This document shows positions 1-64,000 of a stretch of DNA of 64,000 bases, in pieces (the stretch's first letter is position 1; each line of letters begins with the position of its first letter). Source of the DNA: Elioraea tepidiphila DSM 17972 (GTDB lineage Bacteria > Pseudomonadota > Alphaproteobacteria > Acetobacterales > Acetobacteraceae); assembly GCF_000378465.1 (NCBI RefSeq), contig NZ_KB899931.1:1-64000 (forward strand). Direction: 5' to 3'. Under the pieces are notes generated by a model. It was not told the origin of the DNA. It was given only the letters and a program-made list of their open reading frames with translations, and ran no database searches. Position numbers and translations under genes: made by a program.

Positions 1-240
1 TTCGCCTTCCCCGCCGAGGTCCGCCGGATCATCTACACCACCAACGCGATCGAGGCGCTGCACGCCAAGCTGCGCCGCGCCGTGCGAACCCGCGGCCATT
101 TCCCGCATGACGAGGCCGCGCTCAAGCTCTTGTTCCTCGTCTTGAACCGCACCGCCAAGGAGTGGAGGATGCCCGCCAGGGAATGGCACGCCGCCAGAGC
201 GCAGTTCGCCATCCTCTTCCAGGACCGTCTCAACCCATGA
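1..240 (+). CDS. IS256-family transposase, C-terminal fragment cut by the window edge
   Basis: Frame 1 is open from the first base to a TGA at 238-240 and gives 79 residues. The stretch IYTTNAIEALHAKLRRAVR, followed by a C-terminal LFLVLNRTAKEW segment, is the conserved end of IS256 (mutator-type DDE) transposases, where the TTNAIE motif sits near the catalytic glutamate. Only the end of the gene is in view, so whether the full transposase is intact cannot be told. It reads towards the Argonaute operon, which is on the opposite strand. Family assignment is strong; the exact IS name is not determined. Confidence 0.9.
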   Translation, partial: FAFPAEVRRIIYTTNAIEALHAKLRRAVRTRGHFPHDEAALKLLFLVLNRTAKEWRMPAREWHAARAQFAILFQDRLNP

Positions 241-275
241 TCACCACGGTCCCGCACGAAACTCCTGACAGTCCC
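1..275 (+). mobile_element. Right end of an IS256-family insertion sequence
   Basis: The transposase stop overlaps the start of a terminal sequence running from about 238 to 275. Read on the minus strand from the outer edge it begins GGGACTGTCAGGAGTTTCGT, the kind of end seen in IS256 relatives. The outer end is placed at about 275, and ATACACTG (276-283) would be the candidate 8-bp target duplication. The left end lies outside the window, so neither the inverted-repeat partner nor the duplication can be verified. The element stops about 40 bp from the Argonaute stop codon. Confidence 0.65.
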
Positions 276-318
276 ATACACTGGGCCACAATAGGCGTAG
301 GGCCGACGGATGCACCAA

Positions 319-1836
319 TCATATGTAGAACTTGAACGGTAATGGCGCTCTTGGACCTGCCGGTCCGGCGGTCAGGATCTCCCCAACCAGATCGGCGAAC
401 CGCAACGTGACAGGCAGCCCGTCCGAAAAGCCGGCATTGTTGAAGTTGAGCTTCGTGAGCGCCATGAGGTCCGACAACACCTGCTCAATGTCTGCATCAC
501 CTCGGACAATGTCGACCGTCAGCGGATTCGGTACCTCTCGCCCAGGATAGGTATCCAGCCGAGGCGTGAAGCCCGCCGTCCAAAGGTAGGCTGACCGTCC
601 CGATCGGGCAATCATGGCTGTTCCCCTCAAAACCGGCTTCTTGCCATACCGGAACAACTTGATTTCGTTCTGGCGTCTGATCCGAACGCCGACAAGCTTC
701 GTCGCCTCCGGCACGGTGCTCGAGAAGCCGACCCACTCCTCGGCGTCGAACCACGTTTGGCCGTGAACGAACAACTCTCGCGGCGGCCGTCGGTGCAACT
801 CCTGGTAAGCGTCCACGATAAGCTTCATCAATTCGGCGGCCTGATGCCGATCAAGATGGAAGCTCTTCTCGGTCTCCGAGTACCATGGGCCGACGGCCCC
901 TTTGAAGACGACACCTTCGCCCGTCCCCAGGAACATCTGGGCACCGCAACAGGCATTATCACGCCCCTTGGCGTTCTCAATGCGCTTGAAGACGAGCCCG
1001 ACGTAACACACACCTTCTCGCACTTCCGCGATGCGCCACGGCCGGCCGCCTGCCTTGTAGAAACTGGTCGTGGCGAGGTTCCACGCGACGGACGCCGGGT
1101 CCTGTAGTGATCTGCGGCTCCCTTCCTCAGACTCGTCGGGTGCGAGGGTCGATTCCCGCACCACCTGGATCACTTGGTCGGTGTCGAGAAGCCGGGCCTT
1201 GAGCTGGTTGTGAAAGTTGAGTTCGTACTCATAGATCGCCGCCGCCTCATTCTCCTCGGGGAACATGGACCCCTTCGTCAGAATTGATCGCGCGGCCTTC
1301 CGGTTGATCGGCGACGTGGACTTCTCGCGTTGATCACGAGGGACAAACGACTTGGGACGTCCGAAGCGAAAGGTTTCCTCCGGTACGATTGCAAACCACA
1401 GCTTGGGGCGCGCTTCTTCCTCACGCAGGTACTTCCTGAGCGCCTCCGCATAGACATTGACCGCCTCGTAGATCGCTTGATGTCGATCCTCGATTCGGAT
1501 GCGGCGGCTCAGCTCTTTCCCGTCGATAGTGCAACTGGCGAAGGGCTTCGCGGGCCAGGGAACGCCGAAAACGGCCTGGAAGCCAGGCCACATCATCTTA
1601 TTCTCTTCCTTGCCCTTCTCGATGGCCGCAATCGTCGAGCTAAGCGCGCGTACCCAGTGCTCATAGCGCGCGATGCCCTGGGGTGTGCCGATTACGCCGA
1701 CGTCCATTCTCGCAGGATTCTGGTTCGAGGCGGGCGGCCCAAACAGAAACAGACCGTCCTTCGGGTGCTCGGCTGTCTGGCCGAAGCCAAATGCCAATGC
1801 CGGCTCCGGCACGTGGGTAAGCCGCCAAGCACTCAT
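319..1836 (-). CDS. Short prokaryotic Argonaute (MID-PIWI), SPARTA-type
   Basis: This 505-residue protein is the size of the short pAgos of SPARTA systems and far shorter than long Argonautes, so it has only MID and PIWI halves. The C-terminal part (about residues 400-505) has the PIWI hallmarks LTKLNFNNAGFSDGLPVTL and LRFADLVGEILTAG, and the protein ends in hydrophobic residues (PFKFYI) as Argonautes do. No DEDX catalytic tetrad was recognised, as expected for short pAgos, which use an RNA guide to recognise invading DNA rather than cut it. Its ATG overlaps the stop of the upstream TIR-APAZ gene (ATGA at 1833-1836), so the two are translated together and presumably form one complex. GC content is lower than in the chromosome, a sign of transfer. 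Confidence 0.92.
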   Translation of the reverse strand: MSAWRLTHVPEPALAFGFGQTAEHPKDGLFLFGPPASNQNPARMDVGVIGTPQGIARYEHWVRALSSTIAAIEKGKEENKMMWPGFQAVFGVPWPAKPFASCTIDGKELSRRIRIEDRHQAIYEAVNVYAEALRKYLREEEARPKLWFAIVPEETFRFGRPKSFVPRDQREKSTSPINRKAARSILTKGSMFPEENEAAAIYEYELNFHNQLKARLLDTDQVIQVVRESTLAPDESEEGSRRSLQDPASVAWNLATTSFYKAGGRPWRIAEVREGVCYVGLVFKRIENAKGRDNACCGAQMFLGTGEGVVFKGAVGPWYSETEKSFHLDRHQAAELMKLIVDAYQELHRRPPRELFVHGQTWFDAEEWVGFSSTVPEATKLVGVRIRRQNEIKLFRYGKKPVLRGTAMIARSGRSAYLWTAGFTPRLDTYPGREVPNPLTVDIVRGDADIEQVLSDLMALTKLNFNNAGFSDGLPVTLRFADLVGEILTAGPAGPRAPLPFKFYI

Positions 1837-3245
1837 CCAGAGGCCTCCGTGTCGAAGTCCTCCGCGTCGGTGTCATCCTGCTCATCGAAATCAGAGTCCT
1901 CGTCGTCCGGCTCTTCGGGATCCGCGGGCTCGTCCGCGACCTTGAGGTCGTTTGGCATCGTGCGCGTAGCTACGAGTTCGAGAAGGCGGCCGTTGAGCAC
2001 GAGGCTCTCCGCGCCGTCGAGCGGGATGGTGATCTCGTCAGCTTCGTCTGCGAGGAAGGCGCAGAAAGCCTGCTGGAGCTGTCGCCACTGCGCATTCCAC
2101 CAGTTCTTGCAGAATCGGCGACGGATGCCAGACGTGCGCTTCGGGTCTTGAATGGCGGTTTGGCCGTCTTCAGAGAAGCATACGTAGGGCCTGAAGCGGA
2201 CAACGGCCGGCGGGCCGAGCACGACGTTGACCTTCATCGCGAGGTGCCAATGCACCTTCATCTTCTCGCTACGACCAACGACGTTCTTGTATGTCCGTCG
2301 ACCGGTCGCATCAGAATAGAAGACCTTGTCGTTCGGTACCAGACCGGAAGGAAAGAAGAAGCTCGGAGCCGAAGAGGTCTCAAAGAGCTTGAGCCCCCGA
2401 GCCTCCAGATACCGCTCGATGTGCCTTCGCAGAAGGTAGGAGGTCATCTTGCGGGCCTCGTCCTTTCGGGGCGCTGTGACGTCCCGAGTCGAGCCATCGA
2501 GGAACTCGGCCAACGGGACGACGGCCCGGAGGGTCAGGCTGAAAGACGGCGGCAGAGACTCCTGGAAGCGGGAGGCGTGCGCGAAGGACAACACGAGCCG
2601 ATGAAACATCTGGTGCGGGACGCCCGTCTCCTTCAGAGCCGGACCGATCTTGGCCTTGTCTCCCTTGTACTCGTAGAACGCGATTGCCGCGGGCAGAGAG
2701 CGCACCGGAACGAGGTTTGTCAGGATCGGCTCCGGTTTCTCCTCGACCGTCGTCGCCGTTCGGGTGATCGTCGTACGCCACTTCTCGAACTCGGCCGTTA
2801 GGTCGCCGGGTACCCGAGGAACTCTCGCTGCATCGAGCGTATCCAGAAGCTCGATCAGCTTCGCGCCCCACCCTTGATTGAAGTCAATCCCGTTCAGCGT
2901 GTGCACCTGAATAGGGAAGTCGCCGAAGGGCGTGTCGTCGATGCGGACCGGGATGATGAACGACGGATCATCCAACGTCTTCCGCATCGTGTCAGCGACG
3001 GACAACTCGTTTCGGACGCCCGTCCTCCGTGGGTCGATGCTCGCGCGCGATACCACGTAAATCACCTTGATCGCATGGTGCCGAAGCGCTTCTTCGATCG
3101 AGCTCCAGAAGGGCGTGCCGCCCTTAAGGTCGAACAGGTCGGCCCAGACCCGGTATCCGTGCCCGGTTAGTCGAGCGCCAAGCCAGCGCACGAACTCATT
3201 GTCGTCTGGCGTGGCGTGAGTGATGAAGATCGTGTCGCGGTGCAT
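1833..3245 (-). CDS. TIR-APAZ NADase effector of a SPARTA system
   Basis: The 470-residue protein starts with a TIR domain (about residues 1-140): it opens MHRDTIFITHATPDD, has GYRVWADLF near residue 30 and FWSSIEEAL near 46-54. The motif GVRNELSVA carries Glu80, which lines up with the catalytic glutamate reported for other SPARTA TIR domains. The rest is an APAZ region that would pair with the short Argonaute encoded next. In characterised SPARTA, guide-directed DNA recognition makes the complex oligomerise and the TIR domain deplete NAD(P)+, killing the infected or plasmid-bearing cell. The tail is extremely acidic: 19 of the last 34 residues are Asp or Glu. A GTG at 3296 would add 17 residues, but the ATG at 3245 sits right before the TIR domain as in relatives and was preferred. 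Confidence 0.92.
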   Translation of the reverse strand: MHRDTIFITHATPDDNEFVRWLGARLTGHGYRVWADLFDLKGGTPFWSSIEEALRHHAIKVIYVVSRASIDPRRTGVRNELSVADTMRKTLDDPSFIIPVRIDDTPFGDFPIQVHTLNGIDFNQGWGAKLIELLDTLDAARVPRVPGDLTAEFEKWRTTITRTATTVEEKPEPILTNLVPVRSLPAAIAFYEYKGDKAKIGPALKETGVPHQMFHRLVLSFAHASRFQESLPPSFSLTLRAVVPLAEFLDGSTRDVTAPRKDEARKMTSYLLRRHIERYLEARGLKLFETSSAPSFFFPSGLVPNDKVFYSDATGRRTYKNVVGRSEKMKVHWHLAMKVNVVLGPPAVVRFRPYVCFSEDGQTAIQDPKRTSGIRRRFCKNWWNAQWRQLQQAFCAFLADEADEITIPLDGAESLVLNGRLLELVATRTMPNDLKVADEPADPEEPDDEDSDFDEQDDTDAEDFDTEASG

Positions 3246-3353
3246 TCGGGCGCTCGAATCGTAGACGTTGCTGATGTTACCCAATAGCGACACCACCCCG
3301 CACGGTGCTTCCAGTTTCTCCGAGTGCTGCCTCGGTTAGGGAAACCCAGTCAT

Positions 3354-3447
3354 AATCCGATCGACGCCCAATCCTGACGCAGCACCCCGACCCCAAAGCG
3401 CGCCACCCCCCGGCGGCCCGAAACGCCTCGCCGCTGCGCGGCCGGAA
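3354..3447 (+). repeat. Diverged direct repeat, copy A
   Basis: This segment aligns to 3797-3894 along its whole length. Both share ATCCTGACGCAGC followed by GCCCCG or ACCCCG, then a C-rich stretch, and end with CGCTGCGCGGCCGG or CGCTCCGCGGCCG. Identity is roughly 70% by eye. Direct repeats of this kind could be duplicated upstream regions or remnants of an element. Confidence 0.55.
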
Positions 3448-3796
3448 AGAGCGATTGGGGCTGACCCAACTAGCGGATCTTGGCGTGTCCTTTGGGGTGT
3501 AGAGGCAGCCCTAGCCTGGCGCAGAGGGTCTCGCGCAGCTTGCGATCAAGAATGCGCTGGATGACGACCAGCGCGGACGGACGGCGCCGCGCAGCCCAAG
3601 CGCCTGACGTCTGCCCGGCACCGCCGTGATCATGGCCTGCAGCCGCCCCCATACTCACGAAACCGATGAATATGATCGGCGCGATCCCGCATAGTCACGG
3701 CAACCACGAACAGCGAAGCGCCACCAGCGGCCCTGGAACGGGCCGGCGATCGCGGCTGGCGCCGGATCGTCAGGCAGAGAGCTGGGCAGGGTGACA

Positions 3797-3894
3797 CGAT
3801 CAACGTCCGATCCTGACGCAGCGCCCCGCTACACTCCGCGCGCCTCACCCCGGTACCCCGGCCGCCCCTCTCCGCTCCGCGGCCGATAAAGGAA
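3797..3894 (+). repeat. Diverged direct repeat, copy B
   Basis: Second copy of the repeat at 3354-3447, about 440 bases downstream in the same orientation. The best-conserved core is CCTGACGCAGC. It ends shortly before the AT-richer sequence preceding the MBL-fold gene. Confidence 0.55.
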
Positions 3895-3963
3895 TACAAG
3901 CATAAAGTCAGTAAACCAGTGGGGGAGGACGCTCCTCCCCCCACACCCCCCTGCATCACACGC

Positions 3964-4920
3964 TCAGAGCTGCCACGGCCGCGGCACGAACGCATACCCC
4001 TCGCCCTGACGCACGATCCGCCCGAAGGCCGGCCACGGCAGATGCACCCCGCCCACCAGCACACGATCCGTCGCCAGCATGTCCAGGGTGCGCAACCGCG
4101 ACTCCACCGCCGCCTCCGGATCGACATCGATCCCCAAGCGCCAGCGCGGGTTGGCCAACTGAATCACCGTCTGATGCGTCACATCGCCCCAGACCAGCAT
4201 CTGCTCGGCACCGCTGCTGATCCGATACGACACATGGCCCGGCGTGTGCCCGATCGCCGGCATGGTCGTGATGCCCGGCACCACCTCCACCTCGCGCGTC
4301 GCATCGAAGGTGCGGATCCGATCGGCATACGGCCCGATCGCACGCCGCCCGGCCTGGATGAACCGCTGACCCTGCGGCACCCGGCTCTCCATCGCCGGAT
4401 CGGTCCAGAACCCATGGTCCTGCGCCGACACCACCACCTCGGCGTGCGGGAAGGCGCGCCCGCCGTCGCCGTCCACCAGCCCCAGCGCATGCTCGGGGTG
4501 GATATGCGTCAGCAGCACCGTGTCCACCTGCTCCGGCCGATAGCCGGAGGCGGCGAAGGCCTCGCGCATCCGCCCGGTGCCGGGGAAGAACGCATGCTCG
4601 CCGCCGGCATCGATCAGCACCAGGTTGCGGCCGGTGTTCACCAGATAGACACCGACCGGCTGGTGCAGGAACCCCTCGACGAAATAGGCATGCTCGCGCA
4701 ACCGGCGCACCACCGCCTCGTCGTAGTCGCGGAAGAAGCGCGGCGCGTTCGCCTCGGGCATGCGCATGCCGCCATCGAGCAGCGCCGTGATCTCGGCCTC
4801 GCCGACGCGGATGCGGTGGAACCCGGGCGCGGCCGTGCCGGCAGGCGGCGGCGCGGCCGTGGCGGTGGCCGACACGGCGAGCAGCGGGGCGGTCGCGAGC
4901 AGGGAGCGGCGGTCGATCAT
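3964..4920 (-). CDS. MBL-fold metallo-hydrolase with an export signal
   Basis: The 318-residue product begins MIDRRSLLATAPLLAVSATA, a signal peptide with an R-R pair, so it is probably exported, possibly by Tat. The metallo-beta-lactamase fold shows in VDTVLLTHIHPEH (about 132-143), GHTPGH, GDVTH and a late GGVHLPWP. The first metal motif is HxHxEH instead of the common HxHxDH, an uncommon but conservative change. Substrate is unknown; relatives include lactonase- and glyoxalase-like hydrolases. A longer frame reaches back to 5040, but the ATG at 4920 has a purine-rich AAAGGGG upstream and opens directly into the signal peptide. No operon partner is close. Confidence 0.85.
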   Translation of the reverse strand: MIDRRSLLATAPLLAVSATATAAPPPAGTAAPGFHRIRVGEAEITALLDGGMRMPEANAPRFFRDYDEAVVRRLREHAYFVEGFLHQPVGVYLVNTGRNLVLIDAGGEHAFFPGTGRMREAFAASGYRPEQVDTVLLTHIHPEHALGLVDGDGGRAFPHAEVVVSAQDHGFWTDPAMESRVPQGQRFIQAGRRAIGPYADRIRTFDATREVEVVPGITTMPAIGHTPGHVSYRISSGAEQMLVWGDVTHQTVIQLANPRWRLGIDVDPEAAVESRLRTLDMLATDRVLVGGVHLPWPAFGRIVRQGEGYAFVPRPWQL

Positions 4921-5076
4921 GGTGCTGTACCCCTTTCCGACGATGCGCAGGGCTGGCCCGTCGCGGCGCCCCGACGCGCGGCCGAACCATAGCGCACTCG
5001 GCCGGGCCGTCAGCGCCGCGGCCGCGACCGCTCGGTTCACCGATGTGTGCGTGCGCGCGGTGTTGCAGAGCGCAGC

Positions 5077-6081
5077 TCAGGCCGCGACGGCGTCGGCCCC
5101 TTCGTGATGCTCGAGTGCCGCGCGCAGCAGCGCCACCAGACGCTGACGCAGCGACGGCGGTTCTAGGATCTCCACCGAAGTGCCCCAGGTGAAGACGTGC
5201 CAGGACATCTCCTGCGCCCCGCCGGCCCGGAACCGCACCACCAGGCGGCCTTCATCGTCGCGCTCCGCCGTCTGGGAGGGGTGGAAACGCCACTGCGCCG
5301 CCTCGTCGGCGGTCGCGGCGTCGAAGCGGAGGGCCACGTCGAACGGCTCCTCCTGCCAGGTGCCGAAGGCGCGCGCGGCGAACTCCTCCAGGCGGAAATC
5401 GGCACGGCGGACGAAGGGCGTGTTGCCCAGGTCGAGCATGCCGATCCGGTCCAGCCGATAGAGCTTGGGGTCGTCCCAGGGCTCGGCGGCGGCGACCAGC
5501 AGCGGGCGGCTGCCGTACAGCATGCCGTAGGGGTGCACCTCGGTGACATAAGGCTCGCCGGACCGGCGCGAGCGGTACTCCATCGTCACCGGCAGGCAGG
5601 AGATGATGGCGCGGCGCAGCTTGGTCAGCAGACCCGGCGGCAGGACCGGGCGCGGGCCCGGGCGCAGCGCCGTGCCCTCGGCCTCGGTCAGCACTTCGAG
5701 ATCGGGTTCGATCCGGCGCAGATGATCCGGCCGGGCGGTCGCGCGCAGCTTCTGCGTCGCCGAGATCACGAGGTCGGCGCGCTCGCGCAGCCCCCGGCGC
5801 GTCAGCGCGGCCGCGGCGGCGTCGAGCTCGGCGAGTTCCTCGGCCGAGACCGCCACCAGCCCGCCCAGCGTGCCGGCGGGCAGGCGCCAGCGCCGCACCC
5901 GTTCGCCGTCATCGCAGCGTTCGAACTGCGGGAAGACGCGCGCCACGGCGTCGCGCATGCGCTCTGCCGTGCGGCGCGCCACCCCGAATTCACGCTGGAC
6001 ATCGGCGAGCGAAAGTCCCTCGCGCGTGCCTTGGAAGGCGAGAGCGAGGCGCAGGATCTGTTCGAGCTTCTGATAATGCAT
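5077..6081 (-). CDS. WYL-domain transcriptional regulator
   Basis: The 334-residue protein has an N-terminal winged helix-turn-helix (about residues 1-60, with LSLADVQREFGVARRTAERMR as recognition region) and a WYL ligand-sensing domain in the middle (VTMEYRSRRSG, VHPYGMLYGSRPLLVAA, YRLDRI). A WCX-like C-terminal domain follows. WYL regulators commonly sense nucleic acid or a nucleotide and are enriched next to phage-defence and DNA-repair genes. Here it is followed upstream on the same strand by a double-AAA+ ATPase and then, divergently, by YhaO/YhaN-like genes, so it is the likely regulator of that cluster. The ATG at 6081 was chosen because the HTH starts right after it; the inverted repeat at 6102-6117 lies just upstream. 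Confidence 0.88.
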   Translation of the reverse strand: MHYQKLEQILRLALAFQGTREGLSLADVQREFGVARRTAERMRDAVARVFPQFERCDDGERVRRWRLPAGTLGGLVAVSAEELAELDAAAAALTRRGLRERADLVISATQKLRATARPDHLRRIEPDLEVLTEAEGTALRPGPRPVLPPGLLTKLRRAIISCLPVTMEYRSRRSGEPYVTEVHPYGMLYGSRPLLVAAAEPWDDPKLYRLDRIGMLDLGNTPFVRRADFRLEEFAARAFGTWQEEPFDVALRFDAATADEAAQWRFHPSQTAERDDEGRLVVRFRAGGAQEMSWHVFTWGTSVEILEPPSLRQRLVALLRAALEHHEGADAVAA

Positions 6082-6101
6082 CCCCCAACCCGAGCTTTCC
6101 C

Positions 6102-6117
6102 GTTCATGGTGATGAAC
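6102..6117. promoter_or_regulatory. Inverted repeat GTTCAT-N4-ATGAAC upstream of the WYL gene
   Basis: A perfect 6-bp dyad lies 20 bases ahead of the WYL regulator start, in the 76-base gap after the AAA+ ATPase gene. The position suits an autoregulatory operator. On the minus strand TTGACG (6146-6151) could be a -35 box, but no clear -10 was seen. Function is inferred from position and symmetry only. Confidence 0.45.
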
Positions 6118-6157
6118 AAAGCCGAGACGCGCGCGTGAAAGGATCGTCAAAAACGCA

Positions 6158-8227
6158 TTAATCTCGTGGCCGGAAGCCCACCGGAGCGGTCGCGCCCGGG
6201 CGTGCGGCGGCCTCCTCAGCCAAGAGTTGCAGCAGCGCCTCCGGATCCTCGATCCGGCCGAGCAGCCGCGCCTTGCGCGCAACCAACGCGAAATCGGCCG
6301 GAACCAGCGGTGGAAGGTCGGCAAGGCCGGACGGAGCGGCGGCGGCGAAGAACCGCTCGAACGCCGCCCGCGCCTGCTCCGGCCGCAGCGCGTCGAAGCG
6401 CACCTTCACCAGGAACCGCCGCAGACACGCGGGGTCGAGCCGTTCGGGTAGGTTGGTTGTGCAGGCGAAGGGCAGCGGGTGGTGCTCCATCCAGGTGAGG
6501 AGTTCGTTCACCTGGGTCACCTCCCAGGACTGCGCCGCCCCGCGCCGGTCGGCGAGCAAGCCGTCGGCTTCGTCGATGATCAGGAAGCGGTTCTCTTCGG
6601 CCGCCTCCTGGAACGCCGCGGCGATCGCCTGCTCGCTGCCGCCGACCCAGCGCGACAGCAGGTCCGAGGCCCGCTTCACCATCGGGTCGAGGCCCAGGCG
6701 CTCGGCCAGGTCGCGCGCGAAGGCGCTCTTGCCCGTGCCGGGCGGACCGGACAGCAGCAGCGACACCGCTCGCGGCGCGTCCGGTGCGGCGAGCCGGTCC
6801 GCGAGCGCCGCGAGATCGGTGTCGGCATTGGCGAGGCTCGCATCGAAGACGCGTTCCGGCGCCGATGGCTGCAACGGCAGGCGCCCGCCGCCCATCGCCT
6901 TGGCGACCGCGAGCACGCCGCGCCGCACCGCCTCCGGCCCGCCGCCGGTCAGCGCCGCGGCCGAGACCGCGGCCGCCGCCACTGCCGGCGGGGCGGCCAC
7001 GTCGCGGGCGAGCCGCGCGACCTCCGGCGGCGGCATCACCACGCCGTGGCGGGCCAGTTCGCGCACCCACAGCCGCTCGCGCACCGGCAGGTCAGGCACG
7101 CGCAGCTCGATCGCGAAGGTCATGCGCCGGATCACCGCCGGGCCGAGCGGCCCGAGCGCATTGGTCGTCCACAACACCGGCACCGGCGTGGTTTCCAGCG
7201 TGCGCAAGAGCGAGGCGCGCCCGCCCCCCTGGCCGTTCAGCAGCCCCGCGAGCCCCTGGTCGAACAGGTCTTCCGCCTCGTCGAACAGCAGCAGCGCGGG
7301 CGAGCCGCCGGCGAGCAGGCGCTGGGCGAGGCGAAGCTCCGCGAGCCGCTCGCTCCGCCCGGGCTCGTGCCCGTCCTCCGCGACCTCGCCCACCGCATAG
7401 AGCGGCGCGCCCACCGCGGCGGCGAGGGTCTTGCAGAACTCGGTCTTGCCCGTGCCGGGCGGGCCGTAGAGCAGCACATGCGTGCCCGGCCGGCGGGCGC
7501 GCAGCGCGCCGGCCAGCACCTCGACGGCATGGCGCGCCGACTCGCCGAGATGGGCGAAATCCTCCATCGCCAGGCTGGCGGCGAGCGGCCGGCCGAGCAG
7601 CGCCTCGCCGGCGACCTGCGGGGCCGAGGGCGGAATGCCGAGCGCGTCCGAGAGCTGGCGCTTCAGCCGCTCCAGCACGATCAGTTCGCCGTCGCCGTCC
7701 ACGGTCAGCAGCCCGGCCGCGCGCAGCGTGCCGGTCGGCGCGAGGCGCCGCTCGACCGTCGCCTGCGGCAGGCCGGTCAGCAGCGCGATCATCGGCGCGT
7801 CGGCCGAGAGCCGCATCGCGCCCCCCATGGCGTCCGACACCATGTCCCAGAGCCGCTCCACCGGCCGGTGCAGGCGGTAGCGCACGGCGAGGCCGAGGAT
7901 CGCCGCCTCCGCCTCGTCAAGCCCGACCGCGCGGGTGACGGCGTTCAGCCGGAGCGTGATGGCGCTGACCGCACGGCGGGCCTTGGCGGTGCGCGCCTCG
8001 ATGCGGCGCTGGATCAGCTTCCAGGCGGCGGCGTCGAGCGCGCCTTCGGCGAACAGTTCGTCCTGGCGCGGATCGGGCTCGCGCGCGGCGCGTGGGGCGA
8101 GGCCGAGCGCGTCCTGGTAGCGGGTGAGCCAGGCGGCGACGGCGGTCGCGCGGCGCGAGCGGCGGGGCACCTGGGCCAGCGCGTTCTTGGCGTACTCCAG
8201 GGCGATGGTCTGTTCGCCGGCGTCCAT
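6158..8227 (-). CDS. Double-AAA+ ATPase of the WYL/YhaON cluster
   Basis: The 689-residue protein has an alpha-helical N-terminal region (about 1-240) and two AAA+ modules. The first has Walker A GPPGTGKTEF near residue 256 and Walker B LLLFDEAEDLF. The second has Walker A GPPGTGKSAF near residue 493, Walker B FLIIDEADGLL and an arginine-rich sensor region. Both modules look intact, so this should be an active remodelling ATPase; the substrate is unknown. GGGAGAG stands just before the ATG at 8227. It lies divergent from the YhaO-like gene and codirectional with the WYL regulator, suggesting one functional unit. Alternatives such as an FtsH- or Spastin-like function are not supported: no protease or membrane segment is visible. 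Confidence 0.85.
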   Translation of the reverse strand: MDAGEQTIALEYAKNALAQVPRRSRRATAVAAWLTRYQDALGLAPRAAREPDPRQDELFAEGALDAAAWKLIQRRIEARTAKARRAVSAITLRLNAVTRAVGLDEAEAAILGLAVRYRLHRPVERLWDMVSDAMGGAMRLSADAPMIALLTGLPQATVERRLAPTGTLRAAGLLTVDGDGELIVLERLKRQLSDALGIPPSAPQVAGEALLGRPLAASLAMEDFAHLGESARHAVEVLAGALRARRPGTHVLLYGPPGTGKTEFCKTLAAAVGAPLYAVGEVAEDGHEPGRSERLAELRLAQRLLAGGSPALLLFDEAEDLFDQGLAGLLNGQGGGRASLLRTLETTPVPVLWTTNALGPLGPAVIRRMTFAIELRVPDLPVRERLWVRELARHGVVMPPPEVARLARDVAAPPAVAAAAVSAAALTGGGPEAVRRGVLAVAKAMGGGRLPLQPSAPERVFDASLANADTDLAALADRLAAPDAPRAVSLLLSGPPGTGKSAFARDLAERLGLDPMVKRASDLLSRWVGGSEQAIAAAFQEAAEENRFLIIDEADGLLADRRGAAQSWEVTQVNELLTWMEHHPLPFACTTNLPERLDPACLRRFLVKVRFDALRPEQARAAFERFFAAAAPSGLADLPPLVPADFALVARKARLLGRIEDPEALLQLLAEEAAARPGATAPVGFRPRD

Positions 8228-8277
8228 GCGGTCTCTCCCGTACCCGTTCCGTTCTCGCCTCGGGCGACCGTAGGGAG

Positions 8278-8306
8278 CTGACGCGTCAGAACCGGACGTA
8301 TGTCCG
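8278..8306. promoter_or_regulatory. Two palindromes in the divergent AAA+/YhaO control region
   Basis: CTGACGCGTCAG (8278-8289) is a perfect 12-bp palindrome and CGGAC-GTAT-GTCCG (8293-8306) is a perfect dyad, only 3 bases apart. They sit in the 130-base gap between the divergent starts at 8227 and 8358, where a shared operator would be expected. The WYL regulator is the obvious candidate binder, but the half-sites do not match the dyad at 6102-6117, so this is a guess. Confidence 0.5.
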
Positions 8307-8357
8307 ATCCCGTCGTCTTTGCCGACGCGGCCGGGTTCAGGCAGGCTTGCGCGGCCC

Positions 8358-9521
8358 ATGCCCGTGCGACTCCTTCACAGCTCCGACCTTCAGCTCGGCC
8401 GCGGCTTCGCCTTCGCCCCGCCGGAGACGGCGGCGGTGCTGGCGGCGGAGCGATTCGACGTGCTCGCTCGGCTGGCGCAGGCCGCGCGCGCGGCCGGTGC
8501 ACCGCGCCTGCTGATCGCCGGCGACGTGTTCGACAGCACCCAGCTCTCCGACCACACGCTGGACCGGGTGCTCGCGCGCATGGCGGCCGCTGCCGACCTC
8601 GTCTGGCACCTGCTGCCCGGCAACCACGACCCGCACCAACCCGGTGGCTTGTGGGAGCGGCTCGGTCGCAAGGGCTGGCCGCCGAACGTCCGCGCGCATC
8701 TCGACGCCGAGGCGGTTCCCCTCGATCCCGCGCCGGGCGAGCGGCCCGCCGTGCTGCTGCCGAGCCCGCTCGGCCATCGCCGCGTGCCGGGTGATCCGAC
8801 CGCTTGGATGGACCAGGCCGCGACGCCCGACGGCGCCCTGCGCATTGGCCTTGCGCACGGTGCGGTCGCGGGGTTCGGCGCCGAGGAGGGGGCGGAGGTG
8901 AACCCGATCGCGCCCGACCGCGCCGACCGCGCGGGACTCGCCTATCTCGCGCTCGGCGACTGGCACCGCACGATCCGCGTCGGCCCGGCCACCTGGTACA
9001 GCGGCACGCCGGAGCCGGAGCGGTTCCGGATCGATCCCGACGGCGATGGCACACGCTGCGGCGGCGGTTTCGCGCTCGCGGTCACGATCGACGGGCCCGG
9101 CGCGGTGCGGGTCGAGCGTGTGCCGACGGGGCGCTTCATCTGGCACCTCGCCGAGCCGGTGCTGGCGGAGGCCGCGGAGATCGACGCGCTCGCGGATCGT
9201 TTCCTCGCGATGCCGGACGCCGCCGACATCGTGCTGCGCCTCGCCCCGCGCGGCGCGCTGACGCTCGCAGGGCGCGAGCGCTTCCGCGACCGCATCGAGG
9301 AGACGCTCGCCGCCCGGCTGCGCTGGCTCGATCTCGACCTTGCCGGCCTGGAGGTGCGGCCCGAGGATGCCGAACTCGCCGCGATCGACCTGGAGGGCGC
9401 GGTGCGCAGCGCCGCCGACCGGCTGGCGGCGCTCGCGCGCGATCCGGCGTCGCCGCAGGCCGAGGCGGCGCGGCGCGCGCTGGTCGAGCTGTGGCTCATG
9501 CGCTCTCTCGCCAGGGGCTGA
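8358..9521 (+). CDS. YhaO-like DNA repair exonuclease (SbcD-type metallophosphoesterase)
   Basis: The 387-residue protein starts MPVRLLHSSDLQLG and shows calcineurin-like phosphoesterase motifs in order: D10-L-Q12, GDVFD near 55-59, GNHD at 88-91, then HGAV and GDWHR. These bind the two metals of Mre11/SbcD-type nucleases. The first motif is DxQ instead of the usual DxH, a variation I recall in some members of this group. It is followed 4 bases later by a YhaN-like ATPase, so the two form an SbcCD-like pair. The ATG at 8358 was chosen over an in-frame start 39 bases upstream because the nuclease domain begins immediately after it. Confidence 0.85.
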   Translation: MPVRLLHSSDLQLGRGFAFAPPETAAVLAAERFDVLARLAQAARAAGAPRLLIAGDVFDSTQLSDHTLDRVLARMAAAADLVWHLLPGNHDPHQPGGLWERLGRKGWPPNVRAHLDAEAVPLDPAPGERPAVLLPSPLGHRRVPGDPTAWMDQAATPDGALRIGLAHGAVAGFGAEEGAEVNPIAPDRADRAGLAYLALGDWHRTIRVGPATWYSGTPEPERFRIDPDGDGTRCGGGFALAVTIDGPGAVRVERVPTGRFIWHLAEPVLAEAAEIDALADRFLAMPDAADIVLRLAPRGALTLAGRERFRDRIEETLAARLRWLDLDLAGLEVRPEDAELAAIDLEGAVRSAADRLAALARDPASPQAEAARRALVELWLMRSLARG

Positions 9522-9525
9522 CGCG

Positions 9526-11919
9526 ATGAGGCTCGTCGCCGTTGAGGTCGAGGAGGTGCGCCGCTTCGCAGGCCGCTGGCGCGTCGGCCCTTTCGCGCCG
9601 GGGCTCAATGTGCTCGCGGCCGAGAACGAGGCCGGCAAGTCCACACTGCTTGCGGCGATTCAAGCGGCGATCTTCCTGCCGCATCGCAACGCGGCTGAGA
9701 CGCTGCGCCCGGTTGGTGGCGGCATCCCCAGAGTGCGGCTGGAACTGGCCGACAGTGCTGGGCAGTGGGTGATCTTCAAGCACTTCGCCGGCCGGACCGG
9801 GCGGGCGGAGGTGATCACGCCGGCGGGCGAGACGCTCACCGGCGAAGAGGCCGAACAGGCAATCCGCCGGCTGTTCGGTCTCGCCGCGGCGCGCGGCCGC
9901 GGCGAGACCGAACGCGGTGTCTGGGGCGCACTTTGGGTCGAACAGGGGCATTCCTTCGATCTCGCCCGGCTCGATGACCCGGCGCGCCGGACTCTGCGGA
10001 GCGCGCTGGAAGCCGAAGTCGGCACGGTCACTGGGGCGGCCGGCATCGCCCGGCTGCGCGCCGCGGTCGCCCACGAACTCGCCGCGTTCCAGTCGCCCGG
10101 CGGTCGTGAGACGCGAGGCCGACTGCGCACGGCACGCGACCGGCGCGACGAGCTGGACCGCGAGATCACCGACTTGGGGCAACGCCGCCGCGACGTCGAA
10201 ACCGATCTCGGCCGGCTCGCCGAGCTGCGCGACCAGCGCGCCCTGCGACTGGAAGCCCGCACCGAGCAGGCGTTCGAGCGCAAGCTCGACGAGGCGCGCA
10301 CCAAGCTCGGAGAACTCGACCGCGCGAAGGAACGTCGCGAGGCGGCCCTCCATGCAGCCCAGACCGCCGCGATCTTCGCCCAGGCGGCGGTACGGGAGCG
10401 GGATCAGCGCCAGCGCGACCGCGACGAATCGGGCAAGGCCGAGCAGGAAGCCGTCCGCGCCCGTGAAGCGGCGCAGGAAGCAACACAGGAGGCAGTAGCC
10501 GCGGAGGAAGAGGCCCGTCGCGCGGCGCTGCGGGCGGCGGCAACGACGGCGGTCGCTGCGGCACGCCAATGCCGCGACCGCGTCGATGTGCTGGCCAAGG
10601 TGGCCGACCGGCTACGGGCTGCCGGCGAGGCCGAGGCGCGGGCGCGACAGGCGCAGCCTACCGCGACGGCAAACGGCGCTGCGGCCGCGCTGGTGGTGCT
10701 GGCTGCTGTCCTCGCGGCGGTACCAGGCTTCGTGCCGGGGCTGGCGGAGGCGTGGTGGTGGGGTGTCGCGGCCGCCGTCGTTGCTCTGGCCGGTGCCGCG
10801 TTCCTATTCGCCCGCGCGCTCGGCCGACGCGCTGCGGCCCAGCGAGCACTCGCCACCACCGCAGCCGAGCGCGCCGCCGCGCAAGCCGCGGCCGAGGCCC
10901 TCGCTCCGGGCACGGAGATCGCCGCCGCCCTCGCCGGGGCCGAGGCGGAGGCGCAGCAGGCCGAGGCGCGCGCTCGGGAACTCGGCGACGAGGCCGGGCT
11001 TGCGGCGGAAGCGGTAGCCCCCCCGTCGGACGAGGCCAACGCGGCCCGGGCTGCGGCAGATCGAGCGGCACGCGAAGCGGAACGACGCTCGGCCGATGCC
11101 GAGGCCAAGGCAGAGGCCGCACGGCGCCTTGCCGACCGCCTCGGCGAGGCGCGCGCGCGCGAACCGGATGATGACCTCGAAGAACGGGTCCGGCGTCTCG
11201 ACGAGGATGCGAAGCGGCGGCAGGACGACGCGGCGGCGCTCGCCGTGCCGACGGCCGAGGAACGAGCGGCGATCAAGGCCGAGATCGCTCGTCTCGAAGC
11301 CGCTCGGAACACGGAGCGTGCCGAGGACCAGCGGATTGCCGACGAGATCGCCCGGATTGAAGGCGGGCTCGCCCGGATCGAGGCCGAGGGCCTCGACGAG
11401 CACATCGCCGCGGCCGAGGGCGAACGCGACCGTCTCCACCGCGAGCTCGACCAGCTCGAAACGCGCCGCGCCGCGCTCAATCTGCTCGACGAAACGTTGC
11501 GGCAGGCGGAAGAAGCGGCGACAGCCTCCTGGCTTGAACCAGTGACACGCACGCTCGCGCCGTGGCTGGACCAGCTGATTCCTGGCGCGCGCGCCACCCT
11601 CGACGAGGCGACGCTCCAGCCGGCCGGGCTCTCGCGCAGCGGCCGCGACGAAACCTTCGCCATCCTCTCGCGGGGCACGCAAGAGCAGATCGCGGTGCTG
11701 GTCCGCCTCGCCTTCGCCGAGATCCTGCGGCGGCAGGGACGGCCCGTCCCGGTGATCCTGGACGACGCGCTGGTGTTCTCCGACGATGACCGGATCGAAC
11801 GCATGTTCGACATCCTGAGCGCGGCGGCGGAGCGGATGCAGATCGTGGTGCTGACCTGCCGCACGGGCCTCTTTGCGCGGCTCGGTGGGCACAGGCTCGC
11901 ACTCGAGCACGTGTCATGA
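9526..11919 (+). CDS. YhaN-like SbcC-type ATPase with a membrane hairpin
   Basis: The 797-residue protein has an N-terminal ABC/SMC half with Walker A ENEAGKSTLL near residues 33-42 and a C-terminal half with the signature LSRGTQEQIAVL near 715 and Walker B VILDDALVFSDDD near 744. Between them lies a long, Ala/Glu/Arg-rich coiled coil. Instead of the SbcC/Rad50 zinc hook (CxxC), the coil is interrupted at about residues 383-431 by two hydrophobic segments with a W-W-W turn, which look like a membrane hairpin. That layout is typical of the YhaN group (COG4717). The partner nuclease is encoded just upstream. The next gene starts inside its stop codon (ATGA at 11916-11919). Confidence 0.85.
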   Translation: MRLVAVEVEEVRRFAGRWRVGPFAPGLNVLAAENEAGKSTLLAAIQAAIFLPHRNAAETLRPVGGGIPRVRLELADSAGQWVIFKHFAGRTGRAEVITPAGETLTGEEAEQAIRRLFGLAAARGRGETERGVWGALWVEQGHSFDLARLDDPARRTLRSALEAEVGTVTGAAGIARLRAAVAHELAAFQSPGGRETRGRLRTARDRRDELDREITDLGQRRRDVETDLGRLAELRDQRALRLEARTEQAFERKLDEARTKLGELDRAKERREAALHAAQTAAIFAQAAVRERDQRQRDRDESGKAEQEAVRAREAAQEATQEAVAAEEEARRAALRAAATTAVAAARQCRDRVDVLAKVADRLRAAGEAEARARQAQPTATANGAAAALVVLAAVLAAVPGFVPGLAEAWWWGVAAAVVALAGAAFLFARALGRRAAAQRALATTAAERAAAQAAAEALAPGTEIAAALAGAEAEAQQAEARARELGDEAGLAAEAVAPPSDEANAARAAADRAAREAERRSADAEAKAEAARRLADRLGEARAREPDDDLEERVRRLDEDAKRRQDDAAALAVPTAEERAAIKAEIARLEAARNTERAEDQRIADEIARIEGGLARIEAEGLDEHIAAAEGERDRLHRELDQLETRRAALNLLDETLRQAEEAATASWLEPVTRTLAPWLDQLIPGARATLDEATLQPAGLSRSGRDETFAILSRGTQEQIAVLVRLAFAEILRRQGRPVPVILDDALVFSDDDRIERMFDILSAAAERMQIVVLTCRTGLFARLGGHRLALEHVS

Positions 11920-13241
11920 CGCGCGGCCTGCCACCCTGGCTGGTCGCCGCAATGTTCGTGCTCGCCGCCTGCGCGCCGCTGATCCTGGCCCTCGCCTCCG
12001 GCGAGCCGCCCGAGGCGGTGCAGGCGGAGCTCGGCATCGGGCTCGGGCTCGCGTCCCTCGCGCTGATGCTGTTGCAGTTCGCGCATTCCGGCCGGCTGGA
12101 GACGATCGCCGGCCGGGTCGGCATCGACTGGACCATGCGGCTCCACCGCTCCGCGGGGATCGCCCTCGCCGCGATGGTGCTGCTGCACCCGGCCGCGTTC
12201 CTCGCGCCGCTGCTGCTGACGCAGCCCGGCCGCGCGCTCGACGGCCTGGTGCGCATGTTCGGCGCCGAGCGGATGCAGAGCGGCGTGATCGCGCTCGCGC
12301 TGCTGCTCGTCGTTGTGGCGGCCTCGCTCGCGCGCGCCCGTGTCGGCCTCGCCTATCAGCGCTGGCGGGCGCTGCACGCGGCACTCGGCCTCGCGGCCGC
12401 CGCCTTCGCGGTGCATCACGCGCTGCGCGTCGGGCTCTACAGCGAGGCCGCGCCGCTGCGCGGGTTCTGGCTCGGCGGGCTCGCGCTGGCGGCCGCGGCA
12501 TTGGTGTGGACCTGGGTCCTCAAGCCGCTGCGCGACGGCCGCGCGGGCTGGCGCGTCGCCGCCGTCGCCCCGCTCGGCCCCAACTACTGGGAGGTCGCGC
12601 TGGAGCGCCCTTCGCGCGCGCCGCTTCCCTTCGCCGCCGGCCAGTTCGCCTGGCTCGCCTTCGGCCGCCGCGCGCCCTGGGACGACAACCCGTTCTCGAT
12701 CGCCTCCGCGCCCGGCGATCCGCGGCTCGCCTTCGTCATCCGCGAGGCCGGGGATCTCACGCGCACGATCGGATCGCTGCCGATCGGATCGGACGTGCGG
12801 GTCGATGCGCCGCACGGCGCCTTCGTGCTCGACCCGCGCGAGCGGCGCGCCGTGCTGCTGATCGCCGGCGGAGCCGGGATCGCGCCGATCCTGTCGCTCT
12901 GGCGCGACCTCGCCAGCCGGCCGGATGCCGGCGCGGTCCGGCTCGTCTATGGCGCCTGGACGGCCGAACGCCTGCTCTACCGCGAGGAGCTCACGCGCAC
13001 GGCCGCCGAGAAGGGTTTCGGCCTCTTCCTCCGCGTGGACGAGGGGCCGCTCTGCGCGGGCGCGACGCGCGGCATCCTCGACGAGGCGATCCTGCGCGCG
13101 GCGATGGACGGCCTCGATCCGCACCGCACGGTGGCGATGGTCTGCGGACCGACACCGATGATGCTGGCGGTCGCGGCGAGCCTGGAGCGGCTCGGCCTGC
13201 CGCCCGCCGCGATCCGCTACGAGCGGTTCGACTATGACTGA
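11916..13241 (+). CDS. Ferric-reductase-like transmembrane flavoprotein
   Basis: The 441-residue product has about six membrane helices in the first 220 residues. These contain paired histidines (LHRSAGIALAAMVLLH and LHAALGLAAAAFAVHH) suited to bind two haems. An FAD-binding barrel (DDNPFSIASAPG) and a NAD-binding fold (LLIAGGAGIAPILSLW, VCGPTPMM) follow. This matches the ferric reductase / NADPH oxidase superfamily, which moves electrons from NAD(P)H across the membrane. It overlaps the YhaN-like gene by 4 bases, so it is probably cotranslated with the nuclease module, an unusual partner. A small hydrophobic gene overlaps its 3' end. Confidence 0.8.
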   Translation: MTRGLPPWLVAAMFVLAACAPLILALASGEPPEAVQAELGIGLGLASLALMLLQFAHSGRLETIAGRVGIDWTMRLHRSAGIALAAMVLLHPAAFLAPLLLTQPGRALDGLVRMFGAERMQSGVIALALLLVVVAASLARARVGLAYQRWRALHAALGLAAAAFAVHHALRVGLYSEAAPLRGFWLGGLALAAAALVWTWVLKPLRDGRAGWRVAAVAPLGPNYWEVALERPSRAPLPFAAGQFAWLAFGRRAPWDDNPFSIASAPGDPRLAFVIREAGDLTRTIGSLPIGSDVRVDAPHGAFVLDPRERRAVLLIAGGAGIAPILSLWRDLASRPDAGAVRLVYGAWTAERLLYREELTRTAAEKGFGLFLRVDEGPLCAGATRGILDEAILRAAMDGLDPHRTVAMVCGPTPMMLAVAASLERLGLPPAAIRYERFDYD

Positions 13242-13353
13242 GCGCGCGCCGATGCCGCGCGTGGAGCGGCGCATGCGCAACGGCGTGCGGCTGCTGCTCG
13301 GCGCGGTGTGGCTTGCGGTCCTGCTGTTCGCGCTCCGCGCGCTTGTTCTGTAG
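13234..13353 (+). CDS. Small single-pass membrane protein, unrecognised
   Basis: ATG at 13234 opens a 39-codon frame that overlaps the end of the flavoprotein gene by 8 bases and stops at TAG 13351-13353. The first half is basic (ERRMRNGVR) and the second half is a single hydrophobic helix (LLLGAVWLAVLLFALRALVL). Overlap and composition suggest a real small subunit for the membrane flavoprotein, but no family was recognised and the frame could be chance. Confidence 0.45.
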   Translation: MTERAPMPRVERRMRNGVRLLLGAVWLAVLLFALRALVL

Positions 13354-13357
13354 CGCG

Positions 13358-13645
13358 TCAGCGCCGCACGTGATTCGCCTCCAGCCACGCGATGATGGCC
13401 GCGCGCTTGCCGGCGTCCTCGGCGTAGTGGGTCTTGAGGAAGTCGTCCAGCGCGGCCTGCCGATCCGCCTGCGCGAGGTCGACGAAGCGGCGCATGAACC
13501 GCGTCGGCGTGCGGTGGCACGAGGCGCAGGCCTCCTGGTAGGCGGTCTCGCCCGGATCGGTCGCGCGCGGCTGCTGACCCATCGCCAGCGTCGAGACGGG
13601 CGCGGTCAGCGGCAGGGCGAGCAGGGCGGCGAGCACGATGCACAT
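13358..13645 (-). CDS. Small periplasmic c-type cytochrome
   Basis: The 95-residue product has a signal peptide (MCIVLAALLALPLTAPVSTLA) and one haem-binding motif, CASCH, near residues 40-44. A short helical region ends in IAAWLEANHV, like small class-I-type cytochromes. A Met ligand is not obvious after the motif, so the axial ligand is unsure. It is convergent with the ferric-reductase-like gene, with 4 bases between stops, and divergent from the ammonia-lyase gene. An electron-transfer link to the flavoprotein is possible but unproven. Confidence 0.75.
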   Translation of the reverse strand: MCIVLAALLALPLTAPVSTLAMGQQPRATDPGETAYQEACASCHRTPTRFMRRFVDLAQADRQAALDDFLKTHYAEDAGKRAAIIAWLEANHVRR

Positions 13646-13715
13646 GGACTATCTCCCTCCGGCGTTTCGCGGCAGTCTGACGCCTCCATCCGCCGTGCTC
13701 GTTGACCGAGGTCAA

Positions 13716-14894
13716 GTGACGCTCCTCCCGACCCTGCCGTTCCGCGTCCATCTCAATGCCGCCAAGGGGCGCGCCGGCGCACCGGTGCTCGACGAGGCGG
13801 GCTTCCGCGCCGCGCGTGGCGCGATCACCTGCTGGCCCGGATACGCGGCGACCCCGCTCGTCGATCTGCCGGGCCTGGCACGCACCCTCGGCATCGGCGC
13901 GCTGCGCTGGAAGGACGAGGGAGGGCGGTTCGGGCTCGGCAGCTTCAAGGCGCTCGGCGGGGCCTATGCGGTGGCGCGCCATCTGATCCGCACGCTCGCC
14001 GCGCGCGGGATCACGGCGACCGACGCGGACCTCGCCGCCGGGCGCCACGCCGCCCTGACCGGCGACATCACCGTCACCTGCGCGACCGACGGCAATCACG
14101 GCCGCTCGGTCGCCTGGGGGGCGCAGCGCTTCCACTGCCGCGCGGTGATCTACATCCACGAGACCGTCAGTGACGGCCGGGCGGCGGCGATCGCCCGCTT
14201 CGGTGCCGAGGTGCGGCGCGTGCCGGGCACCTACGACGACGCGGTGCGCCGCGCCGCCGAGGACGCGGCGGCGAATGGCTGGACCGTGGTCTCCGACACC
14301 TCCTATCCCGGCTACACCGACATCCCGCGCGACGTGATGCAGGGCTACCGCGTGATGGCGGACGAGGCCTTCGCGCAATGGACCGGTCCCGCACCGACCC
14401 ACCTGTTCGTGCAGGGCGGCGTCGGCGGCGTGGCCGCCGCGGTCGCCGCGCAGGCGGCGCTGCACTTCGGCGCGGACGGGCCGCGTCTGGTCGTGGTCGA
14501 GCCCGACCGGTTCGACTGCCTCTACCGCAGCGCGGTGGCGGGGACGCCCACCCCGTCGCCGCCCGGCCCCGACACGCTCATGGCCGGGCTCGCCTGCGGC
14601 GAGGTGTCGATCCTTGCCTTCGACGAACTCCTCTACCGCGCCGATGCCTTCATGGCCGTGCCCGACGAGGCGGTCGCGCCGGCGATGCGGGCGCTCGCGC
14701 GCGGGCAGGACGGCGATCCGGGCGTGGTCGCGGGCGAGAGCGCGGTCGCGGGGCTGATCGGTCTCGCGCTCGCGCTTGGCGATCCGACCGCCGCACCGCT
14801 CGCCCTTGATGCCTCCTCCCGCGTTCTGCTGTTCGGCACCGAGGGTGCGACCGATCCCGAACTCTACGCCCGGCTGGTCGGCGCGCCCGCTTGA
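13716..14894 (+). CDS. dpaL: Diaminopropionate ammonia-lyase
   Basis: The 392-residue protein is a fold-type II PLP enzyme. GGRFGLGSFKALGGAYA contains the PLP-binding lysine in the form typical of diaminopropionate ammonia-lyase (YgeX), and TCATDGNHGRSVAWGA and FVQGGVGGVAAAVA are the phosphate- and cofactor-binding loops. The enzyme converts 2,3-diaminopropionate to pyruvate and ammonia. The start is set at GTG 13716, with GAGG 6 bases upstream; GTG at 13695 is an alternative. A Bug-type receptor gene follows 59 bases downstream, hinting at use of an imported organic compound. Confidence 0.88.
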   Translation: MTLLPTLPFRVHLNAAKGRAGAPVLDEAGFRAARGAITCWPGYAATPLVDLPGLARTLGIGALRWKDEGGRFGLGSFKALGGAYAVARHLIRTLAARGITATDADLAAGRHAALTGDITVTCATDGNHGRSVAWGAQRFHCRAVIYIHETVSDGRAAAIARFGAEVRRVPGTYDDAVRRAAEDAAANGWTVVSDTSYPGYTDIPRDVMQGYRVMADEAFAQWTGPAPTHLFVQGGVGGVAAAVAAQAALHFGADGPRLVVVEPDRFDCLYRSAVAGTPTPSPPGPDTLMAGLACGEVSILAFDELLYRADAFMAVPDEAVAPAMRALARGQDGDPGVVAGESAVAGLIGLALALGDPTAAPLALDASSRVLLFGTEGATDPELYARLVGAPA

Positions 14895-14953
14895 CCGGGG
14901 TCGCGCGGCACCCCAGCCTCCAGGCAACGACAACAGCCCAGGGACCGTCCGCC

Positions 14954-15922
14954 ATGCTCACCCGTCGCACCCTGCTCGCGGCCACTCCGCTCGCGGCCCT
15001 GCCCGCCGCCGCGCGCGCGCAGGAATGGCCGAACCAGCCGATCCGCATGATCGTCCCCTTCGCCGCGGGCGGCCCGACCGACATCCCCGCGCGGCTGATC
15101 GCGGAGGAGATGAGCAAGCGCCTGCCGCAGCGCGTGGTGGTGGAGAACCGCACCGGCGCGGGCGCGCTGGTCGGCACCGAGGTGGTCGCCAAGGCGCCGA
15201 AGGACGGCCACACGATCCTCTACAGCACGGTCGCGCAGGCGGTGATGCCGTCGCTGTTCCAGCGCCTCACCTTCGACCCGGTGGCCGACTTCATCCCGGT
15301 CTCCCTGGTCGCGGTCGTGCCGATGATCATGATCGTCAACAAGGACCTGCCGGTGAACTCGCTCGCCGAGCTGATCGCGCTCCTGAAATCCAAGCCGGGC
15401 GAGTTCGACTACGGCTCGTCGGGCAACGGCGGCGCGGTGCATCTCGCCTCCGAACTGTTCCTGTCGATGAGCGGAACGAAGGCCAACCACGTTCCCTATC
15501 GCGGCTCCTCGGCGCTACTGCCCGACCTGATCGCCGGACGGATCGCGTTCAGCGTCGATGTCGCGGCAAGCGCGCTCGGCTACGTGCGCGACGGCCGTGT
15601 GAAGGGGCTCGCGATCTCCTCGAAGCAGCGCTCCAGCCTCGCCCCCGACCTGCCCACCTTCGACGAGGCTGGGGTGCCGGGTTACGAGGCCTACACCTGG
15701 CACATGGTGCATGTGCCCGCGGGCACACCGCAGGCGATCGTGACGCGGCTCAATCGGGTGGTGAACGAGTCCGCGGCGGTGCCCGAGGTGAAGAACCGCC
15801 TGCTCGAACTCACCGCCGAGGTGATCACGGACTCGACACCCGAGAGCGCGCGCGCGTTCCTGATCGCCGAGCGCGACAAGTGGGGCAAGGTGATCCGCGA
15901 GGCCGGGATCACGGTGAACTGA
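14954..15922 (+). CDS. Bug-family (tripartite tricarboxylate transporter) solute receptor
   Basis: A 322-residue protein opening MLTRRTLLAATPLAALPAAARAQ, an export signal with twin arginines. The mature part shows Bug/TctC signatures: PIRMIVPFAAGGPTDIPARL, VVVENRTGAGALVGTEVVA, HVPYRGSSALLPDLIAGRI and a late LPTFDEAGVPG. Such proteins bind organic acids in the periplasm. No TctA/TctB membrane genes are nearby, as is usual for the expanded Bug families of Acetobacteraceae and Burkholderiales. The quinone oxidoreductase gene starts at its stop codon (TGATG), so they share an operon. Confidence 0.9.
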   Translation: MLTRRTLLAATPLAALPAAARAQEWPNQPIRMIVPFAAGGPTDIPARLIAEEMSKRLPQRVVVENRTGAGALVGTEVVAKAPKDGHTILYSTVAQAVMPSLFQRLTFDPVADFIPVSLVAVVPMIMIVNKDLPVNSLAELIALLKSKPGEFDYGSSGNGGAVHLASELFLSMSGTKANHVPYRGSSALLPDLIAGRIAFSVDVAASALGYVRDGRVKGLAISSKQRSSLAPDLPTFDEAGVPGYEAYTWHMVHVPAGTPQAIVTRLNRVVNESAAVPEVKNRLLELTAEVITDSTPESARAFLIAERDKWGKVIREAGITVN

Positions 15923-16923
15923 TGCCCGTGCCCGACACGATGCGTCATGTCGCCTGCGCGGGGCATGGCGGGCCGGAGGTGATGAAGATCGTCTCCGGCC
16001 CGGTGCCCGAGCCGGGGCCGGGCGAGATCCTGATCGAGGTGCATGCCGCCGGCGTGAACCGTCCCGACATCCAGCAGCGCCGCGGCGCCTATCCGCCGCC
16101 GCCCGGGGCCTCGCCGATCCTGGGGCTGGAGGCGGCGGGCACGGTCGCGGCGCTCGGCGCGGGGGTGGAAGGCTGGAAGGTCGGCGATCCGGTCACCGCG
16201 CTCTGCAACGGCGGCGGCTACGCCGAGTATGTCGCGGTGCCCGCGCCGCAATGCCTGCCCCCGCCCGAGGGCTACGACCATCTGCACGCGGCCGCCCTGC
16301 CCGAGACCTATTTCACCGTCTGGGCCAACCTGTTCCAGCGCGGCCGGCTCGCGAAGGGCGAGACGGTGCTGATCCACGGTGGCTCCTCCGGGATCGGCAC
16401 GACCGCGATCCAGCTCGCGCGCGAGTTCGGCGCGCGGGTGTTCGCCACCGCCGGCAACGTGGACAAGTGCACCGCCTGCCTGCGCCTCGGCGCCGAGGCG
16501 GCGATCGACTACAACGCGCAGGATTTCGTCGAGGAGGTGAAGCGGCTGACGGATGGGCGCGGCGTCGATGTGGTGCTCGACATGGTCGGCGGCGACTACA
16601 TCGCGCGCAACCTCCGCTGTCTCGCGCTTGAAGGCCGGCTCGTGCAGATCGCCTTCCTGCAAGGCTCGAAGACGCGCGATTTCGACTTCCTGCCGGTGAT
16701 GACCAAGCGGCTGACGATCACCGGCAGCACCATGCGCCCGCGCACGACGGAGCAGAAGGGCGCGATCGCTGCGGAGCTGCGCGCGCGGGTCTGGCCGGTG
16801 CTGTCCGCGGGTCGCTGCAGGCCGGTGATCTACGGCACCTATGCGCTCGAGGACGTTGCCGATGCGCATCGCCTGATGGAGTCGAGCGCGCATATCGGCA
16901 AGATCATGCTGACGCTGCGCTGA
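15922..16923 (+). CDS. NAD(P)H quinone oxidoreductase (PIG3/zeta-crystallin type MDR)
   Basis: The 333-residue medium-chain reductase has the GroES-like N-terminal part (VHAAGVNRPDIQQRRGAYPP) and a Rossmann NADP fold with HGGSSGIGTTAIQLA near residue 155, the TP53I3-like form. It lacks the zinc-ligand cysteines of alcohol dehydrogenases. It would reduce quinones or enones with NADPH. The ATG at 15922 overlaps the stop of the Bug receptor gene. Confidence 0.9.
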   Translation: MPVPDTMRHVACAGHGGPEVMKIVSGPVPEPGPGEILIEVHAAGVNRPDIQQRRGAYPPPPGASPILGLEAAGTVAALGAGVEGWKVGDPVTALCNGGGYAEYVAVPAPQCLPPPEGYDHLHAAALPETYFTVWANLFQRGRLAKGETVLIHGGSSGIGTTAIQLAREFGARVFATAGNVDKCTACLRLGAEAAIDYNAQDFVEEVKRLTDGRGVDVVLDMVGGDYIARNLRCLALEGRLVQIAFLQGSKTRDFDFLPVMTKRLTITGSTMRPRTTEQKGAIAAELRARVWPVLSAGRCRPVIYGTYALEDVADAHRLMESSAHIGKIMLTLR

Positions 16924-17120
16924 CCCGGCATTCGCGCCCGGCGCGGCGGTAAGCACACGAGCGTGTGCCGATCCGGCACGTAACGTCTCAACAATGGACA
17001 TTCGCGCCACGGCACGACTCGTCCCTGGCTCCTGCGTCAGCGCGGCGTTAACCGCGGCTTGACGCTTTGCGGGTCACGATGCCCACAAGCCCACGGGGCA
17101 ACACGCTGGAAGGATGGGGT

Positions 17121-17924
17121 ATGGGCGCGCTTCCTGTTGCGGTGGCGGACCGGGCTGCGCCGGGCTTCGCGATCGCGTTTCAGCCGATCGTCGACATCGC
17201 CGGGCGGCGCATCGTCGCCCAGGAAGCCCTGGTGCGCGGCATCGGCGGCGGTTCGGCCGCGAGCGTGCTGTCGCGCGCCGAAGGCGGCCAGCGCTTCGGA
17301 CTCGAGATCGCGATCGCCCGGCACGCGCTCGCCCGCGCGGTCGCCCTCGGGATCGACACCGACCTGCATGTCAACTTCTCGCCCGGCGTGCTGCTGCACA
17401 CCCCGGATGCGCTCAGCGCGATCGCCACGGTGGCCGAGGTCGAGAACTTCCCGCTCGCGCAGCTCGTGCTCGAAGTCACCGAGGGCGAGAAGATCGACGA
17501 TCCGCCGCGGCTGGCGAAAGTCGTCGAGGCGGCGCGCGCGCTCGGCCTCCGCATCGCGATCGACGATTTCGGCGCCGGCTACAATGGCCTCTCCCTGCTG
17601 GCGGAGGTCCAGCCTGACATCATCAAGATCGACATGACGCTCACGCGCGGGATCGACCTGCACTCCGTGCGCCGCTCGATCGTCGGCGGCATCCTGCGCA
17701 TGGTCGAGCCGCTGCGCGTGCGCACCATCGCCGAGGGCGTGGAGTCGCTCGGCGAGCTCTCCTGCCTGCACGCGCTCGGCATCACCGAGATGCAGGGTTT
17801 CCTGTTCGGCCATCCGCTCTATGAGCGCGCGACCACCGAGCTCGACCTGCCGCTGACGATCCGCGGCATCGCGGCGGCGCCGCCGCGCGCCGCCCTCAGG
17901 CTCGCGGCCGAACGCGCGCTCTGA
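17121..17924 (+). CDS. EAL-domain cyclic-di-GMP phosphodiesterase
   Basis: The protein of about 267 residues is almost only an EAL domain. QEALVRG carries the signature EAL triplet; LEVTEGEKIDD, IDDFGAGYNGLSLL and IKIDM supply metal and loop residues; TIAEGVES and MQGFLFGHP close the domain. All catalytic motifs look intact, so it should hydrolyse c-di-GMP. No sensor or membrane part is present. The ATG at 17121 has GGAAGGATGGGG directly upstream; an ATG at 17079 has no such site. The 197-base gap before it holds a small hairpin (GCACAC-N4-GTGTGC, 16953-16968). Confidence 0.88.
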   Translation: MGALPVAVADRAAPGFAIAFQPIVDIAGRRIVAQEALVRGIGGGSAASVLSRAEGGQRFGLEIAIARHALARAVALGIDTDLHVNFSPGVLLHTPDALSAIATVAEVENFPLAQLVLEVTEGEKIDDPPRLAKVVEAARALGLRIAIDDFGAGYNGLSLLAEVQPDIIKIDMTLTRGIDLHSVRRSIVGGILRMVEPLRVRTIAEGVESLGELSCLHALGITEMQGFLFGHPLYERATTELDLPLTIRGIAAAPPRAALRLAAERAL

Positions 17925-17937
17925 TCGGCACCATCCG

Positions 17938-18684
17938 CTAACGGCCGGGGCGCGCCGCCGCCACCGCCTCGCGCAGCCGCTCCAACGGCACCGCGCCGGC
18001 CAGCAGCGTCTCACCCACCACATACGCAGGCGTGCCCTGGATGCCGAGCGCCTGCGCGAGCTGAAGATTCGCGTTCAGCCGGCGCGTGACCGCCTCGCCC
18101 ATCATGTCGCGCTGAAGCCGCACCGGATCAAGGCCGGTCTCGGCAGCGAGCTGCAGCAGCGCGGCCTCGTCCGGCTCACCGCGCAGCCGCATCAGCGCGT
18201 CATGGAAGGCGGGAAACCGCCCCTGGGCATGCGCGGCAAGCGCCGCGCGCGCGGCCAGCACGCTGGCGGGCCCGAGGATCGGGATCTCCTTCACGACCAC
18301 GCGCACCCCCGGCTCGCGCCGCAGCAGCTCCGCGACCACCGGATGCATGCGCCGGCAATACGGGCAGCGGTAGTCGGTGAACTCCACGAGCGTCACCGCC
18401 GCCCTTTCGGCGCCGAGCGAGGGGTCGCCCGGATCGCGGAACAGCGCCTCGGCGTTCGCCGCGATGGTGTCGCGCAGCCGCGCCTGCTCCAGGTCCTGCT
18501 CGGCCGCCTGCATGGCCGCGATCGCATCGGCGAGGATGCTCGGGTCGGTGCGCAGCGCCTCGCGCAGGATCTCGATGATCGCGGCGCGCTGCTCGGCGCT
18601 GAAGAGGCGCGCGGGATCGGTCTGCGCGGCGGCGGGCACGGCGAGCGCCGGCAGCGCGGCCAAGGCCATCAGGAACCGTCTCAT
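17938..18684 (-). CDS. DsbA-family thiol:disulfide protein
   Basis: The 248-residue protein has a signal peptide (MRRFLMALAALPALAVPAAAQ), a helical N-terminal part, and a DsbA/DSBA fold with the active site CPYC at residues 107-110 inside FTDYRCPYCRRMHP. GIQGTPAYVVGETL, with the cis-proline, lies near the end. It is probably a periplasmic oxidoreductase of the BdbD/DsbA type. Its start overlaps the stop of the upstream M48 protease gene by 4 bases, so they form an envelope quality-control pair. Confidence 0.88.
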   Translation of the reverse strand: MRRFLMALAALPALAVPAAAQTDPARLFSAEQRAAIIEILREALRTDPSILADAIAAMQAAEQDLEQARLRDTIAANAEALFRDPGDPSLGAERAAVTLVEFTDYRCPYCRRMHPVVAELLRREPGVRVVVKEIPILGPASVLAARAALAAHAQGRFPAFHDALMRLRGEPDEAALLQLAAETGLDPVRLQRDMMGEAVTRRLNANLQLAQALGIQGTPAYVVGETLLAGAVPLERLREAVAAARPGR

Positions 18685-20054
18685 CGCCGCCGTCGCTCCT
18701 CGCGTTCGATCTCCGCCGCGCGCGTCAGGTCCTGCGCGCGCAGTTTCGCCGGTCCCGCCGGCAACAGCCGCTCGGCGCGCGCGGCCATCTCGCGCTGGGT
18801 GCGCAGATCGCCCTGCAAAGCCGCCTCCTCGGCGAGCGCCAGCGCCGACCGGCCCATGTCGCCGAGCCGGCCATGGGCGATGCCGAGCGTACGCCAGGTG
18901 AACGGGGCATTCGGGTCGAGCCGGACCGAGGCCTCGAGCTCGGTCACCGCCGCGCGCAGCATCGCCGGATCGTCGATATCCACCATCACCCGGCCGAGAT
19001 TGGCGCGGATCAGCGGCTGATTGGGCGCGAGCCGGGCGGCCGCGCGGTAGGGTTCGAGCGCGTCGCGCGGCCGCCCGCTCTCGTGCAGCACCTGCCCCTT
19101 CAGCTCGTGCAGCCACGGGCTCGCCGGCCGCTCGGCGATCAGCCGGTCGAGCGCCTCCACCGCCTCCAGGCTGCGGCCCTGGCGGAAGGCGAGGATCGCG
19201 CGCGCGTAGCGCGCCGGCGCCGACTGGTCGGCGGCCGGATAGGTGCGTGCGACCATCGCCCCGTCGAGGAACCCGATCAGCTTGGCGCGCACCATCTGGA
19301 ACGCGTCCTCCAGCGCCTCGGGCATCGGCGCATCCGCATGCGGCGAGCGGGCAAGCTGATCGGCCAGGAACTCCATGCGGTCGCGCGTCAGCGGATGGGT
19401 GCGCACGTATGGATCCTGGCTCTCGGTCAGCAGCAGCTCCTGCGCCGAGAGCCGCTCCATCAGGCGGAGCAGGCCCGAAGCCGACCAGCCGACCCGGCCG
19501 AGATAGGTCACCGCCGCCTGATCGGCCGCGTTCTCCTGGGTGCGCGTGAAGGCGAACAGCTCGCGCATCGCCAGCGCCTGGCCGCCCATGCCGATCGCGC
19601 CCGCCGCCCCGCCCTGGCCGGTGGCCACCGCGGCGCCGACGCCGAGCAGCATCGCCGCGATCGCGCGGATCAGCGCGTTGCGCATCTCCTCGGGCAGCCG
19701 GGCGAGATGGCCGCCGCTGATGTGGCCGGTCTCATGGGCCAGCACGCCGGCGAGCTCGCCCACCGACTCCGCGCTGGTGATCAACCCGCTGTGGACGAAC
19801 AGCCGGTTGCCGGTGGTGACGAAGGCGTTTATCGAGCGGTCGGCGATGATGATGGTTCGCACCAGCCCCCGGTCCAGCCCCGCGGCGGCGAACAGGGGGC
19901 CGTTGATGGCGCGCAGCAGGGTTTCGGTCTCGGCGTCGCGGATCAGCGTGATCGCGCGCCCCTGCGCCGCGGCCGGCGGCGGGGCGAGCGCGACCGCGAC
20001 GGCGAGCAGCACCGCCGCAATCCGCTGCCAGAAGCCTCTGCACGCTCGAAGCAT
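18681..20054 (-). CDS. M48 metalloprotease with TPR repeats (BepA/YfgC-like)
   Basis: The 457-residue product has a signal peptide ending near AAAQG. The M48 zinc site LAHETGHISGGH (His107 and His111) is followed by the third-ligand region ENAADQAAVTYL. The C-terminal half (about residues 260-450) is a run of TPR helices. This is the BepA layout: a periplasmic protease-chaperone guarding assembly of outer-membrane proteins, including LptD, whose gene is also in this window. The DsbA-like gene follows with an ATGA overlap. The ATG at 20054 was chosen by the signal peptide. Confidence 0.88.
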   Translation of the reverse strand: MLRACRGFWQRIAAVLLAVAVALAPPPAAAQGRAITLIRDAETETLLRAINGPLFAAAGLDRGLVRTIIIADRSINAFVTTGNRLFVHSGLITSAESVGELAGVLAHETGHISGGHLARLPEEMRNALIRAIAAMLLGVGAAVATGQGGAAGAIGMGGQALAMRELFAFTRTQENAADQAAVTYLGRVGWSASGLLRLMERLSAQELLLTESQDPYVRTHPLTRDRMEFLADQLARSPHADAPMPEALEDAFQMVRAKLIGFLDGAMVARTYPAADQSAPARYARAILAFRQGRSLEAVEALDRLIAERPASPWLHELKGQVLHESGRPRDALEPYRAAARLAPNQPLIRANLGRVMVDIDDPAMLRAAVTELEASVRLDPNAPFTWRTLGIAHGRLGDMGRSALALAEEAALQGDLRTQREMAARAERLLPAGPAKLRAQDLTRAAEIEREERRRR

Positions 20055-20073
20055 GGGCGCGACTATAGGCCGG

Positions 20074-21501
20074 ATGCTGCGCAACGGTCTCGCCGCTGGC
20101 GCCGCTGTGATGCTGGCCGGTTGCGGCACCATCGGCGCCGCTTATGACAACCTCTTCGGCACCGGCCCGGCGCGCGGCACCCCCGGCTTCGTGCAGGGCT
20201 TCCTCGGCGGCGTGGCGGTCGAGGAGCCGCGCGCGGCCCTGGTCGGGCGCGAGATTCTCGCCGCCGGCGGTTCGGCGGCCGATGCCGCGGTGGCGATCGG
20301 CTTCGCCCTCGGCGTCACGCTCCCGTCGCGCGCCTCGCTCGCCGGCGGCGGGGTCTGCCTCGCCTACCGGGCCGAGCGTGGCCAGGCGCTCGCCGCCACC
20401 TTCCTGCCGCGCGCGCCGGCCCGGCTCGATCCCGGTTCGGATCGGCCGGCGGCTCTGCCCGGCACGCCGCGCGGGCTCTACGCCCTGCACGCCCGGCTCG
20501 GCCGGCTGCCCTTCGAGCGCGTGATCGCCCCGGCCGAACAGCTCGCGCGCTTCGGCACCGAGACCAGCCGGGCCTTGGCGCGCGACCTCGCCGTGGTGGC
20601 CGGGCCGTTGTTCGCCGATCCGCAGGCGCGCGTCCTGTTCGCGCGGGCCGACGGCGCGCCGCTCGCCGAGGGCGACCGGCTGGTGCAGCCCGAACTCGGC
20701 AACCTGATCGGGCTGATCCGCAGCCAGGGCGTGGGCGATTTCTACCAGGGAGGCCTGGCACGACGGCTGGCCGACGCCACCGCGGCGGCCGGAGGTGCCC
20801 TGCCGGCCGAGGAGCTGCGCGCCACCCTGCCGTCGCTCACGGCGACGCTGCGCGCGAGCCTCGGCAACGACACGCTGCATGTCGCCCCGGTCGGCGGCTC
20901 GATCGGCGCGGCCGTGGCGCTGCGCCGACTCGCCGCGCGGGCCAGCGAGGCCGAGGCCGAAGCGGCCGCGCTCGCCGCCGCCGCCGCGTCGCGCGCGGGC
21001 GCCGATCCGGCTTCCCTGCTGGACGGGGCTGCGCCGGCCGGGGGGACGCTGCCGCCGGTACTCGGCGCCACCACCGGCTTCGTCGTCGCGGACCGCGAGG
21101 GCATGGCGGTGGCCTGCGCGCTCACCATGAACAACCTGTTTGGCACCGGCCGCATCGCGCCCGGCACCGGGCTCGTGCTGGCGGCGGCACCGGGGGTCGG
21201 CCGGGTGCCGCCCGCCCTGCCGACCGTGCTGCTGGTGGCAAACGACAATATTCGCGCGTTCCGCGCCGCCGCCGCCGCCTCGGGCGGGTCGGGCGCGCCG
21301 ATCGCGCTGGCGCTCGCGGTGCAGCGCGCGATCGGCGGCGCGACCGCGGCCCAGGCCGTGGCTGCGCCGCGTGCGGGCGAAGCCGAACGGAGCGGCCGCG
21401 TCACACTGCTCTCCTGCCCCGGCTACCTGCCGCGCGCTCCGGCCACCTGCACCTGGGCCGCCGATCCGCGCGGCCACGGCCTCGCGATCGGCGCCGACTG
21501 A
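20074..21501 (+). CDS. Gamma-glutamyltranspeptidase-like lipoprotein
   Basis: The 475-residue protein begins MLRNGLAAGAAVMLAGCG, a lipoprotein signal with lipobox LAGC. The rest follows gamma-glutamyltransferase order: EILAAGGSAADAAVA near the start, then GVGDFYQGGLARRL, then GATTGFVVADREG, where the nucleophile threonine would be Thr333 or Thr334. The canonical TTHFSVVD is changed to TTGFVVAD, and the protein is shorter than typical GGT (about 550-580), so activity may differ. Its ATG lies only 19 bases from the divergent M48 protease start. Confidence 0.78.
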   Translation: MLRNGLAAGAAVMLAGCGTIGAAYDNLFGTGPARGTPGFVQGFLGGVAVEEPRAALVGREILAAGGSAADAAVAIGFALGVTLPSRASLAGGGVCLAYRAERGQALAATFLPRAPARLDPGSDRPAALPGTPRGLYALHARLGRLPFERVIAPAEQLARFGTETSRALARDLAVVAGPLFADPQARVLFARADGAPLAEGDRLVQPELGNLIGLIRSQGVGDFYQGGLARRLADATAAAGGALPAEELRATLPSLTATLRASLGNDTLHVAPVGGSIGAAVALRRLAARASEAEAEAAALAAAAASRAGADPASLLDGAAPAGGTLPPVLGATTGFVVADREGMAVACALTMNNLFGTGRIAPGTGLVLAAAPGVGRVPPALPTVLLVANDNIRAFRAAAAASGGSGAPIALALAVQRAIGGATAAQAVAAPRAGEAERSGRVTLLSCPGYLPRAPATCTWAADPRGHGLAIGAD

Positions 21502-21503
21502 TG

Positions 21504-21538
21504 CCCGACTGCCAAAGGTTCGACCTTTGGCGGTCGGG
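21504..21538. repeat. 15-bp hairpin after the GGT-like gene
   Basis: CCCGACTGCCAAAGG (21504-21518) pairs with 21524-21538 around the loop TTCGA, allowing one G-U pair. It starts 3 bases after the stop codon, so it may end transcription, although no T-run follows. Its core CTGCC-AAGGT resembles the next hairpin. Confidence 0.65.
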
Positions 21539-21585
21539 TATCGCGCGTGGGGCTGGTGGGGCGGCCACGCGCAAACGAACCCCTT

Positions 21586-21628
21586 CATGCGGGCCTGCCG
21601 AGGGTGAGACCTTCGGCAGGCCGGCATG
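21586..21628. repeat. 19-bp hairpin related to the one at 21504
   Basis: 21586-21604 (CATGCGGGCCTGCCGAGGG) pairs with 21610-21628 around a TGAGA loop, with one mismatch and one G-U pair. The inner arms resemble those of the previous hairpin. The pair may be members of a repetitive extragenic palindrome family, sitting between the GGT-like gene and the PhnD-like gene. Confidence 0.6.
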
Positions 21629-21699
21629 AAACCCGGGCACGCTTGTTCGCGGGCCCCGTTCCGGCGCACCCTGGCGCCAACGGGGAGAGAAACACGTCC

Positions 21700-22554
21700 A
21701 TGACGCCGCATCGCGCCACTCGCCGCGTTGCCCTGGCCGGCACGCTCGCCTTGCTGGCGCGGCCGACGCGCGCAGCGGGAACGCTGACGGTCGGGCTGAC
21801 CCCCGTGTTCCTCGACTCCGATCTCGAACTGCTGCGCGACCTTGACGCGTATCTCTCGGCGGCAACCGGGCTCGGCGTGCGGCTGGTCAAGCGCCGTACC
21901 TACCAGGAGATCACGGCGCTCCTGCTTGCGGGCCAGCTCGATGCCGCCTGGATCTGCGGCTATCCCTTCGTGCAGCACGCGGCCCGGCTCGCGGTCGTCG
22001 CAGTCCCGCTGCATCGCGGTCGGCCGCTTTACCAATCCTACCAGATCGCGCGTGCCGACCACGCGGCCAAGCGGCTCGAGGACCTGCGCGGTACCACCCA
22101 CGCCTTCTCCGATCCCGACAGCAACTCCGGGTTCCTGGTCACGCGCTACCTGCTGGCCGCCGCAGGCGAGCGGCCGGAAACGTTCTTCGCCCGCAGCTTC
22201 TTCACCTTCGGCCATCGCAATGTGATTCGCGCCGTGCAGGCCGGACTCGCCGAGGGCGGTTCGGTGGACGGCTATGTCTGGGAGGTGATGGCCGAGCGCG
22301 AGCCAGCGATCGTCGCCGGAACGCGCGTGATCGGGCGGTCGGACTGGCACGGCTTTCCGCCGATCGCCAGCCTCGCCGGCGCGCGCCGCAGCGAGCCGGT
22401 GCGGGCACTCGCCGCCGCCCTCGCGGCGATGCCCGAGGACCCCAAGGGCCGCGCGGTGCTCGCGACGCTCCAGCTCGACGGCTTCGTGCCGGCCGAACCC
22501 GCGCTGTTCGACTCGATCGCGCGGATGAGCGCCGTCGTACGCGCCCAGACATGA
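21700..22554 (+). CDS. PhnD-like periplasmic binding protein, probable ligand sensor
   Basis: The 284-residue protein has a short signal and the PhnD/phosphonate-binding fold: LTVGLTPVFLDSDLELLRDLDAYL at the start of the mature part, AAWICGYPFVQHAA, FSDPDSNSGFLVTRYLL and VWEVMA. No ABC permease or ATPase gene is nearby. The stop codon overlaps the start of a histidine kinase gene (ATGA), which is followed by an NtrC-type regulator. The same order occurs in AioX-AioS-AioR, where a PhnD-like protein senses the oxyanion arsenite. By analogy this protein would present a periplasmic ligand to the kinase. GGGGAGAG precedes the ATG. Confidence 0.83.
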   Translation: MTPHRATRRVALAGTLALLARPTRAAGTLTVGLTPVFLDSDLELLRDLDAYLSAATGLGVRLVKRRTYQEITALLLAGQLDAAWICGYPFVQHAARLAVVAVPLHRGRPLYQSYQIARADHAAKRLEDLRGTTHAFSDPDSNSGFLVTRYLLAAAGERPETFFARSFFTFGHRNVIRAVQAGLAEGGSVDGYVWEVMAEREPAIVAGTRVIGRSDWHGFPPIASLAGARRSEPVRALAAALAAMPEDPKGRAVLATLQLDGFVPAEPALFDSIARMSAVVRAQT

Positions 22555-23993
22555 GGCTCACCCCGCTGCCGCGCTCGTGGCCGCTCGCGGTGCGCGTGCC
22601 GCTGGTGGTGGCCGTGCTGATGATCGCGGTCTCGATGCTGATCGGCCAGGTGGTGCTGCATCGGCTCGCGCGCGACCAGGAACGGCACATCGCCGATCTT
22701 GCCGCAGCCTATCTCGACGGCGTCTCCACCGCGGTGTTGCCGGCAGCGATCCGGCGCGACGTGTGGGAAGCCTATGACGCGCTCGACCGCGCGCGCGATC
22801 GCTACCAGGGACTGACGATCGTGTTTGCCGTTGTCACCGAGCCCTCGGGGGCCGTGCTCGCCGCCTCCGATCCGCGCCGCTTCCCGGTTGGCTCCGCCCT
22901 GCCTGCCGATCTGACCGAGCGGTTCGGACCGGATGGGCGACTGACGATCGACGAGCGGGAGGAACTCGCGTTCCTCGCGCGCGCCTTGCGCGAGGGTACA
23001 ATCCCGGTGGGACGCATCCTGGTCGAGCTCGATATCGGCACGCTGATTGCCGAGCGCCGCACGGTGCGTTGGACGCTGATCGGCGTGAACACGGCCCTGA
23101 CGCTGCTGCTCGCCGCGCTTGGCGTGCTGCTCGTGCGGCGCATGCTCGCGCCTCTGGCGATCCTGCGCGCGCACGTGGCCACCGGCGCCGAGGGGCCGAT
23201 CCGCCCCGTGGACGAGGCGGTGATCGTGCGCCAGCCGGGCGAGTTCGCCGCCCTGTTCCGGGCCTTCAACCGCACCGCGCGGGCCGTCGCCGAGCGCGAG
23301 GCCATGGCCGCGCGGCTCGCCGAGGAGGAGAAATACGCGCTGCTCGGCAAGCTCGCCTCGGGAATGGCCCACGAGGTGAACAATCCGCTCGGCGGCATGT
23401 TCACCGCGGTGGACACGCTTGCCCGCCACGGCGCCGATCCGGCCGTGCGCGCGCGCTCGATCGGCTTCCTGCGGCGGGGCCTGTCGGACATCCGCGACGT
23501 GGTGCGCGCCGGCCTCGTCACCTCGAAGGGGCGGGTCGGCGAGGCGGCCTTGACGCGCGAGGATCTCGACGATCTGCGCCATCTGATCCGCCACGAGGTG
23601 GAGCGACGCGGATTGACGCTGGCGTGGCAGAACGATCTTCCTTCGGAGATTCCGATCGATCGGACGATGGTGCGCCAGGTGGCGCTCAACCTGCTGCTCA
23701 ATGCCTGCGCGGCGAGTCCGCCGGGCGGCCGCGTCACCCTGGAGGCGACGATCGCGCACGGCACGCTCGCGCTCACGGTGCGCGACGACGGACCCGGCCT
23801 GCCGCCGGCCGCGCGTGCGACGCTCGCCGCCGTGCCGGACGCGCCGCCGCCGGGCGGCGGGCTCGGGCTCTGGACCGCGGCACGGCTTGCCGCCGCCCTT
23901 GGCGGCCGGATCGGCGAAGGCGACCAGGCGCGCGGCACCGCGCTGACCCTCACCGTGCCGTTCGGGGAACGGGAGCTCGCCCGTGTCGCGTAG
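22551..23993 (+). CDS. Sensor histidine kinase of the three-component set
   Basis: The 480-residue kinase has TM1 at about 15-37, a periplasmic sensor part to about 165, TM2 at about 168-190 and a HAMP-like linker. The H-box LASGMAHEVNNPLGG puts the phosphoryl-accepting histidine near residue 274. The ATPase domain has an N-box NLLLNACAA, G1 DDGPGLP and GGGLGLW. It is coupled by a 4-base overlap to the PhnD-like gene and by an 11-base overlap to the NtrC-type regulator gene. The periplasmic domain probably docks with the PhnD-like protein. Confidence 0.9.
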   Translation: MRLTPLPRSWPLAVRVPLVVAVLMIAVSMLIGQVVLHRLARDQERHIADLAAAYLDGVSTAVLPAAIRRDVWEAYDALDRARDRYQGLTIVFAVVTEPSGAVLAASDPRRFPVGSALPADLTERFGPDGRLTIDEREELAFLARALREGTIPVGRILVELDIGTLIAERRTVRWTLIGVNTALTLLLAALGVLLVRRMLAPLAILRAHVATGAEGPIRPVDEAVIVRQPGEFAALFRAFNRTARAVAEREAMAARLAEEEKYALLGKLASGMAHEVNNPLGGMFTAVDTLARHGADPAVRARSIGFLRRGLSDIRDVVRAGLVTSKGRVGEAALTREDLDDLRHLIRHEVERRGLTLAWQNDLPSEIPIDRTMVRQVALNLLLNACAASPPGGRVTLEATIAHGTLALTVRDDGPGLPPAARATLAAVPDAPPPGGGLGLWTAARLAAALGGRIGEGDQARGTALTLTVPFGERELARVA

Positions 23994-25305
23994 GCCCCCC
24001 CGCGGCACGCTGCTGCTGGTCGAGGACGATCCGGTGATGGGCGGCAGCCTCGCCGACCGTCTGGGACTCGAGGGTTTCGACGTCGCCTGGGTGCAGCGCG
24101 CCGGCGAGGCCCAGGCGGCGCTGGCGCGGCTGCGCCCGGACCTCGTGCTCTGCGACATCCGCCTGCCCGACGGCTCCGGCGAGACGCTGTTCGCCGCGCT
24201 GCGGCCGGCGCTCGGCACGGCGCCGGTGGTGTTCCTGACCGCGTTCGGCGAGATCGACCAGGCGGTGCGGCTGATGCGCGCCGGTGCGGCCGATTTCCTC
24301 ACCAAGCCCTTCGCGGTCGACGATCTGCTCGGTCGGATCGACACGTTGCTGGCACGCCGCCCGACGGCCCAGGGCGCCGGCGCGCTCGGCGCCTCGGCGG
24401 CGATGCGCGCGGTGGAGGCGACGCTCGTGCGCGCCGCGGCAGTGGACAGCACGGTGCTGCTGACCGGGGAGAGCGGCACCGGCAAGGAGGTCGCGGCGCG
24501 CTTCCTGCACGCGCGCTCGACGCGTGCCCCTCGGCCTTTCGTGGCGCTGAACTGCGCGGCGCTCCCCGAGTCGCTGATGGAACGCGAGCTGTTCGGCCAC
24601 GAGAAGGGGGCGTTCACGGGGGCAGCCGCGCGCGCGCCGGGCTATGCCGAGCAGGCGGGCGAGGGCGTGCTGTTCCTGGACGAGGTCATGGAGCTGGCGC
24701 CGGCCTTGCAGGCGAAGCTGCTGCGGCTGATCGAGGCGCGCGAGTTCGCGCGCCTCGGCTCGGCGCGCATGATCCCGTTCCGGGCTCGGATCATCGCCGC
24801 GACCAATGCCGACCCGGACGCGCGCGTGCGCGAAGGCCGGTTCCGCGAGGACCTGCTGTTCCGCCTCGACGTGATCCGTGTCGCCGTGCCGCCGCTGCGC
24901 GCGCGCGTCGAGGACATCCTGCAGCTCGCGCTCAGGTTCGCCGACGAGTTCGCCGCGGCGTTCGGACGCGCGGTCGCGGGCCTGCGTCCGGCCGCCGAGG
25001 AGGCGCTGCTGGCGCATGACTGGCCCGGCAACGTGCGCGAACTGCGCAACCGGGTGGAGCGCGCGGTCGCGCTCGCGACCTCGCCATGGCTCGACGCGGC
25101 GGACCTGTTCCCGGACCTGCCGCGGCCGCTGGAGGAGGTGCTGCCGACGCTCGCCGGCGTGGTCGAAGCGGCCGAGCGGCGCTCGATCGCCGCGGCACTG
25201 GCTGCGACCGGAGGCGACGTCGCCGCCGCGGCCGGGCGGCTCGGCGTCGCGCGCTCGACGCTGTTCGAGAAGATGCGGAGGCTCGGGCTGCGCGGTCGCG
25301 CCTGA
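23983..25305 (+). CDS. NtrC-family sigma-54 response regulator
   Basis: The 440-residue protein has a receiver domain (LVEDD at 12-16, phosphoacceptor Asp58 in LCDIRLPDG, and LTKPF). A sigma-54-interacting AAA+ domain follows with Walker A GESGTGKE near 162, the GAFTGA loop near 209 and Walker B GVLFLDEV. A C-terminal Fis-type HTH (GDVAAAAGRLGVARSTLFEKM) ends it. GAFTGA is intact, so it can open sigma-54 holoenzyme promoters. The start is GTG 23983, inside the kinase gene. A near-consensus sigma-54 promoter and two dyads lie just downstream, before the sulfite-dehydrogenase-like gene, the obvious target. Confidence 0.92.
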   Translation: MSRRPPRGTLLLVEDDPVMGGSLADRLGLEGFDVAWVQRAGEAQAALARLRPDLVLCDIRLPDGSGETLFAALRPALGTAPVVFLTAFGEIDQAVRLMRAGAADFLTKPFAVDDLLGRIDTLLARRPTAQGAGALGASAAMRAVEATLVRAAAVDSTVLLTGESGTGKEVAARFLHARSTRAPRPFVALNCAALPESLMERELFGHEKGAFTGAAARAPGYAEQAGEGVLFLDEVMELAPALQAKLLRLIEAREFARLGSARMIPFRARIIAATNADPDARVREGRFREDLLFRLDVIRVAVPPLRARVEDILQLALRFADEFAAAFGRAVAGLRPAAEEALLAHDWPGNVRELRNRVERAVALATSPWLDAADLFPDLPRPLEEVLPTLAGVVEAAERRSIAAALAATGGDVAAAAGRLGVARSTLFEKMRRLGLRGRA

Positions 25306-25323
25306 GCGCGGCCCTGTTGCTGA

Positions 25324-25370
25324 TCCGGAATACCGGACCGGGTCCACGGCCGGTGTCCGACGAGCCGGAC
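25324..25370. promoter_or_regulatory. Two TCCG-N6-CGGA dyads, likely enhancer sites
   Basis: TCCGGAATACCGGA (25324-25337) and TCCGACGAGCCGGA (25356-25369) share the form TCCG-N6-CGGA, with centres 32 bases apart, about three helical turns. They lie about 74 and 106 bases before the expected start of the sigma-54 promoter at 25411, the usual place for NtrC-type enhancer sites. Binding by the regulator encoded at 23983-25305 is inferred. Confidence 0.65.
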
Positions 25371-25410
25371 TCGCGTGCCCCGAACCCGTTGATCGCCCGT
25401 CGCCGCATCC

Positions 25411-25426
25411 TGGCACGGGTGATGCT
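25411..25426 (+). promoter_or_regulatory. Sigma-54 (-24/-12) promoter before the sulfite-dehydrogenase-like gene
   Basis: TGGCACGGGTGATGCT differs from the consensus TGGCACG-N4-TTGCT at one base. GG (25412-25413) and GC (25424-25425) are 10 bases apart, as required. The start point would be near 25436, leaving a leader of about 28 bases that contains GGGGAGGAG before the ATG at 25465. An adjacent gene encodes a sigma-54 activator, which supports the call. Confidence 0.8.
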
Positions 25427-25464
25427 TCTCTTCCCTCGCCCAACGAACCAGGGGAGGAGCCCGG

Positions 25465-26811
25465 ATGAATCGGACCGATATCGCGCGCGCTGAGCGTGCG
25501 CTCGTCGAGCAGGTGCTGAAGCGCGAGGACGTCGGCCGCCGACGCATGTTCGAGGTCGCGGCCTGGAGCGTGGCCGGCGCGGCGGCCGCGAGCGCGGTTC
25601 CGGCCGGCTCCGCGCTGGCCCAGGCGGCAGCGCCGGCGCGGCGCATCCTCCAGAAGGACGACAGCCGCATCCTGAACATCGGCGCGACCGTGCGCAGCGG
25701 CAAATACTGGAACTTCTCGACCTGGATCACGCCGGTCGAGGAGTTCTACGTGCGCAACCACTATCCGACGCCGACCGTGGAGCAGAAGCCCGAGCTCGAT
25801 CCGCGCAACTGGAAGGTGAAGGTGCACGGCAACGGCCTCGAGCGCGAACTCGAGATCGGCTACGAGGATCTGCTGAAGATGCGCTCGCGCACCATCTTCG
25901 CGACCATGGAGTGCCACGGCAACGGCCGCACGGTGTTCTGGGAACAGCTCGACATGAAGGACGTGACGGGCGGAAACTGGGTGCTCGGCGCGGTCGGGCT
26001 CGCGGAGTGGGAATACGTGCCACTGTCCGAGATCTTCGCGCGCGCGGGGCTGAAGCCCGACGCGAAGGCGCTGCTGTTCTGGTCGGGCGTGGACGGCGCG
26101 GGCGATATCGGCCGGCCGATGCCGATGCGCGAGGTGCTGAGCCGGCCCGACGATATCGGCCTCGCGTTCCGGATGAACGCCAATCCGCTGCTGCCGGACC
26201 ACGGCGCGCCGGTCCGCGCGCTGGTCACCGGCTGGGGCGGGGCGGCGTCCACCAAATGGCTCACCGAGATCAAGGTCGCGACGCATGATTTCTGGGTGCG
26301 CCTCAACACGAAGGGTGAGGTGTTCGCCGGTCCCGACTACCCCAAGCCGACACCCGCACCCGGCGACGAGTTCCGCAATGTCGGGCCCGAGGACATCCAC
26401 GGCCCGATGGTGGAATGGATGCCGGTGAAGTCGTTCATCACCGTGCCGCTGGTGATCGAGAAATCGCCCTCGCTGCCGGCCAACTACCCGCTGCAGAAGG
26501 GCGAACTGCCCACACTCGCGGCCGGGCGGCAGACCATGCGCGGCTATGCCTGGGGTCCGCAGCACGGGTTGCGCAAGGTCGAGTACCGCATCAATGGCGG
26601 GGCCTGGCGCGAGGCGCATATCCGTCCGCCCAATCTCGGCCGCTACACCTGGTCGCGGTTCGACTTCGAGTGGGATGCCCCGGCGGGCGAGCACGTGATC
26701 GAGACGCGCGCGACCGACAATGCCGGGATCGCGCAGCCGCCGACCGTGCCGTTCAACCTCTACGGCATGGCCAACAACGCGATCCCCAAGTTCCGCATCC
26801 GCGTCGTCTGA
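25465..26811 (+). CDS. Sulfite-oxidase-family molybdenum dehydrogenase (SorA/SoxC-like)
   Basis: The 448-residue protein has a Tat-like leader (VGRRRMFEVAAW) and the sulfite oxidase fold. MECHGNGR carries Cys150, the likely molybdenum ligand; GWGGAASTKWLTEI lies near residue 253; and a C-terminal Mo-co dimerisation domain (YAWGPQHGLRKVEYRINGGAW) follows. It should oxidise sulfite or a related sulfur compound in the periplasm. A one-haem cytochrome c gene follows and would accept its electrons. The exact substrate cannot be set; SoxC-type sulfane dehydrogenase is an alternative, but SoxD is a larger diheme cytochrome. Expression is likely controlled by the upstream sigma-54 promoter. Confidence 0.88.
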   Translation: MNRTDIARAERALVEQVLKREDVGRRRMFEVAAWSVAGAAAASAVPAGSALAQAAAPARRILQKDDSRILNIGATVRSGKYWNFSTWITPVEEFYVRNHYPTPTVEQKPELDPRNWKVKVHGNGLERELEIGYEDLLKMRSRTIFATMECHGNGRTVFWEQLDMKDVTGGNWVLGAVGLAEWEYVPLSEIFARAGLKPDAKALLFWSGVDGAGDIGRPMPMREVLSRPDDIGLAFRMNANPLLPDHGAPVRALVTGWGGAASTKWLTEIKVATHDFWVRLNTKGEVFAGPDYPKPTPAPGDEFRNVGPEDIHGPMVEWMPVKSFITVPLVIEKSPSLPANYPLQKGELPTLAAGRQTMRGYAWGPQHGLRKVEYRINGGAWREAHIRPPNLGRYTWSRFDFEWDAPAGEHVIETRATDNAGIAQPPTVPFNLYGMANNAIPKFRIRVV

Positions 26812-26819
26812 GCGCGCCC

Positions 26820-26843
26820 GGGGGTCCGCATCGGCGGACCCCC
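26820..26843 (+). terminator. Intercistronic stem-loop without a T-run
   Basis: GGGGGTCCGC (26820-26829) pairs perfectly with GCGGACCCCC (26834-26843) around an ATCG loop. It lies 8 bases after the dehydrogenase stop and 23 bases before the cytochrome start. With no T-run it is more likely an mRNA-stabilising or partial-termination stem that sets the ratio of the two subunits. Confidence 0.6.
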
Positions 26844-26866
26844 ACCTGTTCACACCGGGAGGATCG

Positions 26867-27262
26867 ATGAAGGGAGTTCTGCTGCTCGGCGGCGCGCTGC
26901 TTGCCGGGGTCGTGCTGGTGGCCGGTGCGCGGATGGTGCCGCAGGCGTTCGCGGCGTCATCGCAGGTGGAGCGCGGACGGACGGTCTATGCCGAGGCTTG
27001 CGCGGTCTGCCACGGCGAGGACGGTCGGGGTGGGGCGGGGTTCGGCAATCCGATCTGGGGCGAGGGCGCGCAGATTCGCAAGTTCCGCCACGCCGCGGGC
27101 CTGCTGGAATACAACCTGATGCTGATGCCGTTCGACGACCCGACGCGGGTCTCGGACGAGGACAAGCTCGCCGTGACCGCCTACATCCTCGCCCGTCACG
27201 GCGCGATCGAAGAGGGCGTAAACCTGTCGGAGAGCGAGGCCGCATCGATCGCGATCCGCTGA
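26867..27262 (+). CDS. Single-haem cytochrome c partner of the molybdenum dehydrogenase
   Basis: The 131-residue protein has a signal or anchor helix (MKGVLLLGGALLAGVVLVAG), one haem motif CAVCH near residues 44-48 and a likely Met ligand in LMLMPFDDP. This matches SorB-like electron acceptors of sulfite dehydrogenases. GGGAGGA stands right before the ATG at 26867. It follows the SorA/SoxC-like gene by 55 bases with a stem-loop between them. Confidence 0.87.
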   Translation: MKGVLLLGGALLAGVVLVAGARMVPQAFAASSQVERGRTVYAEACAVCHGEDGRGGAGFGNPIWGEGAQIRKFRHAAGLLEYNLMLMPFDDPTRVSDEDKLAVTAYILARHGAIEEGVNLSESEAASIAIR

Positions 27263-27308
27263 TGCGCCACTCTTGACGCCGCGCGCCCGCTCTGGCGGGA
27301 CTGCGCGC

Positions 27309-28469
27309 ATGGCGCTCAAGGTCGGCAAGGGGGCCGAGGCCCCGCCCTTCATCGTGATGGACGTGATCGCGGCGGCGAACGCGCGCGCCGCTGCGTCCGC
27401 CCCCGGCGATCCGCGCGTGATCCGCATGGAGGTCGGCCAGCCCTCGACCGGCGCGCCGGCCGCGGCGGTCGAGGCCACGATCGCGGCGATGCGCGCGGGC
27501 GAGACGCTCGGCTACACCGAGGCGCTCGGCATCCGCCCGTTGCGCGAGCGGATCGCGCGCCTCTATGCGGAGCGCTACGGAGTCGAGGTGCCGGTCGCGC
27601 GCATCGCCGTCACGGTCGGCGCCTCGGGCGCGTTCCCGCTCGCCTTCCTGGCCGCCTTCGACCGCGGCGACCGGATCGCGCTCGCCGCGCCCTTCTATCC
27701 GCCCTACGTGAACATCCTGACCGCACTCGGGCTCGTGCCGATCATGCTGGAGGCGGGGCCGCAGAGCCGCTACCAGCCGACGGTGGCCATGCTGGAGGCG
27801 CTCGATCCGCCGCCCGACGGTCTGATCGTCGCCTCGCCCTGCAACCCGGCCGGCACGATGCTGCACGCGGACGAACTCGCCGCGATCGCACACTGGTGCA
27901 CCGGGCACGGCGTGCGGCTGATCTCCGACGAGATCTATCACGGCCTCACCTACGGCGAACCGGCGACGACGGCGGCCGCAATTCCCGGCGCGGTGGTGAT
28001 CAACTCGTTCTCGAAATACTGGTCGATGACCGGCTGGCGGGTCGGCTGGATGGTGCTGCCCGAGGACCTCGCGCGTCCGGTGGAGCGGCTGGCGCAGAAC
28101 CTGTTCATCTCCGCGCCCGGCGTGTCGCAGGTGGCGGCGCTGGCCGCGTTCGAGGCGGATGCGGAGCTGCGCGGCCATGTCGCCCGCTACGCCGCGAACC
28201 GCGCGCTGCTGCTCGACGCCTTGCCGAAGGCGGGGATCGACCGCCTCGCCCCGGCCGAGGGCGCGTTCTATCTCTATGCCGATGTCGGGCATCTGACGAA
28301 CGACAGCGCGGCCTGGTGCACGCGGATGCTCGCCGAGATCGCGGTCGCGGCGACGCCGGGGGTGGATTTCGACCGCAGGCGAGGCCACCGCACCGTGCGG
28401 TTCAGCTTCTGCGGCGCGACCGCCGACATGGCCGAGGCCGCCGAGCGGATCCGGCGCTGGCTTGCCTGA
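27309..28469 (+). CDS. Class I/II PLP aminotransferase
   Basis: The 386-residue fold-type I enzyme shows the aspartate-aminotransferase motifs VGQPSTGAP, SPCNPAGTM and ISDEIYHGLTYG, and the PLP lysine in NSFSKYWSMTGWRVGW. Substrate is not clear from sequence; candidates are aspartate, alanine or aromatic amino acids. A TTG at 27273 could extend it, but the ATG at 27309 starts just before the conserved part. It has no clear operon link to the upstream cytochrome. Confidence 0.87.
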   Translation: MALKVGKGAEAPPFIVMDVIAAANARAAASAPGDPRVIRMEVGQPSTGAPAAAVEATIAAMRAGETLGYTEALGIRPLRERIARLYAERYGVEVPVARIAVTVGASGAFPLAFLAAFDRGDRIALAAPFYPPYVNILTALGLVPIMLEAGPQSRYQPTVAMLEALDPPPDGLIVASPCNPAGTMLHADELAAIAHWCTGHGVRLISDEIYHGLTYGEPATTAAAIPGAVVINSFSKYWSMTGWRVGWMVLPEDLARPVERLAQNLFISAPGVSQVAALAAFEADAELRGHVARYAANRALLLDALPKAGIDRLAPAEGAFYLYADVGHLTNDSAAWCTRMLAEIAVAATPGVDFDRRRGHRTVRFSFCGATADMAEAAERIRRWLA

Positions 28470-28686
28470 CGCCGCAACTGCGTTGCCCCGCATCGGCGGC
28501 GCGTCCGGGGATCCGCGGCGGCCGAGTGCGCGTCAGTCTGGTCAAAGATTGACGTAGCGGTAATGCTCCAAGGGCGGAACGGCATGTGCGGCGCCGCATG
28601 CCATCGTGTCGGATTATTTTACACCCTCCGATCCCTCCCCCGCGGCAGGCCTCCCAACCGCTTGACTCGGCGACGGCACGGCAAGT

Positions 28687-28702
28687 TGGCACGAAACCTG
28701 CA
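28687..28702 (+). promoter_or_regulatory. Sigma-54 promoter before the PEP-CTERM gene
   Basis: TGGCACGAAACCTGCA fits TGGCACG-N4-TTGCA with one mismatch, and GG (28688-28689) to GC (28700-28701) spacing is 10. The start point would lie near 28713, giving a leader of about 58 bases. A dyad GTCAA-AGA-TTGAC (28541-28553) sits about 140 bases upstream as a possible activator site. Sigma-54 control of PEP-CTERM genes is known in exosortase-bearing bacteria. The rest of the 300-base gap from 28470 shows no gene. Confidence 0.7.
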
Positions 28703-28770
28703 CCAACAATCTTGCGCGGCCGGTATCGGGTCGCTGGCCGTTATGGCCGAGGACAAGGGGAACAGGATAC

Positions 28771-29538
28771 ATGGCGAGAATGACAGGAATGCGGGCGCTG
28801 GCAGCGGCGATGGTGGTCGCTGCTCCGCTCGGCATGGCTTCGAAGGCCGAAGCCGGAACCGCGGTGGGGCTGGAGCTCGTGCTGCTGATCGACGTGTCCG
28901 GCAGCGTCGATTCGAGCGAGTACGCTCTGCAGAAGGGTGGCTATGTCCAGGCCTTCCAGAGCGCGGCGGTCCAGAACGCGATCATGGGCAGCCAGCTCGG
29001 CAGCATCGCCGTGACCTATGTCGAGTGGTCCGGCGCGGCGCAGCAGGCGCAGCTCGTCAACTGGACGCTGGTGAACGACGCCGCGTCCGCGAACGCCTTC
29101 GCCGCGGCGATCGCCGGCACCAGCCGCGCCTATAGCGGCCTGACGGCGGTCGGCAGCGCGATCAACTACGGCGCCGGCCTGCTTGGCGCGGACAACGGCT
29201 TCGACGGCCTGCGCAAGGTCATGGACGTCTCCGGTGACGGCGAGAGGAACGACGGCGCGGACACGGCGACCGCCCGGAATGCCGCAGTCGCCGCCGGCAT
29301 CACGATCAACGGCCTGACCATCGGTGGCGCATCGCTGCTGAACTGGTACCAGAACAACGTGATCGGCGGTCCCGGCGCGTTCGCCATTGGCGTCAACGAC
29401 TTCGCCGATTTCGCGGCGGCGATCGAGCAGAAGCTGATCCGCGAGATCACCGGCGTGCCCGAGCCGGCCACCTTCGCGCTGCTGGGCTTCGGCCTCGCCG
29501 CGCTGGGCATGGCGGCGCGCCGGCGCAAGGCGGCCTGA
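28771..29538 (+). CDS. Secreted VWA (DUF1194-type) protein with a PEP-CTERM sorting tag
   Basis: The 255-residue protein has a signal peptide and a VWA domain with the MIDAS motif LLIDVSGSVDSSEY. KVMDVSGDGERN and a late GVNDFADFAAAIEQKL fit the DUF1194 family. It ends with VPEPATFALLGFGLAALGMAARRRK, split here as the sorting motif VPEP, a membrane helix and a basic tail, the PEP-CTERM signal recognised by exosortase. It is therefore likely processed and placed at the cell surface or in matrix. No exosortase gene is in the window. Confidence 0.88.
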   Translation: MARMTGMRALAAAMVVAAPLGMASKAEAGTAVGLELVLLIDVSGSVDSSEYALQKGGYVQAFQSAAVQNAIMGSQLGSIAVTYVEWSGAAQQAQLVNWTLVNDAASANAFAAAIAGTSRAYSGLTAVGSAINYGAGLLGADNGFDGLRKVMDVSGDGERNDGADTATARNAAVAAGITINGLTIGGASLLNWYQNNVIGGPGAFAIGVNDFADFAAAIEQKLIREITGVPEPATFALLGFGLAALGMAARRRKAA

Positions 29539-29562
29539 CCCTCCGCCTGAACTGACGGACGA

Positions 29563-29600
29563 CGGCCCCGGTGCTGCCGCACCGGGGCCGTTCTTCATTT
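29563..29600 (+). terminator. Rho-independent terminator of the PEP-CTERM gene
   Basis: CGGCCCCGGTG (29563-29573) pairs with CACCGGGGCCG (29580-29590) around a 6-base loop and is followed by TTCTTCATTT. It begins 24 bases after the stop codon. The T-rich tail is unusual in this GC-rich window and supports the call. Confidence 0.8.
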
Positions 29601-29648
29601 CCGGCGGCGGCGAAGCACCGCACGAGGCGGCCGTGCCATGACGTGTCC

Positions 29649-30353
29649 ATGACCACGCCCGCGCGCCTCGCCTCCGCCGCCGCGCTGATCGCCGATCCGG
29701 CGCGCGCGGCGATGCTCCAGGCGCTGATGGCGGGCGAGGCGCTGACTGCGGGCGAACTCGCGCGCTCGGCCGGCATCGCCCCCTCCACCGCCTCGGCGCA
29801 TCTCGCGGCCCTGACCGATGGCGGGCTCGTCGCGGTGCACGCGCAGGGCCGGCACCGCTGGTTCCGCATCGCCAGCGAGGATGTCGCCGCGATTCTGGAG
29901 TCACTCATGGGCCTTGCCGAGGCGACGCGCCCGGCGCGGCGCTGGCCGCACGGCGAAGCGCTGCACGCCGCCCGCACCTGCTGGGATCACCTGGCCGGGC
30001 GGCTCGGCGTGGCCCTGCATGAGGGGCTGGTGTCGCGCGGCGTGCTGCGGCCCGCCCCGGGTGGGTGGGAGACCACGGCCGCAGGCGATGCGTTACTGGA
30101 ACGGCTCGGCGTCGATCTCGACGCGGCGCGGCGCGCCCGGCGCTTCGCCTGCGACTGCATGGACTGGTCGGAACGGCGGCCGCATCTCGGCGGCGGGCTT
30201 GCGCGCGCGATCTGCACGCTCTACCTCGCGCGTGGCTGGGTGCGGCGGCAGCCCGGCGAGGGACTTGCGCGCCGTCTGGTCGCACCCACGCCGGAAGGCA
30301 GCAGGGTGCTGCGCGAGGCGTTCGGCGTGCGGCTCGATGCCGAGGCGGCCTGA
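29649..30353 (+). CDS. ArsR-like winged-helix regulator with a C-terminal extension
   Basis: In the 234-residue protein the first 95 residues form an ArsR-type winged helix (ALTAGELARSAGIAPSTASAHLAALTDGGLV). The remainder is a helical domain with a C-D-C motif (FACDCMDWSERRPHLGG), which could bind metal, a haem or act as a thiol sensor. Typical ArsR proteins are about 100-120 residues, so this is the longer helix-turn-helix type. The regulated gene is unknown; neighbours are the PEP-CTERM gene and a dipeptidase pseudogene. Confidence 0.78.
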   Translation: MTTPARLASAAALIADPARAAMLQALMAGEALTAGELARSAGIAPSTASAHLAALTDGGLVAVHAQGRHRWFRIASEDVAAILESLMGLAEATRPARRWPHGEALHAARTCWDHLAGRLGVALHEGLVSRGVLRPAPGGWETTAAGDALLERLGVDLDAARRARRFACDCMDWSERRPHLGGGLARAICTLYLARGWVRRQPGEGLARRLVAPTPEGSRVLREAFGVRLDAEAA

Positions 30354-30359
30354 GCGGCG

Positions 30360-31110
30360 CTACGGCGCGGCGTCGTCCGTCAGCACCGCATCGATCACGC
30401 GCAGCCAGTTGCCGCCCATGATCGCGCGCACCTCATCGGCTGCGGAGCCGCGCCGCGCCACGGCAGGCGCGAGCGCGCGCATGCGTTCGGGCATCTCGAT
30501 CCCTTCGGGATAGCGCCACGGCGGCGGCGGATAGGTCGCCGGACCCCGGTCGCCCGAGGAGACGAAGCTTCGGTACAGCCCCGCGGCCACCTCGGGCGGC
30601 GCGATGCCGTCCTGACCGGCGAAGTCGTCGAGCCCGAGTGCGACATGCCGCACGCCGACGAGATCGCCCAGATAGGCGATGCGGTCGATGAACTGGTCGA
30701 TCGTCGGTCGCGGCGAGGCCGAGACGAAGGCGGGAAACCCGACCGCGCCGATCACCCCGCCCTGGTCCGCGATCGCGCGGATCAGGTCGTCGCCGAGATT
30801 GCGCGCGGAGGGATGCACCGCGCGCGGATTGCCGTGCGAGCACACCGCCGGCGCGCGCGAGACCGCGATCGCCCCCCGCGCGGTGCAGCAGCAGGCGGAG
30901 CCGGCCCGAGGCTTGCGCGCGGCGGACATCGGCGGGCCCGCGCACCAGCAGCAGATCATCGCGGGTGCGGATCGCACGGTGCATCCGCGCGCGCGTGGCG
31001 AGGGTTGCGCCGGCCCCCTCGCGGCCGCCGACGGTCGGCATGCAGACCGTCACGCCGCCCGCGCGATAGCGCCGCAGCTCGGCCGGATTGCGCGCGAGCG
31101 GGCAGGCGCC
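30360..31110 (-). pseudogene. Decayed M19 membrane dipeptidase
   Basis: The downstream frame (30360 to about 30890) holds the C-terminal half of an M19 dipeptidase: VCSHGNPRAVHPSARNLGDDLIRAIADQG read in two parts, GGVIGAVGFPAF and GVRHVALGLDDFAG. A second frame (about 30890-31110) holds an N-terminal piece: GVTVCMPTVGG and LLVRGPADVRRAQASGRL. The two are frame-shifted around 30850-30900. About 100 residues of the middle, plus the metal-binding N-terminus, appear to be missing compared with the usual length near 330-360. It is therefore non-functional unless the sequence is in error. Confidence 0.7.
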
Positions 31111-31146
31111 CTCTGGCCGGCATCCTGCGGCACCGGGACGCCGCGC

Positions 31147-33951
31147 TCAGCGGCGCCACCAGCCGCGCTTCTTGGGCGCCTCGGCGATCACCTCGTCCAC
31201 GACGATCGGCTTGATCTCGATCGAGGCGTGCGGGCCCTCGGGAACCGGCTCCGGCACAGGCGCCGGCGGAGCCTCCACCATGACCGGGGCGGGCGGCGGC
31301 TTCGCGACCGGTGCCGCGACCTCGGCGATCGGTGCGGGCGGCGCGGCCTCGGCGACGACGGGAGTGCTCGGCGGGCTGGCCGGGGCGACCGCCGCGACGG
31401 CCCCGGGTTCGGCCGGCTCGATCTCGTCGAACAGGTCGAAGGGGGCATCGCCGAACGGATTGGCCGGCGTCGCGCCCTGGAAGCGCGGCGCAGGTTCCGG
31501 GCGCGGCGCCGGCGCCTCGCCCTCCTCGCGGCGGCGGTGGCGCCCGCCGCGCCGGCCGCGCCGGAAGCGGCGCTCCTGGTCCTCCTCGGCCGCTGGCGGG
31601 GGGACCGGTTCGCCTGCCTCCACAGCCGGGGCCTCCGCGGGCTCCAGCGGCTCGATCACCGGCTGCTCGCCGACCCCTGACGGCGGCGCAGCCTGCACCG
31701 GCGCGCCGTCCTCCCGGCGACCGCCACGGCGGCGGCGGCGGCGGCGGCGCCGCCGCGCCTCCCGCTCGCCCTCGGTCTCGCCGGGAGCCGCGCGGGCCTC
31801 CTCGGCCTCCTCCTCCGTCTCCTCGGTCTCCTCCTCGGCCTCGTCCAGCGCGGCCTCCGCCGTCACCACGGGCGGCGGAAGCGATGCGGCCGGCGCGGGC
31901 GGCGGCGCGGTCAGCGGCTTCGTGCGCTCGATCCGAAGCGCCGGCGGCAGCAGCGTCTCGTCGGCGACGAAGATCACCTTCAGCCCGAACGCCGCCTCGA
32001 GCTCGGCGAGCCGGGCACGCTTGTGGTTCAGCAGATAGAACGCGACGGCGCCGGCGCAGCGCAGCACGATCTCGGCCGAGCGACGCTTCGCCGCCTCCTC
32101 CTCGATCGCGCGCAGCACATGCACGGCGCTGCTCTCCACCGAGCGCACCAGGCCCGTGCCGTTGCAATGCGGGCAGGTGACGAAGGCCGTTTCGGTCAGG
32201 CTCGGCCGCAACCGCTGGCGGCTCATCTCCAGCAGGCCGAAATGGCTGATCCGGCCGACCTGGATGCGCGCGCGGTCCTGCTTCAGCGCCTCCTTCAGCC
32301 GCCGCTCCACGGCCGCGTTGTTGCGGCTGTTCTCCATGTCGATGAAGTCGATCACGATCAGCCCGGCGAGGTCGCGCAGGCGGAGCTGGCGCGCGATCTC
32401 ATCGGCCGCTTCGAGATTGGTCTTGAGCGCGGTCTCCTCGATGTTGCGCTCGCGCGTCGCCCGCCCGGAGTTGACGTCGATCGAGACGAGCGCCTCGGTC
32501 TGGTCGATGATGATGTAGCCGCCCGAGCGCAGCTCGACGCGCTTGTTGTGCATCGCGTCGAGCTGGCTCTCGACGCCCGCGCGCGCGAACAGCGGAATCC
32601 CGCCGTCCCGGTAGAGCTGCACCTTCTTCGCATGCGACGGGATCAGCATGCGCATGAAGTCCTTGGCCGCGCGGTAGGCGTCCTCGCCGTCCACCACGAT
32701 CTCGTCGATGTCGCGCGAATAGACGTCACGGATCGCGCGCTTGATGAGGTTCGCCTCCTCGTAGATCAGCGCGGGCGCGACCGACTTCAGCGTCGTCTCG
32801 CGGATCGAGTCCCAGAGGCGCAGCAGGTACTCGCAGTCGCGCTTGATCTCCGCCTTCGGGCGGTTGGCGCCGGCGGTGCGCACGATGATGCCCATGCCCT
32901 CGGGCACGGCGAGTTCCTGCATCACCTCGCGCAGGCGCTTGCGGTCGGCGGCCGAGGTGATCTTGCGGCTGATCCCTCCGCCGCGCGGCGTGTTCGGCAT
33001 CAGCACCGAATACCGTCCGGCGAGCGAGAGATAGGTGGTGAGTGCCGCGCCCTTCGTGCCGCGCTCCTCCTTCACCACCTGCACCAGCAGGATCTGCCGG
33101 CGCTTGATCACCTCCTGGATCTTGTAGTGGCGCAGGAAGCGCGGTGCGATCCGGCGCGGCCGGTCCTCCTCGCCGTTCTCCGCGCCGCCGCCGATCGTCT
33201 CCGGCGCGACCGGCTCGGCGACCACGGTGTCGATCTCGGATTCGGGCCGGCTCGGGCCGTCCTCCTCCGCGCTCTCGGCGGGAGGTTCCGAAGGGTGCCC
33301 GCCCGGTGGCGGGGGTGCCGCCTCGGGATCGATCGCCTCCGGGTCGGCCGAGACCGTCTCGCTGTCGATGCGCGCGGGCTGGGCGGCGGGCGGGCGCGGC
33401 AGGGGCGGCCCCTCGGCCGGCGGGTCCTCGGCCGTCGGCGGCAGTTCAGCGATGGGGGCTGTGGGCTCCTCCGCGCCGTCGCCGGCCGCGACGACCGGCC
33501 CTGCCGTGGACGGTTCGGCGGGCGCCGCCTCGCCGGCCGCGCCGAGCTCCGCCGTCACCGCCTCGTCCGCTGCCGCCTCGTCACGCTGCGGCGGCGTCTC
33601 GCCGCCGGCCTGTTCGGCGGCGGCATCGCCCTCCTCGTGCTCGCGTGCCGCGTCCTCCTCGGCCTCGGCAGCGGCCATCTCCAGCAGCCGCTGCCGGTCG
33701 GCGACCGGGATCTGGTAGTAGTCGGGGTGGATCTCGCTGAAGGCGAGGAAGCCGTGACGGTTGCCGCCGTAATCGACGAACGCGGCCTGCAGCGAGGGTT
33801 CGACCCTCACCACCTTGGCGAGATAGATGTTGCCCTTGAGCGTCCGCTTGGTGGACGTCTCGACGTCGAACTCCTCAAGCCGGTTTCCATCGAGCACGAC
33901 GACCCGGGTCTCCTCCGGGTGCGTCGCATCGATCAGCATGCGCTTGGTCAT
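31147..33951 (-). CDS. rne: Ribonuclease E
   Basis: The 934-residue RNase E/G-type enzyme starts MTKRMLIDATHPEETRVVVL. The S1 domain (from about residue 36) is split by an acidic, Pro/Ala-rich insert (about 95-265), as in many alphaproteobacterial RNase E proteins. The catalytic core includes GSGGYIIIDQTEALVSIDVN-like motifs (here RSGGYIIIDQTEALVSIDVN). The zinc-link CPHCNGTG near residues 593-600 allows tetramer formation. The C-terminal third is low-complexity, with an Arg run near 742 and acidic/Pro tracts that would bind RNA and degradosome partners. It is transcribed away from the amidase gene. Confidence 0.93.
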   Translation of the reverse strand: MTKRMLIDATHPEETRVVVLDGNRLEEFDVETSTKRTLKGNIYLAKVVRVEPSLQAAFVDYGGNRHGFLAFSEIHPDYYQIPVADRQRLLEMAAAEAEEDAAREHEEGDAAAEQAGGETPPQRDEAAADEAVTAELGAAGEAAPAEPSTAGPVVAAGDGAEEPTAPIAELPPTAEDPPAEGPPLPRPPAAQPARIDSETVSADPEAIDPEAAPPPPGGHPSEPPAESAEEDGPSRPESEIDTVVAEPVAPETIGGGAENGEEDRPRRIAPRFLRHYKIQEVIKRRQILLVQVVKEERGTKGAALTTYLSLAGRYSVLMPNTPRGGGISRKITSAADRKRLREVMQELAVPEGMGIIVRTAGANRPKAEIKRDCEYLLRLWDSIRETTLKSVAPALIYEEANLIKRAIRDVYSRDIDEIVVDGEDAYRAAKDFMRMLIPSHAKKVQLYRDGGIPLFARAGVESQLDAMHNKRVELRSGGYIIIDQTEALVSIDVNSGRATRERNIEETALKTNLEAADEIARQLRLRDLAGLIVIDFIDMENSRNNAAVERRLKEALKQDRARIQVGRISHFGLLEMSRQRLRPSLTETAFVTCPHCNGTGLVRSVESSAVHVLRAIEEEAAKRRSAEIVLRCAGAVAFYLLNHKRARLAELEAAFGLKVIFVADETLLPPALRIERTKPLTAPPPAPAASLPPPVVTAEAALDEAEEETEETEEEAEEARAAPGETEGEREARRRRRRRRRRGGRREDGAPVQAAPPSGVGEQPVIEPLEPAEAPAVEAGEPVPPPAAEEDQERRFRRGRRGGRHRRREEGEAPAPRPEPAPRFQGATPANPFGDAPFDLFDEIEPAEPGAVAAVAPASPPSTPVVAEAAPPAPIAEVAAPVAKPPPAPVMVEAPPAPVPEPVPEGPHASIEIKPIVVDEVIAEAPKKRGWWRR

Positions 33952-34412
33952 GGAAGGCGTGTCTCCACGCCGCTCCGGCCGTTCCGGCCGGGCGGCGGAT
34001 CAGGGATTGCGGGGCGCCACCGGGGAACGCGGCGTCTCGGGTCTGGCGATGGGCGCTTGCGCGTCCGGTCATGTCGTTCCGTCCCGACGGGCGCGACGGC
34101 ACCCGATGGCTTCTCGCTCGGCGGGGCATCATGGCCTTGCAGGAACCCGCGCGGACACCGGCGGCTTGGGGGGCAGCGCGGCAGGCGCGAGCCCTGCGAA
34201 GAGCGGCGCGGCGCCTCGAAGCTCCCTCGACAGGACAGGAGGGAACGCGGGGCGGGACGCGCAACGGTCGGTCCGCACGGGCACTTGCACAATGGCGCAT
34301 GCGGGCCGACCCCACAAGGCCGGATTTGCTCGACCGATCTCTCAGGATCGTCTGGCAACCGACGGGTAGATCGTGCATTATGCCATCGACCGGCTTGCTT
34401 GGAAGGACCGCC
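33952..34412. other. 461-base divergent spacer with the likely long rne leader
   Basis: No convincing gene was seen between the rne start and the amidase start. RNase E mRNAs often carry a long autoregulatory 5' leader, and this spacing suits one, but no specific stem was identified. Several GC-rich hairpin-forming stretches are present. It must contain promoters for both divergent genes. Confidence 0.5.
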
Positions 34413-35606
34413 ATGCCGCTCCGGCCACCCGCTCTCCCGGGGGCGCCGTCGAGTCGGGGGCCACGCCGCCGCGCCTTGGTCGCCGCCGCGGCCGCGCTGA
34501 TCGTCCCCGCATTCGCCCGTCCGCTCGCCGCGCGCGCGATCGGCGCGGCCGCGCTCACCCAGGATGACGGCACGGTGCGCCTCAGCCTGACGCTCGCCGA
34601 GCCGATCTCGTTCCGCCTGTTCACGCTCGACAACCCGCTGCGCCTCGTCATCGACATCGAGGGCGCGGCGTGGCGCGCGGGCGCGCCGCCGCCGGGGCTC
34701 GGCCCGGTGCTGCGGCTGCGCGCGGCGCTGAACCGTCCGGGGGTGACGCGCGTGGTGCTCGATCTCGCCGAACCGGTCGCGGTGCGGCGCGCCGCCCTCG
34801 AACGGGGTGGCGCGGCGCTGGTGGTCGAGATGGTGCCGGCGCCGCGCAGCGTGTTCCTGCGCGAGGAGGCGGCCTCCGAGCCGCTGCCGCGCCCGCCGCA
34901 GCCGCCCGAACGGCCGCTGATCGTGCTCGACCCCGGCCATGGCGGCCGTGACCCGGGCGCGATCGGTGCCTCGGGCACGCAGGAGAAGCGCATCGCGCTG
35001 GCCGCGGCGCTGGAGCTGCGCGGCATGCTGGAGGCGACCGGACGCTACCGCGTGGCGATGACGCGCACGCGCGACGTCTTCGTCCCGCTCGCCGATCGCG
35101 TGCGGTTCGCGCAGAGCCGCAACGCCGCGCTGTTCCTCTCCATCCATGCGGATGCGCTCGACGACCCCTCGGTGCGCGGCGCCTCGGTCTATACGCTCGC
35201 CGAACACGCCTCGGACTCGATCGCCGAGCGGATCGCGCGCAACGAGAACCGCGCCGATCGATTCGCCGGGCCATCGTTCACCGGTGTGACGCCCGAGGTC
35301 GCGCGCATCCTGATCTCGCTCGTCAGGCGCGAGACGCTGAACGGCAGCGCACGCATGGCGCGTCATGCCGTGGCGTCGCTGCGGCGCGAGGTGACGATGC
35401 TGCCGAACAGTCATCGCTTCGCCGGATTCGTGGTGCTGAAGGCGCCCGACGTGCCTTCGGTGCTGATCGAGATGGGATTCATGTCGAGCCGGGCCGACGA
35501 GGCGCTGCTGCGCCGCGCCGATCACCGGCGCAAGCTCGCTGCCGCGATGGCCGAGGCGGCGCAGCGCTACCTGGAGGAGGCCGTGCCGGTCCGCGCCGCC
35601 GGCTGA
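34413..35606 (+). CDS. N-acetylmuramoyl-L-alanine amidase (Amidase_3, AmiC-like)
   Basis: The 397-residue protein has a Tat/Sec-like leader (SRGPRRRALVAAAAALIVPA), an AMIN domain (about residues 45-150) and the zinc amidase_3 domain. The metal-binding motifs are LDPGHGGRDPGAIG and LSIHADAL; the late VLIEMGFMSS holds the catalytic glutamate. It cleaves peptidoglycan stem peptides, mainly at division. GGAAGGA precedes the ATG at 34413; ATG 34380 is possible. It is followed by PBP1A, so this is a cell-wall unit. Confidence 0.92.
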   Translation: MPLRPPALPGAPSSRGPRRRALVAAAAALIVPAFARPLAARAIGAAALTQDDGTVRLSLTLAEPISFRLFTLDNPLRLVIDIEGAAWRAGAPPPGLGPVLRLRAALNRPGVTRVVLDLAEPVAVRRAALERGGAALVVEMVPAPRSVFLREEAASEPLPRPPQPPERPLIVLDPGHGGRDPGAIGASGTQEKRIALAAALELRGMLEATGRYRVAMTRTRDVFVPLADRVRFAQSRNAALFLSIHADALDDPSVRGASVYTLAEHASDSIAERIARNENRADRFAGPSFTGVTPEVARILISLVRRETLNGSARMARHAVASLRREVTMLPNSHRFAGFVVLKAPDVPSVLIEMGFMSSRADEALLRRADHRRKLAAAMAEAAQRYLEEAVPVRAAG

Positions 35607-35699
35607 GCGATGACGATCGGTTGAGCGGAAGCCTGCGGCCGTGCCATGCGTTGCCTTCGCCGTGACCTCGCCACGTGACCGTGATAATCGGGCGATGCC

Positions 35700-38354
35700 A
35701 TGAAGGCTGACGAACCGCTCGCACTGCGGCCGCGCCGGGCCAGCGGCGTGGCCCCGGAGCCCGCGCCCGGGCAGACGGCCGAGCCCGCCGCGACGCCTGC
35801 CGAGCCGCGCGCGCGGCCGCCGCGCGCGAAGCGGCGGCGTTCCCGGCTGCGGCGCGTGCTGGCCACGCTCGCGGGGGTCGGGTTCCTCGGCGCGCTCGGC
35901 GCCGCCGGCGCCGGCGTCTATGCCTGGCACCACTACAGCCGGGGGCTGCCGGAATACGCCGCGCTGATCGACTACCAGCCGCCGGTGATGAGCCGCGTCT
36001 ATGCCGGCGATTCGCGCCTGCTCGCGGAGCTCGCGACCGAGCGGCGCATCTTCGTGCCGATCGACTCGATCCCCAAGCTCGTGCAGGACGCCTTCGTCTC
36101 GGCCGAGGACCAGAATTTCTGGACGCATCCCGGCGTGGACGTGATGGCGATCGCGCGCGCCGCGTTGACCAACCTCCAGCAGATGGGCCAGGGCCGCCGC
36201 CCGGTGGGCGCCTCCACCATCACCCAGCAGGTCGCGAAGAACATGCTGCTGGGCAACGAGGTCTCGCTCGACCGCAAGCTGCGCGAGGCGATCCTGGCGA
36301 TCCGCATCGACCAGGCGATGCCGAAGGAGCGGGTGCTCGAACTCTACCTGAACGAGATCTTCCTCGGCTCCGGCGCCTACGGCGTCGGCGCGGCGGCGAT
36401 GACCTATTTCGGCAAGGCGCTGGAGGAGCTCACCCCGGCCGAGGCCGCCTATCTCGCCGCGCTGCCCAAGGCGCCGAACAACTACAACCCGTTCCGCTTC
36501 CCCGAGGCGGCGAAGGGACGGCGCGACTGGGTGCTCGAGCGCATGGCGCAGGACGGCGTGATCGACCGCGCCACCGCCGAGGCCGCGAAGGCGACCCCGA
36601 TCGAGGTCCGCCCCGGCCGTTTCGCCGAGCGCGTGCAGGCCGAGTGGTTCGCCGAGGAGGTGCGCCGCCAGCTGATCGCCCGCTTCGGCGAGGAGACGAC
36701 GACGCAGGGCGGGCTGACGGTCCGCACCAGCCTCGATCCGCGCCTGCAGGAGATCGCCGACCGCGCGCTGCGCGAGGGCCAGATCGCCTATGACCGCCGC
36801 CGCGGCGGCTGGCGTGGCGCGGTGGCGCGCATCGACCTGCCGGCCGAGCGCCTCGCCACCGGCTGGACCGAGGCGCTCGCCGCCGTGCCGCGCACACCGG
36901 GGATGCTGCCGGAGTGGCGCCAGGCCGTCGTGCTGGAGGTCACGGCGCAGGCCGCACGCGTCGGCTGGCTGGAACGTCCCGAGCGGCCCAACCTGCCGCC
37001 GCGCCCGCGCACCCTGACCATGCCGCTCGCCGAGATGGCCTGGGCGCGGCCGGCGCTGCCCGACAACCGGCTCGGCCCCGCCCCGCGCGCGGCCTCCGAC
37101 GTGGTGTCGGTCGGCGATGTGGTGCTGATCGAACCGCTGCCGGCCGAGCCCGCGGTCGCCGCCGCGCGCGGCCGTCCCGCCCGGCCTGCGCTGCCCGAGC
37201 GCGCGAGCCTCCGCCAGACGCCGCAGGTGGAAGGCGCGCTCGTCGCCCTCGACCCCTCGACCGGGCGCGTGCTCGCGCTCTCCGGCGGCTGGTCGTTCGA
37301 GCGCTCCTGGTTCAACCGCGCCACACAGGCGCAGCGCCAGCCCGGCTCGGCGTTCAAGTCCTTCGTCTATCTCGCCGCGCTGGAGCAGGGCTTCTCGCCG
37401 GTGCAGAAGGTGCTGGACGCGCCCTTCGTCGTCGATCTCGGCCCGGGCCAGGGACGCTGGCGGCCGACCAACTACACCGAGACCGAGTTCGGCGGACCGA
37501 CACCGATGCGCGTCGGGCTCGAGAAGTCGAAGAACCTGATGACCATCCGGCTTGCCGAGCGGGTCGGGCTCGACAATGTGGCCGATGTCGTGCGCCGCTT
37601 CGGCGTGATCGACAACATGGAGCGCAACTACTCGATGGCGCTCGGCGCGGGCGAGACCACCGTGCTGCGCATGGCCGCGGGCTATGCCGCCTTCGTCAAT
37701 GGCGGGATGCGGGTCGATCCGACGCTGATCGACTCGGTGCAGGACCGGAACGGGCGCGTCATCTTCCGCGCCGATGCGCGTCCCTGCGACACCTGCCGCG
37801 ATCCGGCGCCGGGGGCCGTGCCGCCCGACCCGCCCGACATCCGCGCGCGCGCGACCGACGCCGCCTCGGCCTATCAGATGGTGTCGATGCTGCAGGGCGT
37901 GATCCAGCGCGGTACCGGCGGGCGGGCGAATATCGGCCGTCCCGCCGCCGGCAAGACCGGCACGACCAATGACTGGCTGGATGCCTGGTTCGTCGGCTTC
38001 ACGCCGGAGCTCGTGGTCGCGGTGTGGGTCGGCTTCGACGAGCCGCGCCCGCTCGGGCTCGCGCGCGACAACGAGACCGGCGGGCTGATCGCCGCGCCGA
38101 TCTTCGGCCAGTTCATGCGCGAGGCGCTGGCCGACCGGCCGGCCCTGCCCTTCCGCGTGCCCTCCGGGCTGCGCATGGTCTGGGTGAACCCCCAGACCGG
38201 CGAGCCGGTGCCGCCGGGCACGCCGGGGGCGATCATGGAGGCGTTCAAGCCGGGCACGGAGCCCGGCGCGAGCGGCACGGACGGCGTGATCGGCGGGGCC
38301 GGCGGCAGACCCGCGGCGGCCGCGCTGGACGCGGGCCTCGGCGGGCTGTACTGA
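35700..38354 (+). CDS. mrcA: Penicillin-binding protein 1A
   Basis: The 884-residue bifunctional enzyme has a cytoplasmic Arg-rich head, one TM helix (about 55-80), a GT51 glycosyltransferase domain (SAEDQNFWTHPGVD near 135, STITQQVAKNMLLGNE near 173, LYLNEIFLG) and an OB-like region. The transpeptidase has SxxK in GSAFKSF near 551, SKN in LEKSKNLM and KTGT near 751. Both activities look intact. It polymerises and cross-links peptidoglycan. The amidase precedes it by 93 bases and prfB follows 39 bases later, the order common in alphaproteobacteria. Confidence 0.94.
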   Translation: MKADEPLALRPRRASGVAPEPAPGQTAEPAATPAEPRARPPRAKRRRSRLRRVLATLAGVGFLGALGAAGAGVYAWHHYSRGLPEYAALIDYQPPVMSRVYAGDSRLLAELATERRIFVPIDSIPKLVQDAFVSAEDQNFWTHPGVDVMAIARAALTNLQQMGQGRRPVGASTITQQVAKNMLLGNEVSLDRKLREAILAIRIDQAMPKERVLELYLNEIFLGSGAYGVGAAAMTYFGKALEELTPAEAAYLAALPKAPNNYNPFRFPEAAKGRRDWVLERMAQDGVIDRATAEAAKATPIEVRPGRFAERVQAEWFAEEVRRQLIARFGEETTTQGGLTVRTSLDPRLQEIADRALREGQIAYDRRRGGWRGAVARIDLPAERLATGWTEALAAVPRTPGMLPEWRQAVVLEVTAQAARVGWLERPERPNLPPRPRTLTMPLAEMAWARPALPDNRLGPAPRAASDVVSVGDVVLIEPLPAEPAVAAARGRPARPALPERASLRQTPQVEGALVALDPSTGRVLALSGGWSFERSWFNRATQAQRQPGSAFKSFVYLAALEQGFSPVQKVLDAPFVVDLGPGQGRWRPTNYTETEFGGPTPMRVGLEKSKNLMTIRLAERVGLDNVADVVRRFGVIDNMERNYSMALGAGETTVLRMAAGYAAFVNGGMRVDPTLIDSVQDRNGRVIFRADARPCDTCRDPAPGAVPPDPPDIRARATDAASAYQMVSMLQGVIQRGTGGRANIGRPAAGKTGTTNDWLDAWFVGFTPELVVAVWVGFDEPRPLGLARDNETGGLIAAPIFGQFMREALADRPALPFRVPSGLRMVWVNPQTGEPVPPGTPGAIMEAFKPGTEPGASGTDGVIGGAGGRPAAAALDAGLGGLY

Positions 38355-38393
38355 CGCGCCCCTCGCGGACCTCATCATGGGAGTGCGCGGCCG

Positions 38394-39525
38394 ATGAAGG
38401 CCGAGATCATCGCGCTGAAAGAGCGGATCGCCGAAACGGCGGGTCTGCTGAGGAGGCATCTTTGACTGGGATGCCGCAACCCGCCGCCTCGAGGAGCTGA
38501 ACGCGCGCGCCGAGGACCCCGCCCTGTGGTCGGACCCGGAGGCGGCGCAGAAGCTGATGCGCGAGCGCAACCGCCTGGCCGCCGGGATCGAGGCGGTGCG
38601 GCGGCTCGAACGCGAGGCCGAGGATGCCTACGGGCTCGCGGAACTGGCCGAGGAGGAGGGCGACGCCGAGACCCTCGCCGCCGCCGAGGCCGATCTGAGG
38701 CGCCTGGTCGCCGAGGCCGAGAAGCGCGAGCTCGAAAGCCTGCTCTCGGGCGAGGCCGACGGCAATGACGCGATCCTCGAGATCAATGCCGGCGCGGGCG
38801 GCGTCGATGCCCAGGACTGGGCCGAGATGCTGCTCCGCATGTACACGCGCTGGGCCGAGAGCCACGGCTACAAGGTCGAGCTGATCGACCGCACCGACGG
38901 CGAGCAGGCCGGCATCAAGAGCGCGACGCTGAAGGTGATCGGCCCCAACGCCTATGGCTGGCTCAAGACCGAGAGCGGGGTGCACCGCCTGGTGCGCATC
39001 TCGCCCTTCGATGCGAATGCGCGCCGGCAGACGAGCTTCGCCTCGGTCGGCGTCTCGCCGGTGGTCGATGACAGCATCGAGATCGAGATCAACCCGGCCG
39101 ATCTGCGCACCGACACGTTCCGCGCATCCGGCGCGGGCGGGCAGCACGTGAACAAGACCGAGTCGGGCGTTCGCTTCACGCACCTCCCGACCGGCATCGT
39201 GGTGGCGAGCACGCAGGACCGCAGCCAGCATCGCAACCGCGCGATCGCGATGGAGATGCTGAAGGCGCGGCTCTACGAGCTCGAACTCCAGAAGCGCGAG
39301 GCGGTGGCCGCGGCGGCGCAGGCCGAGAAGACCGATATCGGCTGGGGCCACCAGATCCGGTCCTACGTGCTCCAGCCGTACCAGATGGTGAAGGATCTGC
39401 GCACCGGCGTGGAGAAGGGCAACCCGCAGGCGGTGCTGGACGGCGAGCTCGACGACTTCATGGCCGCCTCGCTCGCGCAGCGCGTCAAGGGCGTGCGGTC
39501 GGAGGCGAGCGCGCAGGCGGAGTAG
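38394..39525 (+). CDS. prfB: Peptide chain release factor 2, with programmed +1 frameshift
   Basis: Translation starts at ATG 38394 and meets an in-frame TGA at codon 24 (38463-38465); the ribosome shifts +1 and continues from GAC at 38464 to the stop at 39525, giving 376 residues. RF2 features are the SPF recognition tripeptide near residue 201 and the catalytic GGQ near 247 in [15 protein letters not shown]2 reads UGA and UAA, so the frameshift makes RF2 level self-regulating. The gene is read after PBP1A, 39 bases later. Confidence 0.95.
38451..38466 (+). promoter_or_regulatory. prfB frameshift site with internal Shine-Dalgarno
   Basis: AGGAGGCATCTTTGAC contains AGGAGG 3 bases ahead of CTT, then TGA C. 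The P-site CTT can re-pair at TTT in the +1 frame while TGA waits for RF2. This is the classical arrangement of bacterial prfB genes, with CTT-TGA-C as the slip sequence. Confidence 0.93.
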
Positions 39526-39563
39526 CCTGCCGCTGCCGCACGGGCCGGGCTTGCGCCGCGCGT

Positions 39564-40418
<855 letters not shown>

Positions 40419-40488
40419 GCGCGCGACGCTAGCGCCCGGGCACGGGAAGGGCCATGTTCACGGCCGAACGACCCTCGGGAGGTCCGTG

Positions 40489-41415
40489 ATGCGACGCTTC
40501 GCCCTCTATGCGGCCCTGGCCGCGACCCTCACCCTGGCGCTGGCGCCGGCGATCGCCGAGGCGCGCATCGGCCGCGGCGGCAGTTTCGGCACCCGCGGCG
40601 GGCAGACCTACGCGCCGCCGCCGCCCACCCGTGTCGCGCCGCAGCAGGCGCAGCCGGTGCAGCGCAACCTCGCCCAGCCGGCGGCCCCGACCGCGGCGGC
40701 CGCGGCACCCGCGACGGCCGCCCGGCCCGGCTTCGGGCCCGCGTTGATGGGCGGGCTGCTCGCCGGCGGGCTGATCGGGCTCATGCTGGGCTCGGGCTTC
40801 TTCGGCGCGGGGCTCGGCGGCGTGCTCGGCGCGCTGCTCCAGCTCGCGCTGATCGGCGGACTGATCTGGCTCGGGCTTCGGCTGTTCCGCGCCGCCCCGG
40901 CGATGGCCGGCGCGGCGGCAGGCCGCTTCCCGGTGCCCGATCTCGGCAGCGGGCCGCTGCCGCGCAGCGGCGCGGGCTTCGCCGGCGGCGGCCATGTGCC
41001 GCTGCGGCTGACCGAGGAGGATCTCGCGACCTTCGAGGCGGCGCTCAAGGACATCCAGGCCGCCTGGAGCGAGGCGGATACGGCCAAGCTCGGCCGGATG
41101 CTGACGCCCGAGATGCTCGGCTATGTCGCCGAACAGCTCGACGAGGATGCCCGCCGCGGCGTGCGCAACCGCGTCTCCGGCCTGGTGTTCGAGGAGGGCG
41201 ATGTCAGCGAGGCTTGGCGCGAGGGCGTGCGCGACTACGCGACCGTGGCGATGCGCTTCAGCCTGACGGATGTCGATGTGCCGGTCGGCGCGCCGCCGGC
41301 GCTGCCCGGTGCCGCGCCGCGCGAGACGGTGACCGAGCTCTGGACCTTCGTGCGGGTGCAGGGCGGGCCGTGGCTGCTGAGCGCGATCCAGCAGACCGGC
41401 ACCGCGGCGGGCTGA
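40489..41415 (+). CDS. Tim44-domain membrane protein
   Basis: The 308-residue protein has a signal peptide, a Pro/Ala-rich part and a glycine-rich double hydrophobic segment (about residues 83-140). A C-terminal Tim44-like domain (LTEEDLATFEAALKDIQAAWSEAD, LTPEMLGYV, ETVTELWTFVR) follows. Such proteins are common in alpha- and betaproteobacteria, and the function is not known. The start of the mature part, RIGRGGSFGTRG, is typical of the family. GGGAGG precedes the ATG at 40489. Confidence 0.85.
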   Translation: MRRFALYAALAATLTLALAPAIAEARIGRGGSFGTRGGQTYAPPPPTRVAPQQAQPVQRNLAQPAAPTAAAAAPATAARPGFGPALMGGLLAGGLIGLMLGSGFFGAGLGGVLGALLQLALIGGLIWLGLRLFRAAPAMAGAAAGRFPVPDLGSGPLPRSGAGFAGGGHVPLRLTEEDLATFEAALKDIQAAWSEADTAKLGRMLTPEMLGYVAEQLDEDARRGVRNRVSGLVFEEGDVSEAWREGVRDYATVAMRFSLTDVDVPVGAPPALPGAAPRETVTELWTFVRVQGGPWLLSAIQQTGTAAG

Positions 41416-41465
41416 ACCCGGTCGCTGCCGCTATCGCCGCGGGTGAGGCGCCCGGTCGGCGGGGC

Positions 41466-41540
41466 TGGTTGGGGCGCCAGGATTCGAACCTGGGAATGGC
41501 GGATTCAAAGTCCGCTGCCTTACCGCTTGGCGACGCCCCA
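41466..41540 (-). tRNA. tRNA-Gln (UUG anticodon), CCA encoded
   Basis: Read on the minus strand the gene begins TGGGGCGTCGCCAAGCGGTA, has an anticodon stem-loop with loop CTTTGAA (anticodon TTG, glutamine), a T-loop GGTTCGAATCC and a matching acceptor arm ending CGCCCCA, then discriminator A and CCA. All arms pair. Length is 75 with CCA. No integrase or duplicated end was seen next to it. Confidence 0.95.
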
Positions 41541-41626
41541 GCCGGAGGTCGCGCGGTGATAGGCCGGATCGGCGCGGCGGAACAAGCCCCGCGCAGGGCG
41601 CGGGCCGCCACACCGGTGCGGATCGG

Positions 41627-41821
41627 TCAGGCGCGGCCGATCAGCGGGCGGCGCAGCCGACGGCTCGGACGGTCGAGCACCAGATGCGCTGCGGCGAGCA
41701 GCAGCAGGGCCGTGTCGCGCCGCCCCTCATCGGAAGCGGAGCGCGCCATGCGGAGCAGCTTGTCGGACAGCATCAGCGGGCTCGGGCCGGCGGGCGGAGC
41801 GGTCTTCACCAGGGCAGGCAT
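41627..41821 (-). CDS. Small protein of unknown function
   Basis: The 64-residue product starts at ATG 41821 after a near-perfect Shine-Dalgarno sequence AGGAGGTGACC, which decides this start over an upstream frame to 41914. The sequence MPALVKTAPPAGPSPLMLSD is followed by an amphipathic helix (LLRMARSASDEGRRDTALLLLAAAH). It has no known domain. The strong ribosome site argues that it is real. Confidence 0.65.
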   Translation of the reverse strand: MPALVKTAPPAGPSPLMLSDKLLRMARSASDEGRRDTALLLLAAAHLVLDRPSRRLRRPLIGRA

Positions 41822-41929
41822 GGTCACCTCCTCAGCAGCAGTCCCATCACGCAGGAGCATGAGCGGGATGCGTAACCAAACGGTGAACGCGACCATATGC
41901 TTCCCGGTTGCCACCGGATGTGAGGACGC

Positions 41930-43582
41930 TCACGCAGCGACCGCCCAGCCCTCGGCCGAGACGCGGTCACGCCCCGCGGCCTTGGCCGCGTAGAGCGCGC
42001 GATCGGCCGCGGCGAGCAGCACGCGCGGCTCCGCCGGTCCGAGCGGCACCATCGAGGCCGCGCCGATGCTGGCCGTGACGAAGCCAAGCGGCGAGCCCTC
42101 GTGCAGCAGCATCATGTCGTGCAGCGCGGCGCGGATCCGCTCCCCGACCGCGACCGCGCCGGGCACGTCGCTGTCGGGCAGCAGCACCGCGAACTCCTCG
42201 CCGCCGAGGCGCGCGGCGAGATCGTAGGGGCGGAGCTGCATCGCCATCAGCAGCCCGGCGACGCGCATCAGGCAGGCGTCGCCCTCGAGATGGCCGTAGC
42301 GGTCGTTGAACTGCTTGAAATGGTCGAGATCGATGATCAGCACGGCGACGGGCGTGGCCTCGCGCAGGCCGCGCTTCCAGGCCGCCTCCAGAGCGAGATC
42401 GAAGGCGCGGCGGTTGGCGAGGCCGGTCAGCGAATCCCGCTCGGCCAGATCGATCAGCAGGCGGTTCGCGGCCTCAAGTTCGCTGTTGCTGGCCTCCAAC
42501 GCCTCTTGCCGCCGTGCGATCTCGCTGGTCATGCGCCTGAAGGCCTGCTTCAGGATCTCGAACTCGCCATACCACGCCCCGGTCGGCAACGGCGGCGACG
42601 GTGCCCCGGACGCCAAGGCCCTGGCGGCATCGGTCAGGGCTAGCACGGGACGGCCGATCGCCCTGCGCGCCATCGCCATCGCTGTGGTAATGCCGAGAGC
42701 CGCGGTCAGCAGCGCCAGCACGAGTGTGACCAGCATCTCGCGGTCGAGCGGACGGAGCACCGCCACACTGTCGATCCCGACCGCGAGCGCGAGCCCCATC
42801 GAGAGCATGTGTGCGAAGCCGACGATGCTGTCCCGGCCCTCCGCGTCCTGGAGCTCGGCCCAACCCAACGGAGCCGACAGCACGGTCTCGACAAGCCGCC
42901 GCGACGTCTCCTCGGCGTGGCCGGACGGCTGCGGATACTCAGCAACGACAAGGCCGTCGTCGCTGACGAGCACCGCGAACCGAGCAAGTTCCGAGCCGGC
43001 CTCGCTGCCCGCGACCTGGCGCACCATCCAGTCGAGATCGAGCTCGGCGGTAAGCAGGGCTGGCTTATCCGGGGCCCTGCCGGCCTCGTCTGGGATCGCC
43101 AACGCCACCGGCAGCACGACCTCGGCCGTAAGGCGCGACACGACCGGGGTACCAAGCACGACCTCGCCGGTCGCAAGCGCGTGCCGCACGAATGGACGGT
43201 CGGCCAACGAGATACCCGGAGCGAGGCCCACGCCGGTGCATCGTACGCGCCCGTCACCGTCGACCACGGCAACGCGCCGGATGAAGGGATGGGAGTCGGC
43301 CATCCGGGCAGCGCCCGCCACGCACTCGGCCGGTGTCGCCGACCAGCGAGAAGCGTCGGCGGCACCGGCGCGCATCGCCAGCTTCACCGAGTCGAGGAGC
43401 TCCTCGAACAGCCTGACCGAGGCCATCGCCGCCTGCTGTTGACGCTCGCCCACCGCGCGAAGGTTCTCGGCGCGCGCCACGATCGCCAGATGCGTCATGA
43501 GCAGTAGGGCAGGCGCGACCGCCACCAACACCAACAGCAGGGCAAGACGACCAATGCCGCTGCGAAGAAAACGCTCCGCCAT
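41930..43582 (-). CDS. Membrane diguanylate cyclase (dCache-HAMP-GGDEF)
   Basis: The 550-residue protein has TM1 (about 10-32), a periplasmic Cache-like sensor region to about 270, TM2 (about 275-298), a HAMP linker and a C-terminal GGDEF domain. RDSLTGLANRRAF begins that domain, and GGEEF near residue 458 is the active-site variant. It should make c-di-GMP in response to an external ligand. The EAL phosphodiesterase at 17121 could oppose it. The ATG at 43582 was preferred over GTG 43591. Confidence 0.9.
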   Translation of the reverse strand: MAERFLRSGIGRLALLLVLVAVAPALLLMTHLAIVARAENLRAVGERQQQAAMASVRLFEELLDSVKLAMRAGAADASRWSATPAECVAGAARMADSHPFIRRVAVVDGDGRVRCTGVGLAPGISLADRPFVRHALATGEVVLGTPVVSRLTAEVVLPVALAIPDEAGRAPDKPALLTAELDLDWMVRQVAGSEAGSELARFAVLVSDDGLVVAEYPQPSGHAEETSRRLVETVLSAPLGWAELQDAEGRDSIVGFAHMLSMGLALAVGIDSVAVLRPLDREMLVTLVLALLTAALGITTAMAMARRAIGRPVLALTDAARALASGAPSPPLPTGAWYGEFEILKQAFRRMTSEIARRQEALEASNSELEAANRLLIDLAERDSLTGLANRRAFDLALEAAWKRGLREATPVAVLIIDLDHFKQFNDRYGHLEGDACLMRVAGLLMAMQLRPYDLAARLGGEEFAVLLPDSDVPGAVAVGERIRAALHDMMLLHEGSPLGFVTASIGAASMVPLGPAEPRVLLAAADRALYAAKAAGRDRVSAEGWAVAA

Positions 43583-43761
43583 TGGAACCACAGCCTTTGC
43601 TCAGGTCACGCCAGGACGTGGCGTAGGTCGCATCATCGACAACAAGAATGAACAACAGGAAAACGGCGCAGGTTGTTGATGCAGCTTGACGCGCGCCGGC
43701 ACTTGCAGGACCGTCCGGCTGCACACGCGGCGATCCAACGCCGCCAGCGGAGGAGACGACC

Positions 43762-44958
43762 ATGACACCGATCCGCCTTGCAACGGCAGGGCTTGTCCTG
43801 CTGTCCGCCCCGGCCCTCGGCCAGCAGCAGGTCCCCGCCTGGGCCCAGGGCCGTCCCGATCACATGGCGCAGAGCACGCTCGCACCCCACCCACCGCGCA
43901 TGACCGTCACGGCGCCGGGCGATGTGCCGATGAACCGTCTGCGCGTGCCGCAGGGGTTCCGCGTCGAGCTCTGGGCCCACGGCATGCCTGGGGCGCGCAT
44001 GATGGCGCTCGGCGATCAGGGCACGGTGTTCGTCGGGACCCGCGTGATCGGCCGCGTGTATGCGGTCACCGACCAGGGCGGAAGCCGCAGCCATCGCATC
44101 CTCGCCGAAGGGCTGACCCAGCCCAACGGCATCGCCTTCAAGGATGGCGCGCTCACGGTGATGGCGATCAATCAGGTACTGCGCTGGGAGGGGATCGAGG
44201 GACGGCTCGCCAACCCCGGCACGCCGGCCGATCTGACGGCCGCGTTCGACATGCCGCCCGATCAGCATCACGGCTGGAAGTTCACCGCCTTCGGGCCGGA
44301 CGGGCGCCTCTATACGAACATCGGCGTGCCCTGCAACATCTGCACCTTCGACCGCGACCGCTTCGCGCTGATCGTGAGCTTCCGCCCCGACGGATCGGAC
44401 CGGCGCATCGAGGCGCGCGGCATCCGCAACTCGGTGGGCTTCGACTGGCATCCGGTGACGCGCGAGCTCTGGGCCACCAACAACGGCCGCGACTGGGCCG
44501 GCAATGACGAGCCGCACGACACGCTGCATCGCATCCGCCGCTCCGGCGAGGATCACGGCTTCCCCTGGTGCGTGGGCATGTGGGCCGATCCGGCGATGGA
44601 GCGGCGCCAGTGCAGCGAGTTCGAGCAGCCGGCCGCCTCGCTCGGCCCGCACACCGCGCCGCTCGGGATGCGGTTCTACACCGGCACGATGTTCCCCGAG
44701 GCCTATCGCGGCGCGATGTTCATCGCCCGGCGCGGTTCGTGGAACCGCGAGGCCAAGATCGGCTACGACGTGGTGGTGGCGAAGCTCGACGCGCAAGGCA
44801 ACGTGACCTCGGTCGAGCCGTTCCTCACCGGATTGCTGGACGAGCAGGCGCAGCAGTTCCACGGGCGACCGGTGGACGTGTTGCAGCTGCGCGACGGCTC
44901 GCTGCTGGTGAGCGACGAGCAGAACGGCGCGATCTACCGCGTCACCTACGGCGGCTGA
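43762..44958 (+). CDS. PQQ-type sugar dehydrogenase (sGDH/sorbosone-dehydrogenase-like)
   Basis: The 398-residue protein has a signal peptide (MTPIRLATAGLVLLSAPALG) and a beta-propeller of the soluble glucose/sorbosone dehydrogenase family. Motifs are GLTQPNGIAFKDG, DQHHGWKFTAFGPDGRLY, GIRNSVGFDWHP, ELWATNNGRDW and EDHGFPWCVG. It would oxidise a sugar or alcohol in the periplasm using PQQ. The cytochrome c gene starts at its stop (TGATG), so electrons probably go to it. The PQQ biosynthesis genes are not in the window. Confidence 0.87.
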   Translation: MTPIRLATAGLVLLSAPALGQQQVPAWAQGRPDHMAQSTLAPHPPRMTVTAPGDVPMNRLRVPQGFRVELWAHGMPGARMMALGDQGTVFVGTRVIGRVYAVTDQGGSRSHRILAEGLTQPNGIAFKDGALTVMAINQVLRWEGIEGRLANPGTPADLTAAFDMPPDQHHGWKFTAFGPDGRLYTNIGVPCNICTFDRDRFALIVSFRPDGSDRRIEARGIRNSVGFDWHPVTRELWATNNGRDWAGNDEPHDTLHRIRRSGEDHGFPWCVGMWADPAMERRQCSEFEQPAASLGPHTAPLGMRFYTGTMFPEAYRGAMFIARRGSWNREAKIGYDVVVAKLDAQGNVTSVEPFLTGLLDEQAQQFHGRPVDVLQLRDGSLLVSDEQNGAIYRVTYGG

Positions 44959-45533
44959 TGCGAGGCATTCGTTCCGGGGCCGCGGCGCTCGCCGCGGCCC
45001 TTTTCTGCGCCCCGCTCGCCGCCGCACCCGAACAGGCCGAGCTCTGCGCCGCCTGCCACGGCGCGCGCGGCGTGTCGGCACTGGAGGACGTGCCCTCGCT
45101 TGCCGGCCAGCCGGAGACGTTCCTCACCCTGCAGATGATCCTGTTCCGCGAGCGCATCCGCCGCTTCGAGCCGATGAACGCGGCGATGCGCGGCATCGGC
45201 GATGCCGAGGTCGAGGCGCTCGCGCGCTTCTATGCCGCGCTGCCGCCGGCAAGGCCGGAGACGGCACCGGATCCTGAGCGGGCCTCGCGCGGCCGCGCGC
45301 TTTCGGCCCGGCATCGCTGCGGCGTCTGCCATCTCGCCGACTATGCCGGACAGGCCCAGGTGCCGCGGCTCTCCGGCCAGCGCGAGGACTATCTGCTGCA
45401 CGCGATGCGCGACTACCAGGCCGGCACGCGCCAGGGCACCGACACCTCGATGCAGGCGGTGCTGTACGGGCTCAGCGAGCGCGATCTCGCCGATCTCGCG
45501 CACTATCTCGCGACGGTGCCGGCAGCGCGCTGA
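44958..45533 (+). CDS. Diheme cytochrome c, partner of the PQQ-type dehydrogenase
   Basis: The 191-residue protein has a signal peptide and two c-type haem motifs, CAACH (about 30-34) and CGVCH (about 121-125), each followed by a Met ligand region ([17 protein letters not shown]). This is the CccA/cytochrome c4 layout. Translation is coupled to the dehydrogenase by a TGATG overlap. The 3' end overlaps the convergent rsmA gene by 62 bases. Confidence 0.88.
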
Positions 45534-46335
45534 GGGCCAGCCGCTCGAACTCCGCGACGCTCAGCGTCTCCGCGCGGCGCACAGGGTCGATCCCCGCCTG
45601 CGCCAGCAGGGCGTCGGGCTCGCCGAGCGGCCTCAGCGCGCTCCGCAGCATCTTGCGCCGCTGCCCGAACGCCGCCGCGGTGACGCGCTCCATCGCGGCG
45701 AACAGGGCGCGCGGCGGCTGGTCCGCGCGGGGCACGAGATGCACCACCGCCGAGGCAACCTTGGGTGGCGGCGTGAAGGCGGCGGCCGGCAGGCGCAGCA
45801 CGAGGCGCGCCTCGGCGATCCACTGCGCGAGCACCGAGAGCCGCCCGTACGCCTCGCTGCCCGGCGCGGCGACGATCCGCTCGGCGACCTCCTGCTGGAA
45901 CATGAGCGTCAGGCTCTCGAACGCGGCTGCCTGCCCAAGCCAGCCCACCAGCAGCGGTGTGCCGATGTTGTAGGGCAGGTTCGCCACCACCTTGCGCGGC
46001 GGCGGCGCAAGCGCCGCGAGATCGACCGCGAGCGCATCCGCCTCGATGACGCGCAGCCGCTCGGGATGGGCGGCGACCAGATCGGCGAGGGCCGCGACGC
46101 AGCGCGGATCGCGCTCGATCGCCGTGACCGTCGCCGCCTCGGAGGCGAGCAGCGCGCGCGTGAGCCCGCCCGGCCCGGGACCGACCTCGATCGCGTGCCG
46201 CCCCTCCATCGCACCGGCCGCGCGCACGATCCGCGCGGTCAGGTTCAGATCGAGCAGGAAATGCTGGCCGAGCGATCGTCGCGCATCGAGGCCGAAACGC
46301 GCGATCACTTCGCGCAGCGGCGGCAGTCCGCTCAC
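45472..46335 (-). CDS. rsmA: 16S rRNA dimethyladenosine transferase
   Basis: The 287-residue KsgA/RsmA methyltransferase has GQHFLLD, the SAM motif [14 protein letters not shown] and the catalytic [11 protein letters not shown]. It dimethylates A1518 and A1519 of 16S rRNA during 30S maturation. The start is GTG 46335, overlapping the pdxA stop (GTGA). Its last 13 or so residues are a basic extension that runs into the convergent cytochrome gene. The surA-pdxA-rsmA order is conserved in proteobacteria. Confidence 0.94.
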
Positions 46336-47339
46336 GCCGCCCGCGCGCGCTCCCGCCGCGCCGCCATTGCGGCCGCGAGCTCGATCGCCGCGATCAGCGA
46401 GGAGGGATCGGCGATCCCCTGGCCGGCGATGTCGCAGGCGGTGCCGTGGTCGGGACTGGTGCGCACGATCGGGAGGCCGAGCGTGACGTTCACGCCGCCG
46501 GCGAAGTCCAGCGTCTTGATCGGGATCAGCGCCTGGTCGTGATACATGCAGAGCGCGGCATCGTAGCCCGCCCGCGCGCGCTCGTGGAACAGGCTGTCGG
46601 CCGGGTGCGGCCCGCTGACCGCCAGTCCTTCGCCACGCAGGATCTCGATCGCGGGACGGATCGTTGCGATCTCCTCGCGTCCGATCGTGCCCTCCTCGCC
46701 GGCATGCGGGTTGAGCCCCGTCACCGCAAGACGCGGCCGGGCGATGCCGAAATCCGCCCGCAGCGCCGCGGCGACGATGCGCGCGGTCGCGACGATGCGC
46801 GCGGTCGTCAGCGCCGCCGGCACCTCTGCGAGCGGGATGTGCACCGTCACCGGCACCACCTTGAGCAGCGGCGAGGCGAGCATCATCACCGGCACGCCGC
46901 CGCCGGCGAGCTCGGCGAGCCAGGTCGTGTGGCCGGCATGGCCGATCCCGCCCGCGAGCAGCGTGGTCTTGGCGAGCGGATTGGTGACCACCCCGCCCGC
47001 CTCGCCCGCGCGCGCGAGCGCCACCGCCCGCTCGACCGAGCGGATGATCGCCGGACCATGCGCCGGGTCGGGCCGCCCGGGCTCGACGGGCGCGGCGAGC
47101 GGCTCGGGCAGGACCGGAAGGGCGCGCGGGAAGCTCGCCGCGCCCTCGGCGAGCGAGCCGACCGCGCGCACCGGCACGTCTCGGCCGAGATGTCGCGCGA
47201 GGGCCGCGAGCCGATCGGGATCGTCGATCGCGACGAAGCCTGGCCCCGACACGCGCAGGCGCGACCATGCGGCGAGCGCGATCTCGCCGCCGATCCCCGC
47301 CGGTTCGCCCATGGTCAGTGCGAGCGGCGCCGCACTCAC
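46332..47339 (-). CDS. pdxA: 4-hydroxythreonine-4-phosphate dehydrogenase
   Basis: The 335-residue PdxA carries [16 protein letters not shown] at the start, a His-rich metal site region ([12 protein letters not shown]), [15 protein letters not shown] and [13 protein letters not shown]. It oxidises 4-phosphohydroxy-threonine in the DXP-dependent vitamin B6 pathway. Starts at GTG 47339, overlapping the surA stop by 4 bases. Confidence 0.94.
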
Positions 47340-48604
47340 GCGCGGAAGTCGATCTCGGCGCGGCGGCGCAGGTCGCGCATCATCTGGCGCGAGAGCAGAT
47401 CGACGCGCTCGCGCAGGATCGTCTCGGTGATCGCCTCGGGGTTGGGCGCGGCGAGGTTCTCGGTTCGCCGGGCGCAGACCATCATCAGCGCCACGCCGTC
47501 CGGCGCGATCAGTGGCTGGGTGGCGCGACCCGCGGCAAGCCCGCCGAGAATCTGGCGGAGCTGCGGGGTCTGCGTCTCGAGCCGGATCTCGACCGGCTCG
47601 CCCACCTGCGCGCCGCCTGCCGCGCGCGCCGCCTGGGCCAGCGCATCGCAGCCGCGCGCGCTGTCCGAGACACGCCCAGCGGTCTCGACCTGGCGGATCT
47701 GCTGCGGGGTCGGCCGCTGCGGGTCGAGCGGCGCATCGAACGGGAACACCACCTGGCGCAGCGTCAGCAGGGTGGCCATGTCGCGGCCGACCTCGCGGCG
47801 GGCGCGCAATGTCACGATCGAGAACCCGCCGGCGGTGCGGATCGGCGTCGAGACCGCGCCGGGCGGCATCTGCGTCACCACGGCCTCGACCTCGGGCTCG
47901 AGCTGACCGAGGCGGATCCAGCCCAGGTCCCCACCCTGTTCGGCCGACTGCGCCTGGCTGAACTGCGCGGCGACGGCGGCGAAGGGGGCACCCCGGCGCA
48001 GCTGCTCGATCAGATCGGCGGCCGTGCGTTCGGCCTCCGGTTCCTGGCGCGGATCATCCACCGCGATGAACACCTCGGCGACCAGGAATTCGGGCTGGCC
48101 GGTCGCCGCCTCCAGCGCGCGCAGCCGCTCGCGCACCAGTTCCGGGTGCACCTCGGCCTGGGCACCGAGCTCGGCGCGCACCAGCTTGCTCCAGCCGATG
48201 GTCGCGCGCAGCTGGCCGTAGAGCGCGCGGATGTCGATCCCCTGGCGCGCGAGGCTGGCCCTGAGCCCGCCCGGGCTCATGTTGTTCTGCTGCTCGATCC
48301 GCCCGACCGCGGCGGCGATCTCGCCGTCGGTCACCAGGATGCGGCGCCGCTGCACCTCCTGCAGGCGCAGCCGCTCATCGACCAGCAGCCGGCGCACCTG
48401 CGGCGTGATGCGGTCGAGCACCTCGGGCGTCATCGGCAGGCCGGCGGTAGCGGCGAACAGGCGGCGGCGCGCCTCGACGTCGAAGGTGGTGATGACGTCG
48501 CCGTTGACCACCGCGACGATCCCGGCGGATTGCGCACGCGCCGGCGGCGCGGCGGGCACGGCCGCGAGGACCGCCAGCAGGATCAGGGCAAGCGCACGTC
48601 GCAT
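47336..48604 (-). CDS. surA: Periplasmic peptidyl-prolyl isomerase / OMP chaperone SurA
   Basis: The 422-residue protein has a signal peptide ([20 protein letters not shown]), an N-terminal SurA helical domain ([18 protein letters not shown]) and two parvulin-like regions ([13 protein letters not shown], and TLRQVVFPF further on). The first contains the usual [20 protein letters not shown]. It escorts outer-membrane proteins; the LptD gene lies just upstream. An alternative ATG at 48616 adds 4 residues. Confidence 0.9.
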
Positions 48605-48657
48605 CGGCCCCTGCATAGGCCCGAAGCGGGCCGGCCGCAACGCCCGCCCGGCCGGCC

Positions 48658-50817
48658 TCACAGGGCCGAGAAGCCGATCTCGCCCACGGTCTTGAACACG
48701 ACGGTGAAGATCAGATCGGTCCCCGCGCCGAGGGTGCCGGTGGTGGTGAAGCGGCGCAGATAGGTCGCGACGAAGGCGAAGCACTCGTCCTCGTAGCGCA
48801 GTCCCGCATAGGACTGGACCATCGCCTCGCGGGCGAGATCGCGGCGGGCGCCGACCCAGCCGCTCCAGTTGCCCCAGATGCGCCCGCCGAGCGTGGCGCC
48901 GAGCTCGCGCCGCGCCGTGGGCTGAAGGGCCTCCGGCTGCGCCGGCGCGGTCAGATACGAGACCGTGAGGTAGCGGCCGAAGCCGCTGAGCGTGACCGAG
49001 GCGTCGGCGAGCCGTGTCGAGAAGGTCTCGCGGTCGAGCCGCGTGCGGTAGGACAGCGCCAGATGCTCGGAGGGGATGACGGTCAGCCGGCCGACATAGT
49101 CCGACCGCCGGCCTTCGAGCCCCGACCCGGCCGGGTAGAGCGCGTCGGTCGCCGCCCGCCAGGCCTGGCCGAACATGCCCTCGATCGTCACGCCGGGCAG
49201 GTACCAGGCGCCGCGCAGGCCGGCGTTGACGCGCAGCCCGCCGTCCAGCCGGTCGCGGCCGGGAAAGCGGTTGAAGCCGAAGAGGTAGGCGTCGGAGAAC
49301 TCGAGATCGATGCTGTCCTCGTTCGGGATGCGCCGGTCCAGTCCGACATTCGGTCCGGCCACCACCTGCACGATCGGCTCGATCAGTTGGCTGCCCCACG
49401 ACCCGCCCGGGCGCAGCAACGGCCAGCGCCAGGTGAGCGCCACCTGGGGATGCGCCCGGCCGATCGTGCCCGAGTCGCCGCCCGGCAGCGGTGTCGCGCT
49501 GGTGTCGCCGCCGACCTGATAGCCGAGCAGATCCAGATTGGCCTCGACCGTCCAGAGATCGCCGAAACTGCCACGCAGCGGCAGCATCCAGTTGACGCGC
49601 GAGGCAACGCGGCGGGTATCGGTGCCGAGCTGGCGGGTAGTGGCGAACACGCCGAGATCGCCGCGCCAGAGTCCGCCGAGCGGGTCCTGGATCCCGGTGA
49701 TCTCGGCATAGGCGCGCGGCAACACCATCGGGATGCGGCGCGCGGCATCGAGCGTGCTGAGCCCCTGATAGAAATTGGCGTCCGCGCGCGCGTAGAAGTT
49801 GCTGCCGAAACCCTCGATGAACGGCGTGCTGACCAGCACGCCCGCGTTGCTGAAGGCGCCGATCCGGTAGCGGCGGATATAGTCGCGGTCCGAGGAGCGG
49901 CGCACGTCCCACCCCGCGCGCCACGTGTCGTCGAGGCTGAACCGGCCGGTCGAGACGATGTTGCCGCGCCAGCGCGTCTCGTCCGGGTCGTAGGTGAAGC
50001 TGCCCGAGGTGACGACGAAGCCGGAGTTGAAACGCCGCCGCCACTCGCCGAACAGCACGCCCCCCTTGCGCGTCGTCACCATCGGCGAAAGCGTCAGGTC
50101 CTCGGACGGCGAGATCACCCAGTAATAGGGCTGGCGGTAGAAGGCGCCGAGAAACGTGCTGGAACCGAAATCGGGAAACAGGAAGCCGGAGCGGCGCTTG
50201 GCCGACGGATCGGCATGCCAGAAATACGGCGTGTAGAACACCGGGATGCCGGCGATCTGCAACGTGGCGTCGAAATACTCGACGGTCTTCTCTTGCTCGT
50301 CGTGAACGACGCGGTCGGCGCGGATCTGCCAGAGCGGCGACCGCTCGGGATTGTCGCGGCAGGCCTCGCAGGTCGAGTAGACCGCGCGCGCCATCTCGGT
50401 CACGCGGCCGCCCGAACGCACCGCACCGGCCGCGGCGAGGCGGCCGCCCTCGGCGAGCAGCGCGCGCAGTTCGCGGATCACCCCGTCGCGCAGATCCTCG
50501 GTGAGTTCCGCCTCCTCGGCGAAGAACACCTGCCCGTCGGGCTCCATCAGTACGACCTCGCCGCGCGCGGTCGCGCGCCCGGTCGGGCGGTGGAACGTGA
50601 CTTCCTGCGCGCGCAGGATACGGTCGCCCTGCCAGGCCTCGACCCCACCGCGCGCGATCACGAGATCGCGGTTCTCGTCATACTCGACCTCGCCGGCGGT
50701 GAAGGTGACGGGCTGACGCTCGGCCTCGGTCAGCGGGCGGCGCGTCTGCGCCGCGGCGGCGGCGGCGAGCAGCAGCGCGAGCGCCACGGCACCCGCGGCC
50801 TTGCGGCGGGACCGCAT
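48658..50817 (-). CDS. lptD: LPS-assembly protein LptD
   Basis: The 719-residue outer-membrane protein has a signal peptide, an OstA/LptA-like N-terminal domain (VTFTAGEVEYDENRDLVIARG), then a large beta-barrel typical of LptD (GIPVFYTPYFWHADPSAKRRSGFL, PYYWVISPSEDLTLSPM). It inserts lipopolysaccharide into the outer leaflet. The Cys pair near STCEACRDNPERS may form a disulfide. It follows lptG by one base. Confidence 0.94.
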   Translation of the reverse strand: MRSRRKAAGAVALALLLAAAAAAQTRRPLTEAERQPVTFTAGEVEYDENRDLVIARGGVEAWQGDRILRAQEVTFHRPTGRATARGEVVLMEPDGQVFFAEEAELTEDLRDGVIRELRALLAEGGRLAAAGAVRSGGRVTEMARAVYSTCEACRDNPERSPLWQIRADRVVHDEQEKTVEYFDATLQIAGIPVFYTPYFWHADPSAKRRSGFLFPDFGSSTFLGAFYRQPYYWVISPSEDLTLSPMVTTRKGGVLFGEWRRRFNSGFVVTSGSFTYDPDETRWRGNIVSTGRFSLDDTWRAGWDVRRSSDRDYIRRYRIGAFSNAGVLVSTPFIEGFGSNFYARADANFYQGLSTLDAARRIPMVLPRAYAEITGIQDPLGGLWRGDLGVFATTRQLGTDTRRVASRVNWMLPLRGSFGDLWTVEANLDLLGYQVGGDTSATPLPGGDSGTIGRAHPQVALTWRWPLLRPGGSWGSQLIEPIVQVVAGPNVGLDRRIPNEDSIDLEFSDAYLFGFNRFPGRDRLDGGLRVNAGLRGAWYLPGVTIEGMFGQAWRAATDALYPAGSGLEGRRSDYVGRLTVIPSEHLALSYRTRLDRETFSTRLADASVTLSGFGRYLTVSYLTAPAQPEALQPTARRELGATLGGRIWGNWSGWVGARRDLAREAMVQSYAGLRYEDECFAFVATYLRRFTTTGTLGAGTDLIFTVVFKTVGEIGFSAL

Positions 50818-50818
50818 C

Positions 50819-51934
50819 TCAGCCGTCCTCGAGATGCAGCAGCATCGCCACCGCCAGCATGAGCCCGACCCCCGTAGGGGTCCAGGCGGCGAGCATCACC
50901 GGCAGCGCGCCGCTGACGCCGAACTCGCCCACCACCTTGGTCAGCACGAACAGCGAGAACCCGGCGGCCACGCCCGCGCCGATCATCAGTCCGACGCCGC
51001 CGCGCCGCGACGGCCGCATCGAGAAGCCCGCCGCCACCAGCACCATCGTGCCGCCGAGCAACGGCAGCGCGAGCAGCGCGTTGAAGCGCAGCCGGTGGCG
51101 CTGGGCCGAGAACCCCGCCTCCTCGAGCACCGAGACGAAACCCGGCAGCGCCCAGAACGACAGCGTGTCGGGAGGGGCGAGCCCATCCTGCAGCCGTGCC
51201 ACGGTGAGGTCGGTCGCGAGGGTCAGGGTCGCATTGCGCGGGCCCATGCGCTCGGCGCCGACCGCGGCGGCACCTTCGAGCCGCCAGCGCCGCGGCTCGA
51301 GCACCGCGCGTTCGGCCTCGATCCGTTCGAGGAAACGATCATCGGGGCCGAGTCGGAACACCGAGACGCGCTCGAGCGTGAGCTGGTCCGGCCCGACCGC
51401 GGCGATGCGCTCGCCGTGCAGGATCGCAGACCCGCCGCGCGCCAGCGCATCGTCGCGCTGCTTCACCCAGAGCCCGCCGCCGGAGAGGCCGAGCGTGCCC
51501 GCGCCACCACGCAGCAGCGTCGAGTCGAGCCGTTCCGCGCGCGCATAGAACATCGCCGAGACCGGACTGACGGCCGTGATCGCGACCAGCCCGAGCAGGG
51601 TCCCGGCCGCCACGGGGGCAGCGAGAAACTGCCATGCGGAGACTCCGGCCGCGCGCGCGACGATCAGCTCGGAGGAGCGCGTCAGCCGCCAGAACGCGAC
51701 CAGCCCGCCGACCAGCACCGCGAAGGGCAGGATCTCGATCGCCATGAACGGCAGCTTGAGCGCGGTGATCTCGACCAGGCGGCCGAACGGCACGTCCGGC
51801 CGTCCGGCCGCGCGCCGGGTCAGCTCGATCACGTCGAACAGCGCGACGATCGCGATCAGCCCGCCCAGCACCGACAGGGTTGAGAGGAGGAACACCCGCC
51901 CGACATAGATGGCGAGGACGCGCGGCACCCGCAT
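50819..51934 (-). CDS. lptG: LPS export permease LptG
   Basis: The 371-residue protein has the YjgP/YjgQ layout: N-terminal TM helices (VFLLSTLSVLGGLIAIVALFDVIELTRRA and PFMAIEILPFAVLVGGLVAF, each in part), a periplasmic beta-jellyroll, and C-terminal TM helices. With LptF and the LptB ATPase (not here) it extracts LPS from the inner membrane. It is the second of the lptF-lptG-lptD chain. Confidence 0.92.
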   Translation of the reverse strand: MRVPRVLAIYVGRVFLLSTLSVLGGLIAIVALFDVIELTRRAAGRPDVPFGRLVEITALKLPFMAIEILPFAVLVGGLVAFWRLTRSSELIVARAAGVSAWQFLAAPVAAGTLLGLVAITAVSPVSAMFYARAERLDSTLLRGGAGTLGLSGGGLWVKQRDDALARGGSAILHGERIAAVGPDQLTLERVSVFRLGPDDRFLERIEAERAVLEPRRWRLEGAAAVGAERMGPRNATLTLATDLTVARLQDGLAPPDTLSFWALPGFVSVLEEAGFSAQRHRLRFNALLALPLLGGTMVLVAAGFSMRPSRRGGVGLMIGAGVAAGFSLFVLTKVVGEFGVSGALPVMLAAWTPTGVGLMLAVAMLLHLEDG

Positions 51935-51942
51935 GCCCGGCC

Positions 51943-53061
51943 TCAGCCCGGCGTCGCTTCGGCGGCCGGCACGCGCGCCCGCGGCGGATGCACGAGCCAG
52001 GCAAGCGCGATCAGCCCGGGCAGCACCGCATGCACCCAGAGCAACGGCACGAGGGCGAGTTCGCGCGTCGCCAGATTGCCGATGCCGACGCCGAGGGCCA
52101 CCAGCCCGCCGCCCAGCGCCACGGCGACCAGCACTCGCCCGGTCTTGCCGTGGCGGTTGAACTCCCCGGTCAGCAGGCAGGCGAGCGCCACCAGGGCGAG
52201 GGACAGCGTCACCAGCGGGCCGGCCAGGCGCTGATGCGCCTCGACGACGAAGCGCGCCCGGTCGCGCGCGCTCACCTGCTCCGCCGGGTCGGGGTCGAGC
52301 AGCTCGCGCACGCCGCGCTCGCGCGCATCGCGATAGCGCACCTCGTCGCGCGCGGCCTCGGTGGCGAGGCTCATCGTGTTCTCGGCGAAGGAAAGCATGC
52401 GCAGCGTGCCGGTGCGCCGGTCGAGCTCCTGGCGCGTGCCGTGCTGGAGCGTCACGCGCGGCGTGTCGCCGTCGAGCGTCAGCCAGCCGCGCTCGGCGAG
52501 GATGGTCGCCGGTGCGCCTGCCTCGCGCGTGTCGTGCACCATGATGCCGCGGAAATTGCCGTCGCGGTCGCGGTCGCGGATATAGACCGTCAGCCCCTCG
52601 CCGAGCGTGTTGAACACGCCCTCCTGCAACAGCACGGCCGCCATCCGGTTGCGGATCTCGAACTGGTATTCGCGGAACGCGCGGTAGCTCTCCGGCACGA
52701 TCCAGAGATTCATGGTCCAGCCGAGCAGCGCCGCCCCGCCCGCGAGCACCAGCGCCGGCCGCGCGAGCGCCATCGGCCCCATGCCGGCGGCGCGCATCAC
52801 CACCAGTTCGCGGTCGTCCTCCATGCGGTTGTAGACCGCCAGGATCACGATGAAGGTCGTCACCGGCAGGATCACGGCAATGAAGTTGGGCAGCATGAAG
52901 ACGGTGAGCTCGAAGAACACCGCGATCGACAGGCCGCGATTCAGCACCAGCTCGACGAACCGCAGCGACTGGGTGAGCCAGATCAGCACGGCGAGCCCGC
53001 CCGTCACCGCGACCAGCCCGATCGCGAGCTGGCGCAGCATGTAGGTCGAGAGCCGGCTCAT
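51943..53061 (-). CDS. lptF: LPS export permease LptF
   Basis: The 372-residue YjgP-family protein starts MSRLSTYMLRQLAIGLVAVT. It has the family's membrane motifs SLRFVELVLNRGLS and VYNRMEDDRELVVMRAAGM, a central periplasmic jellyroll and three C-terminal helices. It pairs with LptG, encoded 8 bases downstream. The leading position in the chain and the sequence start identify it as LptF rather than LptG. Confidence 0.92.
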   Translation of the reverse strand: MSRLSTYMLRQLAIGLVAVTGGLAVLIWLTQSLRFVELVLNRGLSIAVFFELTVFMLPNFIAVILPVTTFIVILAVYNRMEDDRELVVMRAAGMGPMALARPALVLAGGAALLGWTMNLWIVPESYRAFREYQFEIRNRMAAVLLQEGVFNTLGEGLTVYIRDRDRDGNFRGIMVHDTREAGAPATILAERGWLTLDGDTPRVTLQHGTRQELDRRTGTLRMLSFAENTMSLATEAARDEVRYRDARERGVRELLDPDPAEQVSARDRARFVVEAHQRLAGPLVTLSLALVALACLLTGEFNRHGKTGRVLVAVALGGGLVALGVGIGNLATRELALVPLLWVHAVLPGLIALAWLVHPPRARVPAAEATPG

Positions 53062-53077
53062 CCTTTGCGCCTTAGCG

Positions 53078-54523
53078 TCATCGGAGCTCGACCACCTTGC
53101 CGGGGTTCATCAGGCCGCGCGGATCGAGCGCGGCCTTGATCCGCCGCATGGTCTCGATCTCGGGGCCGCGGCGCCAGTCCGCCAGCGTCGCGGTCTTCAG
53201 CCGACCGATGCCGTGCTCGGCGGAGAAGCTGCCGCCAAGCGCCCGAACCTCGGCGGCCACGGCGTCGGCGATCGGGTCCCAGAGCGCAAGGAACGCGTCA
53301 TCCGCCATGCCTTCCGGGCGCGAGAAGTTGAAGTGGATGTTGCCGTCGCCGACATGCCCGAACGGACAGGGACGCACCTCAGGCACGATCCGCCGTACCG
53401 CCTCGATCCCGCGCGCGATCAGCGCGGGCACTTTCGAGACCGGCACCGAGACGTCGTTCTTCACCGACGCCCCCTCGCGCTTCTGCGCCTCCGCGTGCTC
53501 CTCGCGGATGCGCCACATCGCCTGGCGTTGCGCGCCGCTCCCGGCCAGCGCCGCGTCGAGCACGAGCCCCTCCTCCATCGCCGCGCCGAGCACGGTCTCC
53601 AGCACGGCGCGCAGATCGGCGTCGGGGCGCGGCGAGGCGAGCTCGACCAGCGCGTAGTGCGCGTAGCGGTCCGACAGCGGATCCGTCACGTCGGGAATGT
53701 GGCGCAGCACCAGATCGATGCCGAACCGGGCCATGTACTCGAAGGCCGCGAGCGAGTCGCCGTCGTGGCGCTGGAACCGGTTGAGCAGGGCGACCGCCGC
53801 CTCGACCGAGGCGAGGGCGACGAACGCCACCTGCACGTCGCGCGGCCGCGGCGCGAGCTTCAGCACCGCGCGCGTGACGATGCCGAGCGTGCCCTCGGCG
53901 CCGATGAAGAGCTGGCGCAGCGCGTAGCCGGTGTTGTCCTTGCGCAGGCGTCGCATCAGGTCGAGCACCGAACCGTCCGCCAGCACCACTTCGAGCCCGA
54001 GCACCTGCTCACGCATGTTGCCGTAGCGCACCGTGGTATTGCCGCCGGCGTTGGTCGAGATCAGCCCGCCGATCCGCGCCGTGCCCTCGGAGGAGAGCGA
54101 GAGCGGAAACAGGCAGCCCGCCGCCTCCGCAGCCTGTTGCACCTGGGCCAGCACGGCGCCGGCCTCGACCACCATGGTCATGTCGGACGGGTCGATGTCG
54201 AGGATGCGGTTCATGCGCGCGACCGACAGCACCACCTCGTCGCCGCGGCCGAGCGGGGTCGAGCCGCCGCAGAGCGAGGTGTTGCCGGCCTGCGGCACGA
54301 TCGCGATACCCGCCCCGGCGCAGAGCCGCACCGCCTCGGCGCATTCGGCCGTGCTGGCGGGCCGCAGCACCGCCAGCGCCGAGCCGGGGAACAGGTTGCG
54401 CCAGTCGGCGCTGTGCGCGGCGATCGCCGCCGGATCGGTGAGCAGGCCCCGCTCGCCCAGCAGGGCGAGGAGTCGGGCGGCGAGATCGCGCGGCAGGCCG
54501 GCGCGGGTCGCGGTGTCGGGCAT
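53078..54523 (-). CDS. FAD-linked oxidase (GlcD / D-2-hydroxyacid dehydrogenase type)
   Basis: The 481-residue flavoprotein has the PCMH-type FAD domain (VPQAGNTSLCGGSTP, SEGTARIGGLISTNAGGN, GAEGTLGIVTRAVLKLAP) and the C-terminal oxidase domain with FGHVGDGNIHFNF and FSAEHGIGRLKT, whose His residues bind metal or substrate. It oxidises D-lactate, D-2-hydroxyglutarate or glycolate-like acids; exact substrate unclear. An ATG at 54550 would add 9 residues. Confidence 0.9.
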   Translation of the reverse strand: MPDTATRAGLPRDLAARLLALLGERGLLTDPAAIAAHSADWRNLFPGSALAVLRPASTAECAEAVRLCAGAGIAIVPQAGNTSLCGGSTPLGRGDEVVLSVARMNRILDIDPSDMTMVVEAGAVLAQVQQAAEAAGCLFPLSLSSEGTARIGGLISTNAGGNTTVRYGNMREQVLGLEVVLADGSVLDLMRRLRKDNTGYALRQLFIGAEGTLGIVTRAVLKLAPRPRDVQVAFVALASVEAAVALLNRFQRHDGDSLAAFEYMARFGIDLVLRHIPDVTDPLSDRYAHYALVELASPRPDADLRAVLETVLGAAMEEGLVLDAALAGSGAQRQAMWRIREEHAEAQKREGASVKNDVSVPVSKVPALIARGIEAVRRIVPEVRPCPFGHVGDGNIHFNFSRPEGMADDAFLALWDPIADAVAAEVRALGGSFSAEHGIGRLKTATLADWRRGPEIETMRRIKAALDPRGLMNPGKVVELR

Positions 54524-54554
54524 GGCGGAGGCTTGCGCCGGTGCGCGCATCGGG

Positions 54555-55541
54555 TCAACCGCCGGACGGCGGGACGTGGTCGCGCGGCGCGGCGGCGCGC
54601 CGGAGCCGGTCATTGATCGCGAGCCCGAGGCCGTGCTGCGGCACCGGCATCGCCGCGATGCGCAGGAGGCCGCGCCGCCGCCCCTCGGCGTCGAGAAAGC
54701 GCAACCCCGTGAACAGCCGCGCGGCCGCCTCGACGAGATCGCCGGACCCGGACAGGGTGAAGGTGAGCCCGGCGCCGCCAGGCGCGGGGCCGAAGGCGAG
54801 CAGGGCCTCATCGGGAGCAGCCGCGGAGGCGTCGAGCCTGAGCGGCAGCACCGGCGCGTAGTGGCTCGCCAGCATCCCCGGGCCACGCGGCGCATCGTCC
54901 GCACCCTCGGCCAGGGCGACCGGGCCGATCACCGACTCGATCGCCTCGCGGGTCGCCCCGCCGGGCCGCAGCAGCACCGCCGCGCGTCCCGAGAGGTCGA
55001 GCACGCTGCTCTCCAGCCCGACTGCGCAGGGGCCGCCATCCAGCACCGCGTCGATCACGCCGCCGAGCTCCTCCAGCACATGCCCGGCGGTGGTCGGGCT
55101 GACGCGGCCCGAGACATTGGCCGAGGGCCCGGCCACGGGCCGCCCCACGGCGGAGAGCAGGGCGCGCGCGAGCGGATGCGCGGGCACCCGCAGCGCCACC
55201 GTGTCGAGCCCGGCGCGCGCCAGCAGGGCCACCGCGCAGCCAGGCGAAGCCGGCAGCACGAGCGTCAGCGGCCCCGGCCAGAGGGCAGCGGCGAGCGCGC
55301 GGGCGCGCTCGTCGGCGATGCCGAGGGCGAAGGCCGCCGCGGCCTCGGGCACATGCGCGATCAGCGGGTTGAAGCGCGGCCGGCGCTTGGCGGCGAAGAT
55401 CGCCGCAACCGCGCGCTCATCGGTCGCATCCGCCCCGAGGCCGTAGACGGTCTCGGTCGGGAAGGCGACGAGCCGGCCCGCGCGCAGGAGGCGCGCGGCC
55501 TCGGCGAGGCCGCCCTGATCGGCCGGCAGCCGGGCGGTCAC
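54555..55541 (-). CDS. L-threonylcarbamoyladenylate synthase (Sua5 type)
   Basis: The 328-residue protein has the YrdC domain (LLRAGRLVAFPTETVYGLGADA, KRRPRFNPLIAHV, SANVSGRVSPTT) and a C-terminal Sua5 domain (APRGPGMLASHYAPV, then a small alpha/beta part). It makes TC-AMP for t6A modification of tRNAs reading ANN codons. Starts at GTG 55541, overlapping the cysQ stop by 4 bases. Confidence 0.9.
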   Translation of the reverse strand: MTARLPADQGGLAEAARLLRAGRLVAFPTETVYGLGADATDERAVAAIFAAKRRPRFNPLIAHVPEAAAAFALGIADERARALAAALWPGPLTLVLPASPGCAVALLARAGLDTVALRVPAHPLARALLSAVGRPVAGPSANVSGRVSPTTAGHVLEELGGVIDAVLDGGPCAVGLESSVLDLSGRAAVLLRPGGATREAIESVIGPVALAEGADDAPRGPGMLASHYAPVLPLRLDASAAAPDEALLAFGPAPGGAGLTFTLSGSGDLVEAAARLFTGLRFLDAEGRRRGLLRIAAMPVPQHGLGLAINDRLRRAAAPRDHVPPSGG

Positions 55542-56299
55542 GGGAGACCTCGGCAGACGAAATCGGGGTTGGCGAAGCCCGGCTTGCCGTAGCCGAGCGG
55601 GGCGCCGTCGGTCGTGCGGACCGAGCCGCCCGCCGCCTCCACCACCGCCTGCGGGCCGGCGGTGTCCCACTCCATGGTGCGGCCGAAACGCGGGTAGAGA
55701 TCGGCCACGCCTTCGGCGACGCGACAGAACTTCAGCGCCGAGCCGGCGTTCCGGACGCGCGCGACCGGCAGCCCGGCGAGGTAGCGGACAAGGCGCGGGT
55801 CGTCGGCGTAGTGGCGCGAGGCGAACACGGTCAGCCCCTCGGGCGGCGGGCGACGGGCGGCAATCGGTCTGCGCCCGGTCGCGTCCTGCTTCCAGGCGCC
55901 CGCGCCGCGCAGCCCGAGGAACAGCTCGCCCGTGGCCGGCAGCGCGACGGCCCCCAGCACCGGCCGGCCCGCGGCGACGAGGCCGATGCAGACCGCGAAC
56001 TCGTCGCGGCCCTGGGCGAACTCGCGCGTGCCGTCGAGCGGATCGACCAGCCAGAACCGCTCGCCCGGCCGTTCGACCCGGCCGGCGGCGATCTCCTCCT
56101 CGGCGATCACGGGAATGTCGGGCGTCGCCGCGCGCAGGCCCCGCACGATCAGCGCCTCGGCGGCGTGATCGGCCTCGGTCACCGGGGTGCGGTCGTGCTT
56201 GCGCGTCACCGTCACCCCGGCGTCGCGCACGGCCATGATCGCGACCGCCGCGTCGCGGGCCAGGCGCGCGGCGAGCTCCAGGCATTCCCGATCCGTCAT
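55538..56299 (-). CDS. cysQ: 3'(2'),5'-bisphosphate nucleotidase CysQ
   Basis: The 253-residue inositol-monophosphatase-superfamily enzyme has TEADHAAEALI, IAEEE and FWLVDPLDGTREF (metal-binding DPLDGT). The late MEWDTAGPQAVVEAAGG supplies the third metal site. It removes PAP from sulfate assimilation. It forms a pair with the Sua5-type gene and is divergent from pepA. Confidence 0.92.
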   Translation of the reverse strand: MTDRECLELAARLARDAAVAIMAVRDAGVTVTRKHDRTPVTEADHAAEALIVRGLRAATPDIPVIAEEEIAAGRVERPGERFWLVDPLDGTREFAQGRDEFAVCIGLVAAGRPVLGAVALPATGELFLGLRGAGAWKQDATGRRPIAARRPPPEGLTVFASRHYADDPRLVRYLAGLPVARVRNAGSALKFCRVAEGVADLYPRFGRTMEWDTAGPQAVVEAAGGSVRTTDGAPLGYGKPGFANPDFVCRGLP

Positions 56300-56391
56300 G
56301 GTCCCGTGTTAGCCGCGACCTGCGGGCATGGCAAAGCATGGCACGCTTGCTACAGTCCGGCGCCAGCCACGAAACCCCCGGGGACCGCCGC

Positions 56392-57891
56392 ATGCTCGAC
56401 ATCACCTTCGCCAAGCCCGCCCTGCCGGAGAAGGGCGCGCTCGCGCTGCTGCTCGGCGAGGGGGAGAGCCTGACCGGCCTCGGCGCCGCCGCCGATACGG
56501 CGACCGGCGGGGCGATCGCCCGCGCGCTCGCCGCCGCCTCGTTCAAGGGCAAGAAGAACGAGACGGTGACGATCCTCGCCCCGGGTGCGGGGCTCTCGCG
56601 CGTGGTGGTGGTGGGGCTCGGCAAGCGCGAGGAGGCCGACGGCCGGGCCACCGAGGAAGCGGGCGGCACCGCCGCCGCCGCGCTGTCCGCCGAGCCCGCC
56701 GGTGTGCTGGATGTGGGCCCGGCCGCCCCCGCACGCGCCGCCGAGGCCGCCCTCGGTGCGGTGCTGCGCGCCTGGCGCTTCGACAAATACCGCACCACCG
56801 AGAAGCCCGAGGACAAGCCGAAGCTCGCCCGGCTGACCGTCGCGCACGCGGACGCGACCAAGGCGCGCGCGGCCTGGACACCGCTCAAGGGCGTCGCGGA
56901 CGGCGTGTTCCTCGCCCGGGAGCTGGTCAGCGAGCCGCCGAACGTGCTGACCCCCGCCGAGATGGCCGAGCGCTGCCGCGCGCTCGCGAAGCTCGGCATC
57001 GAGGTCGAGGTCCTCGGCCCGAAGGAGATGAAGAAGCTCGGCTTCGGCGCGCTGCTCGGCGTCGCCCAGGGCTCGGCCAACGAGCCGCGCATGGTGGTGA
57101 TGCAGTGGCATGGCGCCGGGGGGGCGGCGGCGAAGGGCAAGCGCGCGGCGAAGGCCGCTAGACCGCTGGCCTTCATCGGCAAGGGCGTGACCTTCGACAC
57201 GGGGGGCATCTCGCTCAAGCCGGCCGCCGGCATGGAGGACATGAAGTGGGACATGGCCGGCGCCGGCACGGTGGTCGGGCTGATGGCGGCACTGGCCGGA
57301 CGCAAGGCGAAGGTCGATGCGGTCGGGCTGGTCGGGCTGGTCGAGAACATGCCCTCGGGCACGGCGCAACGCCCCGGTGACGTGGTGAAGAGCTACTCGG
57401 GCCAGACCGTCGAGGTGCTGAACACGGATGCCGAGGGGCGCCTCGTGCTGGCGGATGTGCTCTGGTACTGCCAGGAGCGATTCGATCCGGCCTTCATGAT
57501 CGATCTCGCCACGCTCACCGGCGCGATCGTGATCAGCCTCGGCCACGAGAACGCGGGACTGTTCTCGAACGACGACGATCTCGCGCAGAAGTTGATCGCC
57601 GCCGGCCAGGCCACGGGCGAGGGGGTGTGGCGCATGCCCCTCGGCGAGGCCTACGACAAGATGCTGAAATCCGACATCGCCGACATGAAGAACATCGGCG
57701 GACGACCCGGCGGGGCGGTGACCGCGGCGCAGTTCCTCCAGCGCTTCGTCAACGGCAAGCCCTGGGCGCATCTCGACATCGCCGGCACGGCCTGGAGCAG
57801 CAAGGACAAGCCTTGCGTGCCGAAGGGCGCGACCGCGTTCGGCGTGCGGCTGCTCGACCGGCTAGTGGCCGAGCACCACGAGAAGGGTTGA
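56392..57891 (+). CDS. pepA: Leucyl aminopeptidase (M17)
   Basis: The 499-residue enzyme has a macro-like N-terminal domain and the M17 catalytic domain: FIGKGVTFDTGGISLKP, KWDMAGAGTV and NTDAEGRLVLADVLWY. These hold the lysine and two-zinc ligands. It trims N-terminal residues from peptides in the cytoplasm. Followed 19 bases later by a second M17 gene and then holC, as pepA-holC are often linked. Confidence 0.94.
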   Translation: MLDITFAKPALPEKGALALLLGEGESLTGLGAAADTATGGAIARALAAASFKGKKNETVTILAPGAGLSRVVVVGLGKREEADGRATEEAGGTAAAALSAEPAGVLDVGPAAPARAAEAALGAVLRAWRFDKYRTTEKPEDKPKLARLTVAHADATKARAAWTPLKGVADGVFLARELVSEPPNVLTPAEMAERCRALAKLGIEVEVLGPKEMKKLGFGALLGVAQGSANEPRMVVMQWHGAGGAAAKGKRAAKAARPLAFIGKGVTFDTGGISLKPAAGMEDMKWDMAGAGTVVGLMAALAGRKAKVDAVGLVGLVENMPSGTAQRPGDVVKSYSGQTVEVLNTDAEGRLVLADVLWYCQERFDPAFMIDLATLTGAIVISLGHENAGLFSNDDDLAQKLIAAGQATGEGVWRMPLGEAYDKMLKSDIADMKNIGGRPGGAVTAAQFLQRFVNGKPWAHLDIAGTAWSSKDKPCVPKGATAFGVRLLDRLVAEHHEKG

Positions 57892-57910
57892 GGCAGGCGG
57901 GGCGGGGGCG

Positions 57911-59335
57911 ATGCTCACGGTCCGCTTCCGCCACCGGCTGCGCCACGAGACGGCGGCGCGCGCGCGGCTGCTGACCGAGGCGGGGGCGCATGCCGACATC
58001 CTCGCCCCGGCGATCGGCTTCAGGGGCCATGCCGACGAGGCCGCCGCGGGCCGGGACGCAGACGGACGGCTGACCGTGCTCGCCGGCATGGGCGCCGCAG
58101 CGACACCGACCGCTGCGCGTCGCGCCGGCGGGCGAGCGGCGGCGGCGGCGATCGCGGCGAAGCGGCTTGTGCTGGATGCGCGCGAGCTCACCCCCGACCT
58201 CGCCGCCGAGGCGGCCGTCGGCGCCTCTCTGCGCGCCTGGCGGTTCGAGGCGCTGAAGACGCGTCCCGACCCAGACGAACCCAAGCGCCTCGCGCATCTC
58301 GACGTGATCGTGCACGACAAGCGCGCCGCTGGCGCGATCTGGGAGACGCTCGCGCCTGGGGTCGCGGGAACGCTGTTCGCGCGCGATCTGGTCGCCGAGC
58401 CCTCGAACCGGCTGACGCCGACGCTGTTCGCCGCGCGGCTGCGCGCGTTGGCGGCGGACGGGCTGAAGGTGGAGATCCACGACGCGGCATGGCTGAAGCG
58501 CGAGGGTTTCGGCGCCATGCTCGGCGTCGCGCGCGGCAGCGCCAATCCGCCGTGTCTCGCGGTGCTGCGCTGGAAGGGCACGATCGACGCCCCGCCCGTG
58601 GCCTTCGTCGGCAAGGGCGTCACCTTCGACACCGGCGGGGTGGACATCAAGCCCGCCGACAGGATGTGGGAGATGCGCGCCGACATGGCCGGTGCGGCCG
58701 CCGCGGCCGGGGCGATGCTCGCGCTCGCGCGCCGCCGCTCGCCCGCGCCCGCGGTCGCCGTGCTCGGCCTCGTCGAGAACATGATCGGCGCCGAATCGCA
58801 GCGTCCGTCGGATGTGGTGCGCGCGGTGGACGGCACGACGATCGAGGTGATCGACACGGATGCGGAAGGCCGGCTCGTGCTCGCCGACTGCCTCGCCTGG
58901 ACACGGCGCACCGTGCGGCCCGCGGCGATGATCGATCTCGCCACGCTGACCGGCTCGATCGTGGTGGCGCTCGGCCATCACCGCGCCGGACTGTTCGCCT
59001 CCGACACGGCGCTCGCCGCGCAGCTCGCGGCCGCCGGCGAGGCGGTGGACGAGAAGCTCTGGCCGATGCCTCTGGAGGAGGCCTATGCCGAGGCCCTGAA
59101 AAGCGACATCGCGGACATCAAGAACTGCGTGGCCGAGCGGTTCCAGCCCGATGCCTGTCACGCGGCGGCGTTCCTGAAGCGCTTCGCCGGCGACACGCCC
59201 TGGGCGCATCTCGACATCGCCGGCGTGGAGCTGCGTCACGAGGCCGATGCGCTCGGGCCCGAGGGCGCGTCGGGCTTCGGCGTGCGGCTGCTCGATCGCC
59301 TCGTGTCGCTCCGCTTCGAGGAGGAGGATGGCTGA
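57911..59335 (+). CDS. Second M17 aminopeptidase (PepB-like paralogue)
   Basis: The 474-residue protein shares the M17 core with the upstream gene: VGKGVTFDTGGVDIKPADR, DMAGAAAAAG, IDTDAEGRLVLADCLAW. The canonical N-T-D-A-E-G-R reads D-T-D-A-E-G-R here. Its N-terminal part is different and shorter. The metal ligands look kept, so it is probably active with another specificity. It overlaps holC by 8 bases. Confidence 0.88.
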   Translation: MLTVRFRHRLRHETAARARLLTEAGAHADILAPAIGFRGHADEAAAGRDADGRLTVLAGMGAAATPTAARRAGGRAAAAAIAAKRLVLDARELTPDLAAEAAVGASLRAWRFEALKTRPDPDEPKRLAHLDVIVHDKRAAGAIWETLAPGVAGTLFARDLVAEPSNRLTPTLFAARLRALAADGLKVEIHDAAWLKREGFGAMLGVARGSANPPCLAVLRWKGTIDAPPVAFVGKGVTFDTGGVDIKPADRMWEMRADMAGAAAAAGAMLALARRRSPAPAVAVLGLVENMIGAESQRPSDVVRAVDGTTIEVIDTDAEGRLVLADCLAWTRRTVRPAAMIDLATLTGSIVVALGHHRAGLFASDTALAAQLAAAGEAVDEKLWPMPLEEAYAEALKSDIADIKNCVAERFQPDACHAAAFLKRFAGDTPWAHLDIAGVELRHEADALGPEGASGFGVRLLDRLVSLRFEEEDG

Positions 59336-59771
59336 GATCGGCTTCTACCACCTGACGCGCACCTCGCTCGACGTCGCGTTGCCGAAACTGCTCGGCCGCG
59401 TGCTCGCGACCGGCGGGCGGGCGGTGGTGAAGACGGCGAGCGAGGACCGTGTGGCCGCGCTCGACACGGCACTCTGGCTCTGCCCGGACCCGGACTGGCT
59501 GCCGCACGGCACGCGCGCGACCGGCGAGGCCGACCTTCAGCCGATCTGGCTCACCACCGATGACGAGGCCCCGAACGGGGCGCGCCATCTGTTCCTGGTC
59601 GAGGGCGCCGAGAGTGCGCGACTCGCGGCGTTCGAGCGCGTGTTCGACCTGTTCGACGGGCGCGACGAGGACGCGGTCGCGGCGGCGCGGCAGCGCTGGG
59701 CAGCCGCCAAGGCCGCCGGCCACACGCTCACCTACTGGCGCCAGACCGAGCGGGGTTGGGAGAAGGGGTAG
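59328..59771 (+). CDS. holC: DNA polymerase III chi subunit
   Basis: The 147-residue protein matches HolC: IGFYHLTRTSLDVALPKLLG, RVAALDTALWLCPDPDWLPHG, LTTDDEAPNGA and FDLFDGRDEDAVAAARQRW. Chi links the clamp loader to SSB. GAGGAGG before ATG 59328 is inside the aminopeptidase gene. The 3' end overlaps the convergent DUF3891 gene by 44 bases. Confidence 0.9.
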   Translation: MAEIGFYHLTRTSLDVALPKLLGRVLATGGRAVVKTASEDRVAALDTALWLCPDPDWLPHGTRATGEADLQPIWLTTDDEAPNGARHLFLVEGAESARLAAFERVFDLFDGRDEDAVAAARQRWAAAKAAGHTLTYWRQTERGWEKG

Positions 59772-60546
59772 CGTTCGGTGGAACGAGCGTCGTCGTGATC
59801 GTCTCGACCGGCGCGGCCTTCAGGGCGCCGCGCATCGTCGCCTCGTCGCTGAATCCGCCCGCGGGGAGATGGCGTGCGAGGCAGCCGACCGTAACGACGC
59901 TTTCCCGGAACGGCCACGGATCGACCGTCAGCCGGTCCCACCCGGCACCGGGAAACGCCAGCGCGAGCCGGGTCGCGCCGCCGGCGAGCGGCACGGGCGG
60001 CGTGCGGCGCGGCTCGCGCCCCATCGCGCCGCAGATCACCAGCGACATCAGGTCGAGCGCGAGCAGGATCGCGCGCTGATCGGCGATCTGGGCATCGCTT
60101 GCCGCGACCTGTGGCCGCAGCCGCGCCTGAATCGCCTCCTGCTCGGCGCGGAACCGCTGCACCGCGGCGAGATCCTCGGGCGAGCGTTTCTCGTCCGGCG
60201 TCAGCGCGTAGATCGCGAGCCCGTGCAGCGACACCAGCAGCGCGACATGCGGGCCGTAGGACGCCGCAGCGGTCGCGACGCCCGCCGACCACAGCGCGGT
60301 GTGCTGATCGCGCGGCAGCGCGACGAAGTCGTACGGGCGTCCGGTCGCGGGATCCCGCGTCGGCGCCGCTTCCCATGGCAGCCAGCCGATGTCGTGCTGC
60401 TCGGCGGCGAGGATGAACAGTTCCGGCAGCCGATCGACGCCGGCCACCGCCCCGCCCCATGCGCGCGCGAGCTGGCCCGAGATCCAGGCATGCGCGGGCT
60501 GGCTGATCGCGAGTGCCGATCCGTCCGGCAGGGGCCGGAACAGCAC
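59728..60546 (-). CDS. DUF3891-family protein
   Basis: The 272-residue protein has the pattern of the DUF3891 family: HAWISGQLARAWGG, AAEQHDIGWLPWEAAP, an early His/Asp pair and DLMSLVICGAMGREPR. The H..HD arrangement recalls HD-type metal sites, but activity is unknown. The start is GTG 60546. The last 15 residues overlap the end of holC on the other strand. Confidence 0.75.
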   Translation of the reverse strand: MLFRPLPDGSALAISQPAHAWISGQLARAWGGAVAGVDRLPELFILAAEQHDIGWLPWEAAPTRDPATGRPYDFVALPRDQHTALWSAGVATAAASYGPHVALLVSLHGLAIYALTPDEKRSPEDLAAVQRFRAEQEAIQARLRPQVAASDAQIADQRAILLALDLMSLVICGAMGREPRRTPPVPLAGGATRLALAFPGAGWDRLTVDPWPFRESVVTVGCLARHLPAGGFSDEATMRGALKAAPVETITTTLVPPNATPSPNPARSGASR

Positions 60547-60550
60547 GCGC

Positions 60551-61513
60551 TCACTCCATGCGGATGCCGGTGAGCTGCACCAGCGCCTGCCAGCGCTCGA
60601 CCTCGGCGCGCTGGAAGGCGGCGAACTCGGCGGGGCCGAGCGGGGCCGCGTTGAACCCCATGCCGCGCAGCCGCTCCTGCATCGGCGCCTCGTTGACGAT
60701 CGCGACGAACGCCTCGGCGAGCCTGTTCACGATCGGCGCCGGCGTGCCGGCAGGGGCCCAGAAGCCGAACCAGGCGTCGACCGAGACGCCCGGCGCGCCC
60801 GCCTCGTCGAAGGTCGGCACATCCGGCGCATCGGCGATGCGCGCGGGTGCACCGATCGCGAGCGCGCGCAGCCGCCCCTCGCGCACCAGCGAGACCACCT
60901 GGGGCCAAGTGGAGATGAAGTAGTCCACCACGCCGGCGACCGTGTCGGTCACGGCCGGCGCGCCGCCGCGATAGGGAACATGGGTCGCGTCCATGCCGAA
61001 GCGGCGCGCGAGGCTCTCGCCGATCACGTGGCTCGCGCTGCCGACCGAGGTCGAGGCGTAGGTGACGCGGCCGCCGTTCCTGCCCTTGGCGACCAGCTCC
61101 TGCAAGGTCCTGGCGCCGTTCGCCGGCACGATCAGCGCATGGTGCACCGAGGCAAGGCGGGCGATCGGCGTGAAGCTGTCGATCGCGTGATACGGCAGGT
61201 TGCGCGCCATCGCCTGGTTCGAGGCGTGGGTCTGGTTGTTGCCGAGGGCCAGCGTGTAGCCGTCGGGCGCGGCCTGGGCGACCGCCTGGGTGCCGATGAT
61301 CGCGGCGCCGCCGGCGCGGTTCTCCACCACCACGGCTGCGCCGTTCCACATCTCGGAGAGGCGCTGGGCGATCGCGCGGCCGAGCACGTCGGTCGAGCCG
61401 CCGGGCGGATAGGCGATGACGATGCGGATCGGCCGCGACGGATAGGCGTCCTGCGCCTGGGCGGCGAGCGGCGCGAGCGCGGCGGCGGCGAGCAGCGAAC
61501 GGCGAGCGAGCAT
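60551..61513 (-). CDS. Bug-family solute receptor
   Basis: The 320-residue protein has a leader (MLARRSLLAAAALAPLAAQAQ) and the Bug motifs PIRIVIAYPPGGSTDVLGRA, VVVENRAGGAAIIGTQAVA, HVPYRGGAPAVTDTVAG and VPTFDEAGAPG. It binds an organic acid in the periplasm. No membrane TctAB genes adjoin. The DUF3891 gene begins 4 bases after its stop and may share the transcript. The 266 bases before its start (61514-61779) show no gene. Confidence 0.9.
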   Translation of the reverse strand: MLARRSLLAAAALAPLAAQAQDAYPSRPIRIVIAYPPGGSTDVLGRAIAQRLSEMWNGAAVVVENRAGGAAIIGTQAVAQAAPDGYTLALGNNQTHASNQAMARNLPYHAIDSFTPIARLASVHHALIVPANGARTLQELVAKGRNGGRVTYASTSVGSASHVIGESLARRFGMDATHVPYRGGAPAVTDTVAGVVDYFISTWPQVVSLVREGRLRALAIGAPARIADAPDVPTFDEAGAPGVSVDAWFGFWAPAGTPAPIVNRLAEAFVAIVNEAPMQERLRGMGFNAAPLGPAEFAAFQRAEVERWQALVQLTGIRME

Positions 61514-61779
61514 GGGATCCTCCCTGTCCGCGCTCTTGTCGGAGAGGTGCGGGGGCCGGTCAATAGGCCGTCACGGGCCACCGCGCGCCAGCGCCTGGCG
61601 CGGTACCTTCGTCTTGCCCGCTGGTGTCGAAAAGGCCGCCTAGTCTTGGCGAGATCGACACGAGCGCGCAGCCAGCGTAGCGCCGCGCCGCAAGTCGTTC
61701 GGTCGCGATGAGCTTCTTGACGCGCTCTTCCAGGAGATAGGGCGGGGGTGGACGTCGGCGCTGGCGAAGAGCGGTCCCA

Positions 61780-62343
61780 TCAGCGTTCCTGCTCACGCAG
61801 CGGGCAGTCCGGGAAGCAGACGGTTTCGCGCGCGAGACGCGCGCCCAGCTCGCTTTCCTCGGTGGGCAGCGCAAGGCGGACGACCAGCACCGCGACCAGC
61901 AGGTCCTCGTCGGGCAGTTGCCGCGCGGGCCAAATCGGCAACAGATCCCTCGCGTCGGGCAACACCCGGGGCTCGATGAGGGGAATCCACGTCGATTCGT
62001 AACGCAGAACATTAAGGAAACGTAGCAGCCGCTTGTCAAGCCGCGCAGCAAAACACCGTTCGGCGATTCGTTCAGGCGGGTGCGACCGGATCAGCCGTTC
62101 CGCCACCTCCGGCCTCCGACGAACAAGGCCGGCGAGCCATCGCAGAGCTCTTGCCGTCGCGGATCGAAAGCGCGGTTCGCGCTCATAGTCGAACGGGGCG
62201 AACCGGACCCGCTGCGCGAACACAAAGGAAGCGAACGAAACCAGGTATAGCCGTCCGGTCGGCAGCGCGGTAATCGCCACCGCCGCGGTGACCGCGCGCT
62301 TCACCAGTGACTCGAAGCCCTCAACGGTCTCCGGGAAGGCCAT
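61780..62343 (-). CDS. Unrecognised protein next to a small membrane protein gene
   Basis: The 187-residue protein has one hydrophobic stretch (RAVTAAVAITALPTGRLYLVSFASFVFA) near the start, then an Arg-rich helical part (RRRPEVAERLIRSHPPERIAERC) and a late LPDEDLLVAVLVVRLALPTEE. No family was recognised. It starts 3 bases after the stop of the membrane protein gene at 62347, so the two are an operon. GC looks slightly lower than nearby core genes. Confidence 0.6.
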   Translation of the reverse strand: MAFPETVEGFESLVKRAVTAAVAITALPTGRLYLVSFASFVFAQRVRFAPFDYEREPRFRSATARALRWLAGLVRRRPEVAERLIRSHPPERIAERCFAARLDKRLLRFLNVLRYESTWIPLIEPRVLPDARDLLPIWPARQLPDEDLLVAVLVVRLALPTEESELGARLARETVCFPDCPLREQER

Positions 62344-62346
62344 GCG

Positions 62347-62769
62347 TCACTCCCCGCTGATCGTCCCGCCGAGCACGCCGAGCGCGGTGGCGGCGAAGGC
62401 CCCGCCGACGACAACCGCGCCGCGGAGCGTTTGAGCCGATACGGCGATGGTGTTCTCCCGCAGGTCCTCGAGGATGTCCGGTCGCGGCGCCTTGCCTTGG
62501 CCGAGCTCGAAACTGAGCAGCGTCAGGTTGCCATGACCCCGGAAGCCGCGCCGGACCGCATCACAGGCGAACAAGGCGCCGGTCACGGCGAGTGCCGCGG
62601 CGGGCCACGTGCCGCGGTCGATCGCGCGAATCGCGAGGAACCCGGCAGCGCCGATCAGCGACACCGCGATCGCCGTTGCATAGTTGATCTGTGACGCGGC
62701 CTGCTGGACGAAGCCCACCAGAGCGGAGGCTGTCTCGCCGCAGGACGCACCACCGGAAGGCCCCTGCAT
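62347..62769 (-). CDS. Small three-helix membrane protein, unrecognised
   Basis: The 140-residue product has a soluble start (MQGPSGGASCGETASALVGF), two adjacent TM helices (about 32-70), a cytoplasmic loop rich in charged residues (LSFELGQGKAPRPDILEDL), and a third TM near the end (AVVVGGAFAATALGVLGG). No family was recognised. It follows an HlyD-like gene by 31 bases and is coupled to the 187-residue gene, so it may belong to the export system or be a separate module. Confidence 0.6.
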   Translation of the reverse strand: MQGPSGGASCGETASALVGFVQQAASQINYATAIAVSLIGAAGFLAIRAIDRGTWPAAALAVTGALFACDAVRRGFRGHGNLTLLSFELGQGKAPRPDILEDLRENTIAVSAQTLRGAVVVGGAFAATALGVLGGTISGE

Positions 62770-62800
62770 CACGACAGTATCGACGGCATGCGCCGTCGGA

Positions 62801-63829
62801 TCAATCCCGTCCCGCAACCTCCCACACCGAACGTGCGGCCGAGCGTGGCGCTGCTTCGACGAACACGTCCAGCATCTGGCCGACCTGCACCGGCAGCGCC
62901 TCGGGGGCGAGGCGGTAGATCGCCTCGACCACGCGCGTATCGACGCGCTCGCCCGGCGCGTTGGAGAGGAACCGCTTCGGGCGCGCCAGCGGCTCGATGC
63001 GCACGAAGGCGAGCTCGGCCGAGCGGGTGCCGTCGCCGCGCAGGAACGCGACCGAACTGCCGGAGCCGCGGAGACGCGGCGCGTCCGTCTCGTCCACCTG
63101 CACGCGCACATGCAGCACCGAGAGGTCGCCGAACACGATCAGCGGCTCGGCCGCGCCGGGCTGGGCGTACTCGCCCGGACGGGCATTCACGCGCAGCACC
63201 GTGCCGGCGATCGGCGCTCGCAGCACGGTCTTGTCGAGATCGACACGCGCGCGGGCGAGCGCAGCCTCGGCCTGCCGGGCGGCGGCTTCGGCGGCGGCGA
63301 TGCGCGCGCGCGCGAGCGTGACGTTCGCCTCGGCCTTGCGCGCCTCGGCCTCCGCGGTCTCGAGGCGCTGGCGGCTGGCGGCGACCTCGCCGCGCACGAG
63401 CGCGCGGTAGCGCTCGGCATCGAGTGTGGCGCGCCGCCGCTCCGCCTCGGCGCTGGCGAGGCTCGCCGCGGCCTCTTCGCGGTTGGCGTGCACGACGGTG
63501 AGCGCCGCCTCGGCCTCGGCGACCGCGGCGCGGAGCCGTCTGTCGTCAAGCGAAACGAGGGCCGCACCCGCCGTGACCTGCTCGCCCGCCCGCACATGCA
63601 CCGCGGCGATCAGGCCGGCGAGATCGGTGCCGAGCGCGATCGTTTCCGAGGCGGGCTCCACCTCGCCGAGCCCGGCGACCGCGGCCGGAAACGGATTGCG
63701 GGGCGGTGCGGCGGGCGGCTCGGCGCGCGGCGGGGTGCCGGGCTGCGAGGCGATCGACCAGGCGGCGAACACGCCGCCGGCCAGCGCCAGCAGGGGCAGG
63801 GCGAGGCGGAACGGGCTGCGTCGGGCCAT
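62801..63829 (-). CDS. HlyD/DevB-type periplasmic adaptor
   Basis: The 342-residue membrane-fusion protein has an N-terminal TM or signal (FRLALPLLALAGGVFAAW), a biotinyl-like half (LAGLIAAVHVRAGEQVTAGAALVSLDD), a long Ala/Glu/Arg coiled-coil hairpin (about 100-210), and VLRAPIAGTVLRVNARPGEY. It connects an inner-membrane ABC exporter to the outer membrane. The ATP-binding subunit gene ends 1 base upstream (partial here). DevABC-like export is likely. Confidence 0.88.
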   Translation of the reverse strand: MARRSPFRLALPLLALAGGVFAAWSIASQPGTPPRAEPPAAPPRNPFPAAVAGLGEVEPASETIALGTDLAGLIAAVHVRAGEQVTAGAALVSLDDRRLRAAVAEAEAALTVVHANREEAAASLASAEAERRRATLDAERYRALVRGEVAASRQRLETAEAEARKAEANVTLARARIAAAEAAARQAEAALARARVDLDKTVLRAPIAGTVLRVNARPGEYAQPGAAEPLIVFGDLSVLHVRVQVDETDAPRLRGSGSSVAFLRGDGTRSAELAFVRIEPLARPKRFLSNAPGERVDTRVVEAIYRLAPEALPVQVGQMLDVFVEAAPRSAARSVWEVAGRD

Positions 63830-63830
63830 C

Positions 63831-64000
63831 TCAGTGCTCCGTCATGCGGCGGATCGCGGCCGCGTCCTCGGCGAGTTCGACGATCCGACCATCCTCCATG
63901 CGCGCGATGCGGTCGGCGAAGCCGTAGACGCGCGGATCATGCGTCACGACCACGACCGCGCGGCCGGGCCGCACCGCGCTCTCGCGCAACTGGCGCATCG
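63831..64000 (-). CDS. ABC transporter ATP-binding protein, C-terminal fragment at the window edge
   Basis: The last 56 codons of a minus-strand gene are visible, ending MTEH-stop at 63831-63833. They include VVVVTHDPRVYGFADRI, the H-loop switch region, and ARMEDGRIVEL, both typical of DevA/LolD-type ATPases. Walker A and B are outside the window. It sits 1 base ahead of the HlyD-like gene. Confidence 0.87.
   Translation of the reverse strand, partial: MRQLRESAVRPGRAVVVVTHDPRVYGFADRIARMEDGRIVELAEDAAAIRRMTEH

Follow-up and report, generated by a model that had tools for sequence, protein, structure and literature searches.

A DriD-like WYL regulator gene paired with a Cdc48-like AAA ATPase gene, and a predicted operator between this pair and a divergent YhaO-YhaN pair, in Elioraea tepidiphila

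Do a WYL regulator, a double AAA+ ATPase, a YhaO nuclease and a YhaN membrane ATPase encoded side by side in Elioraea tepidiphila DSM 17972 constitute one genome-defence or repair module, as an earlier note had proposed? In the window, the 64,000-nt stretch of DNA that we analysed, all four reading frames are open and belong to the families that the note had named: the WYL transcription factor (5077–6081, − strand; 334 aa), the tandem AAA ATPase (6158–8227, − strand; 689 aa), YhaO (8358–9521, + strand; 387 aa) and YhaN (9526–11919, + strand; 797 aa). The AAA gene is the first of its operon and is followed by the WYL gene in the same direction, with YhaO-YhaN divergent from both, and the four genes are two separate pairs, AAA-WYL and YhaO-YhaN. 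The WYL start was corrected to near 6081 from 6324, and the AAA start is most likely 8227 rather than 8359. The YhaN stop overlaps the start of a gene for a ferric-reductase-like membrane flavoprotein (11916–13241, + strand; Pfam Ferric_reduct, FAD_binding_8 and NAD_binding_1), which is found at the matching position in genome G101, with DNA similarity there also in G202 and G201. Because of this overlap and conservation, the + strand operon probably comprises three genes.

The nearest solved relative of the WYL protein in a PDB search is DriD, a DNA-damage regulator. The phmmer alignment with DriD (9pfq, E 1.4e-61) covers residues 1–326, the full length, with 128 of 326 aligned positions identical (39%), including an identical RRTAERMRDAV stretch in the HTH, although the exact RRTx[EQ]R stretch was found in just 28 of 53 WYL proteins. 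Pfam recognised the WYL (E 8.5e-10) and WCX (E 1.4e-15) domains, which end a wHTH–helical bundle–WYL–WCX architecture, and a search at E≤1e-5 found this one DriD-like protein in the genome. We conclude from sequence comparison that the WYL partner of the AAA protein is a full-length homologue of DriD, which is a new finding. To our knowledge, DriD has been described in a single organism and with only a few targets. According to the accessible part of that description, DriD of Caulobacter crescentus is a WYL activator of an SOS-independent DNA-damage response, its effector is ssDNA and its targets include the nuclease genes bapE and recJ; its box, ATACGAC-N7-GTCGTAT, overlaps the −35 element of activated promoters at a constant distance from the −10 element and is also present in a bidirectional promoter (PMC12340889). 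By analogy, the WYL protein of this locus would sense ssDNA and act as an activator. The accessible text does not report driD in an AAA operon, however, and the divergent operon that it describes consists of an unknown gene and a TonB-dependent transporter gene (PMC12340889). A second comparison is with BrxR and CapW, WYL regulators of defence islands that likewise adjoin defence-type genes, but an AAA partner is not mentioned for them in the accessible part of the source (PMC9122601), and they are absent from the PDB matches of the WYL protein at E≤0.001.

A DriD-type operator is predicted between the two gene pairs, at 8281–8301 (ACGCGTCAGAACCGGACGTAT). In a matrix scan of the window this site had the top score of all positions, 22.07, compared with a maximum of 18.4 among 200 random 64-kb sequences; the matrix behind this score was seeded from eight loci and built without this genus and without the sister genus, the AAA loci being mutually non-independent. 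The site shares with the DriD box its pseudo-palindromic type and 7-nt spacer, and its centre lies midway between the divergent genes, with the start of AAA 64 nt and that of YhaO 67 nt away, resembling the DriD box inside a divergent promoter. On the AAA side the box covers the −35 position and a −10-like element, TACGGT (8267–8272, − strand), lies 19 nt from the operator centre, as in DriD promoters with their constant −10 distance. Of 35 loci, 10 had a TANNNT element at this spacing, and no other offset on the two sides had more than 2. In the accessible account of DriD its own gene is not activated by it (PMC12340889), whereas here the −10 evidence falls on the AAA-WYL side. No −10 element at the DriD spacing was found on the YhaO side, so the predicted operator may serve AAA-WYL alone, and we regard operator control of YhaO as speculative and weakly supported.

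Across AAA loci the predicted operator was associated with the presence of a WYL gene (Fisher 1.6e-6). Where WYL lies within 1.7 kb, 30 of 43 loci had the operator upstream of AAA, and so did all 3 loci with WYL at 1.7–8 kb, as opposed to 2 of 23 loci without WYL (flanks of at least 4 kb; 9 of the 23 are close relatives) and 3 of 13 with short flanks. The 13 misses among the 43 loci were kept as misses, though several (L098, L106, L206, L264 and the L069–L071 group) have a strong site just beyond the scanned stretch. A short degenerate box was not enriched, either in the window (2 versus 2.15 expected) or genome-wide (84 versus 62 for the control), and was an uninformative pattern. A narrower pattern gave zero occurrences in 100 shuffles, but it was composed after the site was known and this result is therefore not independent evidence. 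We rejected a site at 34059 (score 13.1) as chance level, with 0.185 sites scoring at least 13 expected per 64 kb.

The AAA protein contains two AAA modules (Pfam AAA, E 1.3e-35), both with Walker motifs and, in family alignment A1, both with invariant P-loop G/K, DE pairs and RR pairs. Its best PDB sequence matches are VCP-like ATPases (4.9e-50), and the top Foldseek match of its AlphaFold model (pLDDT 91.1) is Rix7 (2.1e-16). It thus resembles Cdc48/p97, Rix7 and NVL, although it is only ~20% identical to them and its N-terminus is a helical/winged-helix type region (Pfam WHD variant, 2.4e-6, barely above the cut-off; AlphaFold model) in place of the p97 N domain. Its family suggests that it would act as a motor. 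IetAS was rejected as a label: the IetA models match the AAA modules alone, and no subtilisin-like protease was found among the scanned neighbouring proteins.

YhaO and YhaN resemble SbcCD/Mre11-Rad50 in combining, within one operon, a metallophosphoesterase and a Rad50-like ATPase with a long coiled coil. For YhaO the matches were Pfam metallophosphoesterase (1e-6), NCBIfam sbcd (9.7e-10, under that model's cut-off) and SbcD among PDB profiles (4.6e-13). At what we take to be the Mre11/SbcD motif positions, GDxxD, GNHD and the later His motifs are conserved, but YhaO has a Gln at the presumed histidine of the DxH motif, as do 6 of 7 relatives. YhaN matched Pfam SMC_N (7.3e-9, under Pfam's cut-off) and Rad50 among PDB profiles (2.8e-13). 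It differs from SbcC/Rad50 at the tip of the coiled coil: the sequence has two cysteines in total and no CxxC zinc hook, and hydropathy instead reveals two hydrophobic stretches, residues 385–403 and 414–432 (10678–10821, + strand). In the AlphaFold model, long helices 247–398 and 410–459 are joined by a turn at this hairpin, with the tip modelled at low confidence (block pLDDT 41–59). Hydropathy and the model thus support the earlier reading of a membrane hairpin where a zinc hook would be expected. By hydropathy the hairpin was present in all 3 genus sequences measured and in none of 29 YhaN loci measured elsewhere in the order. Judging from their families, YhaO-YhaN would have nuclease activity. 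The Lamassu label was rejected because the LmuB match (6.8e-13) falls mainly on the YhaN coiled coil and no LmuA match was found among the scanned neighbours; Gabija and Septu labels were rejected because PADLOC matched common ATPase or coiled-coil parts only.

A defence system does lie next to the four genes without being part of them. Both genes on the far side of the WYL gene (319–3296) match the protein models of SPARTA, a known defence system: a short prokaryotic Argonaute (319–1836, − strand; PADLOC pAgo_I, 2.1e-212) and a TIR-APAZ protein (1833–3296, − strand, likely start 3245; PADLOC Aga_TIR-PNTD1-PNTD2, 1.2e-161). The gap upstream of SPARTA holds a candidate DriD-type operator (3801–3821) with the second score in the window, 15.84, where ~0.04 sites of at least 16 are expected by chance per 64 kb. 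Control of SPARTA by such a box was rejected, as the upstream 600 bp of SPARTA genes at 5 further loci contained no operator scoring at least 11. Elsewhere AAA-WYL adjoins UvrD/PD-(D/E)XK, DUF2779, ADP-ribosylglycohydrolase, HEPN or SNF2 genes and, on one plasmid, BREX-2 PglZ/BrxD. Nuclease, helicase or ADP-ribosylglycohydrolase neighbours were present at 24 of 69 AAA loci (a raw count, from which 13 close-relative loci of two genera, also left out at the matrix step, and 4 contig-edge fragments were excluded out of 86), and predicted operators also occur near ADP-ribosylglycohydrolase genes (4 loci) and PD-(D/E)XK genes (3 loci). In genome G391, some ten predicted sites fall within 18 kb. The suspected link of the regulator-ATPase part to neighbours of the nuclease and defence type, frequently plasmid-borne, is thus supported.

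Beside the observed genes, homology, predicted operator, spacing and genus distribution we set a model that we hold to be probable, if not strongly so: AAA-WYL would be an ssDNA-triggered two-gene regulatory core, alongside which YhaO-YhaN, a separately evolving Mre11/Rad50-like nuclease pair, acts on damaged or invading DNA. Here the DriD-like factor would bind ssDNA from either source through its WYL domain, then bind the operator over the −35 of the AAA-WYL promoter and activate that promoter, giving more Cdc48-like unfoldase and more WYL protein. The AAA motor might then strip or remodel protein-DNA complexes, and membrane-tethered YhaO-YhaN might process DNA ends or hairpins close to the membrane; that the central operator also serves the divergent YhaO-YhaN-flavoprotein operon is speculative.

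One alternative is that the neighbours are accidental, AAA-WYL regulating itself only and YhaO-YhaN being an unrelated divergent pair, which we consider a real if somewhat doubtful possibility. Among 200 genomes of the order, AAA was found in 26, YhaN in 53 and both in 7, as against 6.9 expected, and the two were adjacent in this genus only. We therefore rejected the four genes as a conserved unit outside the genus, contrary to the earlier note, and the missing −10 element on the YhaO side also favours accident. In the genus, however, AAA was found in 6 and YhaN in 5 of 7 genomes searched, each in all three good assemblies, and the divergent AAA/YhaO arrangement in 5, this one included; the arrangement is thus more than chance there, and the layout and central predicted operator were kept although YhaN is only ~49% identical among these genomes.

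The locus could also be a housekeeping DNA-damage response of the genus, WYL being the local DriD orthologue, and both AAA and YhaO-YhaN being repair genes of the chromosome with no phage role. We are inclined to doubt this reading, although the DriD homology and single copy agree with it, as do the regular presence of the locus among metabolic genes in all three good genus genomes and two genomes of another genus with AAA-WYL, minus YhaO-YhaN, at the matching place. Elsewhere AAA-WYL is uncommon and scattered, being found in 11 of 385 genomes of the class, and it occurs on plasmids, on one viral contig and beside defence-type genes such as the BREX-2 pair. With DriD as the nearest solved WYL relative, a DNA-damage response has no weaker a claim than phage defence to be the first label. 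Just as doubtful to us is antiphage or antiplasmid defence in the strict sense, with invader ssDNA switching on YhaO-YhaN and SPARTA as nuclease effectors. The neighbours at 24 loci, several preceded by predicted operators, the adjacent SPARTA with its candidate operator, and the 65 of 115 YhaN plasmid records that are conjugative would fit it, but PADLOC found no system match for AAA, WYL, YhaO or YhaN beyond common domains, the 5 other SPARTA loci scanned lack the operator, and the four-gene set is genus-bound. The earlier note had made its defence proposal depend on conservation beyond this genome and on mobile contexts: co-conservation stops at the genus, where the locus lies among metabolic genes, while AAA-WYL elsewhere is carried on plasmids. 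A defence role is plausible, and one against phage or plasmid DNA in particular is speculative.

The DNA-cutting partners next to AAA-WYL vary among the many bacteria that have the pair, so AAA-WYL may serve as a portable alarm that signals damaged DNA or an infection. In the literature searched, subscription papers being mostly outside reach, we found no account of such a pair together with a DriD-type box. If the core works as proposed, WYL sensing of ssDNA would be a general RecA/LexA-independent switch for nuclease and defence genes, with a readable operator that predicts the targets of each locus; an unknown, widespread Cdc48-like bacterial ATPase could be assigned, in a testable way, to the response to DNA damage or to viruses, beside a Rad50-like protein in which a membrane hairpin replaces the zinc hook. 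A bolder version, which we think unlikely, makes AAA-WYL an undescribed portable 'ignition' module across Proteobacteria and beyond, whose operator is placed before local nuclease, helicase, ADP-ribose or pAgo effectors; here it would command YhaO-YhaN-flavoprotein and, by way of the 3362 and 3801 boxes, have taken control of a recently acquired SPARTA, free ssDNA arming several defences at once. The box nearer the SPARTA start (3362–3382; score 9.23, alone not significant) is part of a repeat, identical at 27 of 31 positions to the stretch around 3801.

Of 90 plasmid records for AAA, 14 were opened; 80% coverage of the query was reached in just 3 of the 90, and many of the others match a single AAA module only. 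At none of the 6 plasmid loci fetched from the 115 YhaN records was there an AAA of this family less than 10 kb from YhaN, and no DNA match to a Rahnella AAA-WYL query was found in E. coli genomes. A Sphingobium plasmid (L043) is a partial exception to non-adjacency, with a C-terminal YhaN fragment 5.7 kb from AAA, and a Croceicoccus plasmid carries a genuine SbcC/SbcD pair ~2.3 kb from AAA.

The four neighbouring genes that the earlier note had read as one candidate defence or repair module, AAA, WYL, YhaO and YhaN, were confirmed at the locus, with gene starts that differ on re-examination. AAA (6158-8227, minus strand) lies upstream of WYL (5077-6081, minus strand) without overlapping it, and YhaO (8358-9521, plus strand), followed by YhaN (9526-11919, plus strand), diverges from them, the AAA and YhaO starts being 130 bp apart. 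Across 200 Acetobacterales genomes drawn evenly from the order, AAA (E≤1e-20) was found in 26 and YhaN (E≤1e-30) in 53, and both occurred in 7 genomes versus 6.9 expected. Three of these seven are Elioraea, with AAA and YhaN adjacent; in the remaining four they lie on separate contigs, and with the genus excluded the observed 4 genomes compare with 5.8 expected. Within the genus, where several assemblies are incomplete, AAA was present in 6 of 7 genomes and YhaN in 5 of 7. Two genomes of another genus (loci L049 and L050) carry AAA-WYL without YhaO-YhaN, flanked by related genes, and class-wide AAA was detected in 11 of 385 alphaproteobacterial genomes. We conclude that AAA-WYL and YhaO-YhaN are two pairs, and that the four-gene module holds inside the genus but not beyond it; a role in defence is possible.

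The firmest finding concerns the AAA-WYL core and its DriD-type operator. Searched against the PDB with phmmer, WYL aligned over residues 1-326 with 9pfq and 8tp8 (E about 1e-61), compared with only 3.5e-4 for PafBC; it is identical to DriD, the Caulobacter crescentus WYL activator, at 128 of 326 positions, including RRTAERMRDAV in the HTH, and is the only DriD-like protein in this genome (E≤1e-5). By sequence, then, WYL is DriD-like. The DriD paper (PMC12340889) lists the DriD structures 9PFQ, 9PFV, 9PGA and 7TZV, gives ssDNA bound in the WYL domain as the activating signal and ATACGAC-N7-GTCGTAT as the target, includes the nuclease genes bapE and recJ among the targets, and describes a site that overlaps the -35 element and a bidirectional driD promoter.

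Starting from this published consensus, we observed that several loci carry sites resembling it upstream of AAA. An operator matrix was then built leaving out the group under test each time, the AAA-upstream stretch was compared with all other positions of the locus, and an operator was called at a score ≥11 and a rank ≤3 within its locus. Where WYL is within 1.7 kb, 30 of 43 loci had a predicted operator upstream of AAA, compared with 2 of 23 loci without WYL (flanks ≥4 kb), a difference with a Fisher p-value of 1.6e-6 for loci that are not independent; removing the matrix seeds, 8 of the 30, left 22 of 35. Where WYL lay 1.7-8 kb away, 3 of 3 loci had such a site, as did 3 of 13 loci whose flanks were short. 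In the window, the top-scoring site is a candidate DriD-type operator at 8281-8301, which scored 22.07 with 33 training sites, all from outside this genus and its sister genus, versus a maximum of 18.4 among 200 random sequences matched in triplet composition.

Among 35 operator-aligned loci, 10 had TANNNT beginning 19 nt from the operator centre towards AAA, and no other offset, on the AAA side or the opposite one, had it in more than 2; A at +20 carries 1.25 bits. This TANNNT is a -10 element, and the operator covers the -35, as in the published account of DriD (PMC12340889). The window has TACGGT at +19 on the AAA side, and no such element was seen on the YhaO side in the window or in L048. 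The first in-frame AAA start lies 45-62 nt from the operator centre in 19 of 33 loci; in the window the AAA start is at 64 nt and the YhaO start at 67 nt. Because of this geometry of operator, -10 element and start, the predicted activation of AAA-WYL is well supported but that of YhaO is not.

Near the WYL gene lies a SPARTA-type pair, TIR-APAZ and short pAgo (319-3296), with an AidB-like lactonase of the metallo-beta-lactamase fold (3964-4920) in between. The SPARTA stretch looks newly acquired, since positions 1-5090 matched none of the other loci compared from the genus at the DNA level, and the first 3.5 kb have a G+C of 60-63% (up to 68%) versus 67-79% beyond 5 kb. The gap upstream of SPARTA contains the window's second-best candidate operator (3801, score 15.84, where chance would give about 0.04 per 64 kb) together with a weak repeat of it (3362, score 9.23), one in each copy of an imperfect 31-base direct repeat (3358-3388 and 3797-3827, 27 of 31 identical). 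These sites may reflect regulatory capture of SPARTA by AAA-WYL, and it is also possible that they arose by chance; the 600 bp upstream of five plasmid SPARTA loci held no operator scoring ≥11.

WYL lies within 1.7 kb of AAA in 45 of 86 collected AAA loci, and in 43 of 69 once close relatives from two genera and four fragments are excluded. The pair occurs in Alphaproteobacteria and as far away as a Fibrobacter contig (L116), and one viral contig (L173) carries it; it is also retained in a genome as small as about 0.9 Mb (L264, G389). Within 10 kb of the 69 loci we counted UvrD at at least 10, PD-(D/E)XK and DUF2779 at at least 8 each, HEPN at at least 6, ADP-ribosylglycohydrolase and SNF2 at at least 4 each, and TM0106 and YhaO or YhaN at at least 3 each, all lower bounds from search profiles made from few examples. 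Plasmid annotations agree: AAA-WYL adjoins BREX-2 PglZ and BrxD at one locus, UvrD/PD-(D/E)XK at others, and at one DUF2357 with an AAA neighbour gene, presumably McrBC-like. PADLOC named no system among the partner genes, reporting only shared helicase or nuclease domains. Sites scoring ≥12 were found near genes for ADP-ribosylglycohydrolase (L035, L036, L041, L094), PD-(D/E)XK (L039, L097, L098), DUF2779 (L055, L101), HEPN (L207) and TM0106 (L035). At L262 (G391, a 2.1-Mb genome), about ten strong DriD-type sites spread over 18 kb (415-17680), which suggests that the local regulon under the AAA-WYL core is large. At three loci, from Pantoea, Rahnella and Desulfosarcina (L040, L104, L212), AAA-WYL is followed by an uncharacterised gene, a PLD-like gene and a SNF2/DEAD-type helicase, possibly a defence operon of its own. 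One AAA group of the same family, from two genera (L053, L056-L064, L066-L068), has no detectable WYL and lies among housekeeping genes, in a conserved position near PAP2 and ketopantoate hydroxymethyltransferase genes, beside a 330-aa neighbour with no Pfam match.

Both AAA modules have intact P-loops and acidic pairs. A 74-row profile matched VCP-like ATPases at 4.9e-50, and the AlphaFold model (54 rows, pLDDT 91.1) matched Rix7, NVL and Cdc48 (Foldseek 2.1e-16 and below; whole-chain TM about 0.4-0.5). Profiles of YhaN matched Rad50 at 2.8e-13 and those of YhaO SbcD at 4.6e-13; YhaO keeps most metal motifs, but 6 of 7 sequences have Gln in place of the first His. The YhaN hydrophobic hairpin was present in all three genus sequences measured and in none of 29 other YhaN loci measured, which were taken from 50 further genomes of the order that gave a YhaN match; the proteins of those loci are longer and have a different tip. 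On two plasmids (L046 and L037), YhaO-YhaN adjoins SIR2 and ATPase genes, without AAA-WYL. A ferric-reductase-like membrane flavoprotein gene (11916-13241, plus strand), kept in the genus, overlaps the YhaN stop; if it acts as a membrane oxidase-like partner, that would be unusual for a Rad50-like protein anchored in the membrane.
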